Shown piece after piece: positions 1 to 64,000 of a stretch of DNA of 64,000 bases (position 1 is the stretch's first letter; every line of letters starts with the position of its first letter). Below the pieces are notes generated by a model, which worked only from the letters and a program-made list of their open reading frames with translations, was not told the origin of the DNA and made no database searches. The position numbers and the translations under genes are program-made. The stretch is from positions 1,100,001-1,164,000 of the forward strand of contig NZ_CP093337.1 of NCBI RefSeq assembly GCF_022637395.1. The letters are read 5' to 3'. The DNA is from Shinella sp. H4-D48 (GTDB lineage Bacteria; Pseudomonadota; Alphaproteobacteria; Rhizobiales; Rhizobiaceae).

Positions 1-110
1 GCCATGTCGAGGAATGGCGGCCGAGTGCTGCGCAGCTCGCCGAGCATCCGGAATGGCAGGTCGAGCTTAACCGGCCGATGTTCCTGCTGATCGCCTGCGG
101 GCGTCCCTAA
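1..110 (+). CDS. C-terminal fragment, probable SAM-dependent methyltransferase
   Basis: An open frame enters from the left edge (first full codon at base 3) and stops with TAA at 108-110. It encodes about 35 residues ending in FLLIACGRP, with EEWRPS and NRPMFLL segments that resemble the tail of class I SAM methyltransferases; the family call rests on that resemblance alone. The downstream GFA gene begins 25 bp later on the same strand with its own ribosome site (GAGAGGA), so the two may be cotranscribed. Only the tail is visible, so the substrate cannot be inferred. Confidence 0.5.
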   Translation, partial: HVEEWRPSAAQLAEHPEWQVELNRPMFLLIACGRP

Positions 111-135
111 GCATCCATCCTGAGAGGACCGAGCC

Positions 136-591
136 ATGAAACGACCGAAATTGCCGCTCGATGGTGCCTGCCGTTGCGGGCGGGTCAAAATTCGCGTGAA
201 TGCACCGCCGCTGATCACAATGGCCTGCCATTGCACAGGCTGCCAGCGCATGTCGGCCAGCGCTTACTCGCTGAGCGCAGCGATCCCGACTGAAGGGTTT
301 GCCGTTATTGCCGGCGAACCCGTCGTTGCCGGTGCCAGTCCGCATATCGGGCATCATTTCTGTCCGGATTGCATGACATGGATGTTCACCCGGATGCCCG
401 GGCTGGATTTCTTCGTCAACGTTCGGCCGACCATGCTGAACGATGTGGCATGGTACAGTCCCTTCGTGGAAACCTACACGAGCGAGAAACTGGCCTGGGC
501 GACGGTCCCTGCCGTGCATAGCTATACGAAATTTCCTGAAATGAGCGAGATGGAGCCTCTGATCGCCGCCTATGCGGCCAGCGTCGCCTGA
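136..591 (+). CDS. GFA/CENP-V family zinc protein
   Basis: A 151-aa protein of the glutathione-dependent formaldehyde-activating (GFA) fold. Zinc ligands are visible as CRC at residues 12-14, CHCTGC at 31-36 and CPDC at 76-79, the usual pattern of two zinc sites in this family. Most members have no proven substrate; Gfa itself was proposed to handle S-hydroxymethylglutathione. GAGAGGACC lies just upstream of the ATG. It sits directly before kbl-tdh, and a second GFA protein follows tdh, so a link to C1 or threonine/glycine metabolism is possible but is inference. Confidence 0.85.
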
Positions 592-628
592 TCCGCCGAA
601 TGTCCCTTCCAGCCGTGAGTGCGCGACC

Positions 629-1816
629 ATGACGTCCACCTTTATCACCCATCTGCAATCCGAGATCGAGGGCCTCAAGGCCGGTGGCCTTTACAAGTCC
701 GAGCGCGTCATTACCTCAAAGCAGGCCGGCGAAATTGCCGTCCAGTCGGGCGAACGTGTGCTGAACTTCTGTGCCAACAACTATCTCGGCCTCGCAGACA
801 ACGCGGAGCTGGCCGAGGCCGGCAAGGCGGCGCTCGACCGTTACGGCTACGGCATGGCCTCGGTGCGCTTCATCTGCGGCACGCAGGAAGAGCACAAGCA
901 GCTGGAAGCGCGCATATCGTCCTTCCTCGGGCTGGAAGACACGATCCTCTATTCGTCCTGCTTCGACGCCAATGGCGGCCTGTTCGAAACCCTGCTCGGT
1001 GAAGAGGACGCGATCATCTCCGATGCGCTGAACCATGCCTCGATCATCGATGGCGTGCGTCTCTCCAAGGCCAAGCGTTTCCGCTACGCCAACAACGACA
1101 TGGGGAGCCTTGAGGAAGAGCTGAAAAAGGCTGAGGGCAGCCGCTTCAAGATGATCGCCACCGACGGCGTCTTCTCGATGGACGGCATCATCGCCAACCT
1201 TCAGGGCGTCTGCGATCTCGCCGAAAAATACGGCGCGATGGTCATGGTGGATGACAGCCACGCCGTCGGTTTCGTCGGCCGGCACGGCCGCGGTTCGGCA
1301 GAGCATTGCGGTGTCGAAGGCCGCGTCGATATCATCACGGGCACGCTCGGCAAGGCGCTCGGCGGCGCCTCGGGCGGCTATACGTCCGGCAAACTTGAAG
1401 TTGTCGAATGGCTGCGCCAGCGCTCGCGGCCCTATCTGTTTTCCAACACGCTGGCGCCGGTCATTGCGGCCGCCTCGCTCAAGGTCTTCGATCTCATCGA
1501 CAATGGCGATGCGTTGCGCACGCGCCTTTATGCCAATGCTGACCTCTTCCGCAGCGAGATGACGAAGCTCGGCTTCACGCTGGCGGGCGAGACGCACCCC
1601 ATTATTCCCGTCATGTTGGGCGATGCCGCGCTGGCGCAGGAAATGGCGAGCCGTATGCTGGCCCGGGGCGTCTACGTCATCGGCTTCTCCTTTCCCGTCG
1701 TGCCGCGCGGGCAGGCGCGCATCCGCACCCAGATGTCGGCCGCGCACAGCGAGGCGGATGTCCGCAGGGCTATCGACGTCTTCGCTGAGGTGGGACGCGA
1801 ACTCGGCGTTATTTGA
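629..1816 (+). CDS. kbl: Glycine C-acetyltransferase (2-amino-3-ketobutyrate CoA ligase)
   Basis: A 395-aa PLP enzyme (E. coli Kbl is 398) that converts 2-amino-3-ketobutyrate and CoA to glycine and acetyl-CoA, the second step of threonine catabolism. The alpha-oxoamine synthase fold is clear: [10 protein letters not shown] near the N-terminus, DDSHAVGF, and the PLP lysine in [10 protein letters not shown] at about residue 242. The frame is open further upstream, but ATG 629 gives the family N-terminus ([10 protein letters not shown]). The next gene is tdh, 33 bp downstream, the usual kbl-tdh operon; together they turn L-threonine into glycine and acetyl-CoA in the cytoplasm. Confidence 0.95.
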
Positions 1817-1849
1817 ACTGTCTTCTGAATCCCTTGCGGAGGTTTCGTC

Positions 1850-2887
1850 ATGTCGAACATGATGCGTGCGCTGGTTAAGGCAAAGCCCGAGGTCGGCCTG
1901 TGGATGGAGCATGTGCCTGTGCCGGAGGTCGGGCCGAACGATGTGCTGATCCGGGTGAAGAAATCCGCGATCTGCGGCACGGATGTACATATCTGGAACT
2001 GGGATCACTGGGCGCAGAAGACCATTCCGGTGCCGATGGTCGTCGGCCATGAATTCGTCGGTGAGATCGCCGAGATCGGCTCGTCCGTCACCAAGTACAA
2101 GGTCGGTGAGCGCGTCTCGGGTGAGGGGCATATCGTTTGCGGCAAGTGCCGCAACTGCCGCGCCGGACGTGGCCATCTGTGCCATTACACCAAGGGCGTC
2201 GGCGTCAACCGGCCGGGCTCATTCGGCGAGTTCGTCTGCCTGCCGGAATATAATGTGGTGCCCATCCCCGATGACGTGCCCGACGAGGTTGCGGCGATCT
2301 TCGACCCGTTCGGCAATGCCGTGCACACCGCTCTCTCCTTCGACCTCGTCGGCGAGGACGTGCTCGTCACCGGTGCGGGCCCGATCGGCATCATGGGCGC
2401 GATGGTCGCCAAGCGGTCGGGTGCGCGCAAGGTCGTCATCACCGACATCAATCCCGTCCGTCTGGAACTCGCCCGCAAGGTCGGCATCGATTACGTCGTG
2501 GATGCCTCCAGCCAGGATCTCGCGGAAGTGATGACGCAGATCGGCATGACGGAGGGTTTCGACGTCGGGCTTGAAATGTCGGGCGCGCCGCCGGCCTTCC
2601 GCTCGATGATCGACACGATGAACAATGGCGGCAAGATCGCCATCCTCGGCATCGCGCCTGACGGTTTCGGCATCGACTGGAACAAGGTCATCTTCAAGAT
2701 GCTGACGCTCAAAGGCATCTATGGACGCGAAATGTTCGAAACGTGGTACAAGATGATCGCTTTCGTGCAGGGTGGCCTCGACCTTGCCCCGATCATCACG
2801 CACAGGATCGGGATCGACGATTTCCGCGATGGTTTCGAGGCGATGCGCTCGGGCAATTCCGGCAAGGTCGTCATGGACTGGTATTGA
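1850..2887 (+). CDS. tdh: L-threonine 3-dehydrogenase
   Basis: A 345-aa zinc-dependent medium-chain dehydrogenase (E. coli Tdh is 341) oxidising L-threonine to 2-amino-3-ketobutyrate with NAD. The catalytic zinc cysteine is in [13 protein letters not shown] (C42), a Tdh signature; the structural zinc lobe has C97, C100, C103 and C111; the Rossmann motif GAGPIGIMG starts at about residue 175. GCGGAGG lies upstream of the ATG. It follows kbl in the same operon and supplies its unstable substrate, so co-expression makes biochemical sense. Confidence 0.95.
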
Positions 2888-2930
2888 GGCCTGCCGCGAT
2901 GGCGGCGGACATGGATGGGGAGGAGAAGCG

Positions 2931-3278
2931 ATGATGTATGAGGGAAGCTGCCATTGCGGCAACATTGTCTTCGAGGTGGAGGGCACGTTCGACAGCGGAC
3001 TCGACTGCAACTGTTCCCTGTGCCGGCGGCGCGGCGGGTTGCTGGCCTTCGTACCGGCGGAAAACCTGCGGCTGACCACGCCGCGAGAGAACGTGTCGAC
3101 CTACACGTTCAACCATCACGTCATCCAGCATCATTTCTGTGCCAATTGCGGTATCGCGCCCTATGGCGAGGGCGCCGACCCCAAGGGAAACCGCATGGCG
3201 GCGGTCAATCTGCGCTGCATTCCGGCCATCGATATCGAGGCGCTGACGATCACAAAGGTGGACGGGCGGTCCTTCTGA
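2931..3278 (+). CDS. GFA/CENP-V family zinc protein
   Basis: A 115-aa second GFA-fold protein with CHC near residues 8-10, CNCSLCRRR and HFCANCG, giving the two-zinc pattern. It is shorter than the one at 136-591 and matches the small CENP-V/GFA type. ATG 2931 is preceded by GGGGAGGAG; ATG 2934 is an alternative. It begins 43 bp after tdh and is probably the last gene of the kbl-tdh operon. No substrate can be named from the sequence. Confidence 0.85.
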   Translation: MMYEGSCHCGNIVFEVEGTFDSGLDCNCSLCRRRGGLLAFVPAENLRLTTPRENVSTYTFNHHVIQHHFCANCGIAPYGEGADPKGNRMAAVNLRCIPAIDIEALTITKVDGRSF

Positions 3279-3694
3279 GAGGCTGAAGCGAATCGCCTGG
3301 GCCGGATCGCCGGACATCAGGCGCTTGCAAGCCCTTGTCTTTGCGCGAAGCGCACCTACATGAGGGACAATCACCCTGCTATGCCGGCTTTCCCGTCTAG
3401 AAACCCGAATCGTAGGCTTTTACGGGTTTTTTGCCGGAAAAGCTTGACGCAACCGAAAATTCTGGGAATCACCATTGTTGGCGAGCAAGGAATGGGTACG
3501 GCGATCGGGAAGTCATGCAGTCGTGTCGCCTCGGCGGCGCGTTCACAAGCCCGCAGGCCGGGCGTGGTTAATCGGGATTTAATTGTCCATCCGTTAGGTC
3601 AGGGATGCTGATTCGCGGTAACGCACGCCGAAGGGCGATCGGCTGCGGACCCCCAACCGCTTGGAAACGGATATTCAGGAAAGCGACAGAGTAA
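3279..3694 (+). other. Intergenic region upstream of rpoD
   Basis: A 416-bp stretch without a convincing gene; the 83-aa frame inside it has no ribosome site or protein-like composition. It should contain the rpoD promoter(s). A TTGACG hexamer occurs at about 3446, but no good -10 partner was found, so no promoter is called. CAGGAAAGCGACAG just before 3695 supplies the rpoD ribosome site. Confidence 0.5.
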
Positions 3695-5749
<2,055 letters not shown>

Positions 5750-5770
5750 GCCTGTCCTGCACTCTTGCAA

Positions 5771-5803
5771 GGGCCCGGTCGTTTTCGCGACCGGGCCTTT
5801 TGC
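5771..5803 (+). terminator. Rho-independent terminator of rpoD
   Basis: A GC-rich hairpin with stem GGCCCGGTCG / CGACCGGGCC and a short TTTTCG-type loop, followed by TTTTGCG. It lies just after the rpoD stop. The convergent DUF2798 gene ends at 5813, so the hairpin may serve both strands. Confidence 0.85.
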
Positions 5804-5812
5804 GTTTGTGCG

Positions 5813-6052
5813 TCAGGCCGGCCGAACAAGCAGCCGTACGAGGCGGCGAGTGAGCGGCAGGGCGAGAAGCAGGGTTGGGAAGGCGATGGTCCAGGATATC
5901 ACCCAGGCCGGCAGCCAATGGCTGGCGAAATCGGCCTGCAGGCCGAGATTGCGCCAGGTGGCGACGGCCGACACGACCATCGTCATGATAACGGAAAGGA
6001 TGAGGGGCATGACGAAACCCGCATAGCGGGCCGGCAGGCGCGTAAGCTGCAT
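5813..6052 (-). CDS. DUF2798 family small membrane protein
   Basis: A 79-aa protein with two predicted membrane helices ([20 protein letters not shown] and the [18 protein letters not shown] region), the usual DUF2798 layout. The open frame extends to 6109, but ATG 6052 has AAAGGA at the right distance and gives the family N-terminus [10 protein letters not shown]. Function is unknown for the family. It is convergent with rpoD and has no operon partner. Confidence 0.75.
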
Positions 6053-6314
6053 GGCAGTTTTCCTTTGAAGGGAAATCGTTCTGGCGTCGGCATCGTAAAC
6101 CTTGCGCAAACGCCCTCGCGGACGATTTCAGGTCTGGATGCGTTGCTTGACGTCAAACGCTTACGGCCGATCAGTCATCGACGATGTCCCGATAAGCCAT
6201 CCTGCAGCATATGGCAATCCGTATCCGCGTGCGAAGGATGGGCAAAACGCGCACCTACAGTTGCCTCACAGCAGTTGCTGTGCGAGGTTCCGGGCGACTG
6301 CGAAGGAGGTGCGG

Positions 6315-7961
6315 ATGCGGGATCGGTTGTGGTCTTTTCTCTTGTCGTTCTCCGTGGTCGGCCTCCTGCTCGGTACGCTGTTCTTCGCGGTTTCGCTGAC
6401 GCCGAGCCTGTTGCCGCGCACCTATGTCACGCAGGGCATTCTTTCCGGTGTCGCCATGGCCTGTGGCTATGGACTGGGCGTTGCGCTTGCCGCGCTCTGG
6501 CGCTGGTTCGAGCTGCCGGTGACGCAGGGGCCGGTGCGGCTGTGGCTTCGGGTTGTCGCCGGCGCGCTCTGCGCCATCGTCGTGCTCGTCTTCCTCTGGC
6601 GCGCGGCCGAGTGGCAGAACTCCATCCGCACGCTGATGCATCTGCCGCCGATCGAGACGGCGCATCCGTTCTATGTCGGTGCCATCGGGCTCGGCATCTT
6701 CCTGCTCCTGCTTGCCTTCGGCAAGCTCTTCGCCCTTGTCGTGCGGCTCATTGCCAGCACGTCGCGTGTCGCCGCGCCGCGGCGGGTGTCTTACGTCATC
6801 GGCACGGCACTCGCCGCCACGCTATTCTGGACGATGGCGGACGGGCTGCTGCTGCGCTTCGTGCTGCACACGGCGGATTCATCCTTCCGGCGGCTCGACC
6901 AGGTCATTGAGCCCGACACGGAAGAGCCGTCCGATCCGCTGAAATCGGGAAGCGCCGCCTCGCTGGTGCGTTGGGACGAGCTTGGCCGCATGGGGCGCTC
7001 CTTCGTGGCAAGCGGCCCCTCGGCGCAGGATATCGCCTCATTCACCGGCAAGCCGGCCATCGAGCCGCTGCGCATCTATGCCGGGCTCAATGCGGCGGAA
7101 ACGCCGGAGGCGCGCGCCAGGATCGCGCTCGACGAGTTGATCCGCGTCGGCGGCTTCGAGCGCTCGACGCTGCTGGTCGTGATGCCCACCGGCACGGGCT
7201 GGATCGATCCCGAGGCCCTCGATACCGTCGAGTATCTGCACCATGGCGATATCGCGAGCGTCTCCATCCAGTATTCCTATCTCGCAAGCTGGCTGTCGCT
7301 GATCGCCGAGCCCGATTATGGTGCGGAGGCGGCCCGTGCACTGTTTCGCGCCGTCTACAATCACTGGACGACGTTGCCGAAGGAAAGCCGGCCAAAGCTT
7401 TACCTCTACGGTCTTAGCCTGGGCGCACTGTCGTCCGAGCAGTCTGCCGAACTGTTCGAGGTGATCGGCGATCCCTATGAGGGGGCACTATGGGCCGGCC
7501 CGCCGTTCCCCAGCCGCATCTGGCGCAAGATGACCGCCGACCGCAATCCCGGCACGCCGGCCTGGCTGCCGCGCTTCCGCGATGGTTCCTATGTGCGCTT
7601 CACCAGCCAGAAGAACGTGCTGCCGGAGGCCGGCGACCACTGGGGCCCGATGCGCATCGTCTACCTGCAATATGCCAGCGACCCCGTGACCTTCTACGAT
7701 CCCTATTCGCTGTATCGCCAGCCTGACTGGATGGCCTTCCCGCGTGGACCGGATGTCTCGCCGGACTTCCAGTGGTATCCGGTGGTCACCTTCCTGCAAT
7801 TGACGCTCGACATGGCAATGGCCACCACTGCGCCGATGGGGCTGGGTCATGTCTATGCCGGCGAGCACTATATCAACCCGTGGATTGCGGTGACGGACGT
7901 GCAGGACTGGAGCGACGCCGATATCGCCCGCCTGAAGGAAAAGTTCCGCGCCGGGCGATAA
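6315..7961 (+). CDS. Alpha/beta-hydrolase family membrane protein (Abhydrolase_9 type)
   Basis: A 548-aa protein. The N-terminal ~190 residues hold several membrane helices; the C-terminal half is a soluble alpha/beta-hydrolase with nucleophile elbow YGLSLGA (Ser about 368) and conserved stretches VVMPTGTGW and WAGPPFPSR. This matches the two-part Abhydrolase_9_N / Abhydrolase_9 family of actinobacteria and rhizobia, whose substrate is unknown. The frame is open from 6102, but ATG 6315 has a near-perfect AAGGAGGT site and begins right at the first membrane helix. Confidence 0.8.
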   Translation: MRDRLWSFLLSFSVVGLLLGTLFFAVSLTPSLLPRTYVTQGILSGVAMACGYGLGVALAALWRWFELPVTQGPVRLWLRVVAGALCAIVVLVFLWRAAEWQNSIRTLMHLPPIETAHPFYVGAIGLGIFLLLLAFGKLFALVVRLIASTSRVAAPRRVSYVIGTALAATLFWTMADGLLLRFVLHTADSSFRRLDQVIEPDTEEPSDPLKSGSAASLVRWDELGRMGRSFVASGPSAQDIASFTGKPAIEPLRIYAGLNAAETPEARARIALDELIRVGGFERSTLLVVMPTGTGWIDPEALDTVEYLHHGDIASVSIQYSYLASWLSLIAEPDYGAEAARALFRAVYNHWTTLPKESRPKLYLYGLSLGALSSEQSAELFEVIGDPYEGALWAGPPFPSRIWRKMTADRNPGTPAWLPRFRDGSYVRFTSQKNVLPEAGDHWGPMRIVYLQYASDPVTFYDPYSLYRQPDWMAFPRGPDVSPDFQWYPVVTFLQLTLDMAMATTAPMGLGHVYAGEHYINPWIAVTDVQDWSDADIARLKEKFRAGR

Positions 7962-8007
7962 GGCCCGCGTGGGAAGACACGCGTTTGACCCCTCATCCGC
8001 AAGCAAA

Positions 8008-8033
8008 AACGCCGGGGCAGGGCCCCGGCGTTC
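8008..8033 (-). terminator. Rho-independent terminator after the branched-chain amino acid binding protein gene
   Basis: Perfect hairpin ACGCCGGGG ... CCCCGGCGT; on the minus strand it runs into TTTTTGC. It lies 22 bp past the stop of the minus-strand gene at 8055. Confidence 0.8.
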
Positions 8034-8054
8034 GCATGTTTAGGTCGCGCCTGC

Positions 8055-9161
8055 TTACTCGGCGGAGACGATCTTGCCGTCTTCCCACTTGAAGAGCGAG
8101 AAGCTCTGCGAGGTGAGGTCACCGGTTTCGCCATAGGTCAGCTTGCCGATGGCGGTCGGGATCTCTTCGCCGGACTTCAGCGCGGTGGCGACAGCGGCCG
8201 GGTCATCGGCGCTGCCGGCCTTCTCGATGCCGGCCTTCAACACTTCGACGGCGGCATAGGCGTTGAGCGTGAAGGCTTCCGGCGGAATGCCCTTTTCCTT
8301 GAGCGCGGCGACGGCGGCCGAGGAGTCGGGGTTCTTCAGCGCGTCGGATGCGTTGGTGAACAGCGTGCCGGCAGCGGCTTCGTTGCCGATGGCCCAGTAT
8401 TCGCTGTTTGACAGGCCTTCGCCGCCGATGATGGTGGCGTTCACCGACAGGTCCTTCAACTGGCGTGCGAGCAGGCCGCCTTCCGGGTGGTAGCCGCCGA
8501 AATAGATGACTTCGACGCCATCGGCCTTGAGGCGGGTGAGCAGCGAGGAGAAGTCCTTCTCGCCGGGCGTGACGGAATCATAGAGCGCTTCTGTGATGCC
8601 GCCGGCATTGATTGCTGCCTTGAACGCATCGGCAAGACCCTTGCCGTAGGCGCCCTTGTCGTGGATCACGGCGACCTTCTTGTCCTTCAGGTTCTTCAGA
8701 ACATAGGCGGCGGCGACTTCGGCCTGCTGGTCGTCGCGGCCGCAGGTGCGCAGAACATTGGTGAGGCCGCGGGCGGTGAGGTCCGGTGCCGTCGCCGTCG
8801 GGGTGACCATCAGGATACCGTTTTCGGCCAGCACATCGGAGGCCGGAATGGCGACACCCGAGGTGACCGGGCCAACGACGAAGCGGATGCCTTCGCCGAC
8901 GATCTGGTTGGCGGCCGAAACGCCCTGCTTGGGCTCGCCGCCGTCATCGGTCAGCTTCAGCACGACCTGTTCGCCGAGGATGCCGCCGTTCTTGTTGATC
9001 TCGGCGACGGCCGCTTCCGCGCCGTTCTTCACCTGGTCGCCATAGGCCGCGACGGGGCCCGTCAGCGGGGCGATCAGGCCGATGACGATATCGGCATGGG
9101 CAAGCGGGGCGAAGGCGACGGAAGCAGCGAGCAAGGCTCCGGCGAAAATTGGCTTCTTCAT
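8055..9161 (-). CDS. Branched-chain amino acid ABC transporter substrate-binding protein
   Basis: A 368-aa periplasmic binding protein of the LivJ/LivK class that delivers Leu/Ile/Val (or a related amino acid or amide) to a Liv-type importer. It begins with a Sec signal peptide ([19 protein letters not shown], cleavage after AHA), then [15 protein letters not shown], the typical first strand. ATG 9161 follows GAGGAG at good spacing; the longer frame to 9332 is not supported. No permease or ATPase genes are adjacent, so it is an orphan binding protein that would dock onto a transporter encoded elsewhere. Confidence 0.9.
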
Positions 9162-9458
9162 GATGTTCTCCTCAACGGGGGCCATCGGGGCCCGGTTGCA
9201 AGCGCCCGTGCATGCGGATGGCGTTGGCCGAAATCCGGGTGCAGGGGCCGTGTTCAGCGGTCCGGAACAATCGTGCGCGAGAGGCCGGCTAGCTATGGAT
9301 TGATTAGGCCGCGAGGGCAAAAAGAGCAACAAAATAATGCATTTGCATCTTTGATGGGCGGATCAGCCGCATAGATGGGACAGACTTCCGGCAATTGAAT
9401 CAAAACGAATTGTTAAGATTTACCTTTTATAAATATCCTCGATTTTCGAGGAACTGCG

Positions 9459-10031
9459 ATGCGTTGCGTATTGATCGTCGTTCTCCTGCTGCTTGCCGGT
9501 TGCGCGTCTGTCCCCAGGCAGACACAGAATGCCTGCGCGATCTTCGAGCAGCGCGATGGACTTTTCGATAACTGGCGGAAAGCCGCCTATGGTGCCCAGC
9601 GGGAATATGGCGTGCCCGTGCCCGTGCTGATGGCAACGATCTACGCCGAATCCGGTTTCAGGCACAATGCGCGCCCGCCGCGCACCAAGCTGTTCGGCTT
9701 CATTCCGTGGAAACGCCAGTCGTCGGCGCTCGGCTTCTCGCAGGCGCTGGACGGCACCTGGAAGCGCTACCAGCGCGAGACGGGACGCTGGGCGGCAAAG
9801 CGCACCAACTTCAACGACGCGATCCGCTTCATCGGCTGGTATCACACAGAGAGCAACCGCCGGAACGGCATTGCCCTCAACGATACGTACCGCCTCTACA
9901 TCGCCTATTATCACGGTCATACGGGTTATCAGCGCGGCAACTGGAGCGGCACGGCAAAGGCCGGCGCGAAGCGGGCCTCGACCATGGCGTCGAATTATGC
10001 CCGCCAGCTGAGGTCCTGCGGCGGCTGGTAA
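9459..10031 (+). CDS. Lipoprotein with transglycosylase SLT-like domain
   Basis: A 190-aa predicted lipoprotein: lipobox LLAGC within the first 15 residues, then a lysozyme-like domain with the catalytic Glu in ATIYAESGFR, followed by GFSQALDGTW and IAYYHGHTGY. The GYxxG-type segment and single Glu match SLT-type lytic transglycosylases that cleave glycan strands in the periplasm. It stands alone. GCGAGGAAC is a plausible ribosome site. Confidence 0.8.
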   Translation: MRCVLIVVLLLLAGCASVPRQTQNACAIFEQRDGLFDNWRKAAYGAQREYGVPVPVLMATIYAESGFRHNARPPRTKLFGFIPWKRQSSALGFSQALDGTWKRYQRETGRWAAKRTNFNDAIRFIGWYHTESNRRNGIALNDTYRLYIAYYHGHTGYQRGNWSGTAKAGAKRASTMASNYARQLRSCGGW

Positions 10032-10129
10032 TCTGCCGTCGCAAGGCATGCGGAAAAATGTCGACCCCTTGTCGGATCGGGCCCGCGCGCCACGTCCTTG
10101 TCCTGTGCAAAACAGGAGGAGAGACGCTC

Positions 10130-10483
10130 ATGACCTATGTTGACGGTTTCGTGCTGGCCGTGCCGAAGGCCAATATCGAGGCTTACAAGGAGATGGCCCG
10201 CACCGCCGGCGATGTCTGGAAGGAACTCGGCGCGATCGACTACGTGGAATGCATCGGTGACGATGTACCCTATGGTGAACTGACCTCGTTCCCCCGTGCC
10301 GTGCAGGCGCGCGACGACGAGGTCGTGATCTTCTCGTGGATCACCTACCCATCCCGGGAAAAGCGCGACGAGATCAATGCGAAAGTCATGAAGGATCCGC
10401 GCATGCAGGGCGACGCGTGGAAGGACGTGCTGGACGGCAAGCGCATGATCTATGGCGGCTTCCGGCCCTTCCTCGAGTTGTGA
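10130..10483 (+). CDS. DUF1428 family protein
   Basis: A 117-aa ferredoxin-like (dimeric alpha/beta barrel) protein with MTYVDGFVLAVP at the start and YGGFRPFLEL at the end, both hallmarks of DUF1428 (E. coli YbaA-like). Function is unknown. AACAGGAGGAG precedes ATG 10130. The following small membrane protein starts 51 bp downstream and could be in the same transcript. Confidence 0.88.
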   Translation: MTYVDGFVLAVPKANIEAYKEMARTAGDVWKELGAIDYVECIGDDVPYGELTSFPRAVQARDDEVVIFSWITYPSREKRDEINAKVMKDPRMQGDAWKDVLDGKRMIYGGFRPFLEL

Positions 10484-10534
10484 GGCCGCGCGGCCTGCGC
10501 TATCACTCTCCCATCCGTCAGGAAAGGACGCAGC

Positions 10535-10660
10535 ATGAACCACCTCTATTACGCGATCGTCGGTGATACGACGGATACCAATATGGGGCTCGCCCGCTTC
10601 ATGGGCGTCATCGTGGTGTTCATCGTGCTGGGCGGCGGTCTGTCCTGGCTTATCGGTTGA
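10535..10660 (+). CDS. 41-aa single-span membrane protein
   Basis: A small ORF encoding a polar N-terminus (MNHLYYAIVGDTTDTN) and one membrane helix (VIVVFIVLGGGLSWLIG). AGGAAAGGA sits at ribosome-site distance from ATG 10535. Codon use fits the neighbours and it fills the gap between DUF1428 and yjbQ-like genes. It is probably real although short; function unknown. Confidence 0.6.
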   Translation: MNHLYYAIVGDTTDTNMGLARFMGVIVVFIVLGGGLSWLIG

Positions 10661-10673
10661 GGCGGCTTTCATC

Positions 10674-11096
10674 GTGCCGCAACGCATGATCGAGATATCC
10701 ACGCGCGGGCAGGGGCTCTACGAGTTCACCCGCGAGGTAGAGGCTTTCGTTCGTGAAGCCGGCGTAACGGAGGGGCTTCTGACCGTCTTCGTGCGCCACA
10801 CCTCCTGTTCGCTGCTGATTCAGGAGAATGCCGATCCCGACGTGCGGCACGATCTCGACCGGTTCTTCCGCCGGCTCGTGCCGCCGTCCGATGATCCCTC
10901 CATGCGCTGGGTCGTTCATACGATGGAAGGACCGGACGACATGCCGGCGCATATCAAGGCGGCGCTCACGCAGGTCTCCATCGGCATCCCCGTCATGGCC
11001 GGACGGCTTGCGCTCGGCACCTGGCAGGGGCTCTATCTCTTCGAGCATCGTGATCGCCCGCACCGGCGCGAGATCGTGCTGCATCTCGGCGCCTGA
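10674..11096 (+). CDS. YjbQ family protein (UPF0047)
   Basis: About 140 aa of the YjbQ/UPF0047 fold with the hallmark VFVRHTSCSLLIQEN, DLDRFFRRLVP and GTWQGLYLFEHRD. Members can show weak thiamine-phosphate synthase activity in vitro; the physiological role is unclear. GTG 10674 is chosen because GAGGCGG lies 8 bp upstream, while ATG 10686 has no ribosome site. The gene starts 13 bp after the small membrane protein stop, which supports cotranscription. Confidence 0.85.
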   Translation: MPQRMIEISTRGQGLYEFTREVEAFVREAGVTEGLLTVFVRHTSCSLLIQENADPDVRHDLDRFFRRLVPPSDDPSMRWVVHTMEGPDDMPAHIKAALTQVSIGIPVMAGRLALGTWQGLYLFEHRDRPHRREIVLHLGA

Positions 11097-11153
11097 CGGG
11101 AACCCTTTTCGGGCTCGCCCGTTTGGCGCCTTGCCCATCGAGAGGAGACCCCC

Positions 11154-11504
11154 ATGGCTGATACGACCGACCTTGCCCGCACCGTCATCGCCGCGCTGAA
11201 CGCCCGCGATTTCACCACGCTTTCCGCCCGTGTGCAGGAGGATGTCGTCCTCTCCGGCATCGGCGAGGGAAGCGACAATGGCCGTGAGGCACTGCGCGAC
11301 CGCTTTGCCCGCTATTTCCAGTCATCCGACGAGACCTATGCCGATGCGCTCGTCATGAGCGATGCCGCAGGCCAGGCGGTGGCCATCCGCGTGACGGCGC
11401 ATGGCAAGACGGCGGGCGGCGGCACCTATTCGCGCGAAAAGATCCTGCTTCTGGAGGTCGATGAGGGGGAAATCACCCGCGTTGCCCTGTTCAACGGTTC
11501 ATGA
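11154..11504 (+). CDS. SnoaL-like / NTF2-fold protein
   Basis: A 116-aa cone-shaped alpha+beta protein: N-terminal helix LARTVIAALNARDFTTL, then ALRDRFARYF and a C-terminal strand ITRVALFNGS, typical of nuclear-transport-factor-2-like SnoaL proteins. This fold is used by many isomerases and binding proteins, so no reaction can be assigned. GAGAGGAGA precedes the ATG. Confidence 0.7.
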   Translation: MADTTDLARTVIAALNARDFTTLSARVQEDVVLSGIGEGSDNGREALRDRFARYFQSSDETYADALVMSDAAGQAVAIRVTAHGKTAGGGTYSREKILLLEVDEGEITRVALFNGS

Positions 11505-11614
11505 AGTTGAACGCAGGCTGAACGGACGATTCCATTTGCGTTCAGCATCGCAGCCATAAGGTGTTTTCAATCGCCGGTCAGAAAAGGTTCTGCCGGAGCC
11601 AACAGGAGCCTCTC

Positions 11615-12043
11615 ATGAAGACCTTTCTGACCAAGACCATTCTCGCCGCCGTCCTCGGTCTCGGCGCCCTGACTGCTTCTGTTCCGGCCGCCTCGGCTGC
11701 CGGCGTGAGCGTGACCATCGACAACATCGGCTACCGCAACGGTTTCCTTCAGGTCCAGCAAGGCTGGGGCGATGACGGCGGCTGGGATCGCCGTGATCGT
11801 CGCGACCGCGGTGACCGCTGGGATCGCCGTGACGATCGCCGCCATGGCGGTGGCTGGGGTCGTGGCCGCGGCCGCTGCGCACCGGGCCTTGCAATCGAGA
11901 AGGCGCGCGATTTCGGTATGCGCCGCGCCAACATTGCCGACATGTCGCCACGTCGCGTCGTGGTCGAAGGCTTCCGCCGCGGCGAATATACCCGCATGAT
12001 CTTTGCCAACGAGCGCGGTTGCCCCGCCATGTGGCGCCGCTGA
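11615..12043 (+). CDS. Secreted Arg/Asp-rich hypothetical protein
   Basis: A 142-aa protein with a clear signal peptide (MKTFLTKTILAAVLGLG..., cleavage after ASA), then a low-complexity RRDRRDRGDRWDRRDD-like segment around residues 66-90 and a C-terminal domain (CAPGLAIEKARDFGMRRANI). The charged repeats suggest a disordered periplasmic segment. ATG 11615 has CAGGAG upstream; the longer frame from 11561 would put the signal peptide internally. Function not recognised. Confidence 0.65.
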   Translation: MKTFLTKTILAAVLGLGALTASVPAASAAGVSVTIDNIGYRNGFLQVQQGWGDDGGWDRRDRRDRGDRWDRRDDRRHGGGWGRGRGRCAPGLAIEKARDFGMRRANIADMSPRRVVVEGFRRGEYTRMIFANERGCPAMWRR

Positions 12044-12121
12044 ACAGCTGCGGGGCCGGCGTGACGCCGGCTCCCACGGGGAAAGCTGTTCGCCTCGTCA
12101 CCCCCGGCCGGCGAACGGCCT

Positions 12122-12155
12122 GCCCTCCCGACATCGTCGGGAGGGCTTTTGCGTT
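12122..12155 (+). terminator. Rho-independent terminator
   Basis: Hairpin GCCCTCCCGAC ATC GTCGGGAGGGC followed by TTTTGCGTTTT, downstream of the secreted protein gene that ends at 12043. Confidence 0.85.
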
Positions 12156-12193
12156 TTGATGTCCTTGGGAAGCGCCCCGATCCTGTCAGCAAC

Positions 12194-12218
12194 GAAAAAG
12201 GGCCGGTTTCCCGGCCCT
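12194..12218 (-). terminator. Rho-independent terminator of the SIMPL-domain gene
   Basis: Stem GGGCCGG TTT CCGGCCC; on the minus strand it is followed by TTTTTCG. It lies 28 bp beyond the stop of the minus-strand gene at 12246. Confidence 0.8.
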
Positions 12219-12245
12219 TCGTCATTTCTGCAAGCGTGCGCTGTG

Positions 12246-13007
12246 TCAGTTGTTCAGCGCGAAGGTCACGTTGACGGTGACGGAGTAGCTGTTCTCGCCG
12301 GCTGCGATCGGCACCGATCCGCTGGCAGCGAAATCCTTGGCCATGGCGCGGGCGATCGGCATCGCTTCGGCGCGGTAGGACGTTTCGGAAATCTCGATCA
12401 CGCGGCCGAGGCCCACACCGGCGGCTTCCGTCAGTTCCTTCGCCTTGGCGACGGCATTCTCGACGGCCTTCTTGCGGGCGGCGCTCACGGTCGATTCCGG
12501 CTTGTCGTTGACGAAGCGGATGCCGCTGCCCTGGTTGGCGCCGAGCGTCACGGTCTTGTCAACGATCTCGCCGAGCTTCGTCAGGTCGCGCACGCGCAGC
12601 GTCACCGTGTTGGTGACCTGGAAGCCGATGAGAACCGGCGGCGGGTTTTCGCCCGTCGAGCTCTGCGGATACTGGTACTGCGGGTTGATCATGAAGCCGG
12701 AGGTCTGCACGTCGCGTTCCTCGATGCCCGCTTCCTTGAGGGCGGCGAGGATGTCGGCCATGGCCTTGTTGTTGGCGTCGAGCGCCTCGCGGGCCGTCTT
12801 GCCGTCCTTGACGACGCCGAGATCGACAACGGCAATGTCGGGGGCCACTTCCGCGCTGCCTTCTCCGGTCACGATGATGGTCGCCTCGCGCGGCTTTGCG
12901 GCGGCGGCATCCTGGGCGTGCGCGGCAAGCGGCAGGGCGGTGGCGGCGGCAAGCGAGAGGGCGAACAGGCTGGCGCCCGTGCGACGGCCGGTGATTGCAT
13001 GGAACAT
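12246..13007 (-). CDS. SIMPL domain (DUF541) periplasmic protein
   Basis: A 253-aa exported protein with a signal peptide (MFHAITGRR..., cleavage after AHA) and a DUF541/SIMPL domain: ITVTGEG-like start (IIVTGEGSAEVAPD), DVQTSGFMINPQY, and GSGIRFV. This family includes E. coli YggE, linked to oxidative-stress tolerance, and BP26 of Brucella; a precise activity is not known. ATG 13007 has CAGGAGA at proper spacing, better than the upstream ATG 13049. Confidence 0.85.
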   Translation of the reverse strand: MFHAITGRRTGASLFALSLAAATALPLAAHAQDAAAAKPREATIIVTGEGSAEVAPDIAVVDLGVVKDGKTAREALDANNKAMADILAALKEAGIEERDVQTSGFMINPQYQYPQSSTGENPPPVLIGFQVTNTVTLRVRDLTKLGEIVDKTVTLGANQGSGIRFVNDKPESTVSAARKKAVENAVAKAKELTEAAGVGLGRVIEISETSYRAEAMPIARAMAKDFAASGSVPIAAGENSYSVTVNVTFALNN

Positions 13008-13164
13008 GCTGGCAAATCTCCTGATGATTGTGTCCCTTGCAGTGTTCATCGTCGTTCATTGTGTAGAGATTACGGCAGTGCTTGTGAGAAAAGACTATTT
13101 CGTCTAGACGGTTAACACCGTCGGCCGCCATTGACCGACGAACCCCCGCCGCCACGGCCGGGAA

Positions 13165-13240
13165 GGGCCTGTAGCTCAATGGTTAGAGCCGGCGGCTCAT
13201 AACCGCTTGGTTGGGGGTTCGAGTCCCTCCGGGCCCACCA
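13165..13240 (+). tRNA. tRNA-Ile (CAT, lysidine-modified minor isoleucine tRNA)
   Basis: A 76-nt cloverleaf with encoded CCA. Acceptor GGGCCTG pairs with CGGGCCC, discriminator A; D-arm GCTC/GAGC; anticodon stem GGCGG/CCGCT around loop CTCATAA (anticodon CAT); T-arm GGGGG/CCCTC with one G-T pair. The GGCGGCTCATAACCGCTTGGT block matches bacterial tRNA-Ile2, whose C34 is converted to lysidine by TilS to read AUA, rather than tRNA-Met. The Tn7-like element starts 4 bp after its CCA. Confidence 0.93.
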
Positions 13241-13244
13241 CCAT

Positions 13245-13313
13245 TGTTCATCGCCACATCAACCCGGACTGTCGTCGCACAAGTCTGGACTCGTCGCCAC
13301 ATAAGTCCGGATT
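13245..13313 (+). repeat. Left transposon end with three TnsB-type repeats
   Basis: After the TGT tip, three direct copies of a ~20-bp motif are read: 13251-13270 (TCGCCACATCAACCCGGACT), 13276-13291 (TCGCACAAGTCTGGAC-like, shortened) and 13294-13313 (TCGCCACATAAGTCCGGATT). They are close-packed, like the TnsB sites of Tn7 ends. The spacing and motif agree with the right end in inverted orientation. Confidence 0.85.
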
Positions 13314-13390
13314 CCTCCCCTTTTTGAGACTCGCATCGATATTTTAAGACCTCAGTTCTCTTCAAAGCTGTGCTGTGCAAAGCTGCACCT

Positions 13391-16300
13391 ATGCGATTTA
13401 TCGAATCAGGACCGGCTATCCCCATAGAACTGCTCACCGCTCGGGATCAGGGTGAAGTCGTGTTCTTTTGTGGTGCGGGTGTCTCCAAGCCTGCTGGCTT
13501 GCTCAGCTTTTTCGAACTCACCGTTCAGGTCATGAGAAAGTTGGGAGTTCAGGCCAGCTCAAAGGTGGGTATGCAGATGGCTCAGGCCATTGCGAAAAAC
13601 GATCCCGATCTTGCTCCGCCTTTCGATCAGGTTTTTGGGCAACTTCAGCGTACCTATACGACAGAAAAGATCGAAAAAGAGGTCACGCGCCTTCTGAAGA
13701 CACCGAAACAAGCAATCACGTATAATCACGAGGTTGTGCTCCGCCTGTCAAAAGACGTCAGGGGGATTCCGTTTGTCGTTACCACGAACTTTGACCACCT
13801 GTTCGAGCGAGCGATGCCGCGTTTGAGGCGATGGTTTCCGCCAATGCTACCAATCATGACGGGCGACAGCTTCCATTCTGGGGTTGTTTATCTCCATGGC
13901 AGACTCGGGAGCGGTCGCCAGACTGAGGGACCATCGAGCGCTCTCGTTCTTGGATCAGGTGATTTCGGTCGCGCTTATCTTGCCGACGGCTGGGCCACGG
14001 CTTTTTTCCGCCAACTCTTGGAGAGAAAAACAGTTGTCTTGTTGGGCTATTCGGCAGGCGATCCTCCGATCCGCTATCTCCTTGAGGGGCTGAACGCCAG
14101 TACCTCGGCGAAGCTGCAACCGATATATGCATTCGACCGAGGAGAGGAGAACGAAGTCCATTCTAAATGGCGTGACCTTGGGGTGTCTGGTATTCCCTTT
14201 GGCGATTTTGAAGACCTTTGGGGCACCCTTGAGGCATGGGCCGAGCGCGCAGATGATCCAGACGGGTGGCGCGCAAAAACGCTATCGATGGCGAACAATT
14301 CTCCGCGGGTGCTGAAACCATATCAACGCGGGCAAATAGCTGCTCTTGCTGCAACTCCTGAGGGAGCAAGGGGGTTTGCGGAGGCCAATCCTCCACCCTG
14401 TGCAGAATGGCTGTGTGTACTCGATCGGAATATTCGATATTCCCAGCCATTCAAGGATGGTTACGGCGACGATGCGAGCGAAATCGATCCTCTCTCAGAA
14501 TACGGTCTGGATGACGACCCTCCCAGGCTCGACGGGGGGAGGTCCGACGCAGGCGGATTAGATTTTTTAGGGAAGCTCCCAGCTGACACGGACAGCGACA
14601 TTTTCTTCCGCTTAGCCGGGGCCTCACCCAAACGGCGGGGTGCTATCCCCCGTCGGCTTTGGTCTCTAACTCGCTGGTTCGAAGCGGTCGCACACGAATG
14701 GATTGCGATTTGGTGGGCAAGCCGGCAACTCAATCTCCATCCCGATATTCTTTGGGGCATCAATCGACGTTTAACTGGCCATGGAACGAAATTTCCCGAC
14801 AACGTCCAGCGGGTGTGGAACCTAATCCTTGAGATAGAAGAAGAGCGCGGGATCGATGTTCATGACCTCGGATGGTTCGATTTCGTGGCGTTGCTCAAAC
14901 GCGGCGGCTGGAGCAGCGCGATTTATCGTTCTTTCGAGAAGGCAGTCAAACCTCGATTGAAAGTGGAAGTGTCATTCCGATCAATGCCGCTTTTGCCGAT
15001 GGGTGATGGCCACGACAGCAACGGCAAAATTGAGGAACTGATTAGGTTTTCGGTCCATTGCCCGTCGAGACATAACCACGATATTGACGTTCCCGTTGAA
15101 GCACTACCCCGCCTAGTTGAGATAGTAAACCGCTCGTTGGAGCGAGCTGCCGACCTTTTACAAGACACTGGCAGGTCCGCAGCTTACTTTCACCTGCCTG
15201 CCATAGAACCCGATGCTGGACGCGGCGAACGTTATGTTCCCAGCGATGGTCCAGCAGAACTCTTTCTTTGGGCCACCCAACTCTTCAAGCGTCTCGCCGA
15301 ATCGGACCCGCCAGTAGCCCTGGCGGAGGCCGCCAAATGGCCTCCGAACGATCGATTTTTCTTTGACAAGTTTCGACTGTTTGCGTGGAAGATTGATAGC
15401 CTATTCAACCCCGATGCCATCGCCGAAAGTATTTTGGCTCTTCAGGAGGATTCGTTTTGGGACCCGTATCTGGAGCGTGACCTTCTGCATTTACTCCGGG
15501 CCAAATGGGGAGATTTTTCGGCCGATCAACGGAAGGCAATAGAAGATCGCCTGTGCGAGCCACCTGATCGGTTCTCGGAAGATGATCCCACTGAGGTTGA
15601 ACGCCGCCTTCGGTACAATATCGGCTCTCGGCTTGGCTGGTTGGATCAGAATAGCTGTGAACTTTCACAGCCTGCGTTGAGCAAGTTAGCCGAGATCAGA
15701 GCAACTGCTGACTGGTCCGAACGCTCGGAAACCAAGGCCGACCGAGACATGGATGGTCGTGTAGGATGGGTGGAACGACGTGTCGACCCGGTCAATCTTG
15801 AGGGTGTCAGAGTTTCGAAACTTATCGCGCGCTCCATAGAATTGTCCGGACGCGACCAGGATGCGTTTGTGGAGTACGCGCCGTTCGAGGGCGTTGTGGC
15901 CGAACGGCCTTCATTTGCTCTTGCTGCACTGGCCTTCGAGGCTCGTCACCAGAACTACCCGGTTGGACATTGGAGGCAGTTACTTTCGAAATGGCCAAAG
16001 GAAGCCTCTCAGAGGGCAACCAGGTTGTGTGGGCTTAGGCTGGCAAGGTTGCCCCGGCAAGTTCAATTTGAGCTAAGGGCATACTTGACAAGTTGGATCA
16101 GGGATCATTTTACTGGAATCGCAACCTCTCACCCAGATGACTTTTATCGGGTCTGGGACGACGTTTTCGCCGCCCTGCAGGAATCCGGAGACGACGCCAC
16201 CTCCAGCGGTATGGGTGAGTTAACAGTGGGCGGCAAGATCGTCCAGCGATCCCGCAGGACTCTCGATCACGCTATCAATGGTCCCATCGGGCATCTTGTA

Positions 16301-17212
16301 GACGCATTGTTTGCATCGATAGGCGAACGGAAATTCAAGAAAAACGAAAGAATTTCCTCCAACGTCACTATCCGCCTCGAGCGCTCGCTGGGGTCAGTGG
16401 GCGAAGGAGCAGACCATGCGGCCTCCCTCCTGGCTCAGAGGCTTAACTGGTTGTATTACGTAGACAAAACTTGGACGACAAAGGTCGTCGTTCCGATTTT
16501 CGACCTTTGTCACCCGCTTGCCGAAGCGGCGTGGAATGCATTGCTGTTCCGTCAACGGGTGCCGCAGCCGACCGAACTTTTCGCTTTGCTCAAAGGCCAA
16601 TTTCTTAGAATTTTCGATGAACGAAAGGAATGGTTGTCGGAAGATCGCGACGAGCGACACGCCGTCGCTGTGCTGATCATCGCGACATACTGGAATAAAA
16701 ATAGTGGAAAATACATCAGCGACTACGAATGCCGGCAGGCCTTGCAATCAGTGGATGACATAGGCCGACAGACGGCCTTGTGGACCCTTCACCGGATTAT
16801 AGAAGAAGGAAAGGCTTGGAAGTCGTTCGGTAAAAGGTTCTTCGCAACAATATGGCCTCAAGAAGCTCGTTTTCAAACCGGGGCTGCTAGTGACACGATG
16901 CTACGCATAGCGGAGGATAAGCCAGACCAATTCCCCGAAATAGTGGACACGATCAAAGACTTCCTCAGGCCTATCGATCATCCCGACATGTTTATTTTCC
17001 GGCAGAGACGAGAGGACGAAAAGAGGGGGAGAGATTCTCTTGCTAAACGATGGCCTCATGAGGTCTTGGAAGTTGCGGACCGTATCGTTGCGCTCAAGCC
17101 AGCATACGTCCCTCACGAACTTTCTGCCCTACTAGCGGACATTGCCGAAGCCGATCCGACTCTCCGCGGTACAACCGCGTGGCGACGTCTAAGTGACCTT
17201 ATCATGAGGTGA
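13391..17212 (+). CDS. Large SIR2-domain protein (probable NADase anti-phage effector)
   Basis: A 1273-aa protein with an N-terminal SIR2-like domain: FFCGAGVS (residues 25-32), VTTNFDHLFE with Asn about 133, and YLHG with the candidate catalytic His about 169. The remaining ~1000 residues match no domain I can name. Large SIR2 proteins of this build (for example Dsr-type) deplete NAD on phage infection, so a defence role is likely but inferred. It is the first cargo gene inside the left end, and its codon use is less GC-rich than the chromosomal genes, suggesting separate acquisition. ATG 13391 is used; the frame is open to 13370 and no strong ribosome site is seen. Confidence 0.85.
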   Translation: MRFIESGPAIPIELLTARDQGEVVFFCGAGVSKPAGLLSFFELTVQVMRKLGVQASSKVGMQMAQAIAKNDPDLAPPFDQVFGQLQRTYTTEKIEKEVTRLLKTPKQAITYNHEVVLRLSKDVRGIPFVVTTNFDHLFERAMPRLRRWFPPMLPIMTGDSFHSGVVYLHGRLGSGRQTEGPSSALVLGSGDFGRAYLADGWATAFFRQLLERKTVVLLGYSAGDPPIRYLLEGLNASTSAKLQPIYAFDRGEENEVHSKWRDLGVSGIPFGDFEDLWGTLEAWAERADDPDGWRAKTLSMANNSPRVLKPYQRGQIAALAATPEGARGFAEANPPPCAEWLCVLDRNIRYSQPFKDGYGDDASEIDPLSEYGLDDDPPRLDGGRSDAGGLDFLGKLPADTDSDIFFRLAGASPKRRGAIPRRLWSLTRWFEAVAHEWIAIWWASRQLNLHPDILWGINRRLTGHGTKFPDNVQRVWNLILEIEEERGIDVHDLGWFDFVALLKRGGWSSAIYRSFEKAVKPRLKVEVSFRSMPLLPMGDGHDSNGKIEELIRFSVHCPSRHNHDIDVPVEALPRLVEIVNRSLERAADLLQDTGRSAAYFHLPAIEPDAGRGERYVPSDGPAELFLWATQLFKRLAESDPPVALAEAAKWPPNDRFFFDKFRLFAWKIDSLFNPDAIAESILALQEDSFWDPYLERDLLHLLRAKWGDFSADQRKAIEDRLCEPPDRFSEDDPTEVERRLRYNIGSRLGWLDQNSCELSQPALSKLAEIRATADWSERSETKADRDMDGRVGWVERRVDPVNLEGVRVSKLIARSIELSGRDQDAFVEYAPFEGVVAERPSFALAALAFEARHQNYPVGHWRQLLSKWPKEASQRATRLCGLRLARLPRQVQFELRAYLTSWIRDHFTGIATSHPDDFYRVWDDVFAALQESGDDATSSGMGELTVGGKIVQRSRRTLDHAINGPIGHLVDALFASIGERKFKKNERISSNVTIRLERSLGSVGEGADHAASLLAQRLNWLYYVDKTWTTKVVVPIFDLCHPLAEAAWNALLFRQRVPQPTELFALLKGQFLRIFDERKEWLSEDRDERHAVAVLIIATYWNKNSGKYISDYECRQALQSVDDIGRQTALWTLHRIIEEGKAWKSFGKRFFATIWPQEARFQTGAASDTMLRIAEDKPDQFPEIVDTIKDFLRPIDHPDMFIFRQRREDEKRGRDSLAKRWPHEVLEVADRIVALKPAYVPHELSALLADIAEADPTLRGTTAWRRLSDLIMR

Positions 17213-17686
17213 TCGTTTTGCGATTCACGTAGCATCCAGAGAGGCTCGCTTGGGACCTGCGCCTGCGCTAAGTACCCAGAATGCACGGTCTTCTCACCCA
17301 ATGATCTTGGTCTCGACCCGGCACGATTGGCTGGAACCTATGTTGCCGCCGCTCTTTGGTCGAGTGACACGGCTCGGTTTTATGAAAAAGTCGCCGCCAT
17401 CGGCATCGGTGGAATGTTCGTGAGGTGTAACAGCAACTGGTGGGCAAAGGCTTGAAACTTGGTAATTCGCGTTCGTCCTCCTCCTGCAACTTTGTCATAG
17501 TCAGGACCGGTAGCGTATGGACGTCTGCGCGAAAAAAGATTCGCACGGGCTATTGACCTTCCGATTTTTGTTCTCTATTTGTTCGCGCATGCTTAAAATC
17601 GACGCCCGCCTCATAAGAATAGGTTGACCTCCGCTTGCCGCGATCGCCGCGGCGACGACCAACCGTATTGTCTTGAGGTTTTGCAA
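17213..17686 (+). other. Intergenic region between SIR2 gene and TnsA-like gene
   Basis: 474 bp without a supported gene. The SIR2 reading frame stays open after its stop, from 17213 to a TGA at 17453-17455, encoding about 80 residues (including DLGLDPARLAGTYVAAALW), but no start codon with a ribosome site is visible; it may be a decayed remnant or chance. The distal part carries a plausible promoter at 17553-17581. Confidence 0.4.
17553..17581 (+). promoter_or_regulatory. Candidate sigma-70 promoter for the TnsA-like/protease pair
   Basis: TTGACC at 17553-17558 and TATTTG at 17576-17581 are separated by 17 bp, about 105 bp upstream of the start at 17687. The local DNA is AT-rich compared with its surroundings. 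Called by pattern only. Confidence 0.4.
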
Positions 17687-18304
17687 ATGGGTATCGCACA
17701 GCGCGCGAAGTCGCTTCGCACGAGTCGTAATTCCGCGTCCATCCGTGCATTTTATCCGGCCGCCACCATCAAATGCGATGGGCCTGCCGTGTTCCGATCC
17801 CAGGCGGCGCGTGATGCCGCTTGCCTGCTGGACGTCAATCCCTCCATCATTTCGTGGCACTGTATGCCTGTTTCCCTGGATTGTGGGGACGCTGTCCACG
17901 TCCCCGATTTCGGTGTCGTGAACAACGACGGCGGCAGGATGCTGGTCGACGCGCCGGACAGGGCGCTGCCGATTGCTATCGGCAAAATCGAAACCTCGGC
18001 CGAGCAGCAGGGCTTCCGTTATCGTCGTCTGCTCGCAGATGAAGTCTACGATGGTCCCCGGCTTCGCAATGCGAAGGACCTGCTTCGATACGGAAGCTGT
18101 TATCTCGCCCTCGGCGATAGACTGAAATTGCTCGCGACGCTCGAAGAACACGGCAGTCTGACGATTGTCGAATGCCTGACCGTTTTCACTGAAACTAAGC
18201 CGGTTGCCGGACTTGCGCAGATGATCCTCAACGGTTTCGTCGAGGTTGATCTGGATGCGGAGCTACTCGGACCCCAGACGATGGTGCGGAGAATAGGGAA
18301 CTGA
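17687..18304 (+). CDS. TnsA-like protein with degenerate endonuclease site
   Basis: A 205-aa protein whose layout follows TnsA: FRSQAARDAACLLDVNPSII, then ISWHCMPVSL, HVPDFGVVNNDGG (Asp about 74) and MLVDAPDR, followed by a C-terminal helical segment. TnsA normally has an ExK or QxK after the PD strand; here that position reads LVDAP, so the catalytic lysine appears absent. It resembles the core TnsA-like protein at 21948 in overall order, including the end (GFVEVDLDA vs GELDIDLSM). ATG 17687 has TTGAGG 9 bp upstream. It is 42 bp ahead of the AAA+ metalloprotease gene and likely forms an operon with it, possibly as adaptor or substrate selector; function is inferred. Confidence 0.65.
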   Translation: MGIAQRAKSLRTSRNSASIRAFYPAATIKCDGPAVFRSQAARDAACLLDVNPSIISWHCMPVSLDCGDAVHVPDFGVVNNDGGRMLVDAPDRALPIAIGKIETSAEQQGFRYRRLLADEVYDGPRLRNAKDLLRYGSCYLALGDRLKLLATLEEHGSLTIVECLTVFTETKPVAGLAQMILNGFVEVDLDAELLGPQTMVRRIGN

Positions 18305-18346
18305 CCACTCCATCAAGTCCCCGTCACTCCATTTCCCGAGGCATCC

Positions 18347-20374
18347 ATGCAAGCCTACACCGCCAATCTGATGGGCAACCGCGATCCCTATCACGACTCC
18401 AAATACGAGCTGTCTCTGCCGGCACATCTTGCGATCATCGCAATGTCACGGTCCATCCGCCAGTTCCTGAAAAGGCGGACGCCGTTTGTTGCCGCGTTCG
18501 TTATGCCTCCGCAGGCAGAGGTCCATTCTTACAAAGCCGCTGCCAGGTGGCTGCTCGAAGGTACAGTGCCGCTCGGAGGGGAACACGGCAGCAACTATGT
18601 CCTGGTGGTCGACGAGGAAACTGACCTGGCTGACCAGTTTTCCGGTTTTCGAAAACTGAAGGAACTCAAGCGGGCGATCATTCTTCTTCAGGACGCCGAA
18701 CTAGCAACGGACGAAATCCGCATCGCGGCTGACATCGTTGTCACCGTGCCGATGCCACTTCCGAGCGACTACCGGATCGCAGCAAGGCGTATGGGTTTCG
18801 GGAACATCACGGAAGCTGACGCCGAACTCCTCGCGAGCCAATCCCCCAAGCGAGCTGAACTCGGGCTGCGTCGCGGCCGATCCATTGCTGCTAGCCTCGG
18901 AAAATTGCGCCGGTTCCCTGAAGTCGAAAAGGAAACCACGTCCTCCGACGCTCCGTTGTCCGCTCCGACGCTGCGGGAGTTGCCGGGCTACGGTGACGCA
19001 CAAACGTGGGGCCTCGAACTTGCCGAAGACCTGACAGCATGGAAAGCAGGCATGCTTGCGTGGGATGCCGTTGATCGCGGTATTCTGCTTTCCGGCGCTC
19101 CGGGGTCCGGAAAGACGTCCTATGCGGCGGCGCTGGCGAGGACCTGCGGCGTGCCGCTTGTTTTGGGTTCCGCCGCTAGGTGGCAGGCTGCCGGTCACTT
19201 GGGCGACATGCTCAAAGCCATGCGAAAGGCGTTTTCCGAAGCGGCCAAACAGGCACCGTCGATTCTGTTGATCGATGAATTCGACGGCTTCTCCAGTCGG
19301 GACGATAGAGTTGGCGGCAATGACAACTACCACCGCCAGGTTGTCAATGCGCTGCTGGAACTGCTGGACGGCGCGCAGTCGCATGAAGGCGTGGTCGTGA
19401 TTGGCGCGACGAACTATCCGGACGTTATCGATCCTGCTCTGTTACGTGCGGGACGGCTCGAACGCCATTTCTCCATTCCACTTCCAGACGACGCGGCTCG
19501 CAACGAAATCTTTCGCTTCTATCTCCGTGACGAGTTCCTTAGCGAAAATCTCGATGCTCTTGTATCCGCGAGCGATGGTTGGTCCGGTGCCGATATCGAG
19601 CGTTGTGTTCGAGATGCCCGCCGTACGGCGCGAAGGCTAAATCGGTCGATGCAGCTGGCCGATCTCGCCGATGCCATGCCCCCCGTCTTGAAAGTGCCGA
19701 TGGCGGTTCAGCGCTGGGTGGCCGCTCACGAGCTTGGCCACGCCATCTTGGGCGTACTGCTTGAGGCTGAACCGCTCGTATCGGTTTCCGTCCAGCAGAT
19801 GTGCCGTGCCGGCGGCGCGTCACAGTCTCTCGGTTTCACGAAGTTCGAAGAGCGGCTGTTCAGTCGGAAGACGTCCACGTACTTCCGTAACAAGATCGCC
19901 ATCCTGCTCGGTGGTATCGCCGCGGAGGAGCTGTTGTTTGGCGATTATGGAAACGGAGCCGGCGGAGACCCGTCCGCAGACCTGAACCGTGCAACCGACA
20001 TCGCAACGATGATGGAAATCAAATGGGGTCTCGGATCGACTCTGGTAGTCGAGGCCGACGATACACCCCGTGGACTGTCTGTGATCCGATCGACCCGCAA
20101 AGGGTTGCGAAAGTCCGTCGAAGCGACGCTACAGGCAGAATTCCGGCGCGCCAAAACCTTGCTCGAGGAACACAGGAATGCGCTTCTCGATCTTCATGGC
20201 CGCCTGTTGCGGGAGGCAGAATTGTCGGCGGAAACAGTAAGGTCCGCTATCGAGACCAGCAGCAGCGATCACAATTTCGTGAATACGGGCAGCACAATGA
20301 ACGGCGGAGAGGTCAATTTCAGGACCTCGATCTCGAAGGACGGCCTTATCTCCAATACCAGAAAAGAGGTCTGA
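18347..20374 (+). CDS. FtsH-like AAA+ zinc metalloprotease without membrane anchor
   Basis: A 675-aa protein. Residues 1-240 form an N-terminal domain I cannot name, with no membrane segment. The AAA+ module follows: Walker A GAPGSGKTS (K256), Walker B ILLIDEFDGF (D310, E311), and the second region of homology TNYPDVIDPALLRAGRLERHF-like arginine fingers. The C-terminal peptidase M41 domain has zinc motif HELGH (461-465, Glu 462 catalytic) and the third ligand in PSADLNRATD (D545), as in FtsH. So it should be an ATP-driven protease, but soluble. It is paired with a TnsA-like gene inside a Tn7-like element; degradation or remodelling of the transpososome, or of an invader protein, are both possible. 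Confidence 0.85.
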   Translation: MQAYTANLMGNRDPYHDSKYELSLPAHLAIIAMSRSIRQFLKRRTPFVAAFVMPPQAEVHSYKAAARWLLEGTVPLGGEHGSNYVLVVDEETDLADQFSGFRKLKELKRAIILLQDAELATDEIRIAADIVVTVPMPLPSDYRIAARRMGFGNITEADAELLASQSPKRAELGLRRGRSIAASLGKLRRFPEVEKETTSSDAPLSAPTLRELPGYGDAQTWGLELAEDLTAWKAGMLAWDAVDRGILLSGAPGSGKTSYAAALARTCGVPLVLGSAARWQAAGHLGDMLKAMRKAFSEAAKQAPSILLIDEFDGFSSRDDRVGGNDNYHRQVVNALLELLDGAQSHEGVVVIGATNYPDVIDPALLRAGRLERHFSIPLPDDAARNEIFRFYLRDEFLSENLDALVSASDGWSGADIERCVRDARRTARRLNRSMQLADLADAMPPVLKVPMAVQRWVAAHELGHAILGVLLEAEPLVSVSVQQMCRAGGASQSLGFTKFEERLFSRKTSTYFRNKIAILLGGIAAEELLFGDYGNGAGGDPSADLNRATDIATMMEIKWGLGSTLVVEADDTPRGLSVIRSTRKGLRKSVEATLQAEFRRAKTLLEEHRNALLDLHGRLLREAELSAETVRSAIETSSSDHNFVNTGSTMNGGEVNFRTSISKDGLISNTRKEV

Positions 20375-21591
20375 TGTGCGCCTTGGCTCTCCTATCACAA
20401 GCGAGCGGTTACCGGCCAAGTTGCATCGATGCGCTGGTCTGAACCTTGTTTCGCAAGGAAAAATCAAAGAATTCAATTCCTTGAAACTAAAGGATTCGAT
20501 TGCAATGCGAGTTCTTGAGTTATCGAGCGCACGAATTTTGGCTGGATTTCCTTTGCCAAAGGAATGGCAGACCTCGCTGCGAAAGGATTCATGCGCTGCC
20601 TCGGGAAAGGAACGTCTCTTTCAACGGCATGCGAATCCGGAGCGGGAGGGTGAAGACGGGCCGTGTTGCACATCCGGGAATAGTCACGCCGATCCGGCGG
20701 GACCGGACGTGCACGGTTCAACCGTGTTGGATTTCGTCTATGGCGAGGCAGATGAGATTTCCATCTTGTTCAAGGATTCGCGGAAATCGCGGGGCGAAGT
20801 TCCAGGAATCCTTAGGCAGTGTCTCCGGATGATCAGCCGATCTTGTTCGCGGCAAGGAAATCGATGCGAGTACCTGAATTTTTCAAGGAATCATCTGCCT
20901 CGGAAAATGTCGCGAAGATCGTTCGGCAACGAGAACATTTTTACGGACGGTGCAGCTTCCGTATCAAATAGCCAGATTCAATTTTTGATTGAGTTCGGCA
21001 TTGATGAACTATGTCGCCACTCGCTGCGCTGGCACTCGCGCAAAAGACCTGATTCGCGATCATTTGCGGACGATTGCTCGAAAAAACAGGGACTTGAAAA
21101 CGGTGAATTTCCGACTCTATATGTCGGGCAACGGTGGCTGAGCACAACCTTGAAGAAGGTGTTCGTGTTACCGGAGGCAAAACGAGCCGCCCGGCAAGGC
21201 GGCCCGTTTTTAGATGGTTGGGCCTGTTACCAGCAAGCTTCAACCGAGTGGTCAACAAAAGGAAATACCACCCATGGCGTACAAATAGTCCGGGCAACCC
21301 GGAAAATCAACAAGAAAACCGGTTACTTAGCCCGTCGGCGCGAAAAGCGCCTACGGGGACGGCGATCCCGTGTTTTCATTGCTGCTCCCGGTTCGCGGTC
21401 TCGAATGGAGAGCGAATACGGCGCTGGTAGCTGATCAGCCCTCCAAGCCTGATCACGCCTCGCAACACCGAGGGGCATCTCCCATCATAATGGGCCTTCG
21501 GCTGCCCCGTTCGAGCGGAGCCGCCGTTCGCCAACCAGTTTCGTTTTCATGCCGCGCGCGCCATCGCGCCCGGCAACAGGAGAAGTGCGTC
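20375..21591 (+). other. 1.2-kb region without a convincing gene, upstream of the transposition operon
   Basis: A long frame (20376-21434, GTG start) is open here, but the product is Ser/Arg-rich, codon third positions are not GC-biased as in neighbours, and it runs through a terminator, so I do not accept it. The first half repeats AAGGAAT/AAGGATTC-like octamers about nine times between 20450 and 20890. Several hairpins follow, including GGCGC-GAAA-AGCGCC near 21340, and a four-codon frame after AAAGGAAATACC near 21270. It could encode a structured RNA or a long leader. Confidence 0.4.
21183..21211 (+). terminator. Rho-independent terminator inside the transposon
   Basis: Stem GCCGCC / GGCGGC (with an outer CG pair and one mismatch) around CGGCAA, followed by TTTTT. 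It ends whatever transcript covers 20375-21180, and the minus strand also has GTTTT after the stem. Confidence 0.7.
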
Positions 21592-21750
21592 ATGAAACCA
21601 GACAACCGCATCAAGGCTCTCGACCAATTTTTCGCTATTGGTCGCACCGACACGTTCGTTCCCTCGACAATGACCTTCGGAGAACTGGAGGAAGAGTTTC
21701 CACCGCTTCCGCCCGTCTACTGCGCCATCACCGACAGGGATGATTTCTGA
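21592..21750 (+). CDS. Small hypothetical protein upstream of tnsA
   Basis: A 52-aa acidic protein (MKPDNRIKALDQFF... ending TDRDDF) with ACAGGAGAAG at ribosome-site distance. The longer in-frame start at 21370 has no such site. It may be the first gene of the tns operon, with a second tiny ORF at 21825 before tnsA. No family recognised. Confidence 0.5.
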   Translation: MKPDNRIKALDQFFAIGRTDTFVPSTMTFGELEEEFPPLPPVYCAITDRDDF

Positions 21751-21824
21751 GCCGCCGCAGCAGACTCGAGCCGGGGCGATATCGCTCGTCCCGGCTCCGA
21801 CACGCAAAGGAAAGGAGAACGCCC

Positions 21825-21944
21825 GTGTTCGTGAAACCCGCCGACCTTATCGAAAAATCCGTGCCGATCGACGCCAAGGGGATGGCCACCCTCCGGGACG
21901 TTGCCGAGGTTGCTCGTCTTCTGCTTAACGTCGCGGAGAACTGA
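21825..21944 (+). CDS. 39-aa hypothetical protein immediately before tnsA
   Basis: GTG-started ORF preceded by AAAGGAAAGGAGAA. The product, MFVKPADLIEKSVPIDAKGM then a short amphipathic helix (LRDVAEVARLLLNV), ends 3 bp before the tnsA start. The good ribosome site and tight spacing support translation; it could be a small transposition factor or only a translational coupler. Confidence 0.5.
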   Translation: MFVKPADLIEKSVPIDAKGMATLRDVAEVARLLLNVAEN

Positions 21945-21947
21945 CAC

Positions 21948-22718
21948 ATGGACCTTATGGATTTCGGCCCGCACAATCTGCCGCCATCTCTGTTCACCTC
22001 CGACCATGTTCCCGCATGGACCCCTGATTGGGGTACGCGCTACCGCACCCTTCCGGTCACGTTCCCGACGGACAAGGCTCCTGCGGGGGAAGTCTTCGCT
22101 CGTCTTCCCCTGATGGCGGACGGCCTCGTTCACGCGGACACCGATCCCGATGTCACGACGATCGCGGCCTATCCGATGACGGTGGAGTATATGGCTCCGA
22201 CCCGCAACAACATGGCGGTGAAGCGCGCTCATGTGCCCGACGTCGCGCTGCGCCGCACCGATGGCAGCGTCGTCGTCATCGACTACATTCCGCTCAACGA
22301 ACAGGCTGAAAAGCCGTGGATCGCGAAGCGCACCCATGTCCTCGTGGACCACATGGCCGCGCACTACGGTTGCTCCTACGCCGTCCATGACGAGCGCTGC
22401 GTTCACGCCCGTCCACTGTTCCCGAACCTCAAGGCCATGTGGACGCACAAGGCGACGGCACTCGACCCGTCCGAACTGAAGCTCGTGGTCCAAGCTCTCC
22501 GCCGCTGCCGTTTTCCGTCACGTCTCGGCATCCTGAGGAGGACACTGCACGAGAACGGAGAACTGCGCGGGGTCTTCACCTCCCTCGACGTCGATGGGGT
22601 GGACCTCGTCTACACCGCCGTCATGCAGATGTGCATCTCGGGCGAACTCGACATCGATCTGTCCATGCCGTTTTCGGCGACGACACCCGTCACTGCACGC
22701 AATCTCAGGGGAGCCTGA
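21948..22718 (+). CDS. tnsA: TnsA-like transposition endonuclease with altered active site
   Basis: A 256-aa protein at the tnsA position. N-terminal half: HADTDPDVTTIAAYPMTVEY, KRAHVPDVALRRTDG (Asp about 98), VVVIDYIPL; C-terminal half resembles a winged helix. In Tn7, TnsA cuts the 5' ends of the element with a Glu-Asp-(Q/E)xK site. Here the Asp strand is present but the lysine strand reads IDYIP, so the nuclease site looks degenerate. If inactive, the element may form cointegrates or TnsA may act only as a structural partner. ACGTCGCGGAGAACTGAC gives a weak ribosome site; translation is probably coupled to the preceding ORF. It is followed 3 bp later by tnsB. Confidence 0.7.
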   Translation: MDLMDFGPHNLPPSLFTSDHVPAWTPDWGTRYRTLPVTFPTDKAPAGEVFARLPLMADGLVHADTDPDVTTIAAYPMTVEYMAPTRNNMAVKRAHVPDVALRRTDGSVVVIDYIPLNEQAEKPWIAKRTHVLVDHMAAHYGCSYAVHDERCVHARPLFPNLKAMWTHKATALDPSELKLVVQALRRCRFPSRLGILRRTLHENGELRGVFTSLDVDGVDLVYTAVMQMCISGELDIDLSMPFSATTPVTARNLRGA

Positions 22719-22721
22719 TAG

Positions 22722-25037
22722 ATGGGAATGGAGCGCTTCGACTTCACCAAGCCTGCCGAGGGCGTCGTTACGCAGGAGAATATCCCTCCGACACCACCGC
22801 ACGGCAAGTGTGACCAGGCTTTCGACATGCGTGCGGGCGACGTCTATCACATCTTCACCTCCGACCGGATGGTCTTCACTCCGTACCAGGTGGAGGAGTG
22901 GGTCAATCTCGGCAATCCCGGGGACGACATGCTCGTGCGCCTGAAGTCTCCCCGAAACGCACTCGTGATGCACCTGTCCAACTGGCAAATCGCTTACTTG
23001 CAGAACGACGGCCGCATTATGCCTGTCGGCGCGGCCGCTGCGGAGGCACGTGGCGGAGGAACGCCTGGCTACGGCTTGTCCATCAAGGGGAAGCGGCTCG
23101 AGAAGGCCGAATGGATGCTTCTCTACATCGATGCCGTCTTCAAGGCCTTTGGCGAATACTGCAAGGGTGGTCGGTCCCGGAAGATCATGGAGTGGGCCGT
23201 CAAGGACCTCGCCGAAAAGCGGGGCGAGACCCCGCCGTCGATGTCGGCGCTCTACGAGAAGCTCGCACGGCTCCGCAAGGATCGTAACTTCGACAGGACG
23301 GCGGCCGTTGCCGACCATCCACGTCGGGGCAATCAAACACCGCGAAAGCCGAACCGCGCCGAGCAGGCGGTGCGTGAAGCGGTCGAGGATACGATCTTCG
23401 TTGGCGGTGACTGGAACGGCGTCAAGGCACTCCTCTACGGGTGGTCCGAACCCGGTGGCAAGTACGCCGATCTGCCCAACCTCGTTCGCAAGATCGGAGA
23501 CGTTCCTCCCGTTTTCAGCGACACCACCATCCAGCGCCGTCTCGCACAGGTAGACCGGTTCACGCGCCACAGTCTGGAATACGGGGATGAAAGTGCCGAA
23601 CTCGCCTTCGCCGATCGCATCAGGCAGCTTCGCCCAGATTACCTGCTGGACATCGTGGATGTCGATCACTCGACATTGAATATCGTCGTCTTTGGCGAAG
23701 GCGTCGCATTCGGCCGCCCCGATCTTATCCTCTTCCGTGATCGCTACTCCGGGATCATCCTCGGCTGGGCCGTCACCTTCGGCCCGCCGTCCTACGAGAC
23801 TTTTCTCGAGGGACTTGCTCACGCCATGTCTCCCAAGGACCCGGACAGTCTACCGGAGGGCGTCACCTACCGCTGGTACGGACGCCCGTTCCGTCTGGGC
23901 GTCGACAACGCGAAGCACTTGATCGGTATGGATATCCACGGCGCGGCCCGCCAACTCGGCATGCAAACGGTCAAATACCGTCCGGGTCATCCGTGGGAAA
24001 AGGGTGCCGAAGAACACATGTTCCACATTCTCGGCGTCGGCCTCGTCGAACGGCTCCCGGGTAGCACGACCATGTCTCCCGATGAGCGCATGAAGTTTGA
24101 CGAGGAGCGCTTGAAGGCCATGCCGCAGATCGACATCGCCGAACTCAACGGCTTCCTCGCCTACTATTTTGCGGAAATCTACAACCGCGCGCCTCATCAG
24201 GGGCTTGGCCCTATCCTAACCGCGTCGGGCGTGCCTGAGGATATCTGGGCGATCGGCATCTCCAAGGTCCCGAAGCGGCCGGTCCAGGACCCTTCCATTC
24301 TCGTCAGGCTTGCTGGGCAGACCCGTGAAGTCGGCATCTCCGACCACGGCATCATCCGCTGGGACAATATCGAGTACCAGTCCGCCGCCGCCAACGCGCT
24401 CAAGCTATCTGCCCGTCACAAGCGCGGCGAAGGGAAATTCCACGGCAGCAAGTACCCGGCGACGCGCGATCCTGCTGACCTGTCGAAAATCTGGCTGGAA
24501 ATTCCATGGGAGAAAGGCCGCTTCATCGAGGTTCCGGCCAGCGGCGCTTACGCCTCCTATGCGACGGGCCTCAAGGCCTACCAGCACAAGCGGATCATGG
24601 AGCATCATCGTGCGAAGACGAACGAGGCCGCGAATGCCCCCGCGCTGATGGCGGCCAAGGCCGACCTCATGCAGCAGATCGTGGACATCCACGCGAAGCG
24701 CCAGAAGCACGGCACGGCGCTCAAGCTGGCCCGTTTCATGACCAAGCAGGCCACGCGTATCCAGCGCTCGCGCCCCGTCGTCGTCGAGGACGGCGTGATC
24801 ACCCAGCGCCTCGATCTGGCGAGTCCGAGGAAAGCTGCCCGCCTTCAGCCTCGTTCCTCGATGGCGAAGGCCCGGATGCCTGTGGCCCGTCCCCCTGAAA
24901 TCGAAGACGTCGCCGAGTACGAAGTCTTCGTCGAACACGTCGAAGACATGCTTCCTGCGCCAGAGCCGGAGCCTCCGCGGCCCGGCACTTCCTCGATCGA
25001 CGACATCGCCGCCCGCAACGAAGAATGGGACGACTGA
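22722..25037 (+). CDS. tnsB: TnsB-family DDE transposase
   Basis: A 771-aa transposase of the retroviral-integrase (rve) type. N-terminal DNA-binding helices precede the catalytic core: first Asp in VDVDHSTLN (D315), second in LGVDNAKHL (D395), Glu in KGAEEHMF (E430), a DD(34)E spacing. A Mu-type beta-barrel and a C-terminal basic tail (after ~620) follow. It would bind the repeated motifs at both ends and perform 3'-end cleavage and strand transfer. It starts 3 bp after tnsA and ends 3 bp before tnsC, so the operon is tightly packed. Confidence 0.92.
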   Translation: MGMERFDFTKPAEGVVTQENIPPTPPHGKCDQAFDMRAGDVYHIFTSDRMVFTPYQVEEWVNLGNPGDDMLVRLKSPRNALVMHLSNWQIAYLQNDGRIMPVGAAAAEARGGGTPGYGLSIKGKRLEKAEWMLLYIDAVFKAFGEYCKGGRSRKIMEWAVKDLAEKRGETPPSMSALYEKLARLRKDRNFDRTAAVADHPRRGNQTPRKPNRAEQAVREAVEDTIFVGGDWNGVKALLYGWSEPGGKYADLPNLVRKIGDVPPVFSDTTIQRRLAQVDRFTRHSLEYGDESAELAFADRIRQLRPDYLLDIVDVDHSTLNIVVFGEGVAFGRPDLILFRDRYSGIILGWAVTFGPPSYETFLEGLAHAMSPKDPDSLPEGVTYRWYGRPFRLGVDNAKHLIGMDIHGAARQLGMQTVKYRPGHPWEKGAEEHMFHILGVGLVERLPGSTTMSPDERMKFDEERLKAMPQIDIAELNGFLAYYFAEIYNRAPHQGLGPILTASGVPEDIWAIGISKVPKRPVQDPSILVRLAGQTREVGISDHGIIRWDNIEYQSAAANALKLSARHKRGEGKFHGSKYPATRDPADLSKIWLEIPWEKGRFIEVPASGAYASYATGLKAYQHKRIMEHHRAKTNEAANAPALMAAKADLMQQIVDIHAKRQKHGTALKLARFMTKQATRIQRSRPVVVEDGVITQRLDLASPRKAARLQPRSSMAKARMPVARPPEIEDVAEYEVFVEHVEDMLPAPEPEPPRPGTSSIDDIAARNEEWDD

Positions 25038-25040
25038 CCA

Positions 25041-25985
25041 ATGACCGAATTCCACGAGAACCCCTTTAAGACGCCCGAAGAACGTCTGGCGGCCGCCGCC
25101 CTTGGTGTCCCCGAGCGCCAGGCCATGATCGAGCGTCTGCTCTACAAGTATCCCGTCTTCAAGAAGGGCGAGCAGTTCATCCGCGACTTCCATTTCCCAT
25201 TCGCGGGTGGTTCCCATGGCACAGGCAAGATCGGCGGTCTGCTCGGGTCTTCGCGCGCGGGCAAATCTACGATCTGCGCCTACTATGTCGCAGGTATCGA
25301 CATGCCGGGCTGCCCCGGTGAAGACGGCGAGCGTTACCCGGTGCTGCACATCACGGCCACGGACCAGACCACACCATCGAGCTTGGCAGACACCATCGCC
25401 AGCGCGACCGGCATGCGGTCTCTGCCCGCCAAAATCAAGACGCAGGCGCGCATGAACATGGTCCTTGATCGCCTCCGTCAGGTGCGCACCGAACTCGTCA
25501 TCCTCGACGATGCGCAGTTCCTGTTCCTTGGGCGCACGAGGTCTTATCTGTCGGGTTTCCAGAGCTTCCTCAAGCAACTCGCTGACCTCCGCACCCTCAA
25601 CGTCCTCCTCATCGGCGAGGAAAGCGTCCACGACGTCATCGCGGGTGTGGACTACCTGGAAGGCCGAGGCGGGTTCAAGCGTGAGGTCCTGAAGCCGCTC
25701 GGCGACGCGGGCAAGGAGTTCGACGACTTCAGGCTTCTGCTCAGCAAGATCGACGCAAGGTTGCCCTTCAAGGAGCCGTCCGTCCTTCACGGAAGTTCGG
25801 CCGTGGCCGCCGACGTCCATGCCTTCACGGGCGGCTCTATCGGTCGGGTCATGAACCTCGTCCGCGACGCTGCGGCACTGGCGATGAACGACGGAGCCAG
25901 CTGCATCATGCTCGACCACCTGCGCCGTTCCTCGACGACGCTGGTCCGTCTCGGCGACACCCGCAACTATTTCCGGAAGGCCTGA
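25041..25985 (+). CDS. tnsC: TnsC-family AAA+ transposition regulator
   Basis: A 314-aa AAA+ ATPase. Walker A GSSRAGKST with K75, Walker B LVILDDAQF with D156/D157, and sensor region TLNVLLIGEES. TnsC/TniB/IstB-type proteins bridge the target selector (TniQ/TnsD) and TnsB, forming ATP-bound filaments on DNA. 314 aa is closer to TniB size than to Tn7 TnsC (555 aa). It starts 3 bp after tnsB and is 3 bp before tniQ. Confidence 0.9.
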   Translation: MTEFHENPFKTPEERLAAAALGVPERQAMIERLLYKYPVFKKGEQFIRDFHFPFAGGSHGTGKIGGLLGSSRAGKSTICAYYVAGIDMPGCPGEDGERYPVLHITATDQTTPSSLADTIASATGMRSLPAKIKTQARMNMVLDRLRQVRTELVILDDAQFLFLGRTRSYLSGFQSFLKQLADLRTLNVLLIGEESVHDVIAGVDYLEGRGGFKREVLKPLGDAGKEFDDFRLLLSKIDARLPFKEPSVLHGSSAVAADVHAFTGGSIGRVMNLVRDAAALAMNDGASCIMLDHLRRSSTTLVRLGDTRNYFRKA

Positions 25986-25988
25986 CGC

Positions 25989-28160
25989 ATGAACGTCTCT
26001 CCGTCGATTTACCTCCCGTTCTCCAATTGGAGTCTGAAGCCATTACTTGGTGAGTCCGCCAGGGGTTATTTCCTGCGGCTGGTCGCCAACGAGGGGCACT
26101 ACAGCGCCAGCGTTTATGGAAACGAGATCGGCATCAACGGGCGTCGTCTTACCCCCGAAGAGACCCTCGACACCCTCCTCACGCTGCCGATCGGTGACGA
26201 ACACAAGGCCGCCCTTCGTCTGTACAGCCCTCTGGCCGACGGATCGTTCTACAATCTCGGCGGGCAGCGGCTCCGGCAGAGGCAGATGGTTTTCAGCACA
26301 CGCAGGTTCTGTCGCGCGTGCTTGGCGGTTTCACCACATCATCGGGTCTGGTGGGATATCTGCGCTTTCAGGACCTGTCCTGAACACGGCACTCCGATTG
26401 AGGACGTGGATGCCTCGGGCCAGCCCATCGGTTGGTGGTGGGCCGAGGTCGGCAGCGACACGAGCGGGAGGCTGCTCGCCAGATGCGCTCCGTCGCAAGC
26501 CGACAGGCACGACAGGACACTGGAGGCGTTCATCCTTGAGCGCCTTGGCGTCTTGCCCCAAACACGGTGGCCATTGCTGGACGGATATCATCTCTACGAG
26601 GTCATCGAGACTTGCGAATACCTCGGTATGTGGCTCGGCAACGAGCGCACCTTCACCGCGCCGGCCGACCAACTGGGAAAAATGGCTGTGGGCATGGCGG
26701 CGCTGTCGGGAACGTGGCAAGGCCTCGTCTCCGCGATGCGGGGCTGGTTTACCGAGCGCGTTCCATCGGATGTGCGCCGTGAGGGTAAAATGGAGAGCAT
26801 GGCTTGGGCGTGGAACGCTTGGCCCAAATTGCCCGGCTCGGCTATCGGCGACATGCTGAAGCGCGCCACGACCGAGGCGTTCGAGCCGATCGGAAAAATG
26901 GGAAAGAAGCGCTTCAGGACTACGAGAGCCTTCTATGCCGAAAAAGCGCTTTCGAAGGTGGCTGGCGAACTTGATGTGAAGATGGATGCGCTGCTGCCAC
27001 TCGCCCGCCACCTTCACCTTATTCCCGATACGGACGAGGCTTGGATGCTATCACCTGATGGTGCGTCTGTGCTGAAGAGGGCTGTCGCCGATCTTGTGCC
27101 TTATCCGTTGGCATCCGAAATCATCGGTTTCGCGACATGGGAATGGCGAGAGTTGGTCGGCAATGATGTGATCCGGGCATTCTCTCAGTTTGCAGACGGA
27201 AGCATGTACCTTCGGAAGGATATCGAAAATGTCGTCGGGCGAATGATCAGAAAGGCCACCGTATCCGACTCCATGACGATCTCGATCAGGACGTACGCTC
27301 GCCATAATCGCATGACCGTCGGCAACGTCCTGATGCGCATTCTTGACGGACAGTTGGCCGCAGCACGAGGTTGCGGTAAACAGAGGGGACTGAGAAACCT
27401 AAGGATCGTAGCTTCAAACCGTCGGCAGCGTTCCGCTCGGTTGCCATCTGGCGCGAGCGTACAGAATGCTATGACTGTTGCAGACGCTGCTATCATCCTC
27501 CGTCTTCACCATGAGGTGGTGGCGCTGCTCGTGAGAGACGGACGGCTCGAAAAAGCCCACGGCGGAATGGTCGCACGCAGCAGTGTTATGGACTTTCACG
27601 CTCGTTATGCGAACGGCCAGCTATACCGTCCAGCTCTCGGATGTGCCAGTTCTGAAGTACGAGACCGCCTGTCGAAAATCGGCTTGTCCGTCGAATGCCT
27701 CGGTGATCGGGTTGCCAATGTCGTCGTGCTTCGCGAAGCTGCCCGTCGTGCGCTCGAGCTTGAGTTCGATCCCGACGATCGACACGTCGCACGAAATGTC
27801 CTCTGGGAGGAATTCAGGACGTTGGCCATCGTTCGCTGCCCCGTCTTCACGGTGCCGCCGACCGTACCCGAGGTCGGGGTCAAGCTCCGCACGGCAACGA
27901 GGAAGATTGCGGTGAGCGCGAGCGTGGATAGATCGTCGGGAGCTGTTTCGCTGACGTTTGACCTCCATCCTGAACTAACCGGCCGCCGTTGGAAGCTGTT
28001 CGAGAAGAGCGAGGCGGACGTGCGGCAGGCGCTTGGATTTATGTCGTGGAACAAGATGGCCGATAACGCTGGATGGCGACTGTCTTGGGTGGCGGAAGAC
28101 CTCGTGGGCGTGCGACTGGCAGTCGATGCTCTGGTGGGGATGCACAGATGGTTCAAGTAA
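25989..28160 (+). CDS. tniQ: TniQ/TnsD-family target-site selector
   Basis: A 723-aa protein. The N-terminal ~300 residues are a TniQ domain with a zinc site: FCRAC near residue 106, and TCPEHG near 133. The long C-terminal part is basic and has helix-turn-helix-like stretches (for example TVADAAIILRLHHEVVALLV). In Tn7, TnsD binds a specific attachment site in a conserved gene. Because the element lies directly 3' of tRNA-Ile2, this protein probably recognises that tRNA gene; that is an inference. Last gene of the tns operon. Confidence 0.88.
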   Translation: MNVSPSIYLPFSNWSLKPLLGESARGYFLRLVANEGHYSASVYGNEIGINGRRLTPEETLDTLLTLPIGDEHKAALRLYSPLADGSFYNLGGQRLRQRQMVFSTRRFCRACLAVSPHHRVWWDICAFRTCPEHGTPIEDVDASGQPIGWWWAEVGSDTSGRLLARCAPSQADRHDRTLEAFILERLGVLPQTRWPLLDGYHLYEVIETCEYLGMWLGNERTFTAPADQLGKMAVGMAALSGTWQGLVSAMRGWFTERVPSDVRREGKMESMAWAWNAWPKLPGSAIGDMLKRATTEAFEPIGKMGKKRFRTTRAFYAEKALSKVAGELDVKMDALLPLARHLHLIPDTDEAWMLSPDGASVLKRAVADLVPYPLASEIIGFATWEWRELVGNDVIRAFSQFADGSMYLRKDIENVVGRMIRKATVSDSMTISIRTYARHNRMTVGNVLMRILDGQLAAARGCGKQRGLRNLRIVASNRRQRSARLPSGASVQNAMTVADAAIILRLHHEVVALLVRDGRLEKAHGGMVARSSVMDFHARYANGQLYRPALGCASSEVRDRLSKIGLSVECLGDRVANVVVLREAARRALELEFDPDDRHVARNVLWEEFRTLAIVRCPVFTVPPTVPEVGVKLRTATRKIAVSASVDRSSGAVSLTFDLHPELTGRRWKLFEKSEADVRQALGFMSWNKMADNAGWRLSWVAEDLVGVRLAVDALVGMHRWFK

Positions 28161-28220
28161 CTAAATTGATTCGTTCGTGGGCCGTCGATACTGCAACACC
28201 TTGATAAATTTCTCAATTAG

Positions 28221-28376
28221 CTATTCTGGGCAACCGTCAGCGCGATAGCCGGCTCGCATTTTGTCGTAATCGAAATCACGAGGTGTATTTCTCAGATCAT
28301 ACAGTAGGTCTGTGCCAGCCGGAATGTAAGCCTTAGGTTCTTGTAATTCATTCTCCGCGGAACAAGTATTGCTCAT
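28221..28376 (-). CDS. Small hypothetical protein
   Basis: About 51 aa (MSNTCSAENE... ending RADGCPE), rich in acidic and polar residues. The open frame begins at 28406, overlapping the GNAT-like gene by 59 bp; ATG 28376 reduces the overlap to 29 bp. No ribosome site is decisive and no family is recognised. It would follow the GNAT-like gene in one transcript. Confidence 0.35.
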   Translation of the reverse strand: MSNTCSAENELQEPKAYIPAGTDLLYDLRNTPRDFDYDKMRAGYRADGCPE

Positions 28377-29163
28377 CACGCTCATTTCCGACATCGAATT
28401 CTCCATGCCACCCTTTTAGACTACCAAGAATTCTGGTCGACAATTCTTTCGGCAACAACTGATTGTCGACTGCGATGTTGGCTATTAGCGGGAAAACACT
28501 GACCTGGTCAGCCGAGATCAAATCGTTGATATCTTGCGCAATCTCTGGCGGAAATTCTTGTTGATGCCCTCGAAAGCTCTTCTCAATTTTCTTTTTATGT
28601 GTGTTCCACGCGCCACGGGTTGGGCGAAATCCAAAAGCCGCCCAAGTTACACGCCCATCGTGAACAGCGTACAGCGTCATTTTCTTGAAGCTGATTAGGT
28701 GGAGGGAGCGACAGAGTTCCTGCGTGAAACGCCGGCATCGGCCTTGTCTGCGTAGATCGGGTTCGACAAACACCTCATCAATGTCCGCGATCAGGTCCCC
28801 GAATAGAAGCTGGACCTTTGACTTGATGCTTCCGGTAGTTCGGACGGTAAACACAAGCGGCCTGTCCTGGGTAACGGTGACCTCGATACCGTGAATCTCG
28901 TTGTTCAGATGAACGGCCACAGTTTGTGCCTTCTCGGCAAACGAAGGTCCTGTCCGAGCCACGGGCGTCTCTAAATCAGGGACGTGGGGTGCCTCAGCCT
29001 TAGATAGGAATGAGAATAATTTCGAGAATATAGATTTCAAAGTCGGCTCCACCGAGTGCATTCGATGGGCATACCGCCTACAGATGAATTCAAAGTTGAG
29101 GGGTTGTTTGTGGTGATCTGCCGTCGAATTTTCATCCGGCTGCGACTGGAGTCTCCTCGGCAA
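28348..29163 (-). CDS. GNAT-like acetyltransferase-fold protein
   Basis: A 271-aa protein whose central region reads DIDEVFVEPDLRRQGRCRRF, which resembles motif A of GNAT acetyltransferases (RRQGR...), followed by YAVHDGRVTWAAFGFRPTRG, a typical GNAT motif B (Y...FGF). Residues 1-100 are not recognised. A later start such as ATG 29062 (MHSVEPTLKS) is possible and no ribosome site decides it. It is the only cargo on the minus strand, divergent from the TIR gene. Low-GC codon use. Role unknown. Confidence 0.55.
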   Translation of the reverse strand: MPRRLQSQPDENSTADHHKQPLNFEFICRRYAHRMHSVEPTLKSIFSKLFSFLSKAEAPHVPDLETPVARTGPSFAEKAQTVAVHLNNEIHGIEVTVTQDRPLVFTVRTTGSIKSKVQLLFGDLIADIDEVFVEPDLRRQGRCRRFTQELCRSLHLISFKKMTLYAVHDGRVTWAAFGFRPTRGAWNTHKKKIEKSFRGHQQEFPPEIAQDINDLISADQVSVFPLIANIAVDNQLLPKELSTRILGSLKGWHGEFDVGNERDEQYLFRGE

Positions 29164-29284
29164 CAGGTTCTTTAAATGACGTCGGCCTCTGGAAATACGT
29201 GTGGAAGGGGAATGATACTACTTGGTGGTGAATATGCGGAGACTTAGTATGGTCTTCGGTTTCGACTCACTACTGAGGTGTATC

Positions 29285-30232
29285 TTGGCATTAAGCGCGT
29301 TTATCTCCTATTCGCACGCCGATGAGAAGTATCTCGACAGGCTGCATAAGCATATGTCGCTTCTTCAGCGTGAAGGCTCCGTTGAAACCTGGACCGATCA
29401 CCAAATCGTTCCAGGTGCGAAGCTGGACAAAGCGGTGATGGACGCCTTGCTATCGAGCGATCTGTTCATCGCTCTGGTCAGTCCCGACTACATCGCTTCC
29501 AACTACTGCTACGAAAAGGAATTCGAGGAGGCGCTCCGACTTTCCGAGAATGGTAAGCTCCATATCGTTCCGGTGATTGTCGAGCCGTGCGACTGGCTTT
29601 CTTCCCCCTTTCGACAATTCATGGCTTTGCCTAAGGACGGCAAGCCGATATCCGAATGGACCAACGCGAACGTCGCCTATCTTGACGTTGTTTCCGGCAT
29701 CCGTCGGCTGGTTTCTACGGGTAAAACGGATGCCGTTCCGGTCGGCACGGGACCGTCGGCCGCGTTGACGTCAGGCCGTCGGATCAAAATCAAGCAAGAA
29801 TTCGATTCAATTCAGCGAGGAGAGTTTATTGATCAAGCCTATGAGGTTATCCGCGACTACTTCAAGAGCTCGTGCGATGAACTCAGCGGAATTGACGACC
29901 TGAAAGCCAAGTTCCACAGGATGAGTGATAGCTCCTTTACCTGCACCGTCGTGAACCGGGGCATAAAAGGTGGCCGGGAAGCACACATTACCGTTCACAA
30001 CAGTAAAGGCAGCAGGCACCATTTCGGGGACATCAATTACGTGTTCGAAGCCCATGCCGACACTAACACGTCGAACGGTTCGATCCGCGTATCCGCTGAT
30101 GACTACAACATGTACCTCACGCTGGGCTTTGGCGGACTCATGGGGCGCGGCGATTCCAAGTATGACGCGCAGCAGGCGGCGGAGGCCCTTTGGTCGGAAT
30201 TCATCGGGCATGCGGGGATCGAATATGACTGA
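29285..30232 (+). CDS. TIR-domain protein (probable NADase or signalling defence protein)
   Basis: About 315 aa. The N-terminal 140 residues are a TIR domain: AFISYSHADEKYLDRL, SSDLFIALVSPDYIASNYC and the acidic segment EKEFEEAL, where E77 or E79 would be the catalytic Glu of TIR NADases. The C-terminal ~150 residues are unassigned. TTG 29285 is preferred because GAGGTG lies about 6 bp upstream and the product starts right at the TIR fold; ATG 29234 or 29249 would add about 12-17 odd residues. It overlaps the zinc-ribbon gene. With SIR2 at the other end, the element carries two NAD-acting domains. Confidence 0.8.
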   Translation: MALSAFISYSHADEKYLDRLHKHMSLLQREGSVETWTDHQIVPGAKLDKAVMDALLSSDLFIALVSPDYIASNYCYEKEFEEALRLSENGKLHIVPVIVEPCDWLSSPFRQFMALPKDGKPISEWTNANVAYLDVVSGIRRLVSTGKTDAVPVGTGPSAALTSGRRIKIKQEFDSIQRGEFIDQAYEVIRDYFKSSCDELSGIDDLKAKFHRMSDSSFTCTVVNRGIKGGREAHITVHNSKGSRHHFGDINYVFEAHADTNTSNGSIRVSADDYNMYLTLGFGGLMGRGDSKYDAQQAAEALWSEFIGHAGIEYD

Positions 30233-30389
30233 ACTCAAGCGTTTCCAATGCCTCAATTGCGGACATCGTTTCGAAGTCGAAGTTCTGACGCCGGAGGAAA
30301 AGCGGGAAGCGAAACGCGAGGATAGGCCCGTTTCGGCGGTGGCGTGTCCGCAATGCCGGCGCACAGATATCCGCGGCGGCTGGGGCTGA
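30225..30389 (+). CDS. Small zinc-ribbon protein
   Basis: A 54-aa protein with CLNCGHRF near the N-terminus and CPQCRRTD near the C-terminus, a four-cysteine zinc ribbon. ATG 30225 overlaps the TIR gene stop by 8 bp, so translation is probably coupled. It is the last gene before the right transposon end. It may regulate or partner the TIR protein, or be unrelated. Confidence 0.7.
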   Translation: MTELKRFQCLNCGHRFEVEVLTPEEKREAKREDRPVSAVACPQCRRTDIRGGWG

Positions 30390-30410
30390 TGACCCCCGGC
30401 TTGCAACGGA

Positions 30411-30544
30411 GTCCGGACTTGTGTGGCGATCAGCTTCCCGAGTCCGGACTTATATGGCGAGGAATCCGAACTTGAAATGTGACCGTCGTTGTTTTCATTA
30501 ATGAAAACAACGACGGCGAGTCCAGGCTTATCTGGCGACGCACA
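30411..30544 (-). repeat. Right transposon end with TnsB-type repeats
   Basis: Inverted copies of the left-end motif at 30411-30430, 30442-30460, a degraded one near 30463-30482, and the terminal one at 30520-30538, ending with ACA at 30542-30544. The right end is longer than the left (about 134 vs 69 bp), the usual asymmetry of Tn7-like ends being set by number and spacing of sites. A 34-bp palindrome sits before the last copy. Confidence 0.85.
30483..30516. repeat. Perfect 34-bp palindrome in the right end
   Basis: The half-site CCGTCGTTGTTTTCATT is followed immediately by its exact reverse complement, centred on TTAA. It lies between the degraded third repeat and the terminal repeat. It is unlike the TnsB motif, so it may bind another protein or form a cruciform or terminator-like hairpin (but no T-tract follows). 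Confidence 0.85.
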
Positions 30545-30670
30545 AAAATACTTTAAAATCAACAATCTACCAGAATGTTTGCCGCCGTGGATGGCTGGGC
30601 GATGAAACGGAGTGGTTTCTGCGGTAGGGTGCGCACTGCGGCCGGGAGGCCGGGTGATGAGGAGAATAGC

Positions 30671-31657
30671 ATGAAGGATAGACAGTTCGGGCGCACGGGC
30701 CGTGTCGTTTCGGAGATCGGGTTCGGGGCCTGGGCCATCGGTGGAGCCTGGGGAGATGTTTCGGAGGATGAGGCGCGGGGCGCGCTGCATGCGGCGCTCG
30801 ATGCCGGCACCACCTTCATCGATACGGCCGATGTCTATGGCGACGGCCGTTCGGAGCGCATCATCGCCGACGTGCTGAAGGAGCGCGGCGGCGAGCGGCC
30901 CTATGTGGCCACCAAGGCGGGGCGCCGCGCCGCGCCGCATGTAGCGGACGAATATAATCGCAAGAACCTGACCGCCTTCATCGACCGCTCGCTGCAGAAC
31001 CTTGCAACGGATTGCCTCGATCTGGTGCAGCTGCATTGCCCGCCGACTGAGGTCTATTACCGTCCCGAGGTATTCGGCATCCTCGACGACCTCGTAGCGG
31101 CGGGCAAGATCCGCAATTACGGCGTTTCTGTCGAGAAGGTTGAGGAAGCGCTGAAAGCGATGGAATATCCCGGCGTCGTGTCGGTCCAGATCATCTACAA
31201 CATCTTCCGCCAGCGCCCGGCCGGCCTGTTCTTTCGCGAGGCCAAGGCGAGGAATGTGGCGGTCATCGTGCGCGTGCCGCTGGCCTCGGGCCTGCTGACG
31301 GGCAAGATGAATGCAGCGACGACGTTCGCCGCGGACGACCATCGGGCGTTCAACCGCAACGGCGAGGCCTTCGACAAGGGCGAGACCTTCTCTGGCGTGC
31401 CTTATGACGTGGCGCTGGAGGCTGTCGAAGAGGTGCGCAAGCTGGTGCCGGGCAATGTCACCATGGCCCAGTTCGCGTTGCGCTGGATCCTGATGGAAGA
31501 GGCTGTCAGCGTCGTGATTCCGGGCGCGAAGAATGTCGCCCAGGCCAAGGGCAACAGTGCGGCAAGCGACATGGCCGCCTTGCCGGCCGAGACGATGGAC
31601 GCATTGCGCGCGCTGTATCGCGAGCGGATCGCGCCGCATGTCCACCAGCTCTGGTAG
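30671..31657 (+). CDS. Aldo/keto reductase
   Basis: A 328-aa NADPH-dependent AKR. Active-site elements: FIDTADVYGDGRSE (Asp and Tyr), VATKAG (Lys) and LVQLHCPP (His); C-terminal VSVVIPGAKN is the NADP-binding end. Substrate cannot be set. GATGAGGAG precedes ATG 30671; the open frame from 30575 is not supported. It is the first chromosomal gene after the transposon. Confidence 0.9.
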   Translation: MKDRQFGRTGRVVSEIGFGAWAIGGAWGDVSEDEARGALHAALDAGTTFIDTADVYGDGRSERIIADVLKERGGERPYVATKAGRRAAPHVADEYNRKNLTAFIDRSLQNLATDCLDLVQLHCPPTEVYYRPEVFGILDDLVAAGKIRNYGVSVEKVEEALKAMEYPGVVSVQIIYNIFRQRPAGLFFREAKARNVAVIVRVPLASGLLTGKMNAATTFAADDHRAFNRNGEAFDKGETFSGVPYDVALEAVEEVRKLVPGNVTMAQFALRWILMEEAVSVVIPGAKNVAQAKGNSAASDMAALPAETMDALRALYRERIAPHVHQLW

Positions 31658-31671
31658 GCATCAAGCACGAC

Positions 31672-31698
31672 AGGCGGCGGCGGATATTGCCGCCGCCT
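31672..31698 (+). terminator. Hairpin after the aldo/keto reductase gene
   Basis: Perfect 10-bp stem AGGCGGCGGC / GCCGCCGCCT with a 7-base loop, 14 bp after the stop. No T-run follows, so it may act as a processing or weak termination signal. Confidence 0.55.
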
Positions 31699-31714
31699 GA
31701 TTCGCGTGTGCCGG

Positions 31715-31756
31715 TCCTGATGCGGATCAGAAGTTTCCTGATGCGGGTCAGAAGTT
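31715..31756. repeat. Tandem 21-bp direct repeat
   Basis: Two adjacent 21-bp units (31715-31735 and 31736-31756) that differ at one base, both starting TCCTGATGCGG. The second covers the end of the small minus-strand gene, so it looks like a local duplication at its 3' end. Confidence 0.8.
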
Positions 31757-31945
31757 GAGAAATTGCTTGGGGTCCTTGCGCGCGCGCATCAGAAGATCGA
31801 GCTCCCGCTTGGACGGGCCGAACTTCTCGAAAAGCCGTTCGGCTTCCGTGTGCGACAGCCCGTAGGCCGTGCGAAAGCTATCGAGCGTATACCGTTCTCC
31901 CGAAAGCCGCCGGTGATCGGGAAAGAGCTTAGACTGTTCCTGCAT
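31748..31945 (-). CDS. Small DUF3606-like hypothetical protein
   Basis: A 65-aa protein, MQEQSKLFPDHRRL then a helix-turn-helix-like stretch (FRTAYGLSHTEAERLFEKFG), ending KDPKQFLNF. The layout resembles small DUF3606-type rhizobial proteins. No operon partner; its start lacks a strong ribosome site. Confidence 0.5.
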   Translation of the reverse strand: MQEQSKLFPDHRRLSGERYTLDSFRTAYGLSHTEAERLFEKFGPSKRELDLLMRARKDPKQFLNF

Positions 31946-32114
31946 CTGCCATCGTGCCCAAACAAGGTTGCGTGCCCTTTCAACCGGTTGGGACGGGGAT
32001 TGTTCCGGCAGCCGGCAGCAAAATCACTGACAAAGTTCGGGCGGGTGGTCAGGCGTAGAAAGGGTGCGATGCAGCATCGCGATTTGGCCGTAATCGGCTC
32101 GGAGGATTGCCGGC

Positions 32115-32498
32115 ATGAACCGTCTCGTTGCGACTGTTATTGGCTTGCTTGCCCTCGGCTTCAGCCCATCGATGGCAGCTGCGAAAGGTGCCTATGTGGC
32201 CTGTGACAACGGCTTGCGCTGCGTGGTCGCGCCGTGCCCCTCGACCACCGCCCGCGACCTTGCCACCGGCCGCGCCATCAAGGGCGTTTATCCCGATGTC
32301 GATGGGTTGCCGGAAGCCGATCGGCAGCGCCTTCGTGACGCCGACGCGCTCTATTTCGGGACGCGCGTGCTGCGTGGTCATATCGAGGACCGCGAGACGG
32401 TGATCAGGGGCAGGACGCACCGCCTGCCCACGCTCGTCGTGACGGGTCTCGACCGTGCCGCGACCGCCGCCGAGCGGCGCCATTGCCCGCGGCGCTGA
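32115..32498 (+). CDS. Exported cysteine-containing hypothetical protein
   Basis: A 127-aa protein with a signal peptide (MNRLVATVIGLLALGF..., cleavage after AAA), then CDNGLRCVVAPCPS and a long unrecognised domain ending with RHCPRR. Cysteines at about 30, 35, 40 and 124 could form disulfides in the periplasm. GGAGGATTG precedes the ATG. Function unknown. Confidence 0.65.
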   Translation: MNRLVATVIGLLALGFSPSMAAAKGAYVACDNGLRCVVAPCPSTTARDLATGRAIKGVYPDVDGLPEADRQRLRDADALYFGTRVLRGHIEDRETVIRGRTHRLPTLVVTGLDRAATAAERRHCPRR

Positions 32499-32689
32499 GC
32501 GCGGCAGCCCGGATTTTTCGCTGAACGGGTGCCGCGCACGGTCCCGGCAGGGTGATTTCGCGTGAACGAATATGCTCGCGAAGGCGGGCTTGTCCCCGTT
32601 GTCCGTTCCATGTGCCGGGTCTTTCGCGATGCGGCTTTTGCCCTATCGCGGCTGAAAGGGAACCGGTTTTGCAAACGTCTCGAGCATTG

Positions 32690-32717
32690 TTGACTAACTC
32701 TAGTAATTCCCTAGGCT
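32690..32717 (+). promoter_or_regulatory. Candidate promoter of the sulfate importer operon
   Basis: TTGACT at 32690-32695 and TAGGCT at 32712-32717 with a 16-bp spacer, 28 bp upstream of the binding-protein start. The intervening AACTCTAGTAATTCCC is the only AT-rich stretch here. Pattern-based only. Confidence 0.4.
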
Positions 32718-32745
32718 TTTGGCAGAAACGCACAGGAGGTTGGAC

Positions 32746-33771
32746 ATGTCTATTTTGGTGAAACGGGTAGGGGCCTTGCTCCTGGGTGTCGGGCTGGCCT
32801 TTGGCAGCGTCACGGCGACGTGGGCGCAGACGACGTTGCTCAACGTGTCCTACGATCCGACCCGCGAACTCTACAAGGATTACAACGAGGCCTTTGCCAA
32901 GCACTGGAAGGCCGAGACCGGCGAGGATGTGACCATCCAGCAGTCGCATGGCGGCTCGGGCAAGCAGGCCCGCGCGGTGATCGACGGCCTGGAGGCTGAT
33001 GTCGTGACGTTGGCGCTCGAAAGCGACATCAACGCCATCGTGGAAAAGACCGGCAAGATCAACAAGGATTGGCGCACGCGCCTGCCCAACAATTCATCGC
33101 CCTATACCTCCACGATCGTCTTCCTCGTGCGCAAGGGCAATCCCAAGGGCATCAAGAACTGGGGCGACCTGGTGAAGGGCGACGTGCAGATCGTGACGCC
33201 GAACCCGAAGACCTCGGGCGGCGCGCGCTGGAACTACCTCGCTGCCTGGGCCTGGGCGAACGAGGAATTCGGTGGCGATCAGGACAAGATCAAGGCCTAT
33301 ATCGCCGATCTCTACAAGCGGGCGCCGGTTCTCGACACGGGAGCGCGCGGCGCGCTGACGACGTTTGCCCAGCGCCAGATCGGCGACGTTCTGCTCGCCT
33401 GGGAAAACGAAGCCTATCTGGCCGGTGCGGAATTCGGCGCTGATGCGTTCGACATCGTTGCCCCGCCGATCTCGATTCTCGCCGAGCCACCGGTCGCCGT
33501 GGTCGATGGCAATGTCGATGCCAAGGGCACGCGCAAGCAGGCCGAGGCCTATCTGAACTACCTCTACTCCGAGGAAGGCCAGAACATCGCGGCCAAGCAC
33601 TTCTATCGCCCTTCCAAGCGCGAAGTGGTGAAGCCGGAGTTGCTGCAACAGCTTCCCGAGATTAAGCTGGTCACCATCGACGACCCGATCTTCGGCGGAT
33701 GGGCCAAGGCGCAGCCCGAGCACTTCGGCGACGGTGGCGTCTTCGACCAGATCTACAAGCCGGGGAACTGA
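32746..33771 (+). CDS. Sulfate/thiosulfate ABC transporter substrate-binding protein
   Basis: A 341-aa periplasmic sulfate-binding protein (Sbp/CysP). Signal peptide [20 protein letters not shown], cleavage after WAQ; mature protein shows [32 protein letters not shown] and [15 protein letters not shown], the classic sulfate-site motifs. ACAGGAGGT precedes ATG 32746. The next gene, cysT, starts 5 bp after it, so this begins the four-gene importer operon. Confidence 0.95.
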
Positions 33772-33776
33772 GAACG

Positions 33777-34640
33777 TTGACGACGACTGCTGCTGCTTCC
33801 GGGCGGTGGCGACTGAAACAGCCGAGCGTCATTCCGGGTTTCGGACTGACGCTCGGTTTTTCGCTCGCCTATCTCACGCTCATCATCCTTATTCCGCTTG
33901 CCGGCCTCGTCTGGCGTTCGGCATCGCTCTCTGGTGCCGAATTCCTCGGCATCCTTTCCGATCCGCGCACGATCAATGCGCTGAAGATCTCCTTCGGCAC
34001 CGCCTTCATCGCGGCCATCGTCAATGTGGTCTTCGGGGTCATCGTCGCCTGGGTCATCGTGCGCTACGAGTTTCCCGGCCGGCGCATCGTCGATGCGGTT
34101 GTCGACCTGCCTTTTGCGCTGCCCACAGCGGTTGCCGGCATCGCGCTTGCGGCGCTCTATGCGCCGAACGGCTGGATCGGCCAGATCCTCAATGTCTTCG
34201 GCATCAAGGCGGCCTTCAACCCGACGGGCATTGTGATCGCGCTGGTCTTCATCGGCCTGCCCTTCGTGGTGCGCACCGTGCAGACCGTGATGGAGGAGAT
34301 CGACCGCGAGATCGAGGAGGCGGCGGCGACGCTCGGCGCAAACCGTTTCCAGACGGTCTTCCGCGTGCTGCTTCCGGGCCTGGCGCCGGCCATCCTCACG
34401 GGTTTCGCGCTCGCCTTCGCCCGCGGCGTGGGTGAATACGGTTCCGTCATCTTCATTGCCGGCAATATTCCCTATGTGTCGGAAATCGCGCCGCTTCTCA
34501 TCGTCATCCGGCTGGAGGAGTTCAATTACGGCGCAGCGACCGCCATCGCCACGATCATGCTGGCGCTGTCCTTTGCCATGCTGCTGGTCATCAACCTCAT
34601 CCAGGCATGGAGCCGCAGGAGATATGGTCATGGCGCATAA
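33777..34640 (+). CDS. cysT: Sulfate ABC transporter permease CysT
   Basis: A 287-aa permease with six membrane helices and the inner-membrane EAA loop ([20 protein letters not shown]). It forms the sulfate channel with CysW. TTG 33777 is chosen: GGGGA lies just upstream and the product begins [11 protein letters not shown]; an ATG at 33699 would overlap the binding-protein gene for 73 bp. It overlaps cysW by 17 bp. Confidence 0.93.
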
Positions 34641-35493
34641 GTCTTCCCGCCGCCTGCGCTCTCCCACGACGGAGGCGCCCGCCGCCCGCTACACGCTGAT
34701 GGCGCTGGCCTTCGTCTTCCTGGCGCTTTTCCTGCTGTTGCCGCTGGCCGCCGTGTTCATCGAGGCGTTCCGCAAGGGAACGGAGGAGTTCCTCGCGGCT
34801 TTCGGCGATCCCGATACGCTGGCCGCCATCCGGCTGACGCTGCTGGTGGCCGTCATCGCGGTGCCGCTCAACCTGGTCTTCGGCGTGGCGGCGGCATGGG
34901 CCATCGCCAAGTTCGAGTTCAAGGGCAAGGCGTTCCTGACGACGCTGATCGATCTTCCCTTCTCGGTCTCGCCGGTCATTTCCGGCCTTGTCTATGTGCT
35001 GTTGTTCGGCGCGGGCAGCGTGCTCGGTCCGTGGCTCAAGAGCCATGGGATCGAAATCCTATTCGCCGTGCCGGGCATCGTTCTCGCCACCATCTTCGTG
35101 ACCTTCCCCTTCGTGGCGCGCGAACTCATCCCTCTCATGCAGGAGCAGGGCACGGGCGACGAGGAGGCGGCCCTGTCACTGGGGGCAAGCGGCTGGCAGA
35201 CCTTCTGGTATGTCACGCTGCCCAACATCAAGTGGGGCCTGCTCTACGGCGTGCTGCTCTGCAACGCGCGCGCCATGGGCGAGTTCGGCGCGGTCTCGGT
35301 GGTCTCGGGCCATATCCGCGGCCTCACCAACACGATGCCTTTGCATGTGGAGATCCTCTACAACGAGTACAATTTCGTCGCCGCCTTCGCGGTGGCATCG
35401 CTGCTCGCCGCACTCGCGCTCGTCACGCTGGTCGTCAAGACGGCGCTCGAACTTCACTACGGCGCGGAAATCGCCGCCGGCCGCAAGCATTGA
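34624..35493 (+). CDS. cysW: Sulfate ABC transporter permease CysW
   Basis: A 289-aa permease, paired with CysT. Several membrane helices and the EAA motif [33 protein letters not shown] is typical of CysW. GCAGGAGAT is placed for ATG 34624, inside the end of cysT. cysA starts 19 bp after its stop. Confidence 0.95.
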
Positions 35494-35512
35494 TCTGAAA
35501 GGCACGCCCGCA

Positions 35513-36565
35513 ATGGACGTCAGTGTAAAAAACCTTCGCAAGGAATTCGACCGTTACCCGGCGCTGCACGATGTCTCACTCGACATCCGCTCCGGCGAGC
35601 TGATCGCGCTTCTGGGGCCGTCCGGCTCCGGCAAGACCACCTTGCTCCGCCTCATCGCCGGCCTCGAGCAGCCTACGCTCGGCAGCATTCACTTCGGCGA
35701 TGAGGACGCCTCGCACAAGACCGTGCAGGAGCGCAATATCGGCTTCGTGTTCCAGCATTATGCCCTTTTCCGCCACATGACGGTGGCTGACAACATCGCT
35801 TTCGGGCTGACGGTGCGTCCGCGCGGCGAGCGGCCTCCCAAGGCGGAGATCCGTCGCCGCGCCAGCGAGCTTCTGGAGATGGTGCAGCTTTCGGGACTGG
35901 AGAAGCGCTATCCCAACCAGCTGTCCGGCGGCCAGCGCCAGCGCGTGGCGCTCGCCCGTGCCATGGCGATCGAGCCGCGCGTGCTTTTGCTCGACGAGCC
36001 GTTTGGCGCGCTCGATGCCAAGGTGCGCAAGGAGCTGCGCCGCTGGCTGCGCGAATTCCATGACCGCACCGGCCACACCACCGTCTTCGTCACCCATGAC
36101 CAGGAAGAAGCGCTGGAGTTGGCCGACCGCGTCGTGGTGATGAGCCAGGGCAAGATCGAGCAGGTCGGCTCGTCTGACGATGTCTACGATAGGCCGAATT
36201 CGCCCTTCGTGTTCTCGTTCATCGGGGACAGCGCGAGTGTGCCGGTCAGCATCGTCGATGGCTCGGTGCGTTTCCGGGGCAACGAGATCGGAGTTGCCAC
36301 GCGCCAGGGCGATATTACCAGCGGCGAGGCGACGCTGTTCTTCCGCCCGCAGGACGTGACCCTCGTCACCGATCCGTCCGCACCGGCGCTGGAAGGGCGC
36401 GTCGTGACGTCCCGGCGGCTGGCTGGCACGCGTATCGCCGATCTGGATATCGGCGGGGCGGACGAACCGCTCCATGTGGAGATTGAGGTGCCGCTGGATG
36501 CGCAGGCGGCCAACGGCACGTCGATCCGCTTCCGTCCGCTCCGCTTCAAGCTGTTTGCGAAATAA
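35513..36565 (+). CDS. cysA: Sulfate/thiosulfate ABC transporter ATPase CysA
   Basis: A 350-aa ABC ATPase: Walker [10 protein letters not shown] near residue 36, Q-loop FVFQHYALF, signature [11 protein letters not shown], Walker [14 protein letters not shown]-loop VTHD; a C-terminal TOBE-type domain from ~240 (FRPQDVTL). With sbp, cysT and cysW it makes the complete importer that feeds sulfate assimilation. Confidence 0.95.
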
Positions 36566-36580
36566 AGGGAGGGGCCGGCC

Positions 36581-36724
36581 TCAGTCGGTCCCTGTTCCGA
36601 AGGCTTGCCGCAGCGCCTCGTCATGCGAGCGCAGGGATGGCCCCTGCGCGAGCGGTATCACCAGAACGAGAACGACCAGCGACGTGATGAAAAGCGCGCC
36701 TGGCAGCAAGAACCTCGATTTCAC
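36581..36724 (-). CDS. 47-aa membrane-anchored small protein
   Basis: A GTG-started ORF with GAGGTG 4-5 bp upstream. The product has one membrane helix (LFITSLVVLVLVIPLAQG) after MKSRFLLPGA and a polar tail ending FGTGTD. It is convergent with cysA (stops 15 bp apart) and divergent from eptA. Function unknown; codon use and helix suggest a genuine gene. Confidence 0.5.
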   Translation of the reverse strand: MKSRFLLPGALFITSLVVLVLVIPLAQGPSLRSHDEALRQAFGTGTD

Positions 36725-36892
36725 GCATCACCTCATATCTGCATGCGCCCCTTTTTCCCGTTCAACCTGACAGAGGGCTGAATGGGCGGGGCTGCATTCG
36801 TTCAGCCGTCTGTCAGCTTGCATGGGCAGGGAAGGCGTCAGGATGGCGGAGCGCGAATGCGCCTTCGCCGGATGGACGTGAAAGGATAGACC

Positions 36893-38530
36893 ATGCGCGA
36901 AGGAAGCGGCCGCTTCACCCTGTGGCGGCCCGAATTGGGAAGCGTCACCGTCAGCATTCTGACGGCGCTTTACCTGCTGGCCCTGACGAACTGGAGCTTC
37001 TGGTCGAAGGGCTGGCTCTACCTGCAAGGCCGGCCGACAACCTTCGCCTCCATCGCCATCGGCATCACCTGCCTCTACATCGCGCTTTGCGTTGCCGTTT
37101 CGGTAAAATATGCGATGAAGCCCATCTTCATCGTGCTCATTCTCGGCGCGGCCTCGGGCGCGTGGTTCATGGACCGCTTCGGCGTCGTCATCGATATCGA
37201 GATGATCCGCAACGCCGCGCAGACCAACAGCTCGGAAGCGGGCCACCTCGTCACGCCGGGCTTCCTGCTGCACATGTTCGTCTACGGCGTCCTGCCGTCG
37301 CTTCTCCTGATGTGGGTTCGGGTGCGGCACAGGACCTTCCTTGCGAAGGTGCGCGGCAACCTCGCCGTCATCGCGCCGGCTCTGGTCATCGCGCTCGTCG
37401 CGGGCCTGTCGCATGGCCGCATCTATGCCGCCACCGTTCGCGCCCATCACGACTGGTTCGAGACGCTCAATCCCTTCGTGCCGCTCGTCACGGCCATCCA
37501 GTATGCTGCCGGTGAGACGAGTGACAGCAACATCGTGGCCGCCCCGCTGGGTGAGGACGCCCATGTCGCCGACAGCCCGCTTACCGAACGCAAGCCGCGC
37601 CTGATGATCGTGGTCGCCGGCGAAACGGCGCGGGCTGAGAATTTCTCGCTTGGCGGATATGGCCGCAACACCAATCCCGAGCTTGCCAAACAGGATATCC
37701 TGTACTTCCCGCAGACGACGAGCTGTGGCACGGCAACCGCCGTCTCGCTGCCCTGCATGTTCTCCGTCTATACGCGCGCGGAATATACCCATCGCAAGGG
37801 GCTGGAGACCCAGAACCTCGTCGACGTGCTCGGCCATGCCGGCGTGAATGTCGAATGGTGGGACAACAATACCGGCAGCAAGCAGATCGCCAGCCGCATC
37901 AAGGAGCTCGAGCTCTTCAAGAGCGGCATTCCCGGCCTCTGCTCCGGCGAGGAGTGCCGCGATCAGGTGCTGCTTGATAATCTCGACGCATTCATCGGGT
38001 CGGTAAAGTCGGACACGGTTCTCGTCCTGCACCAGATCGGCAGCCACGGGCCGGCCTATTACCAGCGTTATCCGGAGGAATTCCGCCGCTTCACGCCCGA
38101 GTGCCGCGCCGCCGATTTCTCCGAATGCAGCCGCGACGAGATCGTCAATGCCTATGACAACTCCATCGCCTATACGGACCACATCCTTTCAACCGTCATC
38201 GACAAGCTGCGCGGACAGGAGAATCGCCTCGACGTCTCCATGATCTACATGTCGGATCATGGCGAGTCGCTCGGCGAACTCGGTCTCTACCTGCACGGCA
38301 CGCCCTATATGATCGCGCCGAGCCAGCAGACCCACGTGCCGTTCGTGCTGTGGCTCGGCAAGGATGAAAAGGCCGCCTATTCCGCGGATTGCCTCAAGGC
38401 GGAAACGGAAAAGCCGCAGTCGCACGACAATCTGTTCCACACGGTGCTCGGCATGATGCGGGTGCAGACGAAGGTACGTGACCCCGCGCTCGACCTCATG
38501 TCGGCGTGCCGGCTTGGCGCGCTCAGCTGA
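36893..38530 (+). CDS. eptA: EptA-like phosphoethanolamine transferase
   Basis: A 545-aa inner-membrane enzyme with about five N-terminal helices and a periplasmic sulfatase-fold domain. Motifs match EptA/MCR: VVAGETARAENFSLGGYGRN (metal-binding Glu), TTSCGTATAVSLPCMF with the nucleophile Thr, SDHGESLGELGLYLHG. It would move phosphoethanolamine from PE to lipid A, masking charge and raising resistance to cationic peptides. A response regulator and kinase follow 94 bp downstream, as in eptA-pmrAB operons. Confidence 0.92.
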   Translation: MREGSGRFTLWRPELGSVTVSILTALYLLALTNWSFWSKGWLYLQGRPTTFASIAIGITCLYIALCVAVSVKYAMKPIFIVLILGAASGAWFMDRFGVVIDIEMIRNAAQTNSSEAGHLVTPGFLLHMFVYGVLPSLLLMWVRVRHRTFLAKVRGNLAVIAPALVIALVAGLSHGRIYAATVRAHHDWFETLNPFVPLVTAIQYAAGETSDSNIVAAPLGEDAHVADSPLTERKPRLMIVVAGETARAENFSLGGYGRNTNPELAKQDILYFPQTTSCGTATAVSLPCMFSVYTRAEYTHRKGLETQNLVDVLGHAGVNVEWWDNNTGSKQIASRIKELELFKSGIPGLCSGEECRDQVLLDNLDAFIGSVKSDTVLVLHQIGSHGPAYYQRYPEEFRRFTPECRAADFSECSRDEIVNAYDNSIAYTDHILSTVIDKLRGQENRLDVSMIYMSDHGESLGELGLYLHGTPYMIAPSQQTHVPFVLWLGKDEKAAYSADCLKAETEKPQSHDNLFHTVLGMMRVQTKVRDPALDLMSACRLGALS

Positions 38531-38624
38531 AACGGGGGCGATGGCGAGGCGCACCGCATCCATGTATTCTCCGGATTCGGAAGGCGGGCGAAAACGCGCC
38601 GCTCACAGACGGAGAGTGCGGCGC

Positions 38625-39281
38625 TTGAGGGTTCTGCTGACCGAAGACGATGCCGTTCTGGGCGAGGCCGTGCGCGATTACGTCGCCGGCCTCGGCCATG
38701 CGGTGGACTGGATGCAGACACTGGAGGACGCGCGTTCGGCGGCGGATACCGTGGCCTACGACCTCCTCCTGCTCGATCTGAGGCTGCCCGACGGCAGCGG
38801 GCTGTCGCTGCTGAAAGCCTTGCGCCGGGCGGGCGCGACCATGCCGATCATCATCCTCACTGCACATGACCAGATTTCCGACCGCATCGAGGGATTGAAC
38901 AGCGGCGCGGACGATTATCTCGTGAAACCGTTCAATCTCGGTGAGCTCGGTGCGCGCATGCTGGCCGTCGCACGGCGCTATTCGGGTGCCGCGGTGCCGG
39001 TGGTGGAGGCCGGGCCGCTGACGATCCGGCTCGCCGACCGGCGCGTGCTGCGCGAAGGTGAAGTGATCGATCTTTCCAGCCGCGAATGGGCCGTGCTCGC
39101 ACGTCTTGCGGCGCGCCCGGAGGCGATCGTCTCCAAGGGGCAGATCGAAGAGGCGCTCTACGCCTTCGGCTCCGAAATCGAGAGCAACACGGTGGAGGTC
39201 TATGTCAGCCGGCTGCGCAAGAAGCTTGGCAAGGATTGCGTCGAGACGCTGCGCGGCATCGGCTACAGGCTCGGCCGATGA
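38625..39281 (+). CDS. OmpR-family response regulator (PmrA/QseB-like)
   Basis: A 218-aa regulator: receiver domain with LRVLLTEDDAVL, phosphoacceptor Asp in LLLLDLRLPDGS, Lys in DDYLVKPFN; winged-helix output from ~125 (DLSSREWAVLARL, ETLRGIGYRLGR). TTG 38625 has GGAG at correct spacing; GTG 38616 is an alternative. Stop overlaps the kinase ATG (ATGA). Likely controls eptA in response to envelope stress or cations (inferred from context). Confidence 0.92.
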   Translation: MRVLLTEDDAVLGEAVRDYVAGLGHAVDWMQTLEDARSAADTVAYDLLLLDLRLPDGSGLSLLKALRRAGATMPIIILTAHDQISDRIEGLNSGADDYLVKPFNLGELGARMLAVARRYSGAAVPVVEAGPLTIRLADRRVLREGEVIDLSSREWAVLARLAARPEAIVSKGQIEEALYAFGSEIESNTVEVYVSRLRKKLGKDCVETLRGIGYRLGR

Positions 39282-40621
39282 GGGGAATCAACAGCCTCGC
39301 CGGCCAGCTCATGCTGTGGATCGCCGGCACGATTACCGTGCTCTGGCTCGTGGCCGTGGCTTTTGGCGCATTCGTCATGCGCGAGGAATTCGGCGAGATC
39401 TTCGACGGGGTTCTGCAGGAGACGGCCGAACGGCTCGTGCCGCTCGCGCTGGACGATCTTCTGGCGCAGGCGAAGGCGGGTGCAGCGCTGCGCCGGGGCT
39501 CGCTGCCGGCCGAGCCGGGCGAGGGCAACCTCACCTATCAGGTCCGCGACGGTGCCGGCAACGTGCTTCTTCATTCCCATGCCGCAGCCGAAAAGCCCTT
39601 CGATGCACCGCTGGAGACCGGGTTCTTCGAGGGCAGGGACGGGCGCGTCTACACCGCCTCGGATGAGGACGGCACGATCTTCGTGCAGGTGGTCTATTCC
39701 GCAGACGAGCGGCAGGAGGCGGTGATGGAGGGCTCGCTCGCGCTTCTCCTGCCGGTGCTGTTGATCGTTCCGATCACGCTTCTGGCGGTGTGGTTCGTGG
39801 TGCGGCGCGTGCTGTCGCCGGTGGAGGCGCTGCGCGCGGCGATCGGCGAAAAGGACGGCGGTAACCTCGCGGCCATCGAGGAGGTGAGGCTTCCGCGCGA
39901 GCTGAAGCCGATCCAGCGCTCGGTCAACCTTCTGCTTGCCCGCCTGCGCGCCGTCATTGATGCCGAGCGCGAATTCACCTCCAACAGCGCGCATGAATTG
40001 CGCACGCCGCTTGCCGGCGCGCTCGCGCAGACGCAGCTGCTCCTCTCCGAACTGAAGGACGGTCCTGCGCAGAGCCGCGCCCGCCAGATCGAGGCTGCGC
40101 TGCAAAGGTTGACCAAGCTCACGGAGAAGCTGTTGCAGCTTGCCCGCGCCGAAGCCGGCGTTGGCGTGACCGAAGCCACATTCGATGTTGGCGATGTCGT
40201 CAATCTCGTCGTTACCGATTTCCAGCGCGCCTCCGACGACGCCACACGCATCCGCCTGCACGGCCATGGTTCGGCTCCCGTGCTGCGCGGCGGCAATGCC
40301 GACACCTTCGCCATCGTGGTGCGCAACCTCGTTGAAAACGCGCTTTTGCACGGACAGGAAGGCGAGCCGGTCGATATCCACATTGCGCCGACGGGCAATG
40401 TGCGCGTCGTCAACGCTGCGCCGGCGATGACCGTTGCCGAACTTGCGGCCGTTCGCAAGCGCTTTTCCCGCGGCAAGACGCTTGCAGCCGGCTCAGGGCT
40501 CGGGCTTTCCATCGCCGAGCGGCTTCTGTCGCAGATGCGCGCCAGCCTTGTCCTGACATCGCCGGCACCGGGTCGTTTGGATGGTTTTCAGGCAGAGATC
40601 GTGTTTCCCGTCCCGGATTGA
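39278..40621 (+). CDS. Sensor histidine kinase (PmrB/QseC-like)
   Basis: A 447-aa membrane kinase: helix at ~10-35, a periplasmic sensor of ~110 residues, a second helix (LLLPVLLIVPITLLAVWFVV), HAMP, then phosphoacceptor His in NSAHELRTPLAGALAQ and catalytic domain with NLVENALLH (N-box) and GSGLGLSIAERLL (G2). It overlaps the response regulator by 4 bp, so the two are co-translated. Partner of the upstream regulator. Confidence 0.93.
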   Translation: MRGINSLAGQLMLWIAGTITVLWLVAVAFGAFVMREEFGEIFDGVLQETAERLVPLALDDLLAQAKAGAALRRGSLPAEPGEGNLTYQVRDGAGNVLLHSHAAAEKPFDAPLETGFFEGRDGRVYTASDEDGTIFVQVVYSADERQEAVMEGSLALLLPVLLIVPITLLAVWFVVRRVLSPVEALRAAIGEKDGGNLAAIEEVRLPRELKPIQRSVNLLLARLRAVIDAEREFTSNSAHELRTPLAGALAQTQLLLSELKDGPAQSRARQIEAALQRLTKLTEKLLQLARAEAGVGVTEATFDVGDVVNLVVTDFQRASDDATRIRLHGHGSAPVLRGGNADTFAIVVRNLVENALLHGQEGEPVDIHIAPTGNVRVVNAAPAMTVAELAAVRKRFSRGKTLAAGSGLGLSIAERLLSQMRASLVLTSPAPGRLDGFQAEIVFPVPD

Positions 40622-40793
40622 TGCCCGGTTTGCCCGGTTCTGTTTTCTTTTCGTACATCCTCGTTTGCCGGCGTTCTTAGCTGGAACACCGTCGCCGCCC
40701 TGTGCGATATTTTCTGTCTTTGTGTGAGAAAAATGTGGCTTTGTGCCATGTTTTGTGGTTTTATGTGTTTATAATCAAAAACAGGTGGGGAAC

Positions 40794-41015
40794 ATGGGTC
40801 GTAAACCGGAAGAGTATGCGCGCCTGCTTGCCAGCGCGCTTTGCAAACTGCATGCAGCAGAAAGCGGCGGGGCATACCCCCTGGTTTCTGAAAACAGTAT
40901 CCGCGTCATCAGCGAAACCTTCGCGACAGCGATTGATGAAGCGCGGAAAATCTATATCGAACAAGATCTTGTGGCGCGGCGTGAACGCCACGAGCGCATT
41001 CATCTTCATTCCTGA
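40794..41015 (+). CDS. Small hypothetical protein
   Basis: A 73-aa mostly helical protein (MGRKPEEYARLLASALCKL... ending ERHERIHLHS). CAGGTGGGG precedes ATG 40794. A perfect TATAAT at 40770-40775 lies 18 bp upstream of the start, but no clear -35 was found. Family not recognised. Confidence 0.5.
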   Translation: MGRKPEEYARLLASALCKLHAAESGGAYPLVSENSIRVISETFATAIDEARKIYIEQDLVARRERHERIHLHS

Positions 41016-41118
41016 GCCCGTGCCGGCCGTCCGCGGCCGTCATGTCCCGCGATGACTTTCCGGTCGCCGTGCGCTAGGTGTTTGTGCATCGAGCACGGCG
41101 ATTTCGGGGAGAACGGGC

Positions 41119-41895
41119 ATGACGGACTGGGGCAGCACCGGCAAGGGAAGGATCGCGCTGGTCACGGGCGGCGGCACGGGTATCGGCCTTGCCATCGCCC
41201 GAGGGCTGAGCGCGGAAGGCTATGCCGTGATCATCACCGGCCGGCGCGCCGCCGTCTTAGAAAAGGCGGCCGCGGAGATTGGCGCCGAGACCGGCCAGGC
41301 CGTCCGGGCGATCGTCTGCGATGTCGGCGACCCCGTTCAGGTGCAGGCGACCTTTACAGAGGTGAAGCAGGATTTCGGGCGGCTCGACCTTCTCGTCAAC
41401 AATGCCGGCTCCAATGTCTCGCCCGCGCTTCTGGAGGACATTCCCTTCGAGGAATGGACGAGCATCCTTGCCGCCAATCTCACCGGCGCTTTTCTCTGCA
41501 CGCAGCAGGCGTTCCGCCTGATGAAGGATCAGAGTCCACGCGGCGGGCGTATCATCAACAATGGCTCGATCTCCGCGACCACGCCCCGGCCGAACTCGGC
41601 ACCCTACACGGCAACCAAGCATGCCATTGCCGGCCTTACCAAGTCGACGGCGCTCGACGGACGCAAATACGGCATCGCCTGCGGCCAGATCGATATCGGC
41701 AATGCTGCCACCGACATGACGGCGCGCATGAGCACGGGCGTCTTGCAGCCGAACGGCGAGACGGTGAGCGAGCCCACCATGTCGGTCAAGCACGTCGCAG
41801 ATGCGGTGATCTACATGGCCAGCCTGCCGCTCGACGCCAATGTGCTCGACATGACCGTCATGGCGACCAACATGCCCTTTGTTGGTCGCGGATAG
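41119..41895 (+). CDS. SDR-family oxidoreductase
   Basis: A 258-aa classical short-chain dehydrogenase: NAD(P) motif TGGGTGIG (residues 17-24), LLVNNAGSN, catalytic Ser in [10 protein letters not shown] and Tyr/Lys in PYTATKHA. The substrate cannot be read. GGGGAGAAC precedes the ATG; it is convergent with the zinc-ribbon gene. Confidence 0.9.
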
Positions 41896-41902
41896 CTCGG
41901 CG

Positions 41903-42157
41903 TCAGCGCCGCGGCTCTCCGCCTGCGGCATAGACCGTCTTCTGCTGGAACTTGAAGATGTGGCCGCAGCGGCAGCGGATCATGTGCTTGTCGGGATACT
42001 TCGATGGCCGCTCGGTGGCGAAGCCGCGCGGCAGTTCGTCCACCCTGAAATCGGGGTCCTTGCGCGTCGGCATGTCGTCTTCCGATACTTCTGCATAGCC
42101 GGAATGGCCGCACATGGCGCATTCGAGTTTGCGCGAATAGCGGTCGCGGGCGGCCAT
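41903..42157 (-). CDS. Zinc-ribbon small protein
   Basis: An 84-aa protein with CAMCG near the start and CRCGH near residue 62, two cysteine pairs of a zinc ribbon, and charged middle part. Function unknown; start at ATG 42157 has GAAGGAG-like sequence upstream. Confidence 0.65.
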   Translation of the reverse strand: MAARDRYSRKLECAMCGHSGYAEVSEDDMPTRKDPDFRVDELPRGFATERPSKYPDKHMIRCRCGHIFKFQQKTVYAAGGEPRR

Positions 42158-42220
42158 GGGAACTCCTTCGTCGGATCTGATTTGCCGTTAATAGGCAGCG
42201 TGCGGGGCAGTTTCAATGCT

Positions 42221-43069
42221 TCATGCTGCAAGAAGCGCCTGAAGGATGGAGATGATGCGCCGGTGCTGATGCGCATGGCGCGTGCGCACGTTCACCGCGG
42301 CATAGACCGGCTGGAGGATCGGCTCGGCGCCCTCCACACGCTGCACCGTGCCGGCGCGCACCAGCCGTTCGGCATCGGCCCGCGTCACGAAGGCGGAGCC
42401 GCCGAGCTTCTGCATCAGGGCGAGCATCGCCGTGGTCTCGCCGCTGGCGATCGGCGCCGTGGACAGGTCGGGATGCGCCTGCCGGTGCATTCGGTCGAAG
42501 GCGGGGGAATAGACGGCCTGGATGTAATCGTCCGGCCGCACATCTTCGATGCGGCGCACCCGGTTGCTCACCATCTCGTAATGCATGTCGCCGATGCGCT
42601 CATAATGCAGGTCGGGCAGGTAGTGCGGCGTGAAGAGGATGGCGAGGTCGAGGTCGCCCGCACCCAGATCGCGGTTCATCTGGCTGGAATAATCCACCTC
42701 CAGATAGATGGAAGTGGCCGGCAGTTCGCGGCGCACGGCGGCCAGCCATTCGCCGGCATAATGGGCAGCGAGATCGTGCTGCAGACCGATGCGCATGGAG
42801 CGCTCGTAGGCACCGGCCGTCTCCACCGCGCGCGTTGCCTCATGCCATTGATGTTGCAGGGCTTTCGCGTGGTCTAGAAAACGCAGGCCCGCGGCCGTCG
42901 GCTGCGTTCCGCCCTTGTTGCGGGCAAAGAGTTTGCGCGCGAACTGCGCCTCCAGCGCATTGATGCGATGTGTGACCGTGGATTGCGTCACGTTCAGCCG
43001 CTCAGCCGTGCGGTTGAAGTTGCGGGTTTCCATCAGGTCCAGGAATGTCTCGATCAGAATGATTTGCAT
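42221..43069 (-). CDS. LysR-family transcriptional regulator
   Basis: A 282-aa regulator: N-terminal helix-turn-helix FNRTAERLNVTQSTVTHRINAL, then a ligand-binding domain. ATG 43069 is the standard start (QIILIETFLDLMETRN). It is divergent from the FAD-oxidoreductase operon, 130 bp away, and probably regulates it, the usual LysR arrangement. Confidence 0.88.
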   Translation of the reverse strand: MQIILIETFLDLMETRNFNRTAERLNVTQSTVTHRINALEAQFARKLFARNKGGTQPTAAGLRFLDHAKALQHQWHEATRAVETAGAYERSMRIGLQHDLAAHYAGEWLAAVRRELPATSIYLEVDYSSQMNRDLGAGDLDLAILFTPHYLPDLHYERIGDMHYEMVSNRVRRIEDVRPDDYIQAVYSPAFDRMHRQAHPDLSTAPIASGETTAMLALMQKLGGSAFVTRADAERLVRAGTVQRVEGAEPILQPVYAAVNVRTRHAHQHRRIISILQALLAA

Positions 43070-43199
43070 GAAGGCGCCGTCTTTTCCCGAATATTTCGAG
43101 GAAATGTAATCGGTGCTTTCGATTAATAAAGCAAAATCCGCCGGGTTGCCGCCCTTCGCTTTGATTGCCAAAAATCAAGCGCAAAGAAGGGGAACGAGA

Positions 43200-45650
43200 A
43201 TGTCCGCACTGCCAAGCCATGCCCGCGTCGTCATCATCGGCGGAGGCGCCGTCGGCGCGTCCGCGCTCTATCATCTAGCAAAGGCCGGGTGGACGGATTG
43301 CGTGCTGCTCGAGAAGAACGAACTGACCGCCGGCTCCACCTGGCATGCTGCCGGCAATGTGCCGACCTTCTCCGCGTCCTGGTCGATCATGAACATGCAG
43401 CGCTATTCCGCTTCGCTCTACCGCGAGCTGGGCACGCTGGTCGATTATCCCATGAACTACCACGTCACCGGCTCCATCCGGCTTGGCCATTCGAAGGAGC
43501 GCTTGCAGGAGTTCAAGCGCGTCGTCGGCATGGGCCGCTATCAGGGCATGGACCTCGACATTCTCACGCCCGATGAGATGCAGGGAAAATACCCCTTCCT
43601 CGAAACGCATGACCTGACTGGCGCACTCTACGATCCCTATGATGGCGATATCGACCCCGCGCAGCTGACGCAGGCGCTCGCCAAGGGCGCGCGCGACATG
43701 GGCGCGAAGATCTTCCGCTTCTGTCCCGCCACCGGCGCGCGGCGCGAGGGCGAGGAGTGGGTGATCACCACGCCGCAGGGCGAAATCCGCTGCGAGAAGG
43801 TCGTCAACGCCGCTGGCTATTATGCGCGCGAGGTGGGAAAATGGTTCGGCCGCGAGGTGCCGATGATGGTGATGAGCCATCAGTACATTCTCTTCGAGGA
43901 AATCCCTGAGCTTGCCGCGTGGTCCAAGGAAGCCGGCCACAAGCTGCCGCTGCTGCGCGACGTGGATTCGTCCTATTATCTCCGCCAGGAGAAGACGGGC
44001 ATGAATCTCGGCCCCTATGAGCGCAATTGCAAGGCACACTGGGTGACGCCAGATGATCCGATGCCGGACGATTTCTCGTTCCAGCTTTTCCCCGACGATC
44101 TCGACCGTCTCGAATGGTATCTCAACGATGCCGTCGAGCGCGTGCCGATCCTCGGCACGGCGGGCCTGTCGCGCATGATCAACGGTCCCATTCCCTATGC
44201 GCCCGATGGCAACCCGCTGATCGGTCCCATGCCCGGCGTGCCGAACGCATACGAAGCCTGCGTTTTCACCTTCGGCATCTGCCAGGCGGGCGGCGCCGGC
44301 AAGGTTCTGGCGGAATGGGTGACGGAGGGTGAGACGGAGTGGGACATGTGGTCCTGCGATCCGCGCCGCTATACGAGCTTCGCCGCGAATAAGGATTACT
44401 GCATCGCCAAGGGCATGGAAATCTACGGCCACGAATATGCCATGCACTTCCCCAAGCATGCCTGGCCGGCAGGACGCGACCAGAAGCTCTCGCCGATCCA
44501 CGATCGCATCAAGGCGCTCGGCGCGCAGTTCAAGCCCTATAACGGCTGGGAGCGCGCCATGTGGTACACCAAGCCCGGTGACGACATATCCGAAGAATCG
44601 ACGCAGACCTGGAACCGCGAGGGTCCGTGGCGGCCGCGCATCGAGGAGGAGTGCCGCGCCGTCACCGAGGCCGCTGGCATTCTCGACCTGCCCGGTTTCT
44701 CGCGCTTCCGCGTGAAGGGTGAGGGGGCGACGGCATGGCTCTCGACGTTGACCACCGGCAAGCTGCCGAAACCCGGCCGCATCGGCCTTGCTTATTTCGC
44801 CGACGACAAGGGGCGCATCGTCACGGAAATGTCGGTGATGATGCTGGACGAGGATTTCTTCTTCCTCATCACAGCCGCAACCGCCCAGTGGCACGATTTC
44901 GAATGGTTGCAGAAGCATCTGCCCAAGGATGCAGCCTTCACCATCGACGACGTGACGGAGAGTTTTTCCTGCCAGATCCTTTCCGGTCCCAATTCCCGCG
45001 CCATCCTTGCGGAGGTTTCGGATGCCGATCTTTCCAAGGGCTGGCTGACGCATCATAGCTGCCAGATCGCCGGCCGCTGGTGCCAGCTGGTGCGGGTGTC
45101 CTTTGCCGGCGAACTCGGCTGGGAAATCCACACGAAGATCGAGGATACCGCCGCCATCTTCGACGCAGTGTGGGAAGCGGGCCAGAAGCATGGCCTCAAA
45201 CCCTTCGGCATGGAGGCGCTGGACAGCCTACGCATCGAGAAGGGCTACCGCGCCTGGAAGGGTGACCTTTCGACCGATTACACCATCCTGCAAGGCGGCC
45301 TCGACCGTTTCGTCGACTGGAGCAAGCCCGATTTCAAGGGCAAGGCGGCGCTGGAGCGCGAGAAGCAGAACGGCGTCACCAAGCGCTTCGTGCTTTTGAC
45401 GGTAGAGGCCGGCGACTGCGACGCGCCCTACATGTCGACGCTCTGGCATGGCGGACAGGTGGTCGGCGAGACCACCTCCGGCAACTGGGGCTACCGTGTC
45501 GGCAAATCCATCGCGCTCGGCATGCTGCGCGCCGACCTCGCCTTGGCAGGCACCGAGATCGAGGTGGAAATCTACGGCGACCGTTTCAAGGCAGTGGTCC
45601 AGCCGGACGGGCCGCTTTTCGACCCCAACAATGAAAGACTGCGTGCATGA
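43200..45650 (+). CDS. FAD-dependent oxidoreductase/GcvT-domain protein (dimethylglycine/sarcosine dehydrogenase family)
   Basis: An 816-aa two-domain enzyme. N-terminal DAO domain with VVIIGGGAVGAS and TWHAAG (H49), the covalent-FAD histidine in DMGDH; C-terminal part, from about residue 430, is a GcvT-type folate-binding fold (FAGELGWEI, LDSLRIEKGYRAWKGDL). It would demethylate an N-methyl compound and pass formaldehyde to tetrahydrofolate. AAAGAAGGGGAACGAG gives the ribosome site. ATGA overlap with the next gene. Confidence 0.88.
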   Translation: MSALPSHARVVIIGGGAVGASALYHLAKAGWTDCVLLEKNELTAGSTWHAAGNVPTFSASWSIMNMQRYSASLYRELGTLVDYPMNYHVTGSIRLGHSKERLQEFKRVVGMGRYQGMDLDILTPDEMQGKYPFLETHDLTGALYDPYDGDIDPAQLTQALAKGARDMGAKIFRFCPATGARREGEEWVITTPQGEIRCEKVVNAAGYYAREVGKWFGREVPMMVMSHQYILFEEIPELAAWSKEAGHKLPLLRDVDSSYYLRQEKTGMNLGPYERNCKAHWVTPDDPMPDDFSFQLFPDDLDRLEWYLNDAVERVPILGTAGLSRMINGPIPYAPDGNPLIGPMPGVPNAYEACVFTFGICQAGGAGKVLAEWVTEGETEWDMWSCDPRRYTSFAANKDYCIAKGMEIYGHEYAMHFPKHAWPAGRDQKLSPIHDRIKALGAQFKPYNGWERAMWYTKPGDDISEESTQTWNREGPWRPRIEEECRAVTEAAGILDLPGFSRFRVKGEGATAWLSTLTTGKLPKPGRIGLAYFADDKGRIVTEMSVMMLDEDFFFLITAATAQWHDFEWLQKHLPKDAAFTIDDVTESFSCQILSGPNSRAILAEVSDADLSKGWLTHHSCQIAGRWCQLVRVSFAGELGWEIHTKIEDTAAIFDAVWEAGQKHGLKPFGMEALDSLRIEKGYRAWKGDLSTDYTILQGGLDRFVDWSKPDFKGKAALEREKQNGVTKRFVLLTVEAGDCDAPYMSTLWHGGQVVGETTSGNWGYRVGKSIALGMLRADLALAGTEIEVEIYGDRFKAVVQPDGPLFDPNNERLRA

Positions 45651-48094
45651 GCAAGCCCATCCCTTCGAAGGCAAGAGCCGTCATCATCGGCGGCGGCGTG
45701 TCCGGCTGTTCGGTCGCCTACCATCTGGCGAAACTCGGCTGGACGGATGTGGTGCTGCTGGAGCGCAAGCAGCTGACATCAGGCACGACCTGGCATGCGG
45801 CAGGCCTCATCGGCCAGCTACGCGCCTCGCAGAACATGACGCGGCTCGCGAAATATTCCGCCGACCTCTACACCAAGCTCGAGGCCGAGACCGGCATCGG
45901 CACGGGTATGCGCCAGTGCGGCTCGATGACGGTGGCGCTGACGGAGGAACGCAAAGAGGAGATCTACCGCCAGGCCTCGCTTGCACGCGCCTTCGATGTC
46001 GACGTGCGCGAGATCACCGTCGACGAGGTGAAGGCGATGTATCCGCATCTCAACACGGCGGATATCAAGGCGGCCGTGCATCTGCCGCTCGACGGCCAGT
46101 GCGATCCAGCCAATATCGCCATGGCGCTTGCCAAGGGTGCGCGCCAGAACGGTGCGACCGTTCTCGAAGGTGTCAAGGTTACGTCCGTCGAGACGAAGGA
46201 CGGCCGCATGACGGGCGTCACCTGCGAGCAAAACGGCGAGACGTTCACCATCGAGACCGAAAACGTCGTCAACGCCGCCGGCATGTGGGGCCGCACGCTG
46301 GCTGACATGTCGGGTGTTACGCTGCCGCTGCATGCCTGCGAGCACTTCTACATCGTCACCGAGCCGATCCCGAACCTCCAGCGCCTGCCGGTGCTGCGCG
46401 TGCCGGACGAGTGCACCTATTACAAGGAAGATGCCGGCAAGATGCTGATCGGCGCTTTCGAGCTGAAGGCCAAGCCCTGGGGCATGGACGGCATTTCGGA
46501 AGATTTCTGCTTCGACCAGCTGCCGGAGGATTTCGATCACTTCCAGCCGATCCTCGAAAACGCCATCAACCGCATGCCGATGCTGGAGACGGCCGGCATC
46601 CACACCTTCTTCAACGGCCCCGAGAGCTTCACGCCTGACGACCGCTACTATCTCGGCGAAGCGCCGCAGCTGAAGGGCTACTGGGTCGCGGCCGGTTACA
46701 ACTCCATAGGCATCGTCTCCTCCGGTGGCGCAGGCATGGCGCTGGCGCAATGGATGAACGACGGCGAGCCGCCCTTCGATCTCTGGGAGGTGGATATCCG
46801 CCGCGCCCAGCCGTTCCAGAGGAACCGTGCCTATCTCAAGGACCGTGTTTCCGAAACGCTCGGCCTGCTCTATGCCGATCACTTTCCCTATCGCCAGATG
46901 GCGACCGCCCGCGGCGTGCGGCGTTCGCCCATCCACGAGCATCTGAAGGCGCGCGGTGCCGTCTTCGGAGAGGTCGCCGGCTGGGAGCGTGCAAACTGGT
47001 TTGCGAAGGAAGGCCAGGAGCGGGAATACCGCTATTCCTGGAAGCGGCAGAACTGGTTCGAGAACCAGAAGCAAGAGCATCTGGCTGTCCGCAACGGCGT
47101 CGGCCTTTTCGACATGACGTCCTTCGGCAAGATTCGCGTCGAGGGCCGCGATGCGCTGGCTTTCCTCCAGAAACTCTGCGCCAACCAGATGGACGTCGCC
47201 CCCGGGAAGATCGTCTACACTCAGATGCTCAACGCCCGTGGTGGCATCGAGAGCGATCTGACGGTGACCCGCCTTTCGGAGACCGCCTTCTTCCTCGTCG
47301 TGCCCGGCGCGACGCTGCAGCGCGATCTTGCCTGGCTGCGAAAGCATTTGAAAGACGAGTTCGTCGTCATCACCGACGTCACGGCCGCCGAAAGCGTGCT
47401 CTGCGTCATGGGGCCGAAGGCGCGTGAGCTCATGCAGAAAGTCAGCCCGAACGATTTCTCCAATGCCGCACACCCCTTCGCCACCGCGCGGGAGATCGAG
47501 ATCGGCATGGGCCTCGCCCGCGCGCACCGCGTCACCTATGTCGGCGAGCTTGGCTGGGAACTCTATGTGTCCACCGACCAGACGGCCCATGTCTTCGAGG
47601 CGCTGGAAGCGGCGGGTGCCGATGTCGGCCTGAAACTCTGCGGCCTGCACACGCTGGATTCGTGCCGCATCGAAAAGGCATTCCGCCATTTTGGCCACGA
47701 CATCACCGACGAAGACCATGTGCTGGAAGCCGGTCTCGGTTTTGCCGTGCGCACGAAGAAGGGCGATTTCATCGGCCGCGACGCCGTTATCAGGAAGGAA
47801 GAGGAGGGGCTGAAGCGTCGCATGGTGCAATTCCGCCTCACCGATCCCGAGCCGCTGCTCTTCCACAACGAGGCGCTGGTGCGCGACGGCGAGATCGTTT
47901 CGACCATCACGTCGGGCAATTACGGCCACTTCCTCGGCGGTGCCATCGGCATGGGTTACGTGCCCTGTGCAGGCGAGAGCGAAGCCGATATGCTCGCCTC
48001 CCGCTATGAAGTCGAGATCGCGGGCGTGCGGGTTAAGGCGGAAGCCTCGCTCGTGCCGCTCTACGATCCGAAATCCGAAAGAGTGCGCGCGTGA
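45647..48094 (+). CDS. FAD-dependent oxidoreductase/GcvT-domain protein (second, related copy)
   Basis: An 815-aa protein of the same architecture: VIIGGGVSGCS, TTWHAAGL with H50 for covalent FAD, and a GcvT-type C-terminal part (YVGELGWELYV, HTLDSCRIEKAFRHFGHDI). It overlaps the first gene by 4 bp and looks like an ancient paralogue rather than a recent duplication. The pair may act on successive N-methyl groups (dimethylglycine then sarcosine) or similar substrates; the exact substrates are not determined by the sequence. Confidence 0.88.
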   Translation: MSKPIPSKARAVIIGGGVSGCSVAYHLAKLGWTDVVLLERKQLTSGTTWHAAGLIGQLRASQNMTRLAKYSADLYTKLEAETGIGTGMRQCGSMTVALTEERKEEIYRQASLARAFDVDVREITVDEVKAMYPHLNTADIKAAVHLPLDGQCDPANIAMALAKGARQNGATVLEGVKVTSVETKDGRMTGVTCEQNGETFTIETENVVNAAGMWGRTLADMSGVTLPLHACEHFYIVTEPIPNLQRLPVLRVPDECTYYKEDAGKMLIGAFELKAKPWGMDGISEDFCFDQLPEDFDHFQPILENAINRMPMLETAGIHTFFNGPESFTPDDRYYLGEAPQLKGYWVAAGYNSIGIVSSGGAGMALAQWMNDGEPPFDLWEVDIRRAQPFQRNRAYLKDRVSETLGLLYADHFPYRQMATARGVRRSPIHEHLKARGAVFGEVAGWERANWFAKEGQEREYRYSWKRQNWFENQKQEHLAVRNGVGLFDMTSFGKIRVEGRDALAFLQKLCANQMDVAPGKIVYTQMLNARGGIESDLTVTRLSETAFFLVVPGATLQRDLAWLRKHLKDEFVVITDVTAAESVLCVMGPKARELMQKVSPNDFSNAAHPFATAREIEIGMGLARAHRVTYVGELGWELYVSTDQTAHVFEALEAAGADVGLKLCGLHTLDSCRIEKAFRHFGHDITDEDHVLEAGLGFAVRTKKGDFIGRDAVIRKEEEGLKRRMVQFRLTDPEPLLFHNEALVRDGEIVSTITSGNYGHFLGGAIGMGYVPCAGESEADMLASRYEVEIAGVRVKAEASLVPLYDPKSERVRA

Positions 48095-48927
48095 CCAGCC
48101 TTGCCGACCGCCATCGCCGTTTCCATCAACTCCATCAGTCGGGCTGCTTCGTCATCCCCAATCCGTGGGATATCGGCTCGGCGCGCATGATGGCGGCATC
48201 CGGTGCGGTGGCGCTCGCCACGACCTCGGCCGGCTTTGCCTTCACGCTTGGCCGGCCCGACATGGGCCGCGTCAGCCGCGAGGAATCCCTCAGGCATGCA
48301 GAGGATATCGTGCGCGCCACGCCGTTGCCGGTGTCGGGCGATTTCGAAAACGGCTTTGCCGATGCGCCCGACGATGTCGCCGAGACGATCCGGCTTGCGG
48401 CCGAAGTTGGCCTGTCCGGCTGCTCCATAGAGGACACGCAGATGGTGGAGGGTAACCCCGCCTATGCATTCGACCTTGCCGTCGAGCGCATCCGCGCCGC
48501 TGCGGACGCCGCCCGTTCGCTCGGCCGGCCTTTCATCCTGTGCGCTCGCGCCGACGGTGTTATGAACGGCGTTTACGATCTCGACGAAGCGATCCGCCGC
48601 ATTCAGGCCTTCGAAAAGGCCGGCGCGGATCTGGTCTATGTGCCGGTGCCGCCGGGCGAGGCGGAACTGCGCCGCGTCGTCGACGCCGTGTCCATACCCG
48701 TCAATGCGCTGGCCGCAGGGCCGCTGCGCGCGCTCACGGTGCCTGAAATCGCTGCGATCGGCGTGCGCCGCATCTCGCTCGGCTCGATGATCGCACGCGT
48801 CACCCATGCGGCAATCGCCGAGCAGATGGAGGCGATCGTCAGGGATGGCAGCTTTGCCAAACTGTCGGCCGCCGCCTCGGGGGATCGCATCAACGCCATG
48901 CTGATCGCCGGTGCGGACGAGGGCTGA
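48091..48927 (+). CDS. Isocitrate lyase/PEP mutase family protein
   Basis: A 278-aa (beta/alpha)8 protein: MASGAVALATTSAGFA-like start, SGDFENGFAD (metal-binding Asp/Glu loop) and GCSIEDTQM. The family cleaves C-C or P-C bonds of 2-oxo acids (isocitrate, methylisocitrate, phosphonopyruvate, oxaloacetate). Its GTG overlaps the stop of the preceding gene by 4 bp, so it belongs to the same catabolic operon. Confidence 0.85.
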   Translation: MTSLADRHRRFHQLHQSGCFVIPNPWDIGSARMMAASGAVALATTSAGFAFTLGRPDMGRVSREESLRHAEDIVRATPLPVSGDFENGFADAPDDVAETIRLAAEVGLSGCSIEDTQMVEGNPAYAFDLAVERIRAAADAARSLGRPFILCARADGVMNGVYDLDEAIRRIQAFEKAGADLVYVPVPPGEAELRRVVDAVSIPVNALAAGPLRALTVPEIAAIGVRRISLGSMIARVTHAAIAEQMEAIVRDGSFAKLSAAASGDRINAMLIAGADEG

Positions 48928-48945
48928 GCCCAGAAGCATTTCCAG

Positions 48946-48965
48946 CCGAAGCGGGATCGCTTCGG
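48946..48965. repeat. Short palindromic element
   Basis: CCGAAGCG GGAT CGCTTCGG, an 8-bp perfect stem, within AGAAGCATTTCCAG...GCGTCG context that resembles a widespread rhizobial intergenic repeat. Lies 19 bp after the lyase gene, on convergent ends, so it may also terminate transcription. Confidence 0.55.
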
Positions 48966-48979
48966 CGTCGAACAATGCT

Positions 48980-49495
48980 CTATCGGGCCGCCGCACGCAC
49001 GTCGCGGACGCCAAAATCCCATTCGGGCGCAGTGACCGGGTTGAAGTCGCTGCCGGGGAACACGGCGAAGGTGGAGAAATCCTGGGTTTCTCCCGGCAGC
49101 ACGCGCAGCACGACGAGCGCGTCGTCGCGGCCCACTTCCCGGCAGGTCCCGCCGGGGCAATCCGACAGAATCACGTCGAGCCGGAAGGACTGCATGGGGC
49201 TTGTACCCTTGTTGGCGATGCGGCCCGTGACACGGTAGCTCGTTTTCGTCTGGCCCATCGTCGCCTGCATGTCGGAGAGCTCGACCGTATCGGCGAGGAT
49301 GACCGACGTTGCCACGTTGCCGGAAACCGGCTCGCCCGTCGGAATGCGGTCTTCCCGCAGCCAGATCAGCAGAGCCGAGACCAGCCCGATGGCAACCACG
49401 ATGGTCAGTGCGGGTTCGACCCAGCTTTGGAAGCGCCGGAAGCGCAGTGCGAGATAGAGAATTGTCGCCGCTGCGACCGCAAATGCCCAGATCAT
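48980..49495 (-). CDS. Hypothetical membrane protein
   Basis: A 171-aa protein with two N-terminal membrane helices (FAVAAATILYLALRF, ALTIVVAIGLVSALLIW) and a periplasmic or cytoplasmic beta-rich domain (SYRVTGRIANKGTSPMQSF, LPGETQDFSTFAVFPGSDF), resembling an Ig-like fold. Contains CPGGTC. No family named. Confidence 0.65.
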   Translation of the reverse strand: MIWAFAVAAATILYLALRFRRFQSWVEPALTIVVAIGLVSALLIWLREDRIPTGEPVSGNVATSVILADTVELSDMQATMGQTKTSYRVTGRIANKGTSPMQSFRLDVILSDCPGGTCREVGRDDALVVLRVLPGETQDFSTFAVFPGSDFNPVTAPEWDFGVRDVRAAAR

Positions 49496-49554
49496 TCAAG
49501 TCCTCCTGGACCTGATATAGCCTCTGGCATCCCGTCCCGAAAGGGCGCGCGTGG

Positions 49555-50658
49555 TCAATTCGACTTGAGGTCGATCCAGTAGGCGCCGTCGAAGGGCACG
49601 GCGGCGAAGCGCGTATTGATCTCCTTCAGGGTCGCGTCGGGATCGATGCTGGGAAAGACATCCGGCCGCAATCGCTGCGCGAAGAATTCGGCGGCGACGA
49701 TGTTCAGCGGCACGGCGTTGAAGAAGTTCCACAGTGCATGCACCCGCCCTTCGCGCACGGCGCGCAGGTTCGCGAGATGCGGCGCTTCCACGAGGCGGGC
49801 GAGCGTTTCGCGCGCCCGGTCCGGATCGACGCCCGGGCCGACCGTCAGCGATGTATAGGCACCATCGGGCAGGGCGGTTGCGATATAGACATCGGGATCG
49901 GCACCAATGACCAACTCCGCGCTCACCGTGCCGCCCTGGCGCGGCAGGTCGGCGGCGATGTTGCGGCTGCCGGTGATGGCGAGGAATTCGCCAAGCCCGC
50001 CGGTGCCGAAGGCAAAGCAGCATTTGTCCGGGTTCGGCAGACCGTCCATGAAGACGGTGGGGCCGGGTTCGGGATGCGCCGCGGCCAGGTCGCGAATACG
50101 CTTCACCCGTGCTTCGTAAAAGTCGGCGAAGGCGTTGGCCTGTTCCTCACGGTTCAGCACGCGGCCGAGAAAGCGCATGTTGCGTGCGGTGTTCTCCAGC
50201 GCATTGCTGTTGAAATCCACCACGATGACAGGGACGCCGGCCTGTTCGAGAAAACCGATCGCCTGCCGGCCCGCATCGGTATCGGCCTGCCAGTTGGCGA
50301 GAATGGCAAGGTCGGCGTTCAGCGACAGCAGCGCCTCGAAGGATACCGATATGCCGTCGCCGATGACAGGCACCTTCTCGATGGCGGGAAATTTCTCCCT
50401 GAATTGCGCATAGAGCCCCGACTTTTCGCCCTTCATGTCGCCGGCCCAACCGGCCAGCAGGCTGACGGGATCTGGATGGATAAGCGACAGCGCCACAAGA
50501 TCGAGCCCGGTGCCGAGCAGGATCGCCTTCGGTGCGGCGGGGATTGTGACCTCGCGGCCGAAGGAATCCGTCACGGTCAACGGATACTGCACCTCGGCGC
50601 GCGCGGGCAGAACGGCGAACAGGAGGAAGGCCAGAAGGGCAAGGGCGCGTTTCATCAT
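49555..50658 (-). CDS. Iron-siderophore ABC transporter substrate-binding protein
   Basis: A 367-aa class III binding protein (FecB/FepB type, Peripla_BP_2). Signal peptide MMKRALALLAFLLFAVLPARA; then TVTDSFGREVTIPAAPKAIL, the typical first strand, and a helical backbone between lobes. It probably captures ferric siderophore. Its ATG overlaps the stop of the upstream fhuF-like gene by 4 bp, so they are one operon; no permease is nearby. Confidence 0.88.
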   Translation of the reverse strand: MMKRALALLAFLLFAVLPARAEVQYPLTVTDSFGREVTIPAAPKAILLGTGLDLVALSLIHPDPVSLLAGWAGDMKGEKSGLYAQFREKFPAIEKVPVIGDGISVSFEALLSLNADLAILANWQADTDAGRQAIGFLEQAGVPVIVVDFNSNALENTARNMRFLGRVLNREEQANAFADFYEARVKRIRDLAAAHPEPGPTVFMDGLPNPDKCCFAFGTGGLGEFLAITGSRNIAADLPRQGGTVSAELVIGADPDVYIATALPDGAYTSLTVGPGVDPDRARETLARLVEAPHLANLRAVREGRVHALWNFFNAVPLNIVAAEFFAQRLRPDVFPSIDPDATLKEINTRFAAVPFDGAYWIDLKSN

Positions 50659-51410
50659 TGTTTTCTCAGTTCCGGCAGGGCGCAGAGTTCGCCACAGGCG
50701 GGAATACCCGGCAGCATGTAGCGCAGGCAGCAGACCTTGCGGCGGCAGTGGATCGCATCCGCTTCCACGTCGTGGCGCAGGCAGCCGTGAAAAGGATTGC
50801 GGTTTCCGTTGGCAAGGTGCGGGCAATGGAACAACGGACGGGAGGGCCAATGGTCATCGCCCTCGGGCTGCGACCGGTCCGTCGTGTTGAACGCGTAGTC
50901 GAGGTAGACGGCGGCATTGGTCCACGCGAGCCGAGTGGCGATGCCGGTCTTTTCCTTCAGCGCGTTTACGACCGGGGCCAGATGCGTCTCCACCAGCGGC
51001 GCCACAACGTCGAGCAGATCGCAGTCCTCGCTCCATTCGCCTTCGTCCGGCAGTCCGAAGGCGCGCGGCAGGCCGTCGTCCGAAAGTGCGATGGTCATGG
51101 TGTCGATGGAAACAGGCAGCCGGGTTTCCGCCCGGCGCGCTACCACATAGGGAATGTTGAGCGCAGAGAAATAGTAGAGCGACCAGTAGGAAGCGACCGC
51201 CCGGCGGTCAGCGCCCGGGTGGTGCGCCGCATAGCGCTCGAGCGTATCGCGCAGCCCGTCGCCGCTCAGCAAGTCACGAAGCGGTATCGCGCCCTCGAGT
51301 TCTGACGACAACATCATCTTCTCGCCGCACCAGGCGTGCTCGCCGGCGAAAATCGCCTTGAGACCGGGTGCGAACGCACGGGCACCCTGCATGGTATCGA
51401 CGGATGTCAT
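50655..51410 (-). CDS. FhuF-like ferric siderophore reductase
   Basis: A 251-aa protein with the C-terminal cysteine cluster of FhuF: CC-x10-C-x3-C in CCLRYMLPGIPACGELC. E. coli FhuF has CC-x10-C-x2-C for a 2Fe-2S centre, so the last cysteine is displaced by one residue. FhuF reduces ferric siderophores in the cytoplasm. It is directly upstream of the siderophore-binding protein gene. A candidate RirA-type box lies at 51502-51516. Confidence 0.83.
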   Translation of the reverse strand: MTSVDTMQGARAFAPGLKAIFAGEHAWCGEKMMLSSELEGAIPLRDLLSGDGLRDTLERYAAHHPGADRRAVASYWSLYYFSALNIPYVVARRAETRLPVSIDTMTIALSDDGLPRAFGLPDEGEWSEDCDLLDVVAPLVETHLAPVVNALKEKTGIATRLAWTNAAVYLDYAFNTTDRSQPEGDDHWPSRPLFHCPHLANGNRNPFHGCLRHDVEADAIHCRRKVCCLRYMLPGIPACGELCALPELRKQ

Positions 51411-51483
51411 GCCGCCTCTCCGGCAGCGGAGCGACGGTGTCTTTCAGCACGGCATGGACTGGAGTGGGGCATAAGGACGACAG

Positions 51484-51512
51484 GCGATCACGGGTTAAAG
51501 GTGATCGCTTTT
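51484..51512 (+). terminator. Hairpin upstream of the fhuF operon
   Basis: GCGATCAC / GTGATCGC with a 9-base loop and TTTTAT on the plus strand. No plus-strand gene is seen upstream; on the minus strand it would lie in the fhuF leader. Its right arm overlaps a possible iron box. Confidence 0.4.
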
Positions 51513-51516
51513 ATCA
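51502..51516. promoter_or_regulatory. Candidate iron-responsive (IRO/RirA) box
   Basis: TGATCGCTTTTATCA fits the TGA-N9-TCA pattern of the iron-responsive operator bound by RirA in rhizobia. It is 92 bp upstream of fhuF. The pattern is short and may occur by chance. Confidence 0.3.
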
Positions 51517-51536
51517 TCTTTATTGCCGCCGTCACA

Positions 51537-51566
51537 CCCCGGAGCACGGAAAATCGCGCTCCGGGG
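51537..51566 (-). terminator. Hairpin after the DUF1328 gene
   Basis: CCCCGGAGC / GCTCCGGGG stem with 12-base loop, 13 bp after the minus-strand DUF1328 stop. No T-run. Confidence 0.45.
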
Positions 51567-51578
51567 TCGCGGGGTTCA

Positions 51579-51752
51579 TCAGACAACAGCACTGCCGGCC
51601 ATCAGCGCCAGCACGATGAAGATGAGGAAGATTACGATGGCGATGGCGAAGAGGACCTTCGAGATCGTCGCGGTTACCGATGATACGCCGGAAAAGCCGA
51701 GGAAGCCGGTGATCAGCGAGATGACGAGAAAAATCAGAGCCCATTTCAGCAT
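51579..51752 (-). CDS. DUF1328 small membrane protein
   Basis: A 57-aa protein of two membrane helices ([38 protein letters not shown]), the DUF1328/YtjA pattern. Strong CAGGAGG upstream of ATG 51752 decides the start over the longer frame. Function unknown; common stress-associated small protein in proteobacteria. Confidence 0.85.
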
Positions 51753-51871
51753 GGAAGTACCTCCTGTCAGGTCTCGCAAAGACGCGCCAGAGGCGAAAAG
51801 GTTCCACCCGGTTATACCCCTCTGGCCGTTAGGCCAGAGGGGGTGATGAAGCCCGACCACCCTCAACGAAC

Positions 51872-53299
51872 TCACCCGTGATTGATCATCACATGGCGCA
51901 CGGCGGTGTAGTCTTCCAGCGCGTAGATAGACATGTCCTTGCCATAGCCCGACTGCTTGACGCCGCCATGCGGCATCTCGTTGGTCAGCATGAAGTGTGT
52001 GTTGATCCAGGTGCAGCCATATTGCAGGCGCGACGCCGCGGTCATCGCCTTGCCGATATCCTTCGTCCAGACGGAGGAGGCGAGGCCGTAATCGCTGTCG
52101 TTCGCCCAGGTGATCGCCTGGTCCGCATCGGAAAAGCGGGTGACGGAGACGACGGGGCCGAACACTTCCCGGCGGACGATCTCGTCCTCCTGCGTGGCGC
52201 CGGCCACCACTGTCGGCTGGAAGAAGAAGCCGTCATCACTGCCGGCATGGCCGCCGGTGGTGATCTCGATATGCTTCACGTCGGAGGCGCGCTCCACGAA
52301 GCTCGCAACGCGGTCGCGCTGGCGGCGCGAGATCAGCGGGCCGATCTCGTTCAGCGTGTCGTCGGGATCGTTGTACTTGATGGTGGAGACCGCGGCGGAA
52401 AGATCGGCGACGAGCTTCTCGTAGATGCCGTCCTGCGCATAGATGCGGCAGGCCGCCGTGCAGTCCTGCCCGGCATTGTAGTAGCCGAAGGCGCGCACGC
52501 CGGCGACGACCGACTCGAGATCGGCATCGTCGAACACGACGACCGGGGCCTTGCCGCCGAGTTCCAGATGGGTGCGCTTCACGGTCTTGGCGGCGGCGGT
52601 CAGCACCTTCTTGCCGGTGGCGATGTCGCCGGTGATCGAGACCATGTTGATCTTCGGATGGTTGATCAGTGTGTTGCCGACCGTCTCGCCGCGGCCGAGC
52701 ACGATGTTGACCACGCCTTCCGGCAGGATGTCTGCTAGCAGCTTCGCCATTTTCAGCGCCGTCAGGGGCGTCTGTTCGGAGGGCTTGAAGACGACGGTGT
52801 TGCCGCCGGCAATGGCGGGCGCGAGCTTCCAGGCCATCATCATCAGCGGATAGTTCCAAGGCGCGATCGAGCCGACGATGCCGACCGGATCGCGGCGCAC
52901 CATGGAAGTGAAGCCGGGCAGGTATTCGGCGGCGACCGGCGCGTGCAGCGAGCGGATCGCACCGGCGAAGAAGCGCCAGCAGTCGACGATGGCGGGCAGT
53001 TCGTCGTTGCGGGCGGCGTTGATCGGCTTGCCGCAGTTCAGCGCCTCGAGCGCAGCGAAGGCATCGGCATCCTTCTCGATGGCGTCGGCGATCTTCAGGA
53101 GATAGGCGGAACGCTCGCCCGGCGTGGTCTTCGCCCAGGAGACGAAGGCCTTCTCGGCGGCGTCGACGGCGGCATCGATCTGCGCGTGGGAGGCCTCCGG
53201 CAGGTCGACGATCCTGGCGCCGGTCTTGGGGTTCAGAATGTGTTCTTCCGCCTCGGTGCCGGCTTCGAAACGTGCGCCGATCAGCATCTGGGTGTCCAT
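51872..53299 (-). CDS. Aminobutyraldehyde-type aldehyde dehydrogenase
   Basis: A 475-aa NAD-dependent aldehyde dehydrogenase: [28 protein letters not shown] (Glu), [12 protein letters not shown] with catalytic Cys about 280. GQDCTAACR is typical of gamma-aminobutyraldehyde (PatD/PuuC-like) dehydrogenases. Its context, immediately downstream of a PotABCD-like importer, suggests putrescine degradation. Start ATG 53299 has GGGAG at good distance; the longer frame to 53980 is a shadow of the permease. Confidence 0.85.
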
Positions 53300-53322
53300 G
53301 ATGTTCTCCCTTGTCGTTTGGT

Positions 53323-54138
53323 TCATTTGCCGCCGCCGGCGACCTGATCGCCGTCGCGGGTGAGGTAGTAGGCGCCGAGGATCGGCAGGAAGGTGACGAT
53401 GACGACGACCATGGCGACGACGTTGGTCACCGGGCGCTGGCGCGGCCGCACCAGTTCCTCGAGCATCCAGATCGGCAGGGTCGATTGCTGGCCGGCGGTG
53501 AAGGTCGTCACGATCACCTCGTCGAAGGACAGCGCGAAGGCGAGCATGCCGCCGGCCAGAAGTGCGGTGCCGATATTCGGCAGGATGATGTAGCGGAAGG
53601 TCTGGAAGCTGTCGGCGCCGAGGTCCATCGAGGCCTCGATCAGCGAGCCCGAGACGCGCCGGAAGCGGGCCACCGCGTTGTTGTAGATGACCACGACGCA
53701 GAAGGTCGCGTGGCCGAGCACGATGGTCCAGAAGGAGAAGGGGATTTCCGCAAAGGAAAAGGCAGAGCGCAGCGCGATGCCGGTGATGATGCCCGGCAGC
53801 GCGATGGGCAGGATCACGAGCAGCGAGATCGTTTCGCGGCCGAAGAATTTCGTGCGGGAAACGGCGGCCGCGCAGAGCGTGCCGAGCACCAGCGCAATGG
53901 CTGTCGAGATCGTGGCGACCCGCACGGAAAGCCCGAGCGCCTCCCACACATCCGGCCGGTTCCAGGTGACAGCGAACCACTTGAGCGTCAGCCCCGGCGG
54001 CGGGAACTGGTAGCTCTTCTCCTCCGTCGTGAAGGCGTAGAGGAAGATCAGCAGGATCGGCAGGTGCAGGAAGGCGAGCCCCGCGCCTGCGGCGATCTTC
54101 AGGCCAAGGGGGGCGGCGGTGTTTCTGTCAGAGCGCAT
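53323..54138 (-). CDS. Polyamine-type ABC transporter permease (PotC-like)
   Basis: A 271-aa permease with six membrane helices and EAA loop ([20 protein letters not shown]), PotC/PotI type. ATG 54138 ([10 protein letters not shown]) overlaps the preceding permease gene stop by 11 bp; the longer frame to 54408 is out-of-frame translation of that gene. Confidence 0.88.
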
Positions 54139-55081
54139 CGAAGGCTCCCTGTCGCTTGGCCATCCACAGATAGAGGCCCATGATGACGATCGGCACGACG
54201 GAGAAGGCGGCGGCCAGCGGGATGTTGCCGGCCGTGCCCTGCTGGGCGTAGACCGCCTGGCCGATGAAGAGCCGCGACGAGCCGATGATCTGCGGGATGA
54301 TGTAGTCGCCGAGGGTGAGCGAGAAGGTGAAGATCGAGCCGGCGATGATGCCGGGCAGGGCGAGCGGAAACAGCACGAAGCGGAAGGTCTGCGCCGGGTT
54401 GCCGCCAAGGTCGGCCGAGGCCTCGATCAGGTTGCCGGGCACGCGCTCCAGCGCCGCCTGGATCGGCAGGATCATGAAGGGCATCCAGACATAGATGAAG
54501 ACGATGAAGGTGCCGGTATAGCTGATCGACAGCGAGGACCCGCCGACCACGGGCAGCGCCAGCCAGGCATCGAGCAGCCACAGGAGGTGCAGCTTGGCGA
54601 GGAACCAGGTGAGGATGCCCTCCTTGGCCAGGATCAGCTTCCAGGCATAGATCTTGACGAGGTAGCTCGACCACAGCGGCAGCATCACGCCGAGATAGAA
54701 GATCACCTTCCATTTTCCCCTGGCGTAACGTGCCGCGTAATAGGCGATGGGGAAGGCGATGACCGCCGAGGCGAGCGTCACCATCACGGCCATGACGACG
54801 GTGCGTAGGATGATGTCGAAATTCGACGGGATGAGCAGCTGTCTGTAGGTGGAGAGCGTGAACTCGAAGTTGATCAGCCCGGAAAAATCGTCGATCGAGA
54901 AGAAGCTTTGCAACAGCAGCGCGATCAGCGAGCCGAGATAGATGATGCCGAGCCACAGGAGCGGCGGCGTCAGCATCAGCAGGAGCAGAATCCCGGGTTT
55001 GCGCCAGAAGAGGTCGGAGAGCCGGCCGGAAAGGCCGCCGCGGCGCGCGAGGATGGAGGTGTCGGTGGCGATGCTCATCAC
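54128..55081 (-). CDS. Polyamine-type ABC transporter permease (PotB-like)
   Basis: A 317-aa permease, PotB/PotH type: longer N-terminus, EAA loop [20 protein letters not shown], and [20 protein letters not shown], seen in spermidine/putrescine permeases. Stop overlaps the next permease gene; start overlaps the ATPase stop by 4 bp. The operon order is binding protein, ATPase, PotB-like, PotC-like, dehydrogenase. Confidence 0.9.
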
Positions 55082-56070
55082 GCGCCATCCATCGTGTGCA
55101 GGTCTTCCGGCTGGAAGGAGAGGGTGACGGTCTCGCCCTGCGCCGGAACGGCAATGGAGGCCGGTAGCATGGCGGCGACCCGCGCGCCGTTGGCATCCAC
55201 CGTCAGGCGGTTTGCGGCGCCGAGGAAGTTTGCCGCCGTCACGCGACCGGTAAACTGCGTGCGTCCATCACCGCCACCGAGCGCGATGGCTTCGGGGCGC
55301 AGGCTTGCATGGTGCCGGCCGAAGCCCAGTGTCTCGACGAATTCCGGCGGCAGCACGTTGGACGAGCCGACGAAATCGGCGACGAAGCGCGTCGCCGGCC
55401 GCTTGTAGACCTCTTCCGGCGTGCCGAGCTGCTGGATCCGGCCGTCGTTGAACACGGCGATGCGGTCCGCCATGGAAAGCGCCTCGCCCTGATCGTGCGT
55501 GACGAAGACGAAGGTGATGCCGAGCGATTTCTGCAGGGCTTTCAGCTCCTCCTGCATCTGCTCGCGCAGCTTGAGATCGAGCGCGCCGAGCGGTTCGTCG
55601 AGGAGAAGCACGCGTGGCCGGTTGACGAGCGCGCGCGCCAGCGCCACGCGCTGGCGCTGGCCGCCGGAAAGCTGGCCGGGGCGGCGCGTGCCGTAGCCGG
55701 GAAGCTTGACCATGGCGAGCGCTTCCTCCGCCGCCTTCAGCCGCTCGGCCTTGGCCACGCCCTTGACCATCAGGCCATAGGCCACGTTCTCGAGGATCGA
55801 GAGATGCGGGAAGAGGGCATAGTCCTGGAACACCGTGTTGACGTTGCGCCGGTAGGGCGGCACGCCCTCCGCCGTCTCGCCGAAAATCTCGATATGCCCC
55901 GCCGTCGGCTGCTCGAAGCCGGCCATCAGGCGCAGGCAGGTCGTCTTGCCGGAGCCGGACGGCCCGAGCATCGCGAAGAATTCACCCTCGGCGATGGCGA
56001 GATCCACGCTGTCGACGGCGCGCACGGCGCCGAAATGGCGGGACACTTGCTGGAACAGAACGGCGGTCAT
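55078..56070 (-). CDS. Polyamine-type ABC transporter ATPase (PotA-like)
   Basis: A 330-aa ATPase: [14 protein letters not shown]-loop [50 protein letters not shown] domain from ~250. Second gene of the importer operon, 235 bp from the binding-protein gene. Confidence 0.92.
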   Translation of the reverse strand: MTAVLFQQVSRHFGAVRAVDSVDLAIAEGEFFAMLGPSGSGKTTCLRLMAGFEQPTAGHIEIFGETAEGVPPYRRNVNTVFQDYALFPHLSILENVAYGLMVKGVAKAERLKAAEEALAMVKLPGYGTRRPGQLSGGQRQRVALARALVNRPRVLLLDEPLGALDLKLREQMQEELKALQKSLGITFVFVTHDQGEALSMADRIAVFNDGRIQQLGTPEEVYKRPATRFVADFVGSSNVLPPEFVETLGFGRHHASLRPEAIALGGGDGRTQFTGRVTAANFLGAANRLTVDANGARVAAMLPASIAVPAQGETVTLSFQPEDLHTMDGA

Positions 56071-56151
56071 GGGGGCTCCCGGTGGTTTTGAACGATGGGC
56101 GAAACGTCCATCGCGTGGAGATCATGGGCAGCAAAAAGGCGCAGCTATCCA

Positions 56152-56280
56152 ATCTCCCCCCTTATGGGAGAGATGCCCGGCAGGGTAGAGGGGGTATCAC
56201 GCGCCGCCCGGTCAGATGTCGCCGCTTCGCGGCCACCCCCTCTGTCAACTTCGGTGACATCTCCCCCACAAGGGGGAGAT
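56152..56280. repeat. Large imperfect palindromic intergenic element
   Basis: The two arms begin ATCTCCCCCCTTATGGGAGA and end with CTCCCCCACAAGGGGGAGAT, with CACCCCCTCTGTC pairing with the first arm's AGAGGGGGTA. About 129 bp overall. It resembles rhizobial intergenic mosaic elements (RIME-type). It sits between the binding protein and ATPase genes, where it may fold in the mRNA and tune the relative output of the operon. Confidence 0.7.
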
Positions 56281-56305
56281 CAGGAGGGGTATGCCGCAGC
56301 GCTTC

Positions 56306-57466
56306 CTATCGCCCGCCGATCACGCCGATATAGTCGGATACCCAGCGGTGGTAGGGCACGCATTCGCCCTGGCTTTCGCACTTGGAGACGGGCGTGCGCC
56401 AGAAGGCGATCTTGTCGAAGTTGTCGAAGCCGTTGGTCGAGCAGCCTTCGTCGGTAAGCAGCGCATTGCCCTTGCAGGCCGCCGGAACCGACGGCACGGC
56501 GCCGAACCACGCTGCGGCATCACCCTGCACCTTGGCGGAAAGTGAGTGTTCCATCCACATATAGGCGCAGTTCGGATGCTGGCTTTCGGCATGCAGCATG
56601 GTCGTGTCCGACCAGCCGGTGACACCCTCTTCCGGGAAGGTCGAGGCGATCGGCTGCTTTTCGGCCTTCATCAGGTTGACCTGGAAGGGCCAGGAACCCG
56701 AGGCGACGACACCTTCGTTCTTGAAGTCGTCGATCTGGATCATGGCGTCGTGCCAGTAGCGGCCGACCAGCGTGCGCTGCACGCGCAGAAGGTCGAGCGC
56801 CGCCTTGTACTGGTCCTCGTTCAGCTCGTAGGGATCCTTGATGCCGAGTTCCGGCTTGTGCGCCATCAGGTACTGGGCGGCGTCGGCGATGTGGATCGGG
56901 CCGTCATAGGCCTGCACGCGGCCCTTGTTGGACTTGCCGTCCGGCAGCGTCATTTCCTCGAAGACGACGTTCCAGCTCTTCGGCGCCTCGCCCTTGAAAG
57001 CGTCGGTGTTGTACATCAGCACGTTCGGGCCCCACAGATACGGGGTGCCGTAGTGCACGCCGTTGACCGTGTGCCACGGCGCGCTTTGCAGGCGCTCGTC
57101 GATGGTCTTCCAGCTCGGAATGAGGTCGGTATTGATCGGCTGGACGCGCTTGCCGGCCACGAGGCGCAGCGATGCGTCGCCCGAGGCGGTGACGAGGTCG
57201 AAGCCGCCTTCGTTCATCAGGGCGACCATTTCGTCGGAGGTCGCGGCGGTCTTCACCGTCACCTTGCAGCTCGTCTTCTTCTCGAACTCGGTGACCCAGT
57301 CATAGGCCTTGTCCGTCTCGCCGCGCTCGATATAGCCGGCCCAGGCAACGATCGAGACTTCGCCTTCGCCTGGTCCCAGCTCCTTCAAAGGCTCCTGGGC
57401 GATGGCGGATGTGACGAAGGCGAGCGAAAGGGTAAGCGCGGTGCAGGAATGCAGAAGTCGCGTCAT
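56306..57466 (-). CDS. Polyamine-type ABC transporter substrate-binding protein
   Basis: A 386-aa periplasmic binding protein (PotD/PotF type, SBP_bac family). Signal peptide MTRLLHSCTALTLSLAFVTS, cleavage after IAQ; VSIVAWAGYIERG, DLVTASGDASLRLV and YLWGPNVLMYN are typical. ATG 57466 chosen over 57550, giving the signal peptide at the N-terminus. First gene of the pot-like operon; substrate probably putrescine or spermidine, inferred from the dehydrogenase. Confidence 0.9.
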   Translation of the reverse strand: MTRLLHSCTALTLSLAFVTSAIAQEPLKELGPGEGEVSIVAWAGYIERGETDKAYDWVTEFEKKTSCKVTVKTAATSDEMVALMNEGGFDLVTASGDASLRLVAGKRVQPINTDLIPSWKTIDERLQSAPWHTVNGVHYGTPYLWGPNVLMYNTDAFKGEAPKSWNVVFEEMTLPDGKSNKGRVQAYDGPIHIADAAQYLMAHKPELGIKDPYELNEDQYKAALDLLRVQRTLVGRYWHDAMIQIDDFKNEGVVASGSWPFQVNLMKAEKQPIASTFPEEGVTGWSDTTMLHAESQHPNCAYMWMEHSLSAKVQGDAAAWFGAVPSVPAACKGNALLTDEGCSTNGFDNFDKIAFWRTPVSKCESQGECVPYHRWVSDYIGVIGGR

Positions 57467-58279
57467 GACAGTCTCCCGGTTTGATCCGCTTTCAGCGGTA
57501 TTGTTCCCGGCGAAAAAGGTGCCGTGCTTTCGCCGCTTTCGCAAATTCATTAATCAGAATGTCGGTATCGGAAATTCCGAAATCGGAGATTTTTCGTGCG
57601 GCCGGCGCAGCCGATGGAGCTCGTACAGTCTACGGCCGCGCGGCATCCGCCATGGCTGTCACAGCACGATCCGAGGACATACCCCCACCGCACGTCCTGA
57701 TTTCGCAGCAAAATTCGGCATCGTTTTCCCCGCCCGCATCATCCATGCCTACAATTCCCCATCCCGCCCTCGGATACACCGCAAGGCGTTGCGGCGAGGC
57801 GGGGTCGGCGCGGGGCGTGAGGGGATGACGCGAAACCTCATGCACCGGGCTCGCGGAAAATGGTCTCCCTCCGGCGACACGGGGGAAATGGCGGGATATC
57901 GGACCGATCCTGCCGTTTCATGCCCCGAACGGCGCGTCGGGCGTGCCTGTGCGGCACACAAGGGGGCGGAACTGGCGGATGCGTCGGCATCGTCCGCCGG
58001 GATGGAAACAGGCCGGGCGGTGGCAACACCTTCCGCCGTATCGCCAAGGCGTGCGCTACGGGTGTCAAACGGCCATGCCCTTCCCTGAAACCGGCGGTGA
58101 ACATCCTCCAGTCCCGCTTTTGCAGAGAGACCGGAGTCGCGGGTAAAAACCGCTGAACGGGGCGCCGGAAGGTGTCACCTATTTGTTTTCAGTCGAGGCA
58201 GCTTCCGGCGCCCCGTCCGACATCTTTCGACACCCGGTGCGCCCGCACGCGGGTCCGTCACCGCATGCCTTGAAGGCCG
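57467..58279. other. 813-bp intergenic region with no convincing gene
   Basis: Several frames are open here on both strands, but none has a ribosome site, a domain or typical codon bias, and they overlap each other. It must hold the promoter of the pot-like operon at its left end. A long inverted repeat lies at 58158-58215. Confidence 0.5.
58158..58215. repeat. Inverted repeat downstream of a LysR gene
   Basis: Perfect 14-bp arms, CGGGGCGCCGGAAG and CTTCCGGCGCCCCG, with a 30-base AT-richer loop, 64 bp beyond the minus-strand LysR stop. On the minus strand a TTTTT run begins about 9 bases after the stem, so it may be an imperfect terminator. Confidence 0.65.
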
Positions 58280-59188
58280 CTATCGTCCGCGCCCGCTTCT
58301 GAGCGCTTCGGCCAGCCCGACGAAGTCGCGCGCGGCCTGCGGCATGCCGGAGCCCTTGCGCCAGACCATGCCGATCTGCACCACGGGCAGGGCGCCGGAG
58401 ACGTCGCGGCTTTCGATGCGGTCGCCTTCCAGCGACCAGGGCCGGTAGACGAGGTCGGGCAGCAGCGCGATGCCGGCACCCGTCGCCACCAGGCTGCGCA
58501 CCGCCTCCACCGAGCGCGTGCGGAAGGCGACATGCGGTCGCGCGCCGAGTGCGGAGAGAAGCTTGCCGGTATTCTCCTCGATTTCATCGACCGTCAGCAT
58601 GATCAACGGTTCCTTGGAAATATCGCTGACGGAGATGATGTCGGCCGAAACGAGCGGATGGCCGATCGGCAGCCACAGGCGATAAGGCGAGGTCTCGATG
58701 ATCTCGGCCTGCAAGGCCATGCGGTCGCGCAGGTTGGAAATGACCATGACCGCCACGTCCAGCTCACCGCCCACCAGCAGGTGTTCGAGATAGGAGCCAT
58801 TATCCTCGATGGCGCTGACCTCGATGCCGGGAAAGGCGCGACGGTAGCGCGACAGCAGGTCGGAGAGCACATAGCCGGCGACGAGCGAGGTCACGCCGAG
58901 ATTGAGCTTGCCGCGCTCGGGCGTGCGGTTGTCGGAGAAGGAGCGGCGCGCATCCGACACATCGGCAAGGATCTTCGTGGCGTGGCGCAGGAACTGGTGG
59001 CCGTTATGCGTCGTGGTCAGCCCGCGCGGATGGCGGTCGAAAAGCTCCACGCCGAGGTCCGATTCGAGCTCCTTGATCGCCTCGGTGATAGACGATTGCG
59101 AGATCGACAGGTTCTGCGCGGCACGCGTCACCGAGCCCTGTTCCGCGACGGCGACGAAGTACTGCAATTGCCGGAAGGTGAAAGCCAT
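58280..59188 (-). CDS. LysR-family transcriptional regulator
   Basis: A 302-aa LysR: helix-turn-helix GSVTRAAQNLSISQSSITEA near residues 18-37, and a ligand-binding domain. It diverges from the LysE-type exporter gene (119 bp gap), the common LysR-target arrangement, so it probably controls that exporter. Confidence 0.88.
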   Translation of the reverse strand: MAFTFRQLQYFVAVAEQGSVTRAAQNLSISQSSITEAIKELESDLGVELFDRHPRGLTTTHNGHQFLRHATKILADVSDARRSFSDNRTPERGKLNLGVTSLVAGYVLSDLLSRYRRAFPGIEVSAIEDNGSYLEHLLVGGELDVAVMVISNLRDRMALQAEIIETSPYRLWLPIGHPLVSADIISVSDISKEPLIMLTVDEIEENTGKLLSALGARPHVAFRTRSVEAVRSLVATGAGIALLPDLVYRPWSLEGDRIESRDVSGALPVVQIGMVWRKGSGMPQAARDFVGLAEALRSGRGR

Positions 59189-59306
59189 GGCGGCCAGTTA
59201 ATATGGCCGGCATCGGCGGCGCAAGGCGCATCGCCATCGCATCCGGTGCATTCCCCTGCACCATTTCCTGCGGTAAGCTTTGCAAGGGATTGCGACAGGA
59301 GAGACC

Positions 59307-59942
59307 ATGCCGCCCTTCGAGACATTGCTAGCGTTTTTTCTGACCACGGCGGTCTTTGCCTATGTGCCGGGCCCGGCCATGCTCTATGCGACGGCGCAGA
59401 CCATTGCGCGCGGCCGCTGGTCGGGGCTTATGGCGAGCCTCGGCATTCATCTTGGCGGCTATGCGCATGTCATCGCCGCCGCGGCCGGCCTTTCCGCGCT
59501 CTTCCATGCCGTGCCGTCGCTCTATCTGGCGGTCAAGCTTCTCGGCGCCGTCTATCTCATCTGGCTCGGCATCCGCATGTTCCGTGCACGGGTGGAGGCG
59601 CAGCCGGAGGTTTCGGCTGAGAACATCCGCAGGAGCGGCTGGCGCGCCTTTGCCGAAAGCGTTTCGGTCGAGGTGCTCAATCCCAAGACCGCACTGTTCT
59701 TCCTGGCCTTTCTGCCGCAGTTCGTCGATCCCTCGGCCGCGCTGCCGGTGTGGATGCAGCTTTTCATCCTCGGCACCGTCGTCAATCTGATGTTCACCTC
59801 CGCCGATGTGGTCTGCGTCCTGCTGGCCGGCGCGGTCGCCACGCGGCTGAAGGGCTCGGCGCGGGTGCAGAAGGGGCTGCAGCGGGCGGGTGGAACGATC
59901 CTCGTCGGGCTCGGGCTGAACCTTGCCCTGCAGAAAAGCTGA
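59307..59942 (+). CDS. LysE/RhtB-family amino acid exporter
   Basis: A 211-aa membrane protein with six predicted helices; N-terminal YVPGPAMLYATAQT is the LysE/Rht signature region and VLNPKTALFFLAFLPQFV follows the third helix. Exports amino acids or related compounds. ACAGGAGAG precedes ATG 59307. Divergent from the LysR. Confidence 0.9.
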   Translation: MPPFETLLAFFLTTAVFAYVPGPAMLYATAQTIARGRWSGLMASLGIHLGGYAHVIAAAAGLSALFHAVPSLYLAVKLLGAVYLIWLGIRMFRARVEAQPEVSAENIRRSGWRAFAESVSVEVLNPKTALFFLAFLPQFVDPSAALPVWMQLFILGTVVNLMFTSADVVCVLLAGAVATRLKGSARVQKGLQRAGGTILVGLGLNLALQKS

Positions 59943-59955
59943 GCGGGGGGCCGAC

Positions 59956-60867
59956 ATGAGCGAACGTCCCATGCCGAGCGAGGAGGGTATCCTCGCTTTC
60001 CACAAACGCTGCGAGGACTTCTACCCGGCCGATGCCGTGGATGCGGATATCGTCCAGCAGCGCGCCTGGTACGATGCGCTTTGCGCCGCCTTCGACGCGC
60101 CTGCGCCCGCGGGCATGGTCAAGCAGGATGGCATGGTCGCCGATCGCATTCCCGTCCGCCGCTATCGGCCGGCCGCGGTCACGACCGATACGCGACTGTT
60201 CTACATCCATGGCGGCGGCTTCGTCGTGGGTTCGCTCGACAGCCACGATGCGATCTGCGCGGAAATCTCCGAAGCGGCGGGAGCGGAACTTGTCGCCATC
60301 GACTACCGTCTTTCGCCCGAGCATGTCTGGCCCGCCGCCTTCGAGGATTGCTGGGCGGTGCTTGTCGATCTGCTTTTGAAGCCGGGCAGCGTCGTCTTGA
60401 TCGGCGACAGCGCGGGCGGCAATCTGGCGGCCGGTATCGTCATGAAGGCGCGCGACGAGGGGCTGAAGGGCATTGTCGGGCAGGCGCTGGTATATCCAGG
60501 CCTCGGCGGCGATCTCGGCTCCGGCTCCTATGTCGAGATGGCTGAGGCACCGGGGCTGACGACGGCCGATGTCGCCTATTATCGGGATATCTACAAGGCG
60601 CCGGATGCCGCGCCGCACGCTTTCCCCCTGCACGCGCAGGACCTTTCCGGCCTTCCGGCGACCTTCATCACGGGCGCCTATTTCGATCCGCTGCGCGACG
60701 ATGCGCGCGCCTATGCGGCGCGTCTTGCGCTGGCCGGCGTGCCTGTGGAATTCCGCGAGGAAAAGCAGATGATCCATGCCTGGCTGCGTGCCCGCTTCAT
60801 GAGCGAGGGCGCGAAGGCCGGCTTTGCGGCACTGTGCGATGCCGTGCGTCGGATGGCCCGGCCGTGA
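59956..60867 (+). CDS. Alpha/beta-hydrolase of the hormone-sensitive lipase family
   Basis: A 303-aa esterase: oxyanion-hole HGGGFV near residue 89, YRLSPEHVWPA, nucleophile elbow GDSAGG, and catalytic Asp in YFDPLRDD, His in MIHAW. HSL-type carboxylesterases act on short acyl esters; natural substrate unknown. It begins 14 bp after lysE-like and overlaps the ACT-domain gene by 4 bp. Confidence 0.88.
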   Translation: MSERPMPSEEGILAFHKRCEDFYPADAVDADIVQQRAWYDALCAAFDAPAPAGMVKQDGMVADRIPVRRYRPAAVTTDTRLFYIHGGGFVVGSLDSHDAICAEISEAAGAELVAIDYRLSPEHVWPAAFEDCWAVLVDLLLKPGSVVLIGDSAGGNLAAGIVMKARDEGLKGIVGQALVYPGLGGDLGSGSYVEMAEAPGLTTADVAYYRDIYKAPDAAPHAFPLHAQDLSGLPATFITGAYFDPLRDDARAYAARLALAGVPVEFREEKQMIHAWLRARFMSEGAKAGFAALCDAVRRMARP

Positions 60868-61283
60868 GCGGCGTCACCGATCTTGCAGCGCTGATCGAAA
60901 CGATGGAGCCGGTTCTGGTGGAAGGGCGTTTCGTCTATGCCTGCGTGCCGGCCGGCGAACTTGCCGACCATCTGATGCGTGCGCCGCTCGGCATGTTCCG
61001 CGAGGCGGAGGGCGTAACGCTGATCCTGCCGGCGGAGGCTGCCGGTGATCTCGCCGCCAGCCCGCCCATGCGCATGATCACGCTTACCGTGCATTCCTCG
61101 CTCGAAGCCGTCGGCCTAACGGCGGCCTTCGCCACGGCGCTGACGGCCGAGGGCATCAGCGCGAATGTGGTTGCCGGCTTTCATCACGACCATATATTCG
61201 TGCCCGAGCGGCAGGCCGAACAGGCGCTTGCGGCGCTGCGGGCCCTGTCCCGCGGGGCGCGTGAAAAGGGAGAAGCAGGATGA
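60864..61283 (+). CDS. ACT-domain protein (DUF2241-like)
   Basis: A 139-aa protein with tandem ACT-like alpha/beta units (MITLTVHSSLEAVGLTAAFA; ISANVVAGFHHDHIFV). Single-domain ACT proteins sense small ligands. GTG 60864 overlaps the hydrolase stop (GTGA) and its own stop overlaps the next ATG, so it is in a tight three-gene operon. Confidence 0.75.
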   Translation: MSGVTDLAALIETMEPVLVEGRFVYACVPAGELADHLMRAPLGMFREAEGVTLILPAEAAGDLAASPPMRMITLTVHSSLEAVGLTAAFATALTAEGISANVVAGFHHDHIFVPERQAEQALAALRALSRGAREKGEAG

Positions 61284-61624
61284 TGCTATTGCGGTTTGCC
61301 GGTCTCGGCATGGTTTTCGGACTTTCGGCGCTCGCCGGGCCATCCTTTGCCAAGGACGCGGCGCCCATTCCATCCTGCGCCATGTCGGGCTCCAAGAGCG
61401 TGTTCATCGGTGGCGCGCCGGCTCTAAGGTTGTCGGATGTGGTGAACTGCCCGCCGGAACTTTACGAGATCGTGCCCAGCATCATGATCGAGGGGCAGCC
61501 CATGGTGAAATTCCGCTCGGGCGCCGGCGAAAAGGGCAACTGCACCGCGCGTGGCGAAGAGACGGTGATGGCCGAAGGCGAACAGACCAGCCGCCTCGGC
61601 GATGTGTCCTGCTCGCAGAATTGA
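61280..61624 (+). CDS. Secreted PAAR-like protein
   Basis: A 114-aa protein with a signal peptide (MMLLRFAGLGMVFGLSALAG..., cleavage after SFA). The mature part has PAAR-like beta repeats: SVFIGGAPALRLSDVVNC, and a later GDVSC. PAAR proteins normally cap type VI secretion spikes and lack signal peptides, so this may be a periplasmic relative. Cys pairs could bind metal or form disulfides. Its ATG overlaps the ACT gene stop. Confidence 0.6.
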   Translation: MMLLRFAGLGMVFGLSALAGPSFAKDAAPIPSCAMSGSKSVFIGGAPALRLSDVVNCPPELYEIVPSIMIEGQPMVKFRSGAGEKGNCTARGEETVMAEGEQTSRLGDVSCSQN

Positions 61625-61673
61625 GGAGCGCCGAACGGCCCGGTCTCACATGCCAGGCTGCCCATCACCCTAG

Positions 61674-61700
61674 CCTTCTCCCCGCAGGCGGGGAGAAGGA
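61674..61700. repeat. Palindromic intergenic repeat
   Basis: CCTTCTCCCCGC / GCGGGGAGAAGG stem around one AG, between convergent genes, of a type seen repeatedly in rhizobial genomes; likely a partial copy of the larger element family at 56152. Confidence 0.6.
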
Positions 61701-61741
61701 GATATGCCGCGCCAGCCGGATAAGGGGCCCGTCAAAGGAAA

Positions 61742-61766
61742 CGGGCGGCCGAAGACCGCCCGCTTT
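61742..61766 (-). terminator. Terminator of the peptide ABC transporter operon
   Basis: Stem GGGCGG / CCGCCC with CGAAGA-type loop; on the minus strand it is followed by TTTCCTTTG. It lies 2 bp beyond the stop at 61769. Confidence 0.6.
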
Positions 61767-61768
61767 GA

Positions 61769-63400
61769 TCAGTTCCCGGCGCTCTCCATGCGCCGTGTCG
61801 CCAGCACCTTTTCCAGCCAGCCGATCTCCATTTCGGGGACGGATTTCAGGAGAAGGTCGGTGTAGTCGTCGAAGGGCGGTGCCAGCACCTTCGATTTCGG
61901 GCCGAAGCGCACGAGCTTGCCCCGGTGCATGACGGCCACGCTGTCAGCGATCGCGCGAACGATGGCGATGTCGTGGGTGATGAACATGTAGGAGACATGC
62001 GTTTCGTCCTGAAGCTTCAGGAGCAGTTTCAGGATGCCCTCGGCCACCAGCGGGTCGAGCGCCGAGGTCGGCTCGTCGCACAGGATGAGTTCCGGCTGCG
62101 CGGCAAGCGCCCGGGCGATGGCGACGCGCTGCTTCTGGCCGCCGGACAGTTCGGCCGGGTAGCGGTCGGCGAAGCGGCCGCCCATTTCGATCTGTTCCAG
62201 CAGTTCTTTCACCCGCTCCGTCTTCTTCGCGCCGCGCAGGCCGTAGTAGAAGGTGAGGGGGCGGCCGATGATGTCGCGCACCGTCTGGCGTGGATTCATC
62301 GCCGTATCGGCCATCTGGTAGATCATCTGGATGCGGCGCAGCTGGTCGTTCGTGCGGCCTTTCAACGATTTGGGCAGCACAGTGCCCTCGAAGCTGATCG
62401 TGCCGTCCTGCGGCGGCAGGAGGCCGGTGATGACACGGGCCAGCGTGGATTTGCCCGAACCGGACTCACCCACCACCGCCAGCGTCTGCCCCTTCGGCAG
62501 GTGCAGCGAAACATTCTGCAACACCTTGAAGCCGTTGGAATAGCCGGCGGTGATGTTCTCGACCTTCAGCAGCGTATCCGTCTGGTCGGGCGCCTCGTCG
62601 CGGGCGGTGCCGCGCACGTTGACGAGCGCGCGGGTATACTCTTCCTTCGGCGCCTCGATGATGTCCTTCACCGAGCCGTATTCCACCATCTTGCCATGCC
62701 GGAGCACAAGGATGTCGTCCGTGATCTGGGCGACGACGGCAAGGTCGTGGGTGATGTAGAGGGCCGCGGTGTTGGTCTCCTCGATGGCATGCTTGATGGC
62801 GGCGAGCACGTCGATCTGCGTCGTGACGTCCAGCGCGGTGGTCGGCTCGTCGAAGACGATGAGTTCCGGGTTGGGGCAGAGCGCCATGGCGGTCATGGCG
62901 CGCTGCAGCTGACCGCCGGAGACCTGGTGCGGATACCGCTGGCCGAAGGTTTCCGGGTTCGGCAGGCCAAGGACCTTGAACAGGTAGAGCGCGCGTTTTT
63001 CCGCCTCTGCACGGTTCATGATGCCGTGTTTCAGCGAGGCCTCGATGACCTGTTCGCCGAGCCGGTGTGCGGGGTTGAAGGCGGCTGCGGCGGATTGCGC
63101 GACGTAGCAGACCTTGGCGCCGCGCACCTTGCGGATGCCCGACGGCGAGAGCTTGAGGAGGTCTTCGCCGTTAAGCTTGACCTCGCCTCCGGTGATACGC
63201 ACGCCGCCGCGTCCATAGGCGAGCGCGGTAAGCCCGATGGTCGACTTACCTGCACCGGATTCGCCGATCAGGCCGAGAACCTTGCCCTTCTCGACATCGA
63301 AGTTAATCCCCTCGACGAGCGTCACGGTCCGTGGTGCTTCACCCGGCGGGTAGCTGGTGGCCTCGATCTTGAGGTTTCTGACGGAAAGAAGATCAGGCAT
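61769..63400 (-). CDS. Fused dipeptide/oligopeptide-type ABC transporter ATPase (two domains)
   Basis: A 543-aa protein with two ATPase units joined head to tail, as DppD-DppF fused: first Walker [10 protein letters not shown] (~43), signature [18 protein letters not shown]; second Walker [10 protein letters not shown] (~310), [26 protein letters not shown]. Such fusions drive Dpp/Opp/YejF-type importers. ATG 63400 has GGGAGGG 7 bp upstream and overlaps the permease stop by 8 bp; GTG 63406 is too near the ribosome site. Confidence 0.92.
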
Positions 63401-64000
63401 CGCCACGCCCTCCCTTGAGGCTGGAGGTTCGTTTCATCAGCCAGTCGACGACGAGATTGACGCAGATGGCCAATCCCGCAATAGCCCCGCCCGGAATGAG
63501 GGCGGCGGAAATGCCGAAGATGATGCCGTCCTTGTTGTCCTTGACCATGCCGCCCCAGTCCGCCGCCGGCGGCTGGATGCCGAGGCCGAGGAAGGAGAGG
63601 GTGGACAGGAACAGGATCGAGAAGGCGAAGCGCAGGCCGAACTCAGCAAGCAGCGGCGACAGCGTGTTGGGCAGGATTTCCTTGAAGATGATCCAGCCGG
63701 TGCCTTCACCGCGCAGCCGCGCGGCCTCGACGAATTCCATGACCGCGACATCGAGCGCCACGGCCCGGCCGATGCGGTAGACGCGGGTCGAGTCCAGGAT
63801 CGCCATCACGAGGATGAGGATCCAGAGCTGCTGCGGCAGCACGGCCAGCACGACGAGGGCGAAGATGAGTGTGGGGATCGCCATCATCAGGTCGTTGAAG
63901 CGCGAGAAGATCTGGTCGATGAACCCGCCCGTTACAGCTGCGATGAACGACAGCAGCATGCCGAGCGAGAAGGACAGAACGGTCGCCGCCAGCGCCACGA
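63393..64000 (-). CDS. Peptide ABC transporter permease, C-terminal part (DppC-like)
   Basis: 202 residues of a DppC/OppC-type permease that runs off the right edge. EAA loop EAARLRGEGTGWIIFKEILP, and several membrane helices; ends with [11 protein letters not shown]. Overlaps the downstream ATPase by 8 bp. No start is seen: an internal GTG at 63998 is only the first in the frame. Confidence 0.85.
   Translation of the reverse strand, partial: VALAATVLSFSLGMLLSFIAAVTGGFIDQIFSRFNDLMMAIPTLIFALVVLAVLPQQLWILILVMAILDSTRVYRIGRAVALDVAVMEFVEAARLRGEGTGWIIFKEILPNTLSPLLAEFGLRFAFSILFLSTLSFLGLGIQPPAADWGGMVKDNKDGIIFGISAALIPGGAIAGLAICVNLVVDWLMKRTSSLKGGRGDA

Follow-up and report, generated by a model that had tools for sequence, protein, structure and literature searches.

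A gene for a TnsA-like protein and a gene for a soluble FtsH-type protease form a two-gene accessory cassette of Tn7-like transposons in the order Hyphomicrobiales. We identified the pair in a stretch of 64,000 nucleotides of Shinella sp. H4-D48 (contig NZ_CP093337.1, positions 1,100,001 to 1,164,000; hereafter the window), where gene 1 (17687–18304, 205 aa) and gene 2 (18347–20374, 675 aa) lie on the forward strand with a gap of 42 bp. Both were called by our own codon-usage gene caller, in agreement with a preliminary description, made from the sequence alone, that had reported these two closely spaced open reading frames on the same strand. Our analysis demonstrates that the two genes are adjacent, that they co-vary and that in most cases they are found on the same side of the tns operon as tnsA.

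A Pfam search with gene 1 gave no match, and NCBIfam returned a sub-threshold match to a TnsA-like family (NF033179, 31 bits vs. a cut-off of 110). Alignment of gene 1 with a profile of seven operon TnsA proteins by hhalign was full-length over 175 columns, with a probability of 97.8 and an E-value of 1.3e-12. The predicted model of the protein (pLDDT 78.9, pTM 0.55) matched four chains of the PDB at E≤0.001, all of them Tn7 TnsA (one in the TnsABCD transpososome, one of TnsA alone and two of TnsA with TnsC), with modest TM-scores of 0.38–0.45 by query length. The columns of the gene 1 alignment were assigned to the catalytic residues of TnsA in this analysis, and we take the Asp, Glu and Lys residues of TnsA to have PD-(D/E)XK roles. 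At the Lys column, Lys was absent from all 24 aligned copies; the Glu column held Ala, Ser or Val in each of the 22 copies reaching it, and the catalytic Asp was invariant. The C-terminal half was the best conserved part of the protein. Taken together, the predicted model and the alignments show that gene 1 encodes a putative TnsA-fold protein devoid of the nuclease residues. The earlier assignment of gene 1 as a TnsA homologue lacking the catalytic lysine was thus correct, and the Glu is missing as well. Compared to Tn7 TnsA, gene 1 shares the fold and the full-length profile homology but holds other residues at the catalytic Glu and Lys positions; it is also an additional TnsA homologue next to that of the operon and has a protease as its partner.

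In gene 2, Pfam domains PF00004 (AAA, E 5.1e-32) and PF01434 (Peptidase_M41, E 3.2e-19) were both matched above their cut-offs, and Walker A and B motifs, the HExxH motif and the Asp serving as third zinc ligand are all present. These motifs include K256 (19112–19114), D310/E311, HELGH at residues 461–465 (19727–19741) and D545 (19979–19981), as had been read from the sequence. Residues K256, D310/E311, H461, E462, H465 and D545 were invariant in 16 of 16 and 22 of 22 intact relatives in two alignments that overlap in membership and leave out short or split copies. The preliminary description had named an active site lacking conservation as an outcome that would refute it; among the 22 aligned intact relatives the site is conserved throughout. 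Hydropathy analysis of the window protein revealed no N-terminal transmembrane anchor, the highest 19-residue Kyte-Doolittle mean within the first 240 residues being 0.93; among 38 listed protease rows the mean exceeded 1.6 in five, with a maximum of 1.83 in L041, a protease without an adjacent gene 1. Owing to the lack of the anchor, gene 2 is a member of the M41 family and not a canonical FtsH. The predicted model (22 rows, pLDDT 78.5) had FtsH chains as its top PDB matches, and its N-terminal region formed a shortened alpha/beta domain with helices, for which a sequence search of the PDB yielded four hits, all weak (E 0.03–0.84). Gene 2 scored 204 against the NCBIfam FtsH model TIGR01241 (cut-off 600). 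Like the FtsH/Yme1 AAA+ zinc proteases, it is a single chain that unites AAA and M41 domains and has the complete set of motifs, but the window protein differs by the absent membrane anchor and by its own N-terminal alpha/beta region, and the family is separate from canonical FtsH in the tree described below. Judged by its sequence, gene 2 clearly encodes an AAA+ protease of the FtsH type that is soluble and has its active site intact. On the rhizobial plasmids L107 and L108, gene 1 is annotated as 'hypothetical protein' and gene 2 as 'AAA family ATPase'.

The pair lies inside a 17.3-kb Tn7-like element (13245–30544) beside its attachment site, a tRNA-Met gene (13165–13240, forward strand; ARAGORN and Rfam). 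In 18 of 20 other genomes of the same genus, homology of the flank stops at 13240–13241, the 3' boundary of tRNA-Met, and in the nearest relative, G019, other genes occupy the insertion site. At the tRNA side, the element end (13245–13314) consists of TGT followed by three TnsB-site-like repeats (13251, 13272 and 13294); the other end (30409–30544) carries three inverted repeats on the reverse strand (30409, 30440 and 30518), outermost ACA. All end repeats are 21 bp long, and a scan with them detected a single further site, at 30891 beyond the element, which differs at six positions. A perfect 34-bp palindrome (30483–30516) is located between two of the end repeats. The 5-bp flanks of the element, where a target-site duplication would be expected, differ (ACCAT vs. 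AAAAT). As tnsABC and tniQ are located between repeat-bearing ends at a defined site, the element is a Tn7-like transposon, demonstrated by its ends. The ends at 13245 and 30544 enclose the pair, which rules out a position outside the element in the window and bears out the earlier placement of the pair within such an element. Ends 89–90% identical to the tRNA-side end were found in L072 and L032/L033. In L072, from another genome of the same genus, the window-like end also follows tRNA-Met, and in genome G005 such an end is located 1.3 kb from an unpaired protease gene and oriented with the protease outside. G005 also holds a region of about 20 kb in two copies (L032 and L033) of the same gene order, with an unpaired DUF6634-protease unit.

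All tns genes of the window element are encoded on the forward strand. The operon tnsA (21948–22718; NF033179, E 3.8e-12, below cut-off) is followed by the transposase gene tnsB (22728–25037, alternative start 22722), the gene of the AAA+ regulator tnsC (25041–25985; PF05621 TniB, E 2.4e-10) and the target selector gene tniQ/tnsD (25989–28160; PF06527 TniQ, E 7.4e-9). Identification of tnsB, which had no Pfam match and a weak IS21 transposase match (E 0.012), was based on its position and on homologues in other tnsABC-tniQ loci. The interval that separates the pair from tnsA contains a hairpin followed by a T-run (21180–21211, forward strand), which is conserved in an alignment with L042, L043 and L044 and is probably a terminator; an RNA family in this interval was also considered and gave no Rfam match. 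An open reading frame of 52 aa occurs between protease and tnsA in L042 (13951), L044 (13785) and the window (about 21592). The products from L042 and L044 look alike, that of the window is of equal length and different sequence, and a Pfam search with those of L042 and the window gave no match. At other loci an unnamed gene of 166–174 aa is conserved between protease and tnsA (L031 6089–6589, L091 12277–12801, L092 12512–13012, L095 6367–6891). Cargo of the window element comprises a forward SIR2-domain gene (13391–17212; PF13289, E 6.5e-16) related to Dsr1 (NF041818, 396 bits, under the cut-off of 1400) and a forward TIR-domain gene (29249–30232; PF13676, E 4.1e-17); a reverse-strand GNAT-like gene (28348–28920, sub-threshold match) lies inside as well. 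The element thereby carries two NAD-linked defence-type domains, one at either end.

A scan of a genome collection with gene 1 yielded 29 loci, and all loci whose titles name a genus belong to Hyphomicrobiales. Beside gene 1, an uninterrupted protease of at least 600 aa was found at 21 of the 29 loci and a split, truncated or remnant one at six, and two (L062 and L069) had none; with eight loci devoid of an uninterrupted protease of this length, copies decay or are lost. Linkage was further analysed in 35 genomes picked for holding a gene 1 match, namely 10 of the 11 hit genomes of one scan and those of 25 of the 29 loci (three of the loci, L046, L053 and L067, come from genomes also counted as G007, G031 and G012, respectively, and L068 was left out). 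They contain 44 copies of gene 1, from 45 match rows with the two rows of the broken G117 copy merged. A protease-family match occurred within 800 bp of 38 copies, and tniQ within 50 kb on the same contig of 25 copies vs. about 1.1 expected; several copies without linkage sit near contig ends (e.g. G031, G119 and G122:C89). Conserved adjacency within Tn7-like elements, proposed earlier as a check, was therefore found, and the opposite outcome, homologues lying mostly apart, was not. Adjacency in several families of the order also rules out chance pairing.

Protease relatives without an adjacent gene 1 presented a different picture, as none of 19 had tniQ within 50 kb; for 16 of these the whole contig, contigs of any length counted, contained no TniQ. 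Protease relatives are here the matches down to about E 1e-107 plus one fragment, with canonical FtsH and partial AAA matches excluded, and G120:C35, the second part of a split pair protein, was removed from 20 unpaired rows. In 23 of the 25 tniQ-linked cases the pair was located on the tnsA side, 5' of tniQ (p 1e-5). The protease lay upstream of tnsB at all 19 loci, at a distance of 1.2–3.9 kb in 16 of them. The strands of pair and tns genes agreed in 11 of the 25 linked cases and at 13 of the 19 loci, and a single expression unit of pair and tns genes is thus not general. At two loci from an even sample of the order, L031 and L095, gene 1, the protease, two small genes and tnsABC are all read in the same direction and separated by short gaps. 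For some other pairs, e.g. that in L107, the stretch analysed contains no tns gene.

This even sample of Hyphomicrobiales comprised 397 genomes, 18 of which had gene 1 profile matches. Among 16 stretches from 13 of those genomes, 11 contained the protease, and seven of the 11 also TnsB; the protease was offset from gene 1 by 1.3 kb in L090 and 2.9 kb in L094, and none was found in stretches L088 and L096–L099. The pair is not universal in elements of this type: it occurred within 15 kb of eight of 42 TnsB matches. This count results from manual comparison of two scans, and the TnsB profile, being of the window type, overlooks TnsB proteins of other types. Elsewhere in the class, seven of 385 genomes besides that of the window were matched, and seven stretches from six of them contained no M41 match. 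These matches were rejected as pairs, the gene in five of the seven stretches being found directly upstream of tnsB, i.e. tnsA itself.

Distances of gene 1 and protease were correlated in Mantel tests (r 0.72, and 0.67 after accounting for TnsB; 19 loci), and those of TnsB and TnsC more so (0.92; 16 loci); near-copies are included at these loci and host phylogeny is not controlled in these values. Once the protease was controlled for, gene 1 distances were unrelated to those of TnsB and TnsC (partial r 0.06 and 0.02), and the protease had a weak partial correlation with TnsB (0.31). L042 and L044 share 85% identity in gene 1 and 70% in the protease vs. 15% in TnsB. Their DNA matches in two blocks, one that begins shortly before gene 1 and extends almost to the end of the protease gene, and one that reaches the start of tnsA. 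Further upstream, L042 and L043 have 4.3 kb of DNA in common (89% identity), and they may be located at the same site. As judged from these sequence comparisons, the pair is exchanged between unrelated TnsABC cores, an argument against a partner adapted to a single transposase. The protease tree comprised 53 proteins, of which 43 were paired, seven unpaired and three canonical FtsH. 'Paired' is a loose label here, given for a gene 1 up to 3.5 kb upstream (so that L094 counts), and proteins below 430 aa were left out. Six unpaired proteases fell among the paired ones, with at least four label changes in the tree, and the seventh, L041, formed a basal long branch of unsure place. The unpaired proteases adjoin DUF6634 or phosphoesterase genes.

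The operon TnsA of the window (21948–22718), L022 (6352–7146), L042 (14186–14956) and L059 (13279–13965) lacks the catalytic Glu and Lys in the alignment and keeps the Asp in two of the four cases, and the nuclease site is intact in L031, L091 and L095. The elements of the former four may thus transpose without cleavage by TnsA. Tn7-like elements without TnsA have been described to form cointegrates (PMC11406308). As its operon TnsA lacks Glu and Lys, replicative transposition may apply to the window element; it is no rule for carriers of the pair.

Several gene sets recur next to pairs. PIN genes upstream and a phosphoesterase gene (only a fragment in L063) downstream of the pair occur in L049, L052, L061, L063 and L067. 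At four loci (L051, L055, L056 and L057), two genes lie divergently next to the pair, one of about 2,030 aa, which in L051 encodes a DEAD/MZB helicase, and one of 1,090–1,133 aa. A CBASS system is located beside the pair in L108, and an FRG protein matching a PADLOC candidate is among the neighbours.

Among known systems, IetAS and other protease-based defence systems resemble the pair in that the AAA domain of gene 2 matches IetA models (best E 1.3e-28). However, the match is limited to this domain, and gene 2 combines ATPase and protease in one chain, the protease IetS being a separate, subtilisin-like type. ClpX, which acts on complexes of Mu and of a CRISPR-associated Tn7-like system, is likewise an AAA+ unfoldase linked to transposition; it is, however, supplied by the host and carries no protease domain itself, whereas gene 2 is transposon-borne, of the M41 type and accompanied by a TnsA-derived partner. 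According to one report, ClpX is proposed to remove the post-transposition complex of the CRISPR-associated system, it raises integration by that system about 4-fold in human cells, and deletion of clpX lowers propagation in an E. coli selection by about 200-fold (PMC12326709). A genomic island of Pseudomonas aeruginosa clone C also carries an FtsH copy, but this xenolog is membrane-anchored, and the account consulted names no TnsA-like partner (PMC6629908). Main texts in the open-licence full-text literature, among the matches listed, contained no description of such a pair, and the terms 'FtsH' and 'M41' are absent from the main text of two surveys of Tn7-like elements (PMC8649781 and PMC10293859).

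We tentatively favour, at somewhat less than an even chance, that gene 1 is a TnsA-derived adaptor feeding transposition complexes to the protease. Gene 1 would still dock on Tn7-type transposition complexes, as TnsA does, and hand over TnsB, TnsC or the whole assembly to the protease hexamer, which would unfold or degrade it, so that the complex would be cleared from a new insertion or transposase levels would be lowered. By analogy, a removal step after transposition would suit an AAA+ protease that is encoded by the transposon and has a TnsA-derived partner. Arguments in favour are the TnsA fold and profile homology of gene 1, the tie of the pair to tniQ and the tnsA side, contrasting with unpaired proteases, the correlated divergence of the two proteins, the invariant active site in intact copies, the compact one-strand gene order in L031 and L095, and the precedent of ClpX aiding a Tn7-like system (PMC12326709). 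The exchange of the cassette between unrelated cores argues against it, as do the independence of gene 1 from TnsB and TnsC once the protease is controlled for, the presence of the pair near a minority of TnsB matches, the decay and loss of copies together with pairs lacking tns genes in view, and the frequency of defence-type genes among the neighbours. The last of these and the exchange between cores would fit a device for competition or defence nearly as well: gene 1 would mimic TnsA and sense either a component of a phage or the transposition complexes of invading Tn7-like elements, whereupon a protein of the invader or of the host would be destroyed by the protease. We regard this as doubtful but a serious possibility. 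It would account for the SIR2, TIR, CBASS, DEAD/MZB helicase, FRG and PIN genes beside the pairs and for cassettes that move between cores or stand without tns genes. Defence neighbours prove little, however, since Tn7-like elements carry much defence cargo, and the strong, position-specific link to tniQ and tnsA argues against such a role. Moreover, PADLOC models gave no match to gene 1 and matched gene 2 through its AAA domain only, and gene 1 had no match among phage records and viral contigs.

That the protease acts on host or element proteins unrelated to transposition, e.g. in stress or maintenance, with the TnsA origin of gene 1 irrelevant, appears improbable to us. The DUF6634 and phosphoesterase neighbours of proteases without gene 1 do indicate that other partners are possible, and phosphoesterase genes also follow some pairs, but it is the proteases with gene 1, and not those lacking it, that show the link to tniQ, and gene 1 has retained the TnsA fold. 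We consider it very improbable that two neighbouring genes without joint function are kept together by movement of the transposon alone. The split, truncated and lost proteases would be in line with such hitch-hiking, yet adjacency in several families of the order, correlated divergence that persists after control for TnsB and the conserved protease active site all speak against it. Control of the transposase, limitation of copy number and defence are all possible functions of the pair.

In a more specific and rather unlikely form of the adaptor reading, this class of Tn7-like elements would bring its own disassembly machine: a retired TnsA would recognise the strand-transfer complex and recruit the soluble FtsH-type protease, and the same protease would be re-aimed elsewhere by exchange of the partner for a DUF6634 protein or a phosphoesterase. 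If true, the element would be freed from host ClpX and would set its own rate of transposition. The clearance of transposition complexes after insertion and the self-limitation of Tn7-like elements are questions with practical weight: in human cells, dependence on ClpX is reported to hamper a transposase of the CRISPR-associated kind (PMC12326709). With a natural AAA+ protease that is linked to Tn7-like elements and has a TnsA-derived partner, the removal of the complex would become directly testable. If the pair is instead a defence module, it would represent a new form of partner-guided proteolytic defence.
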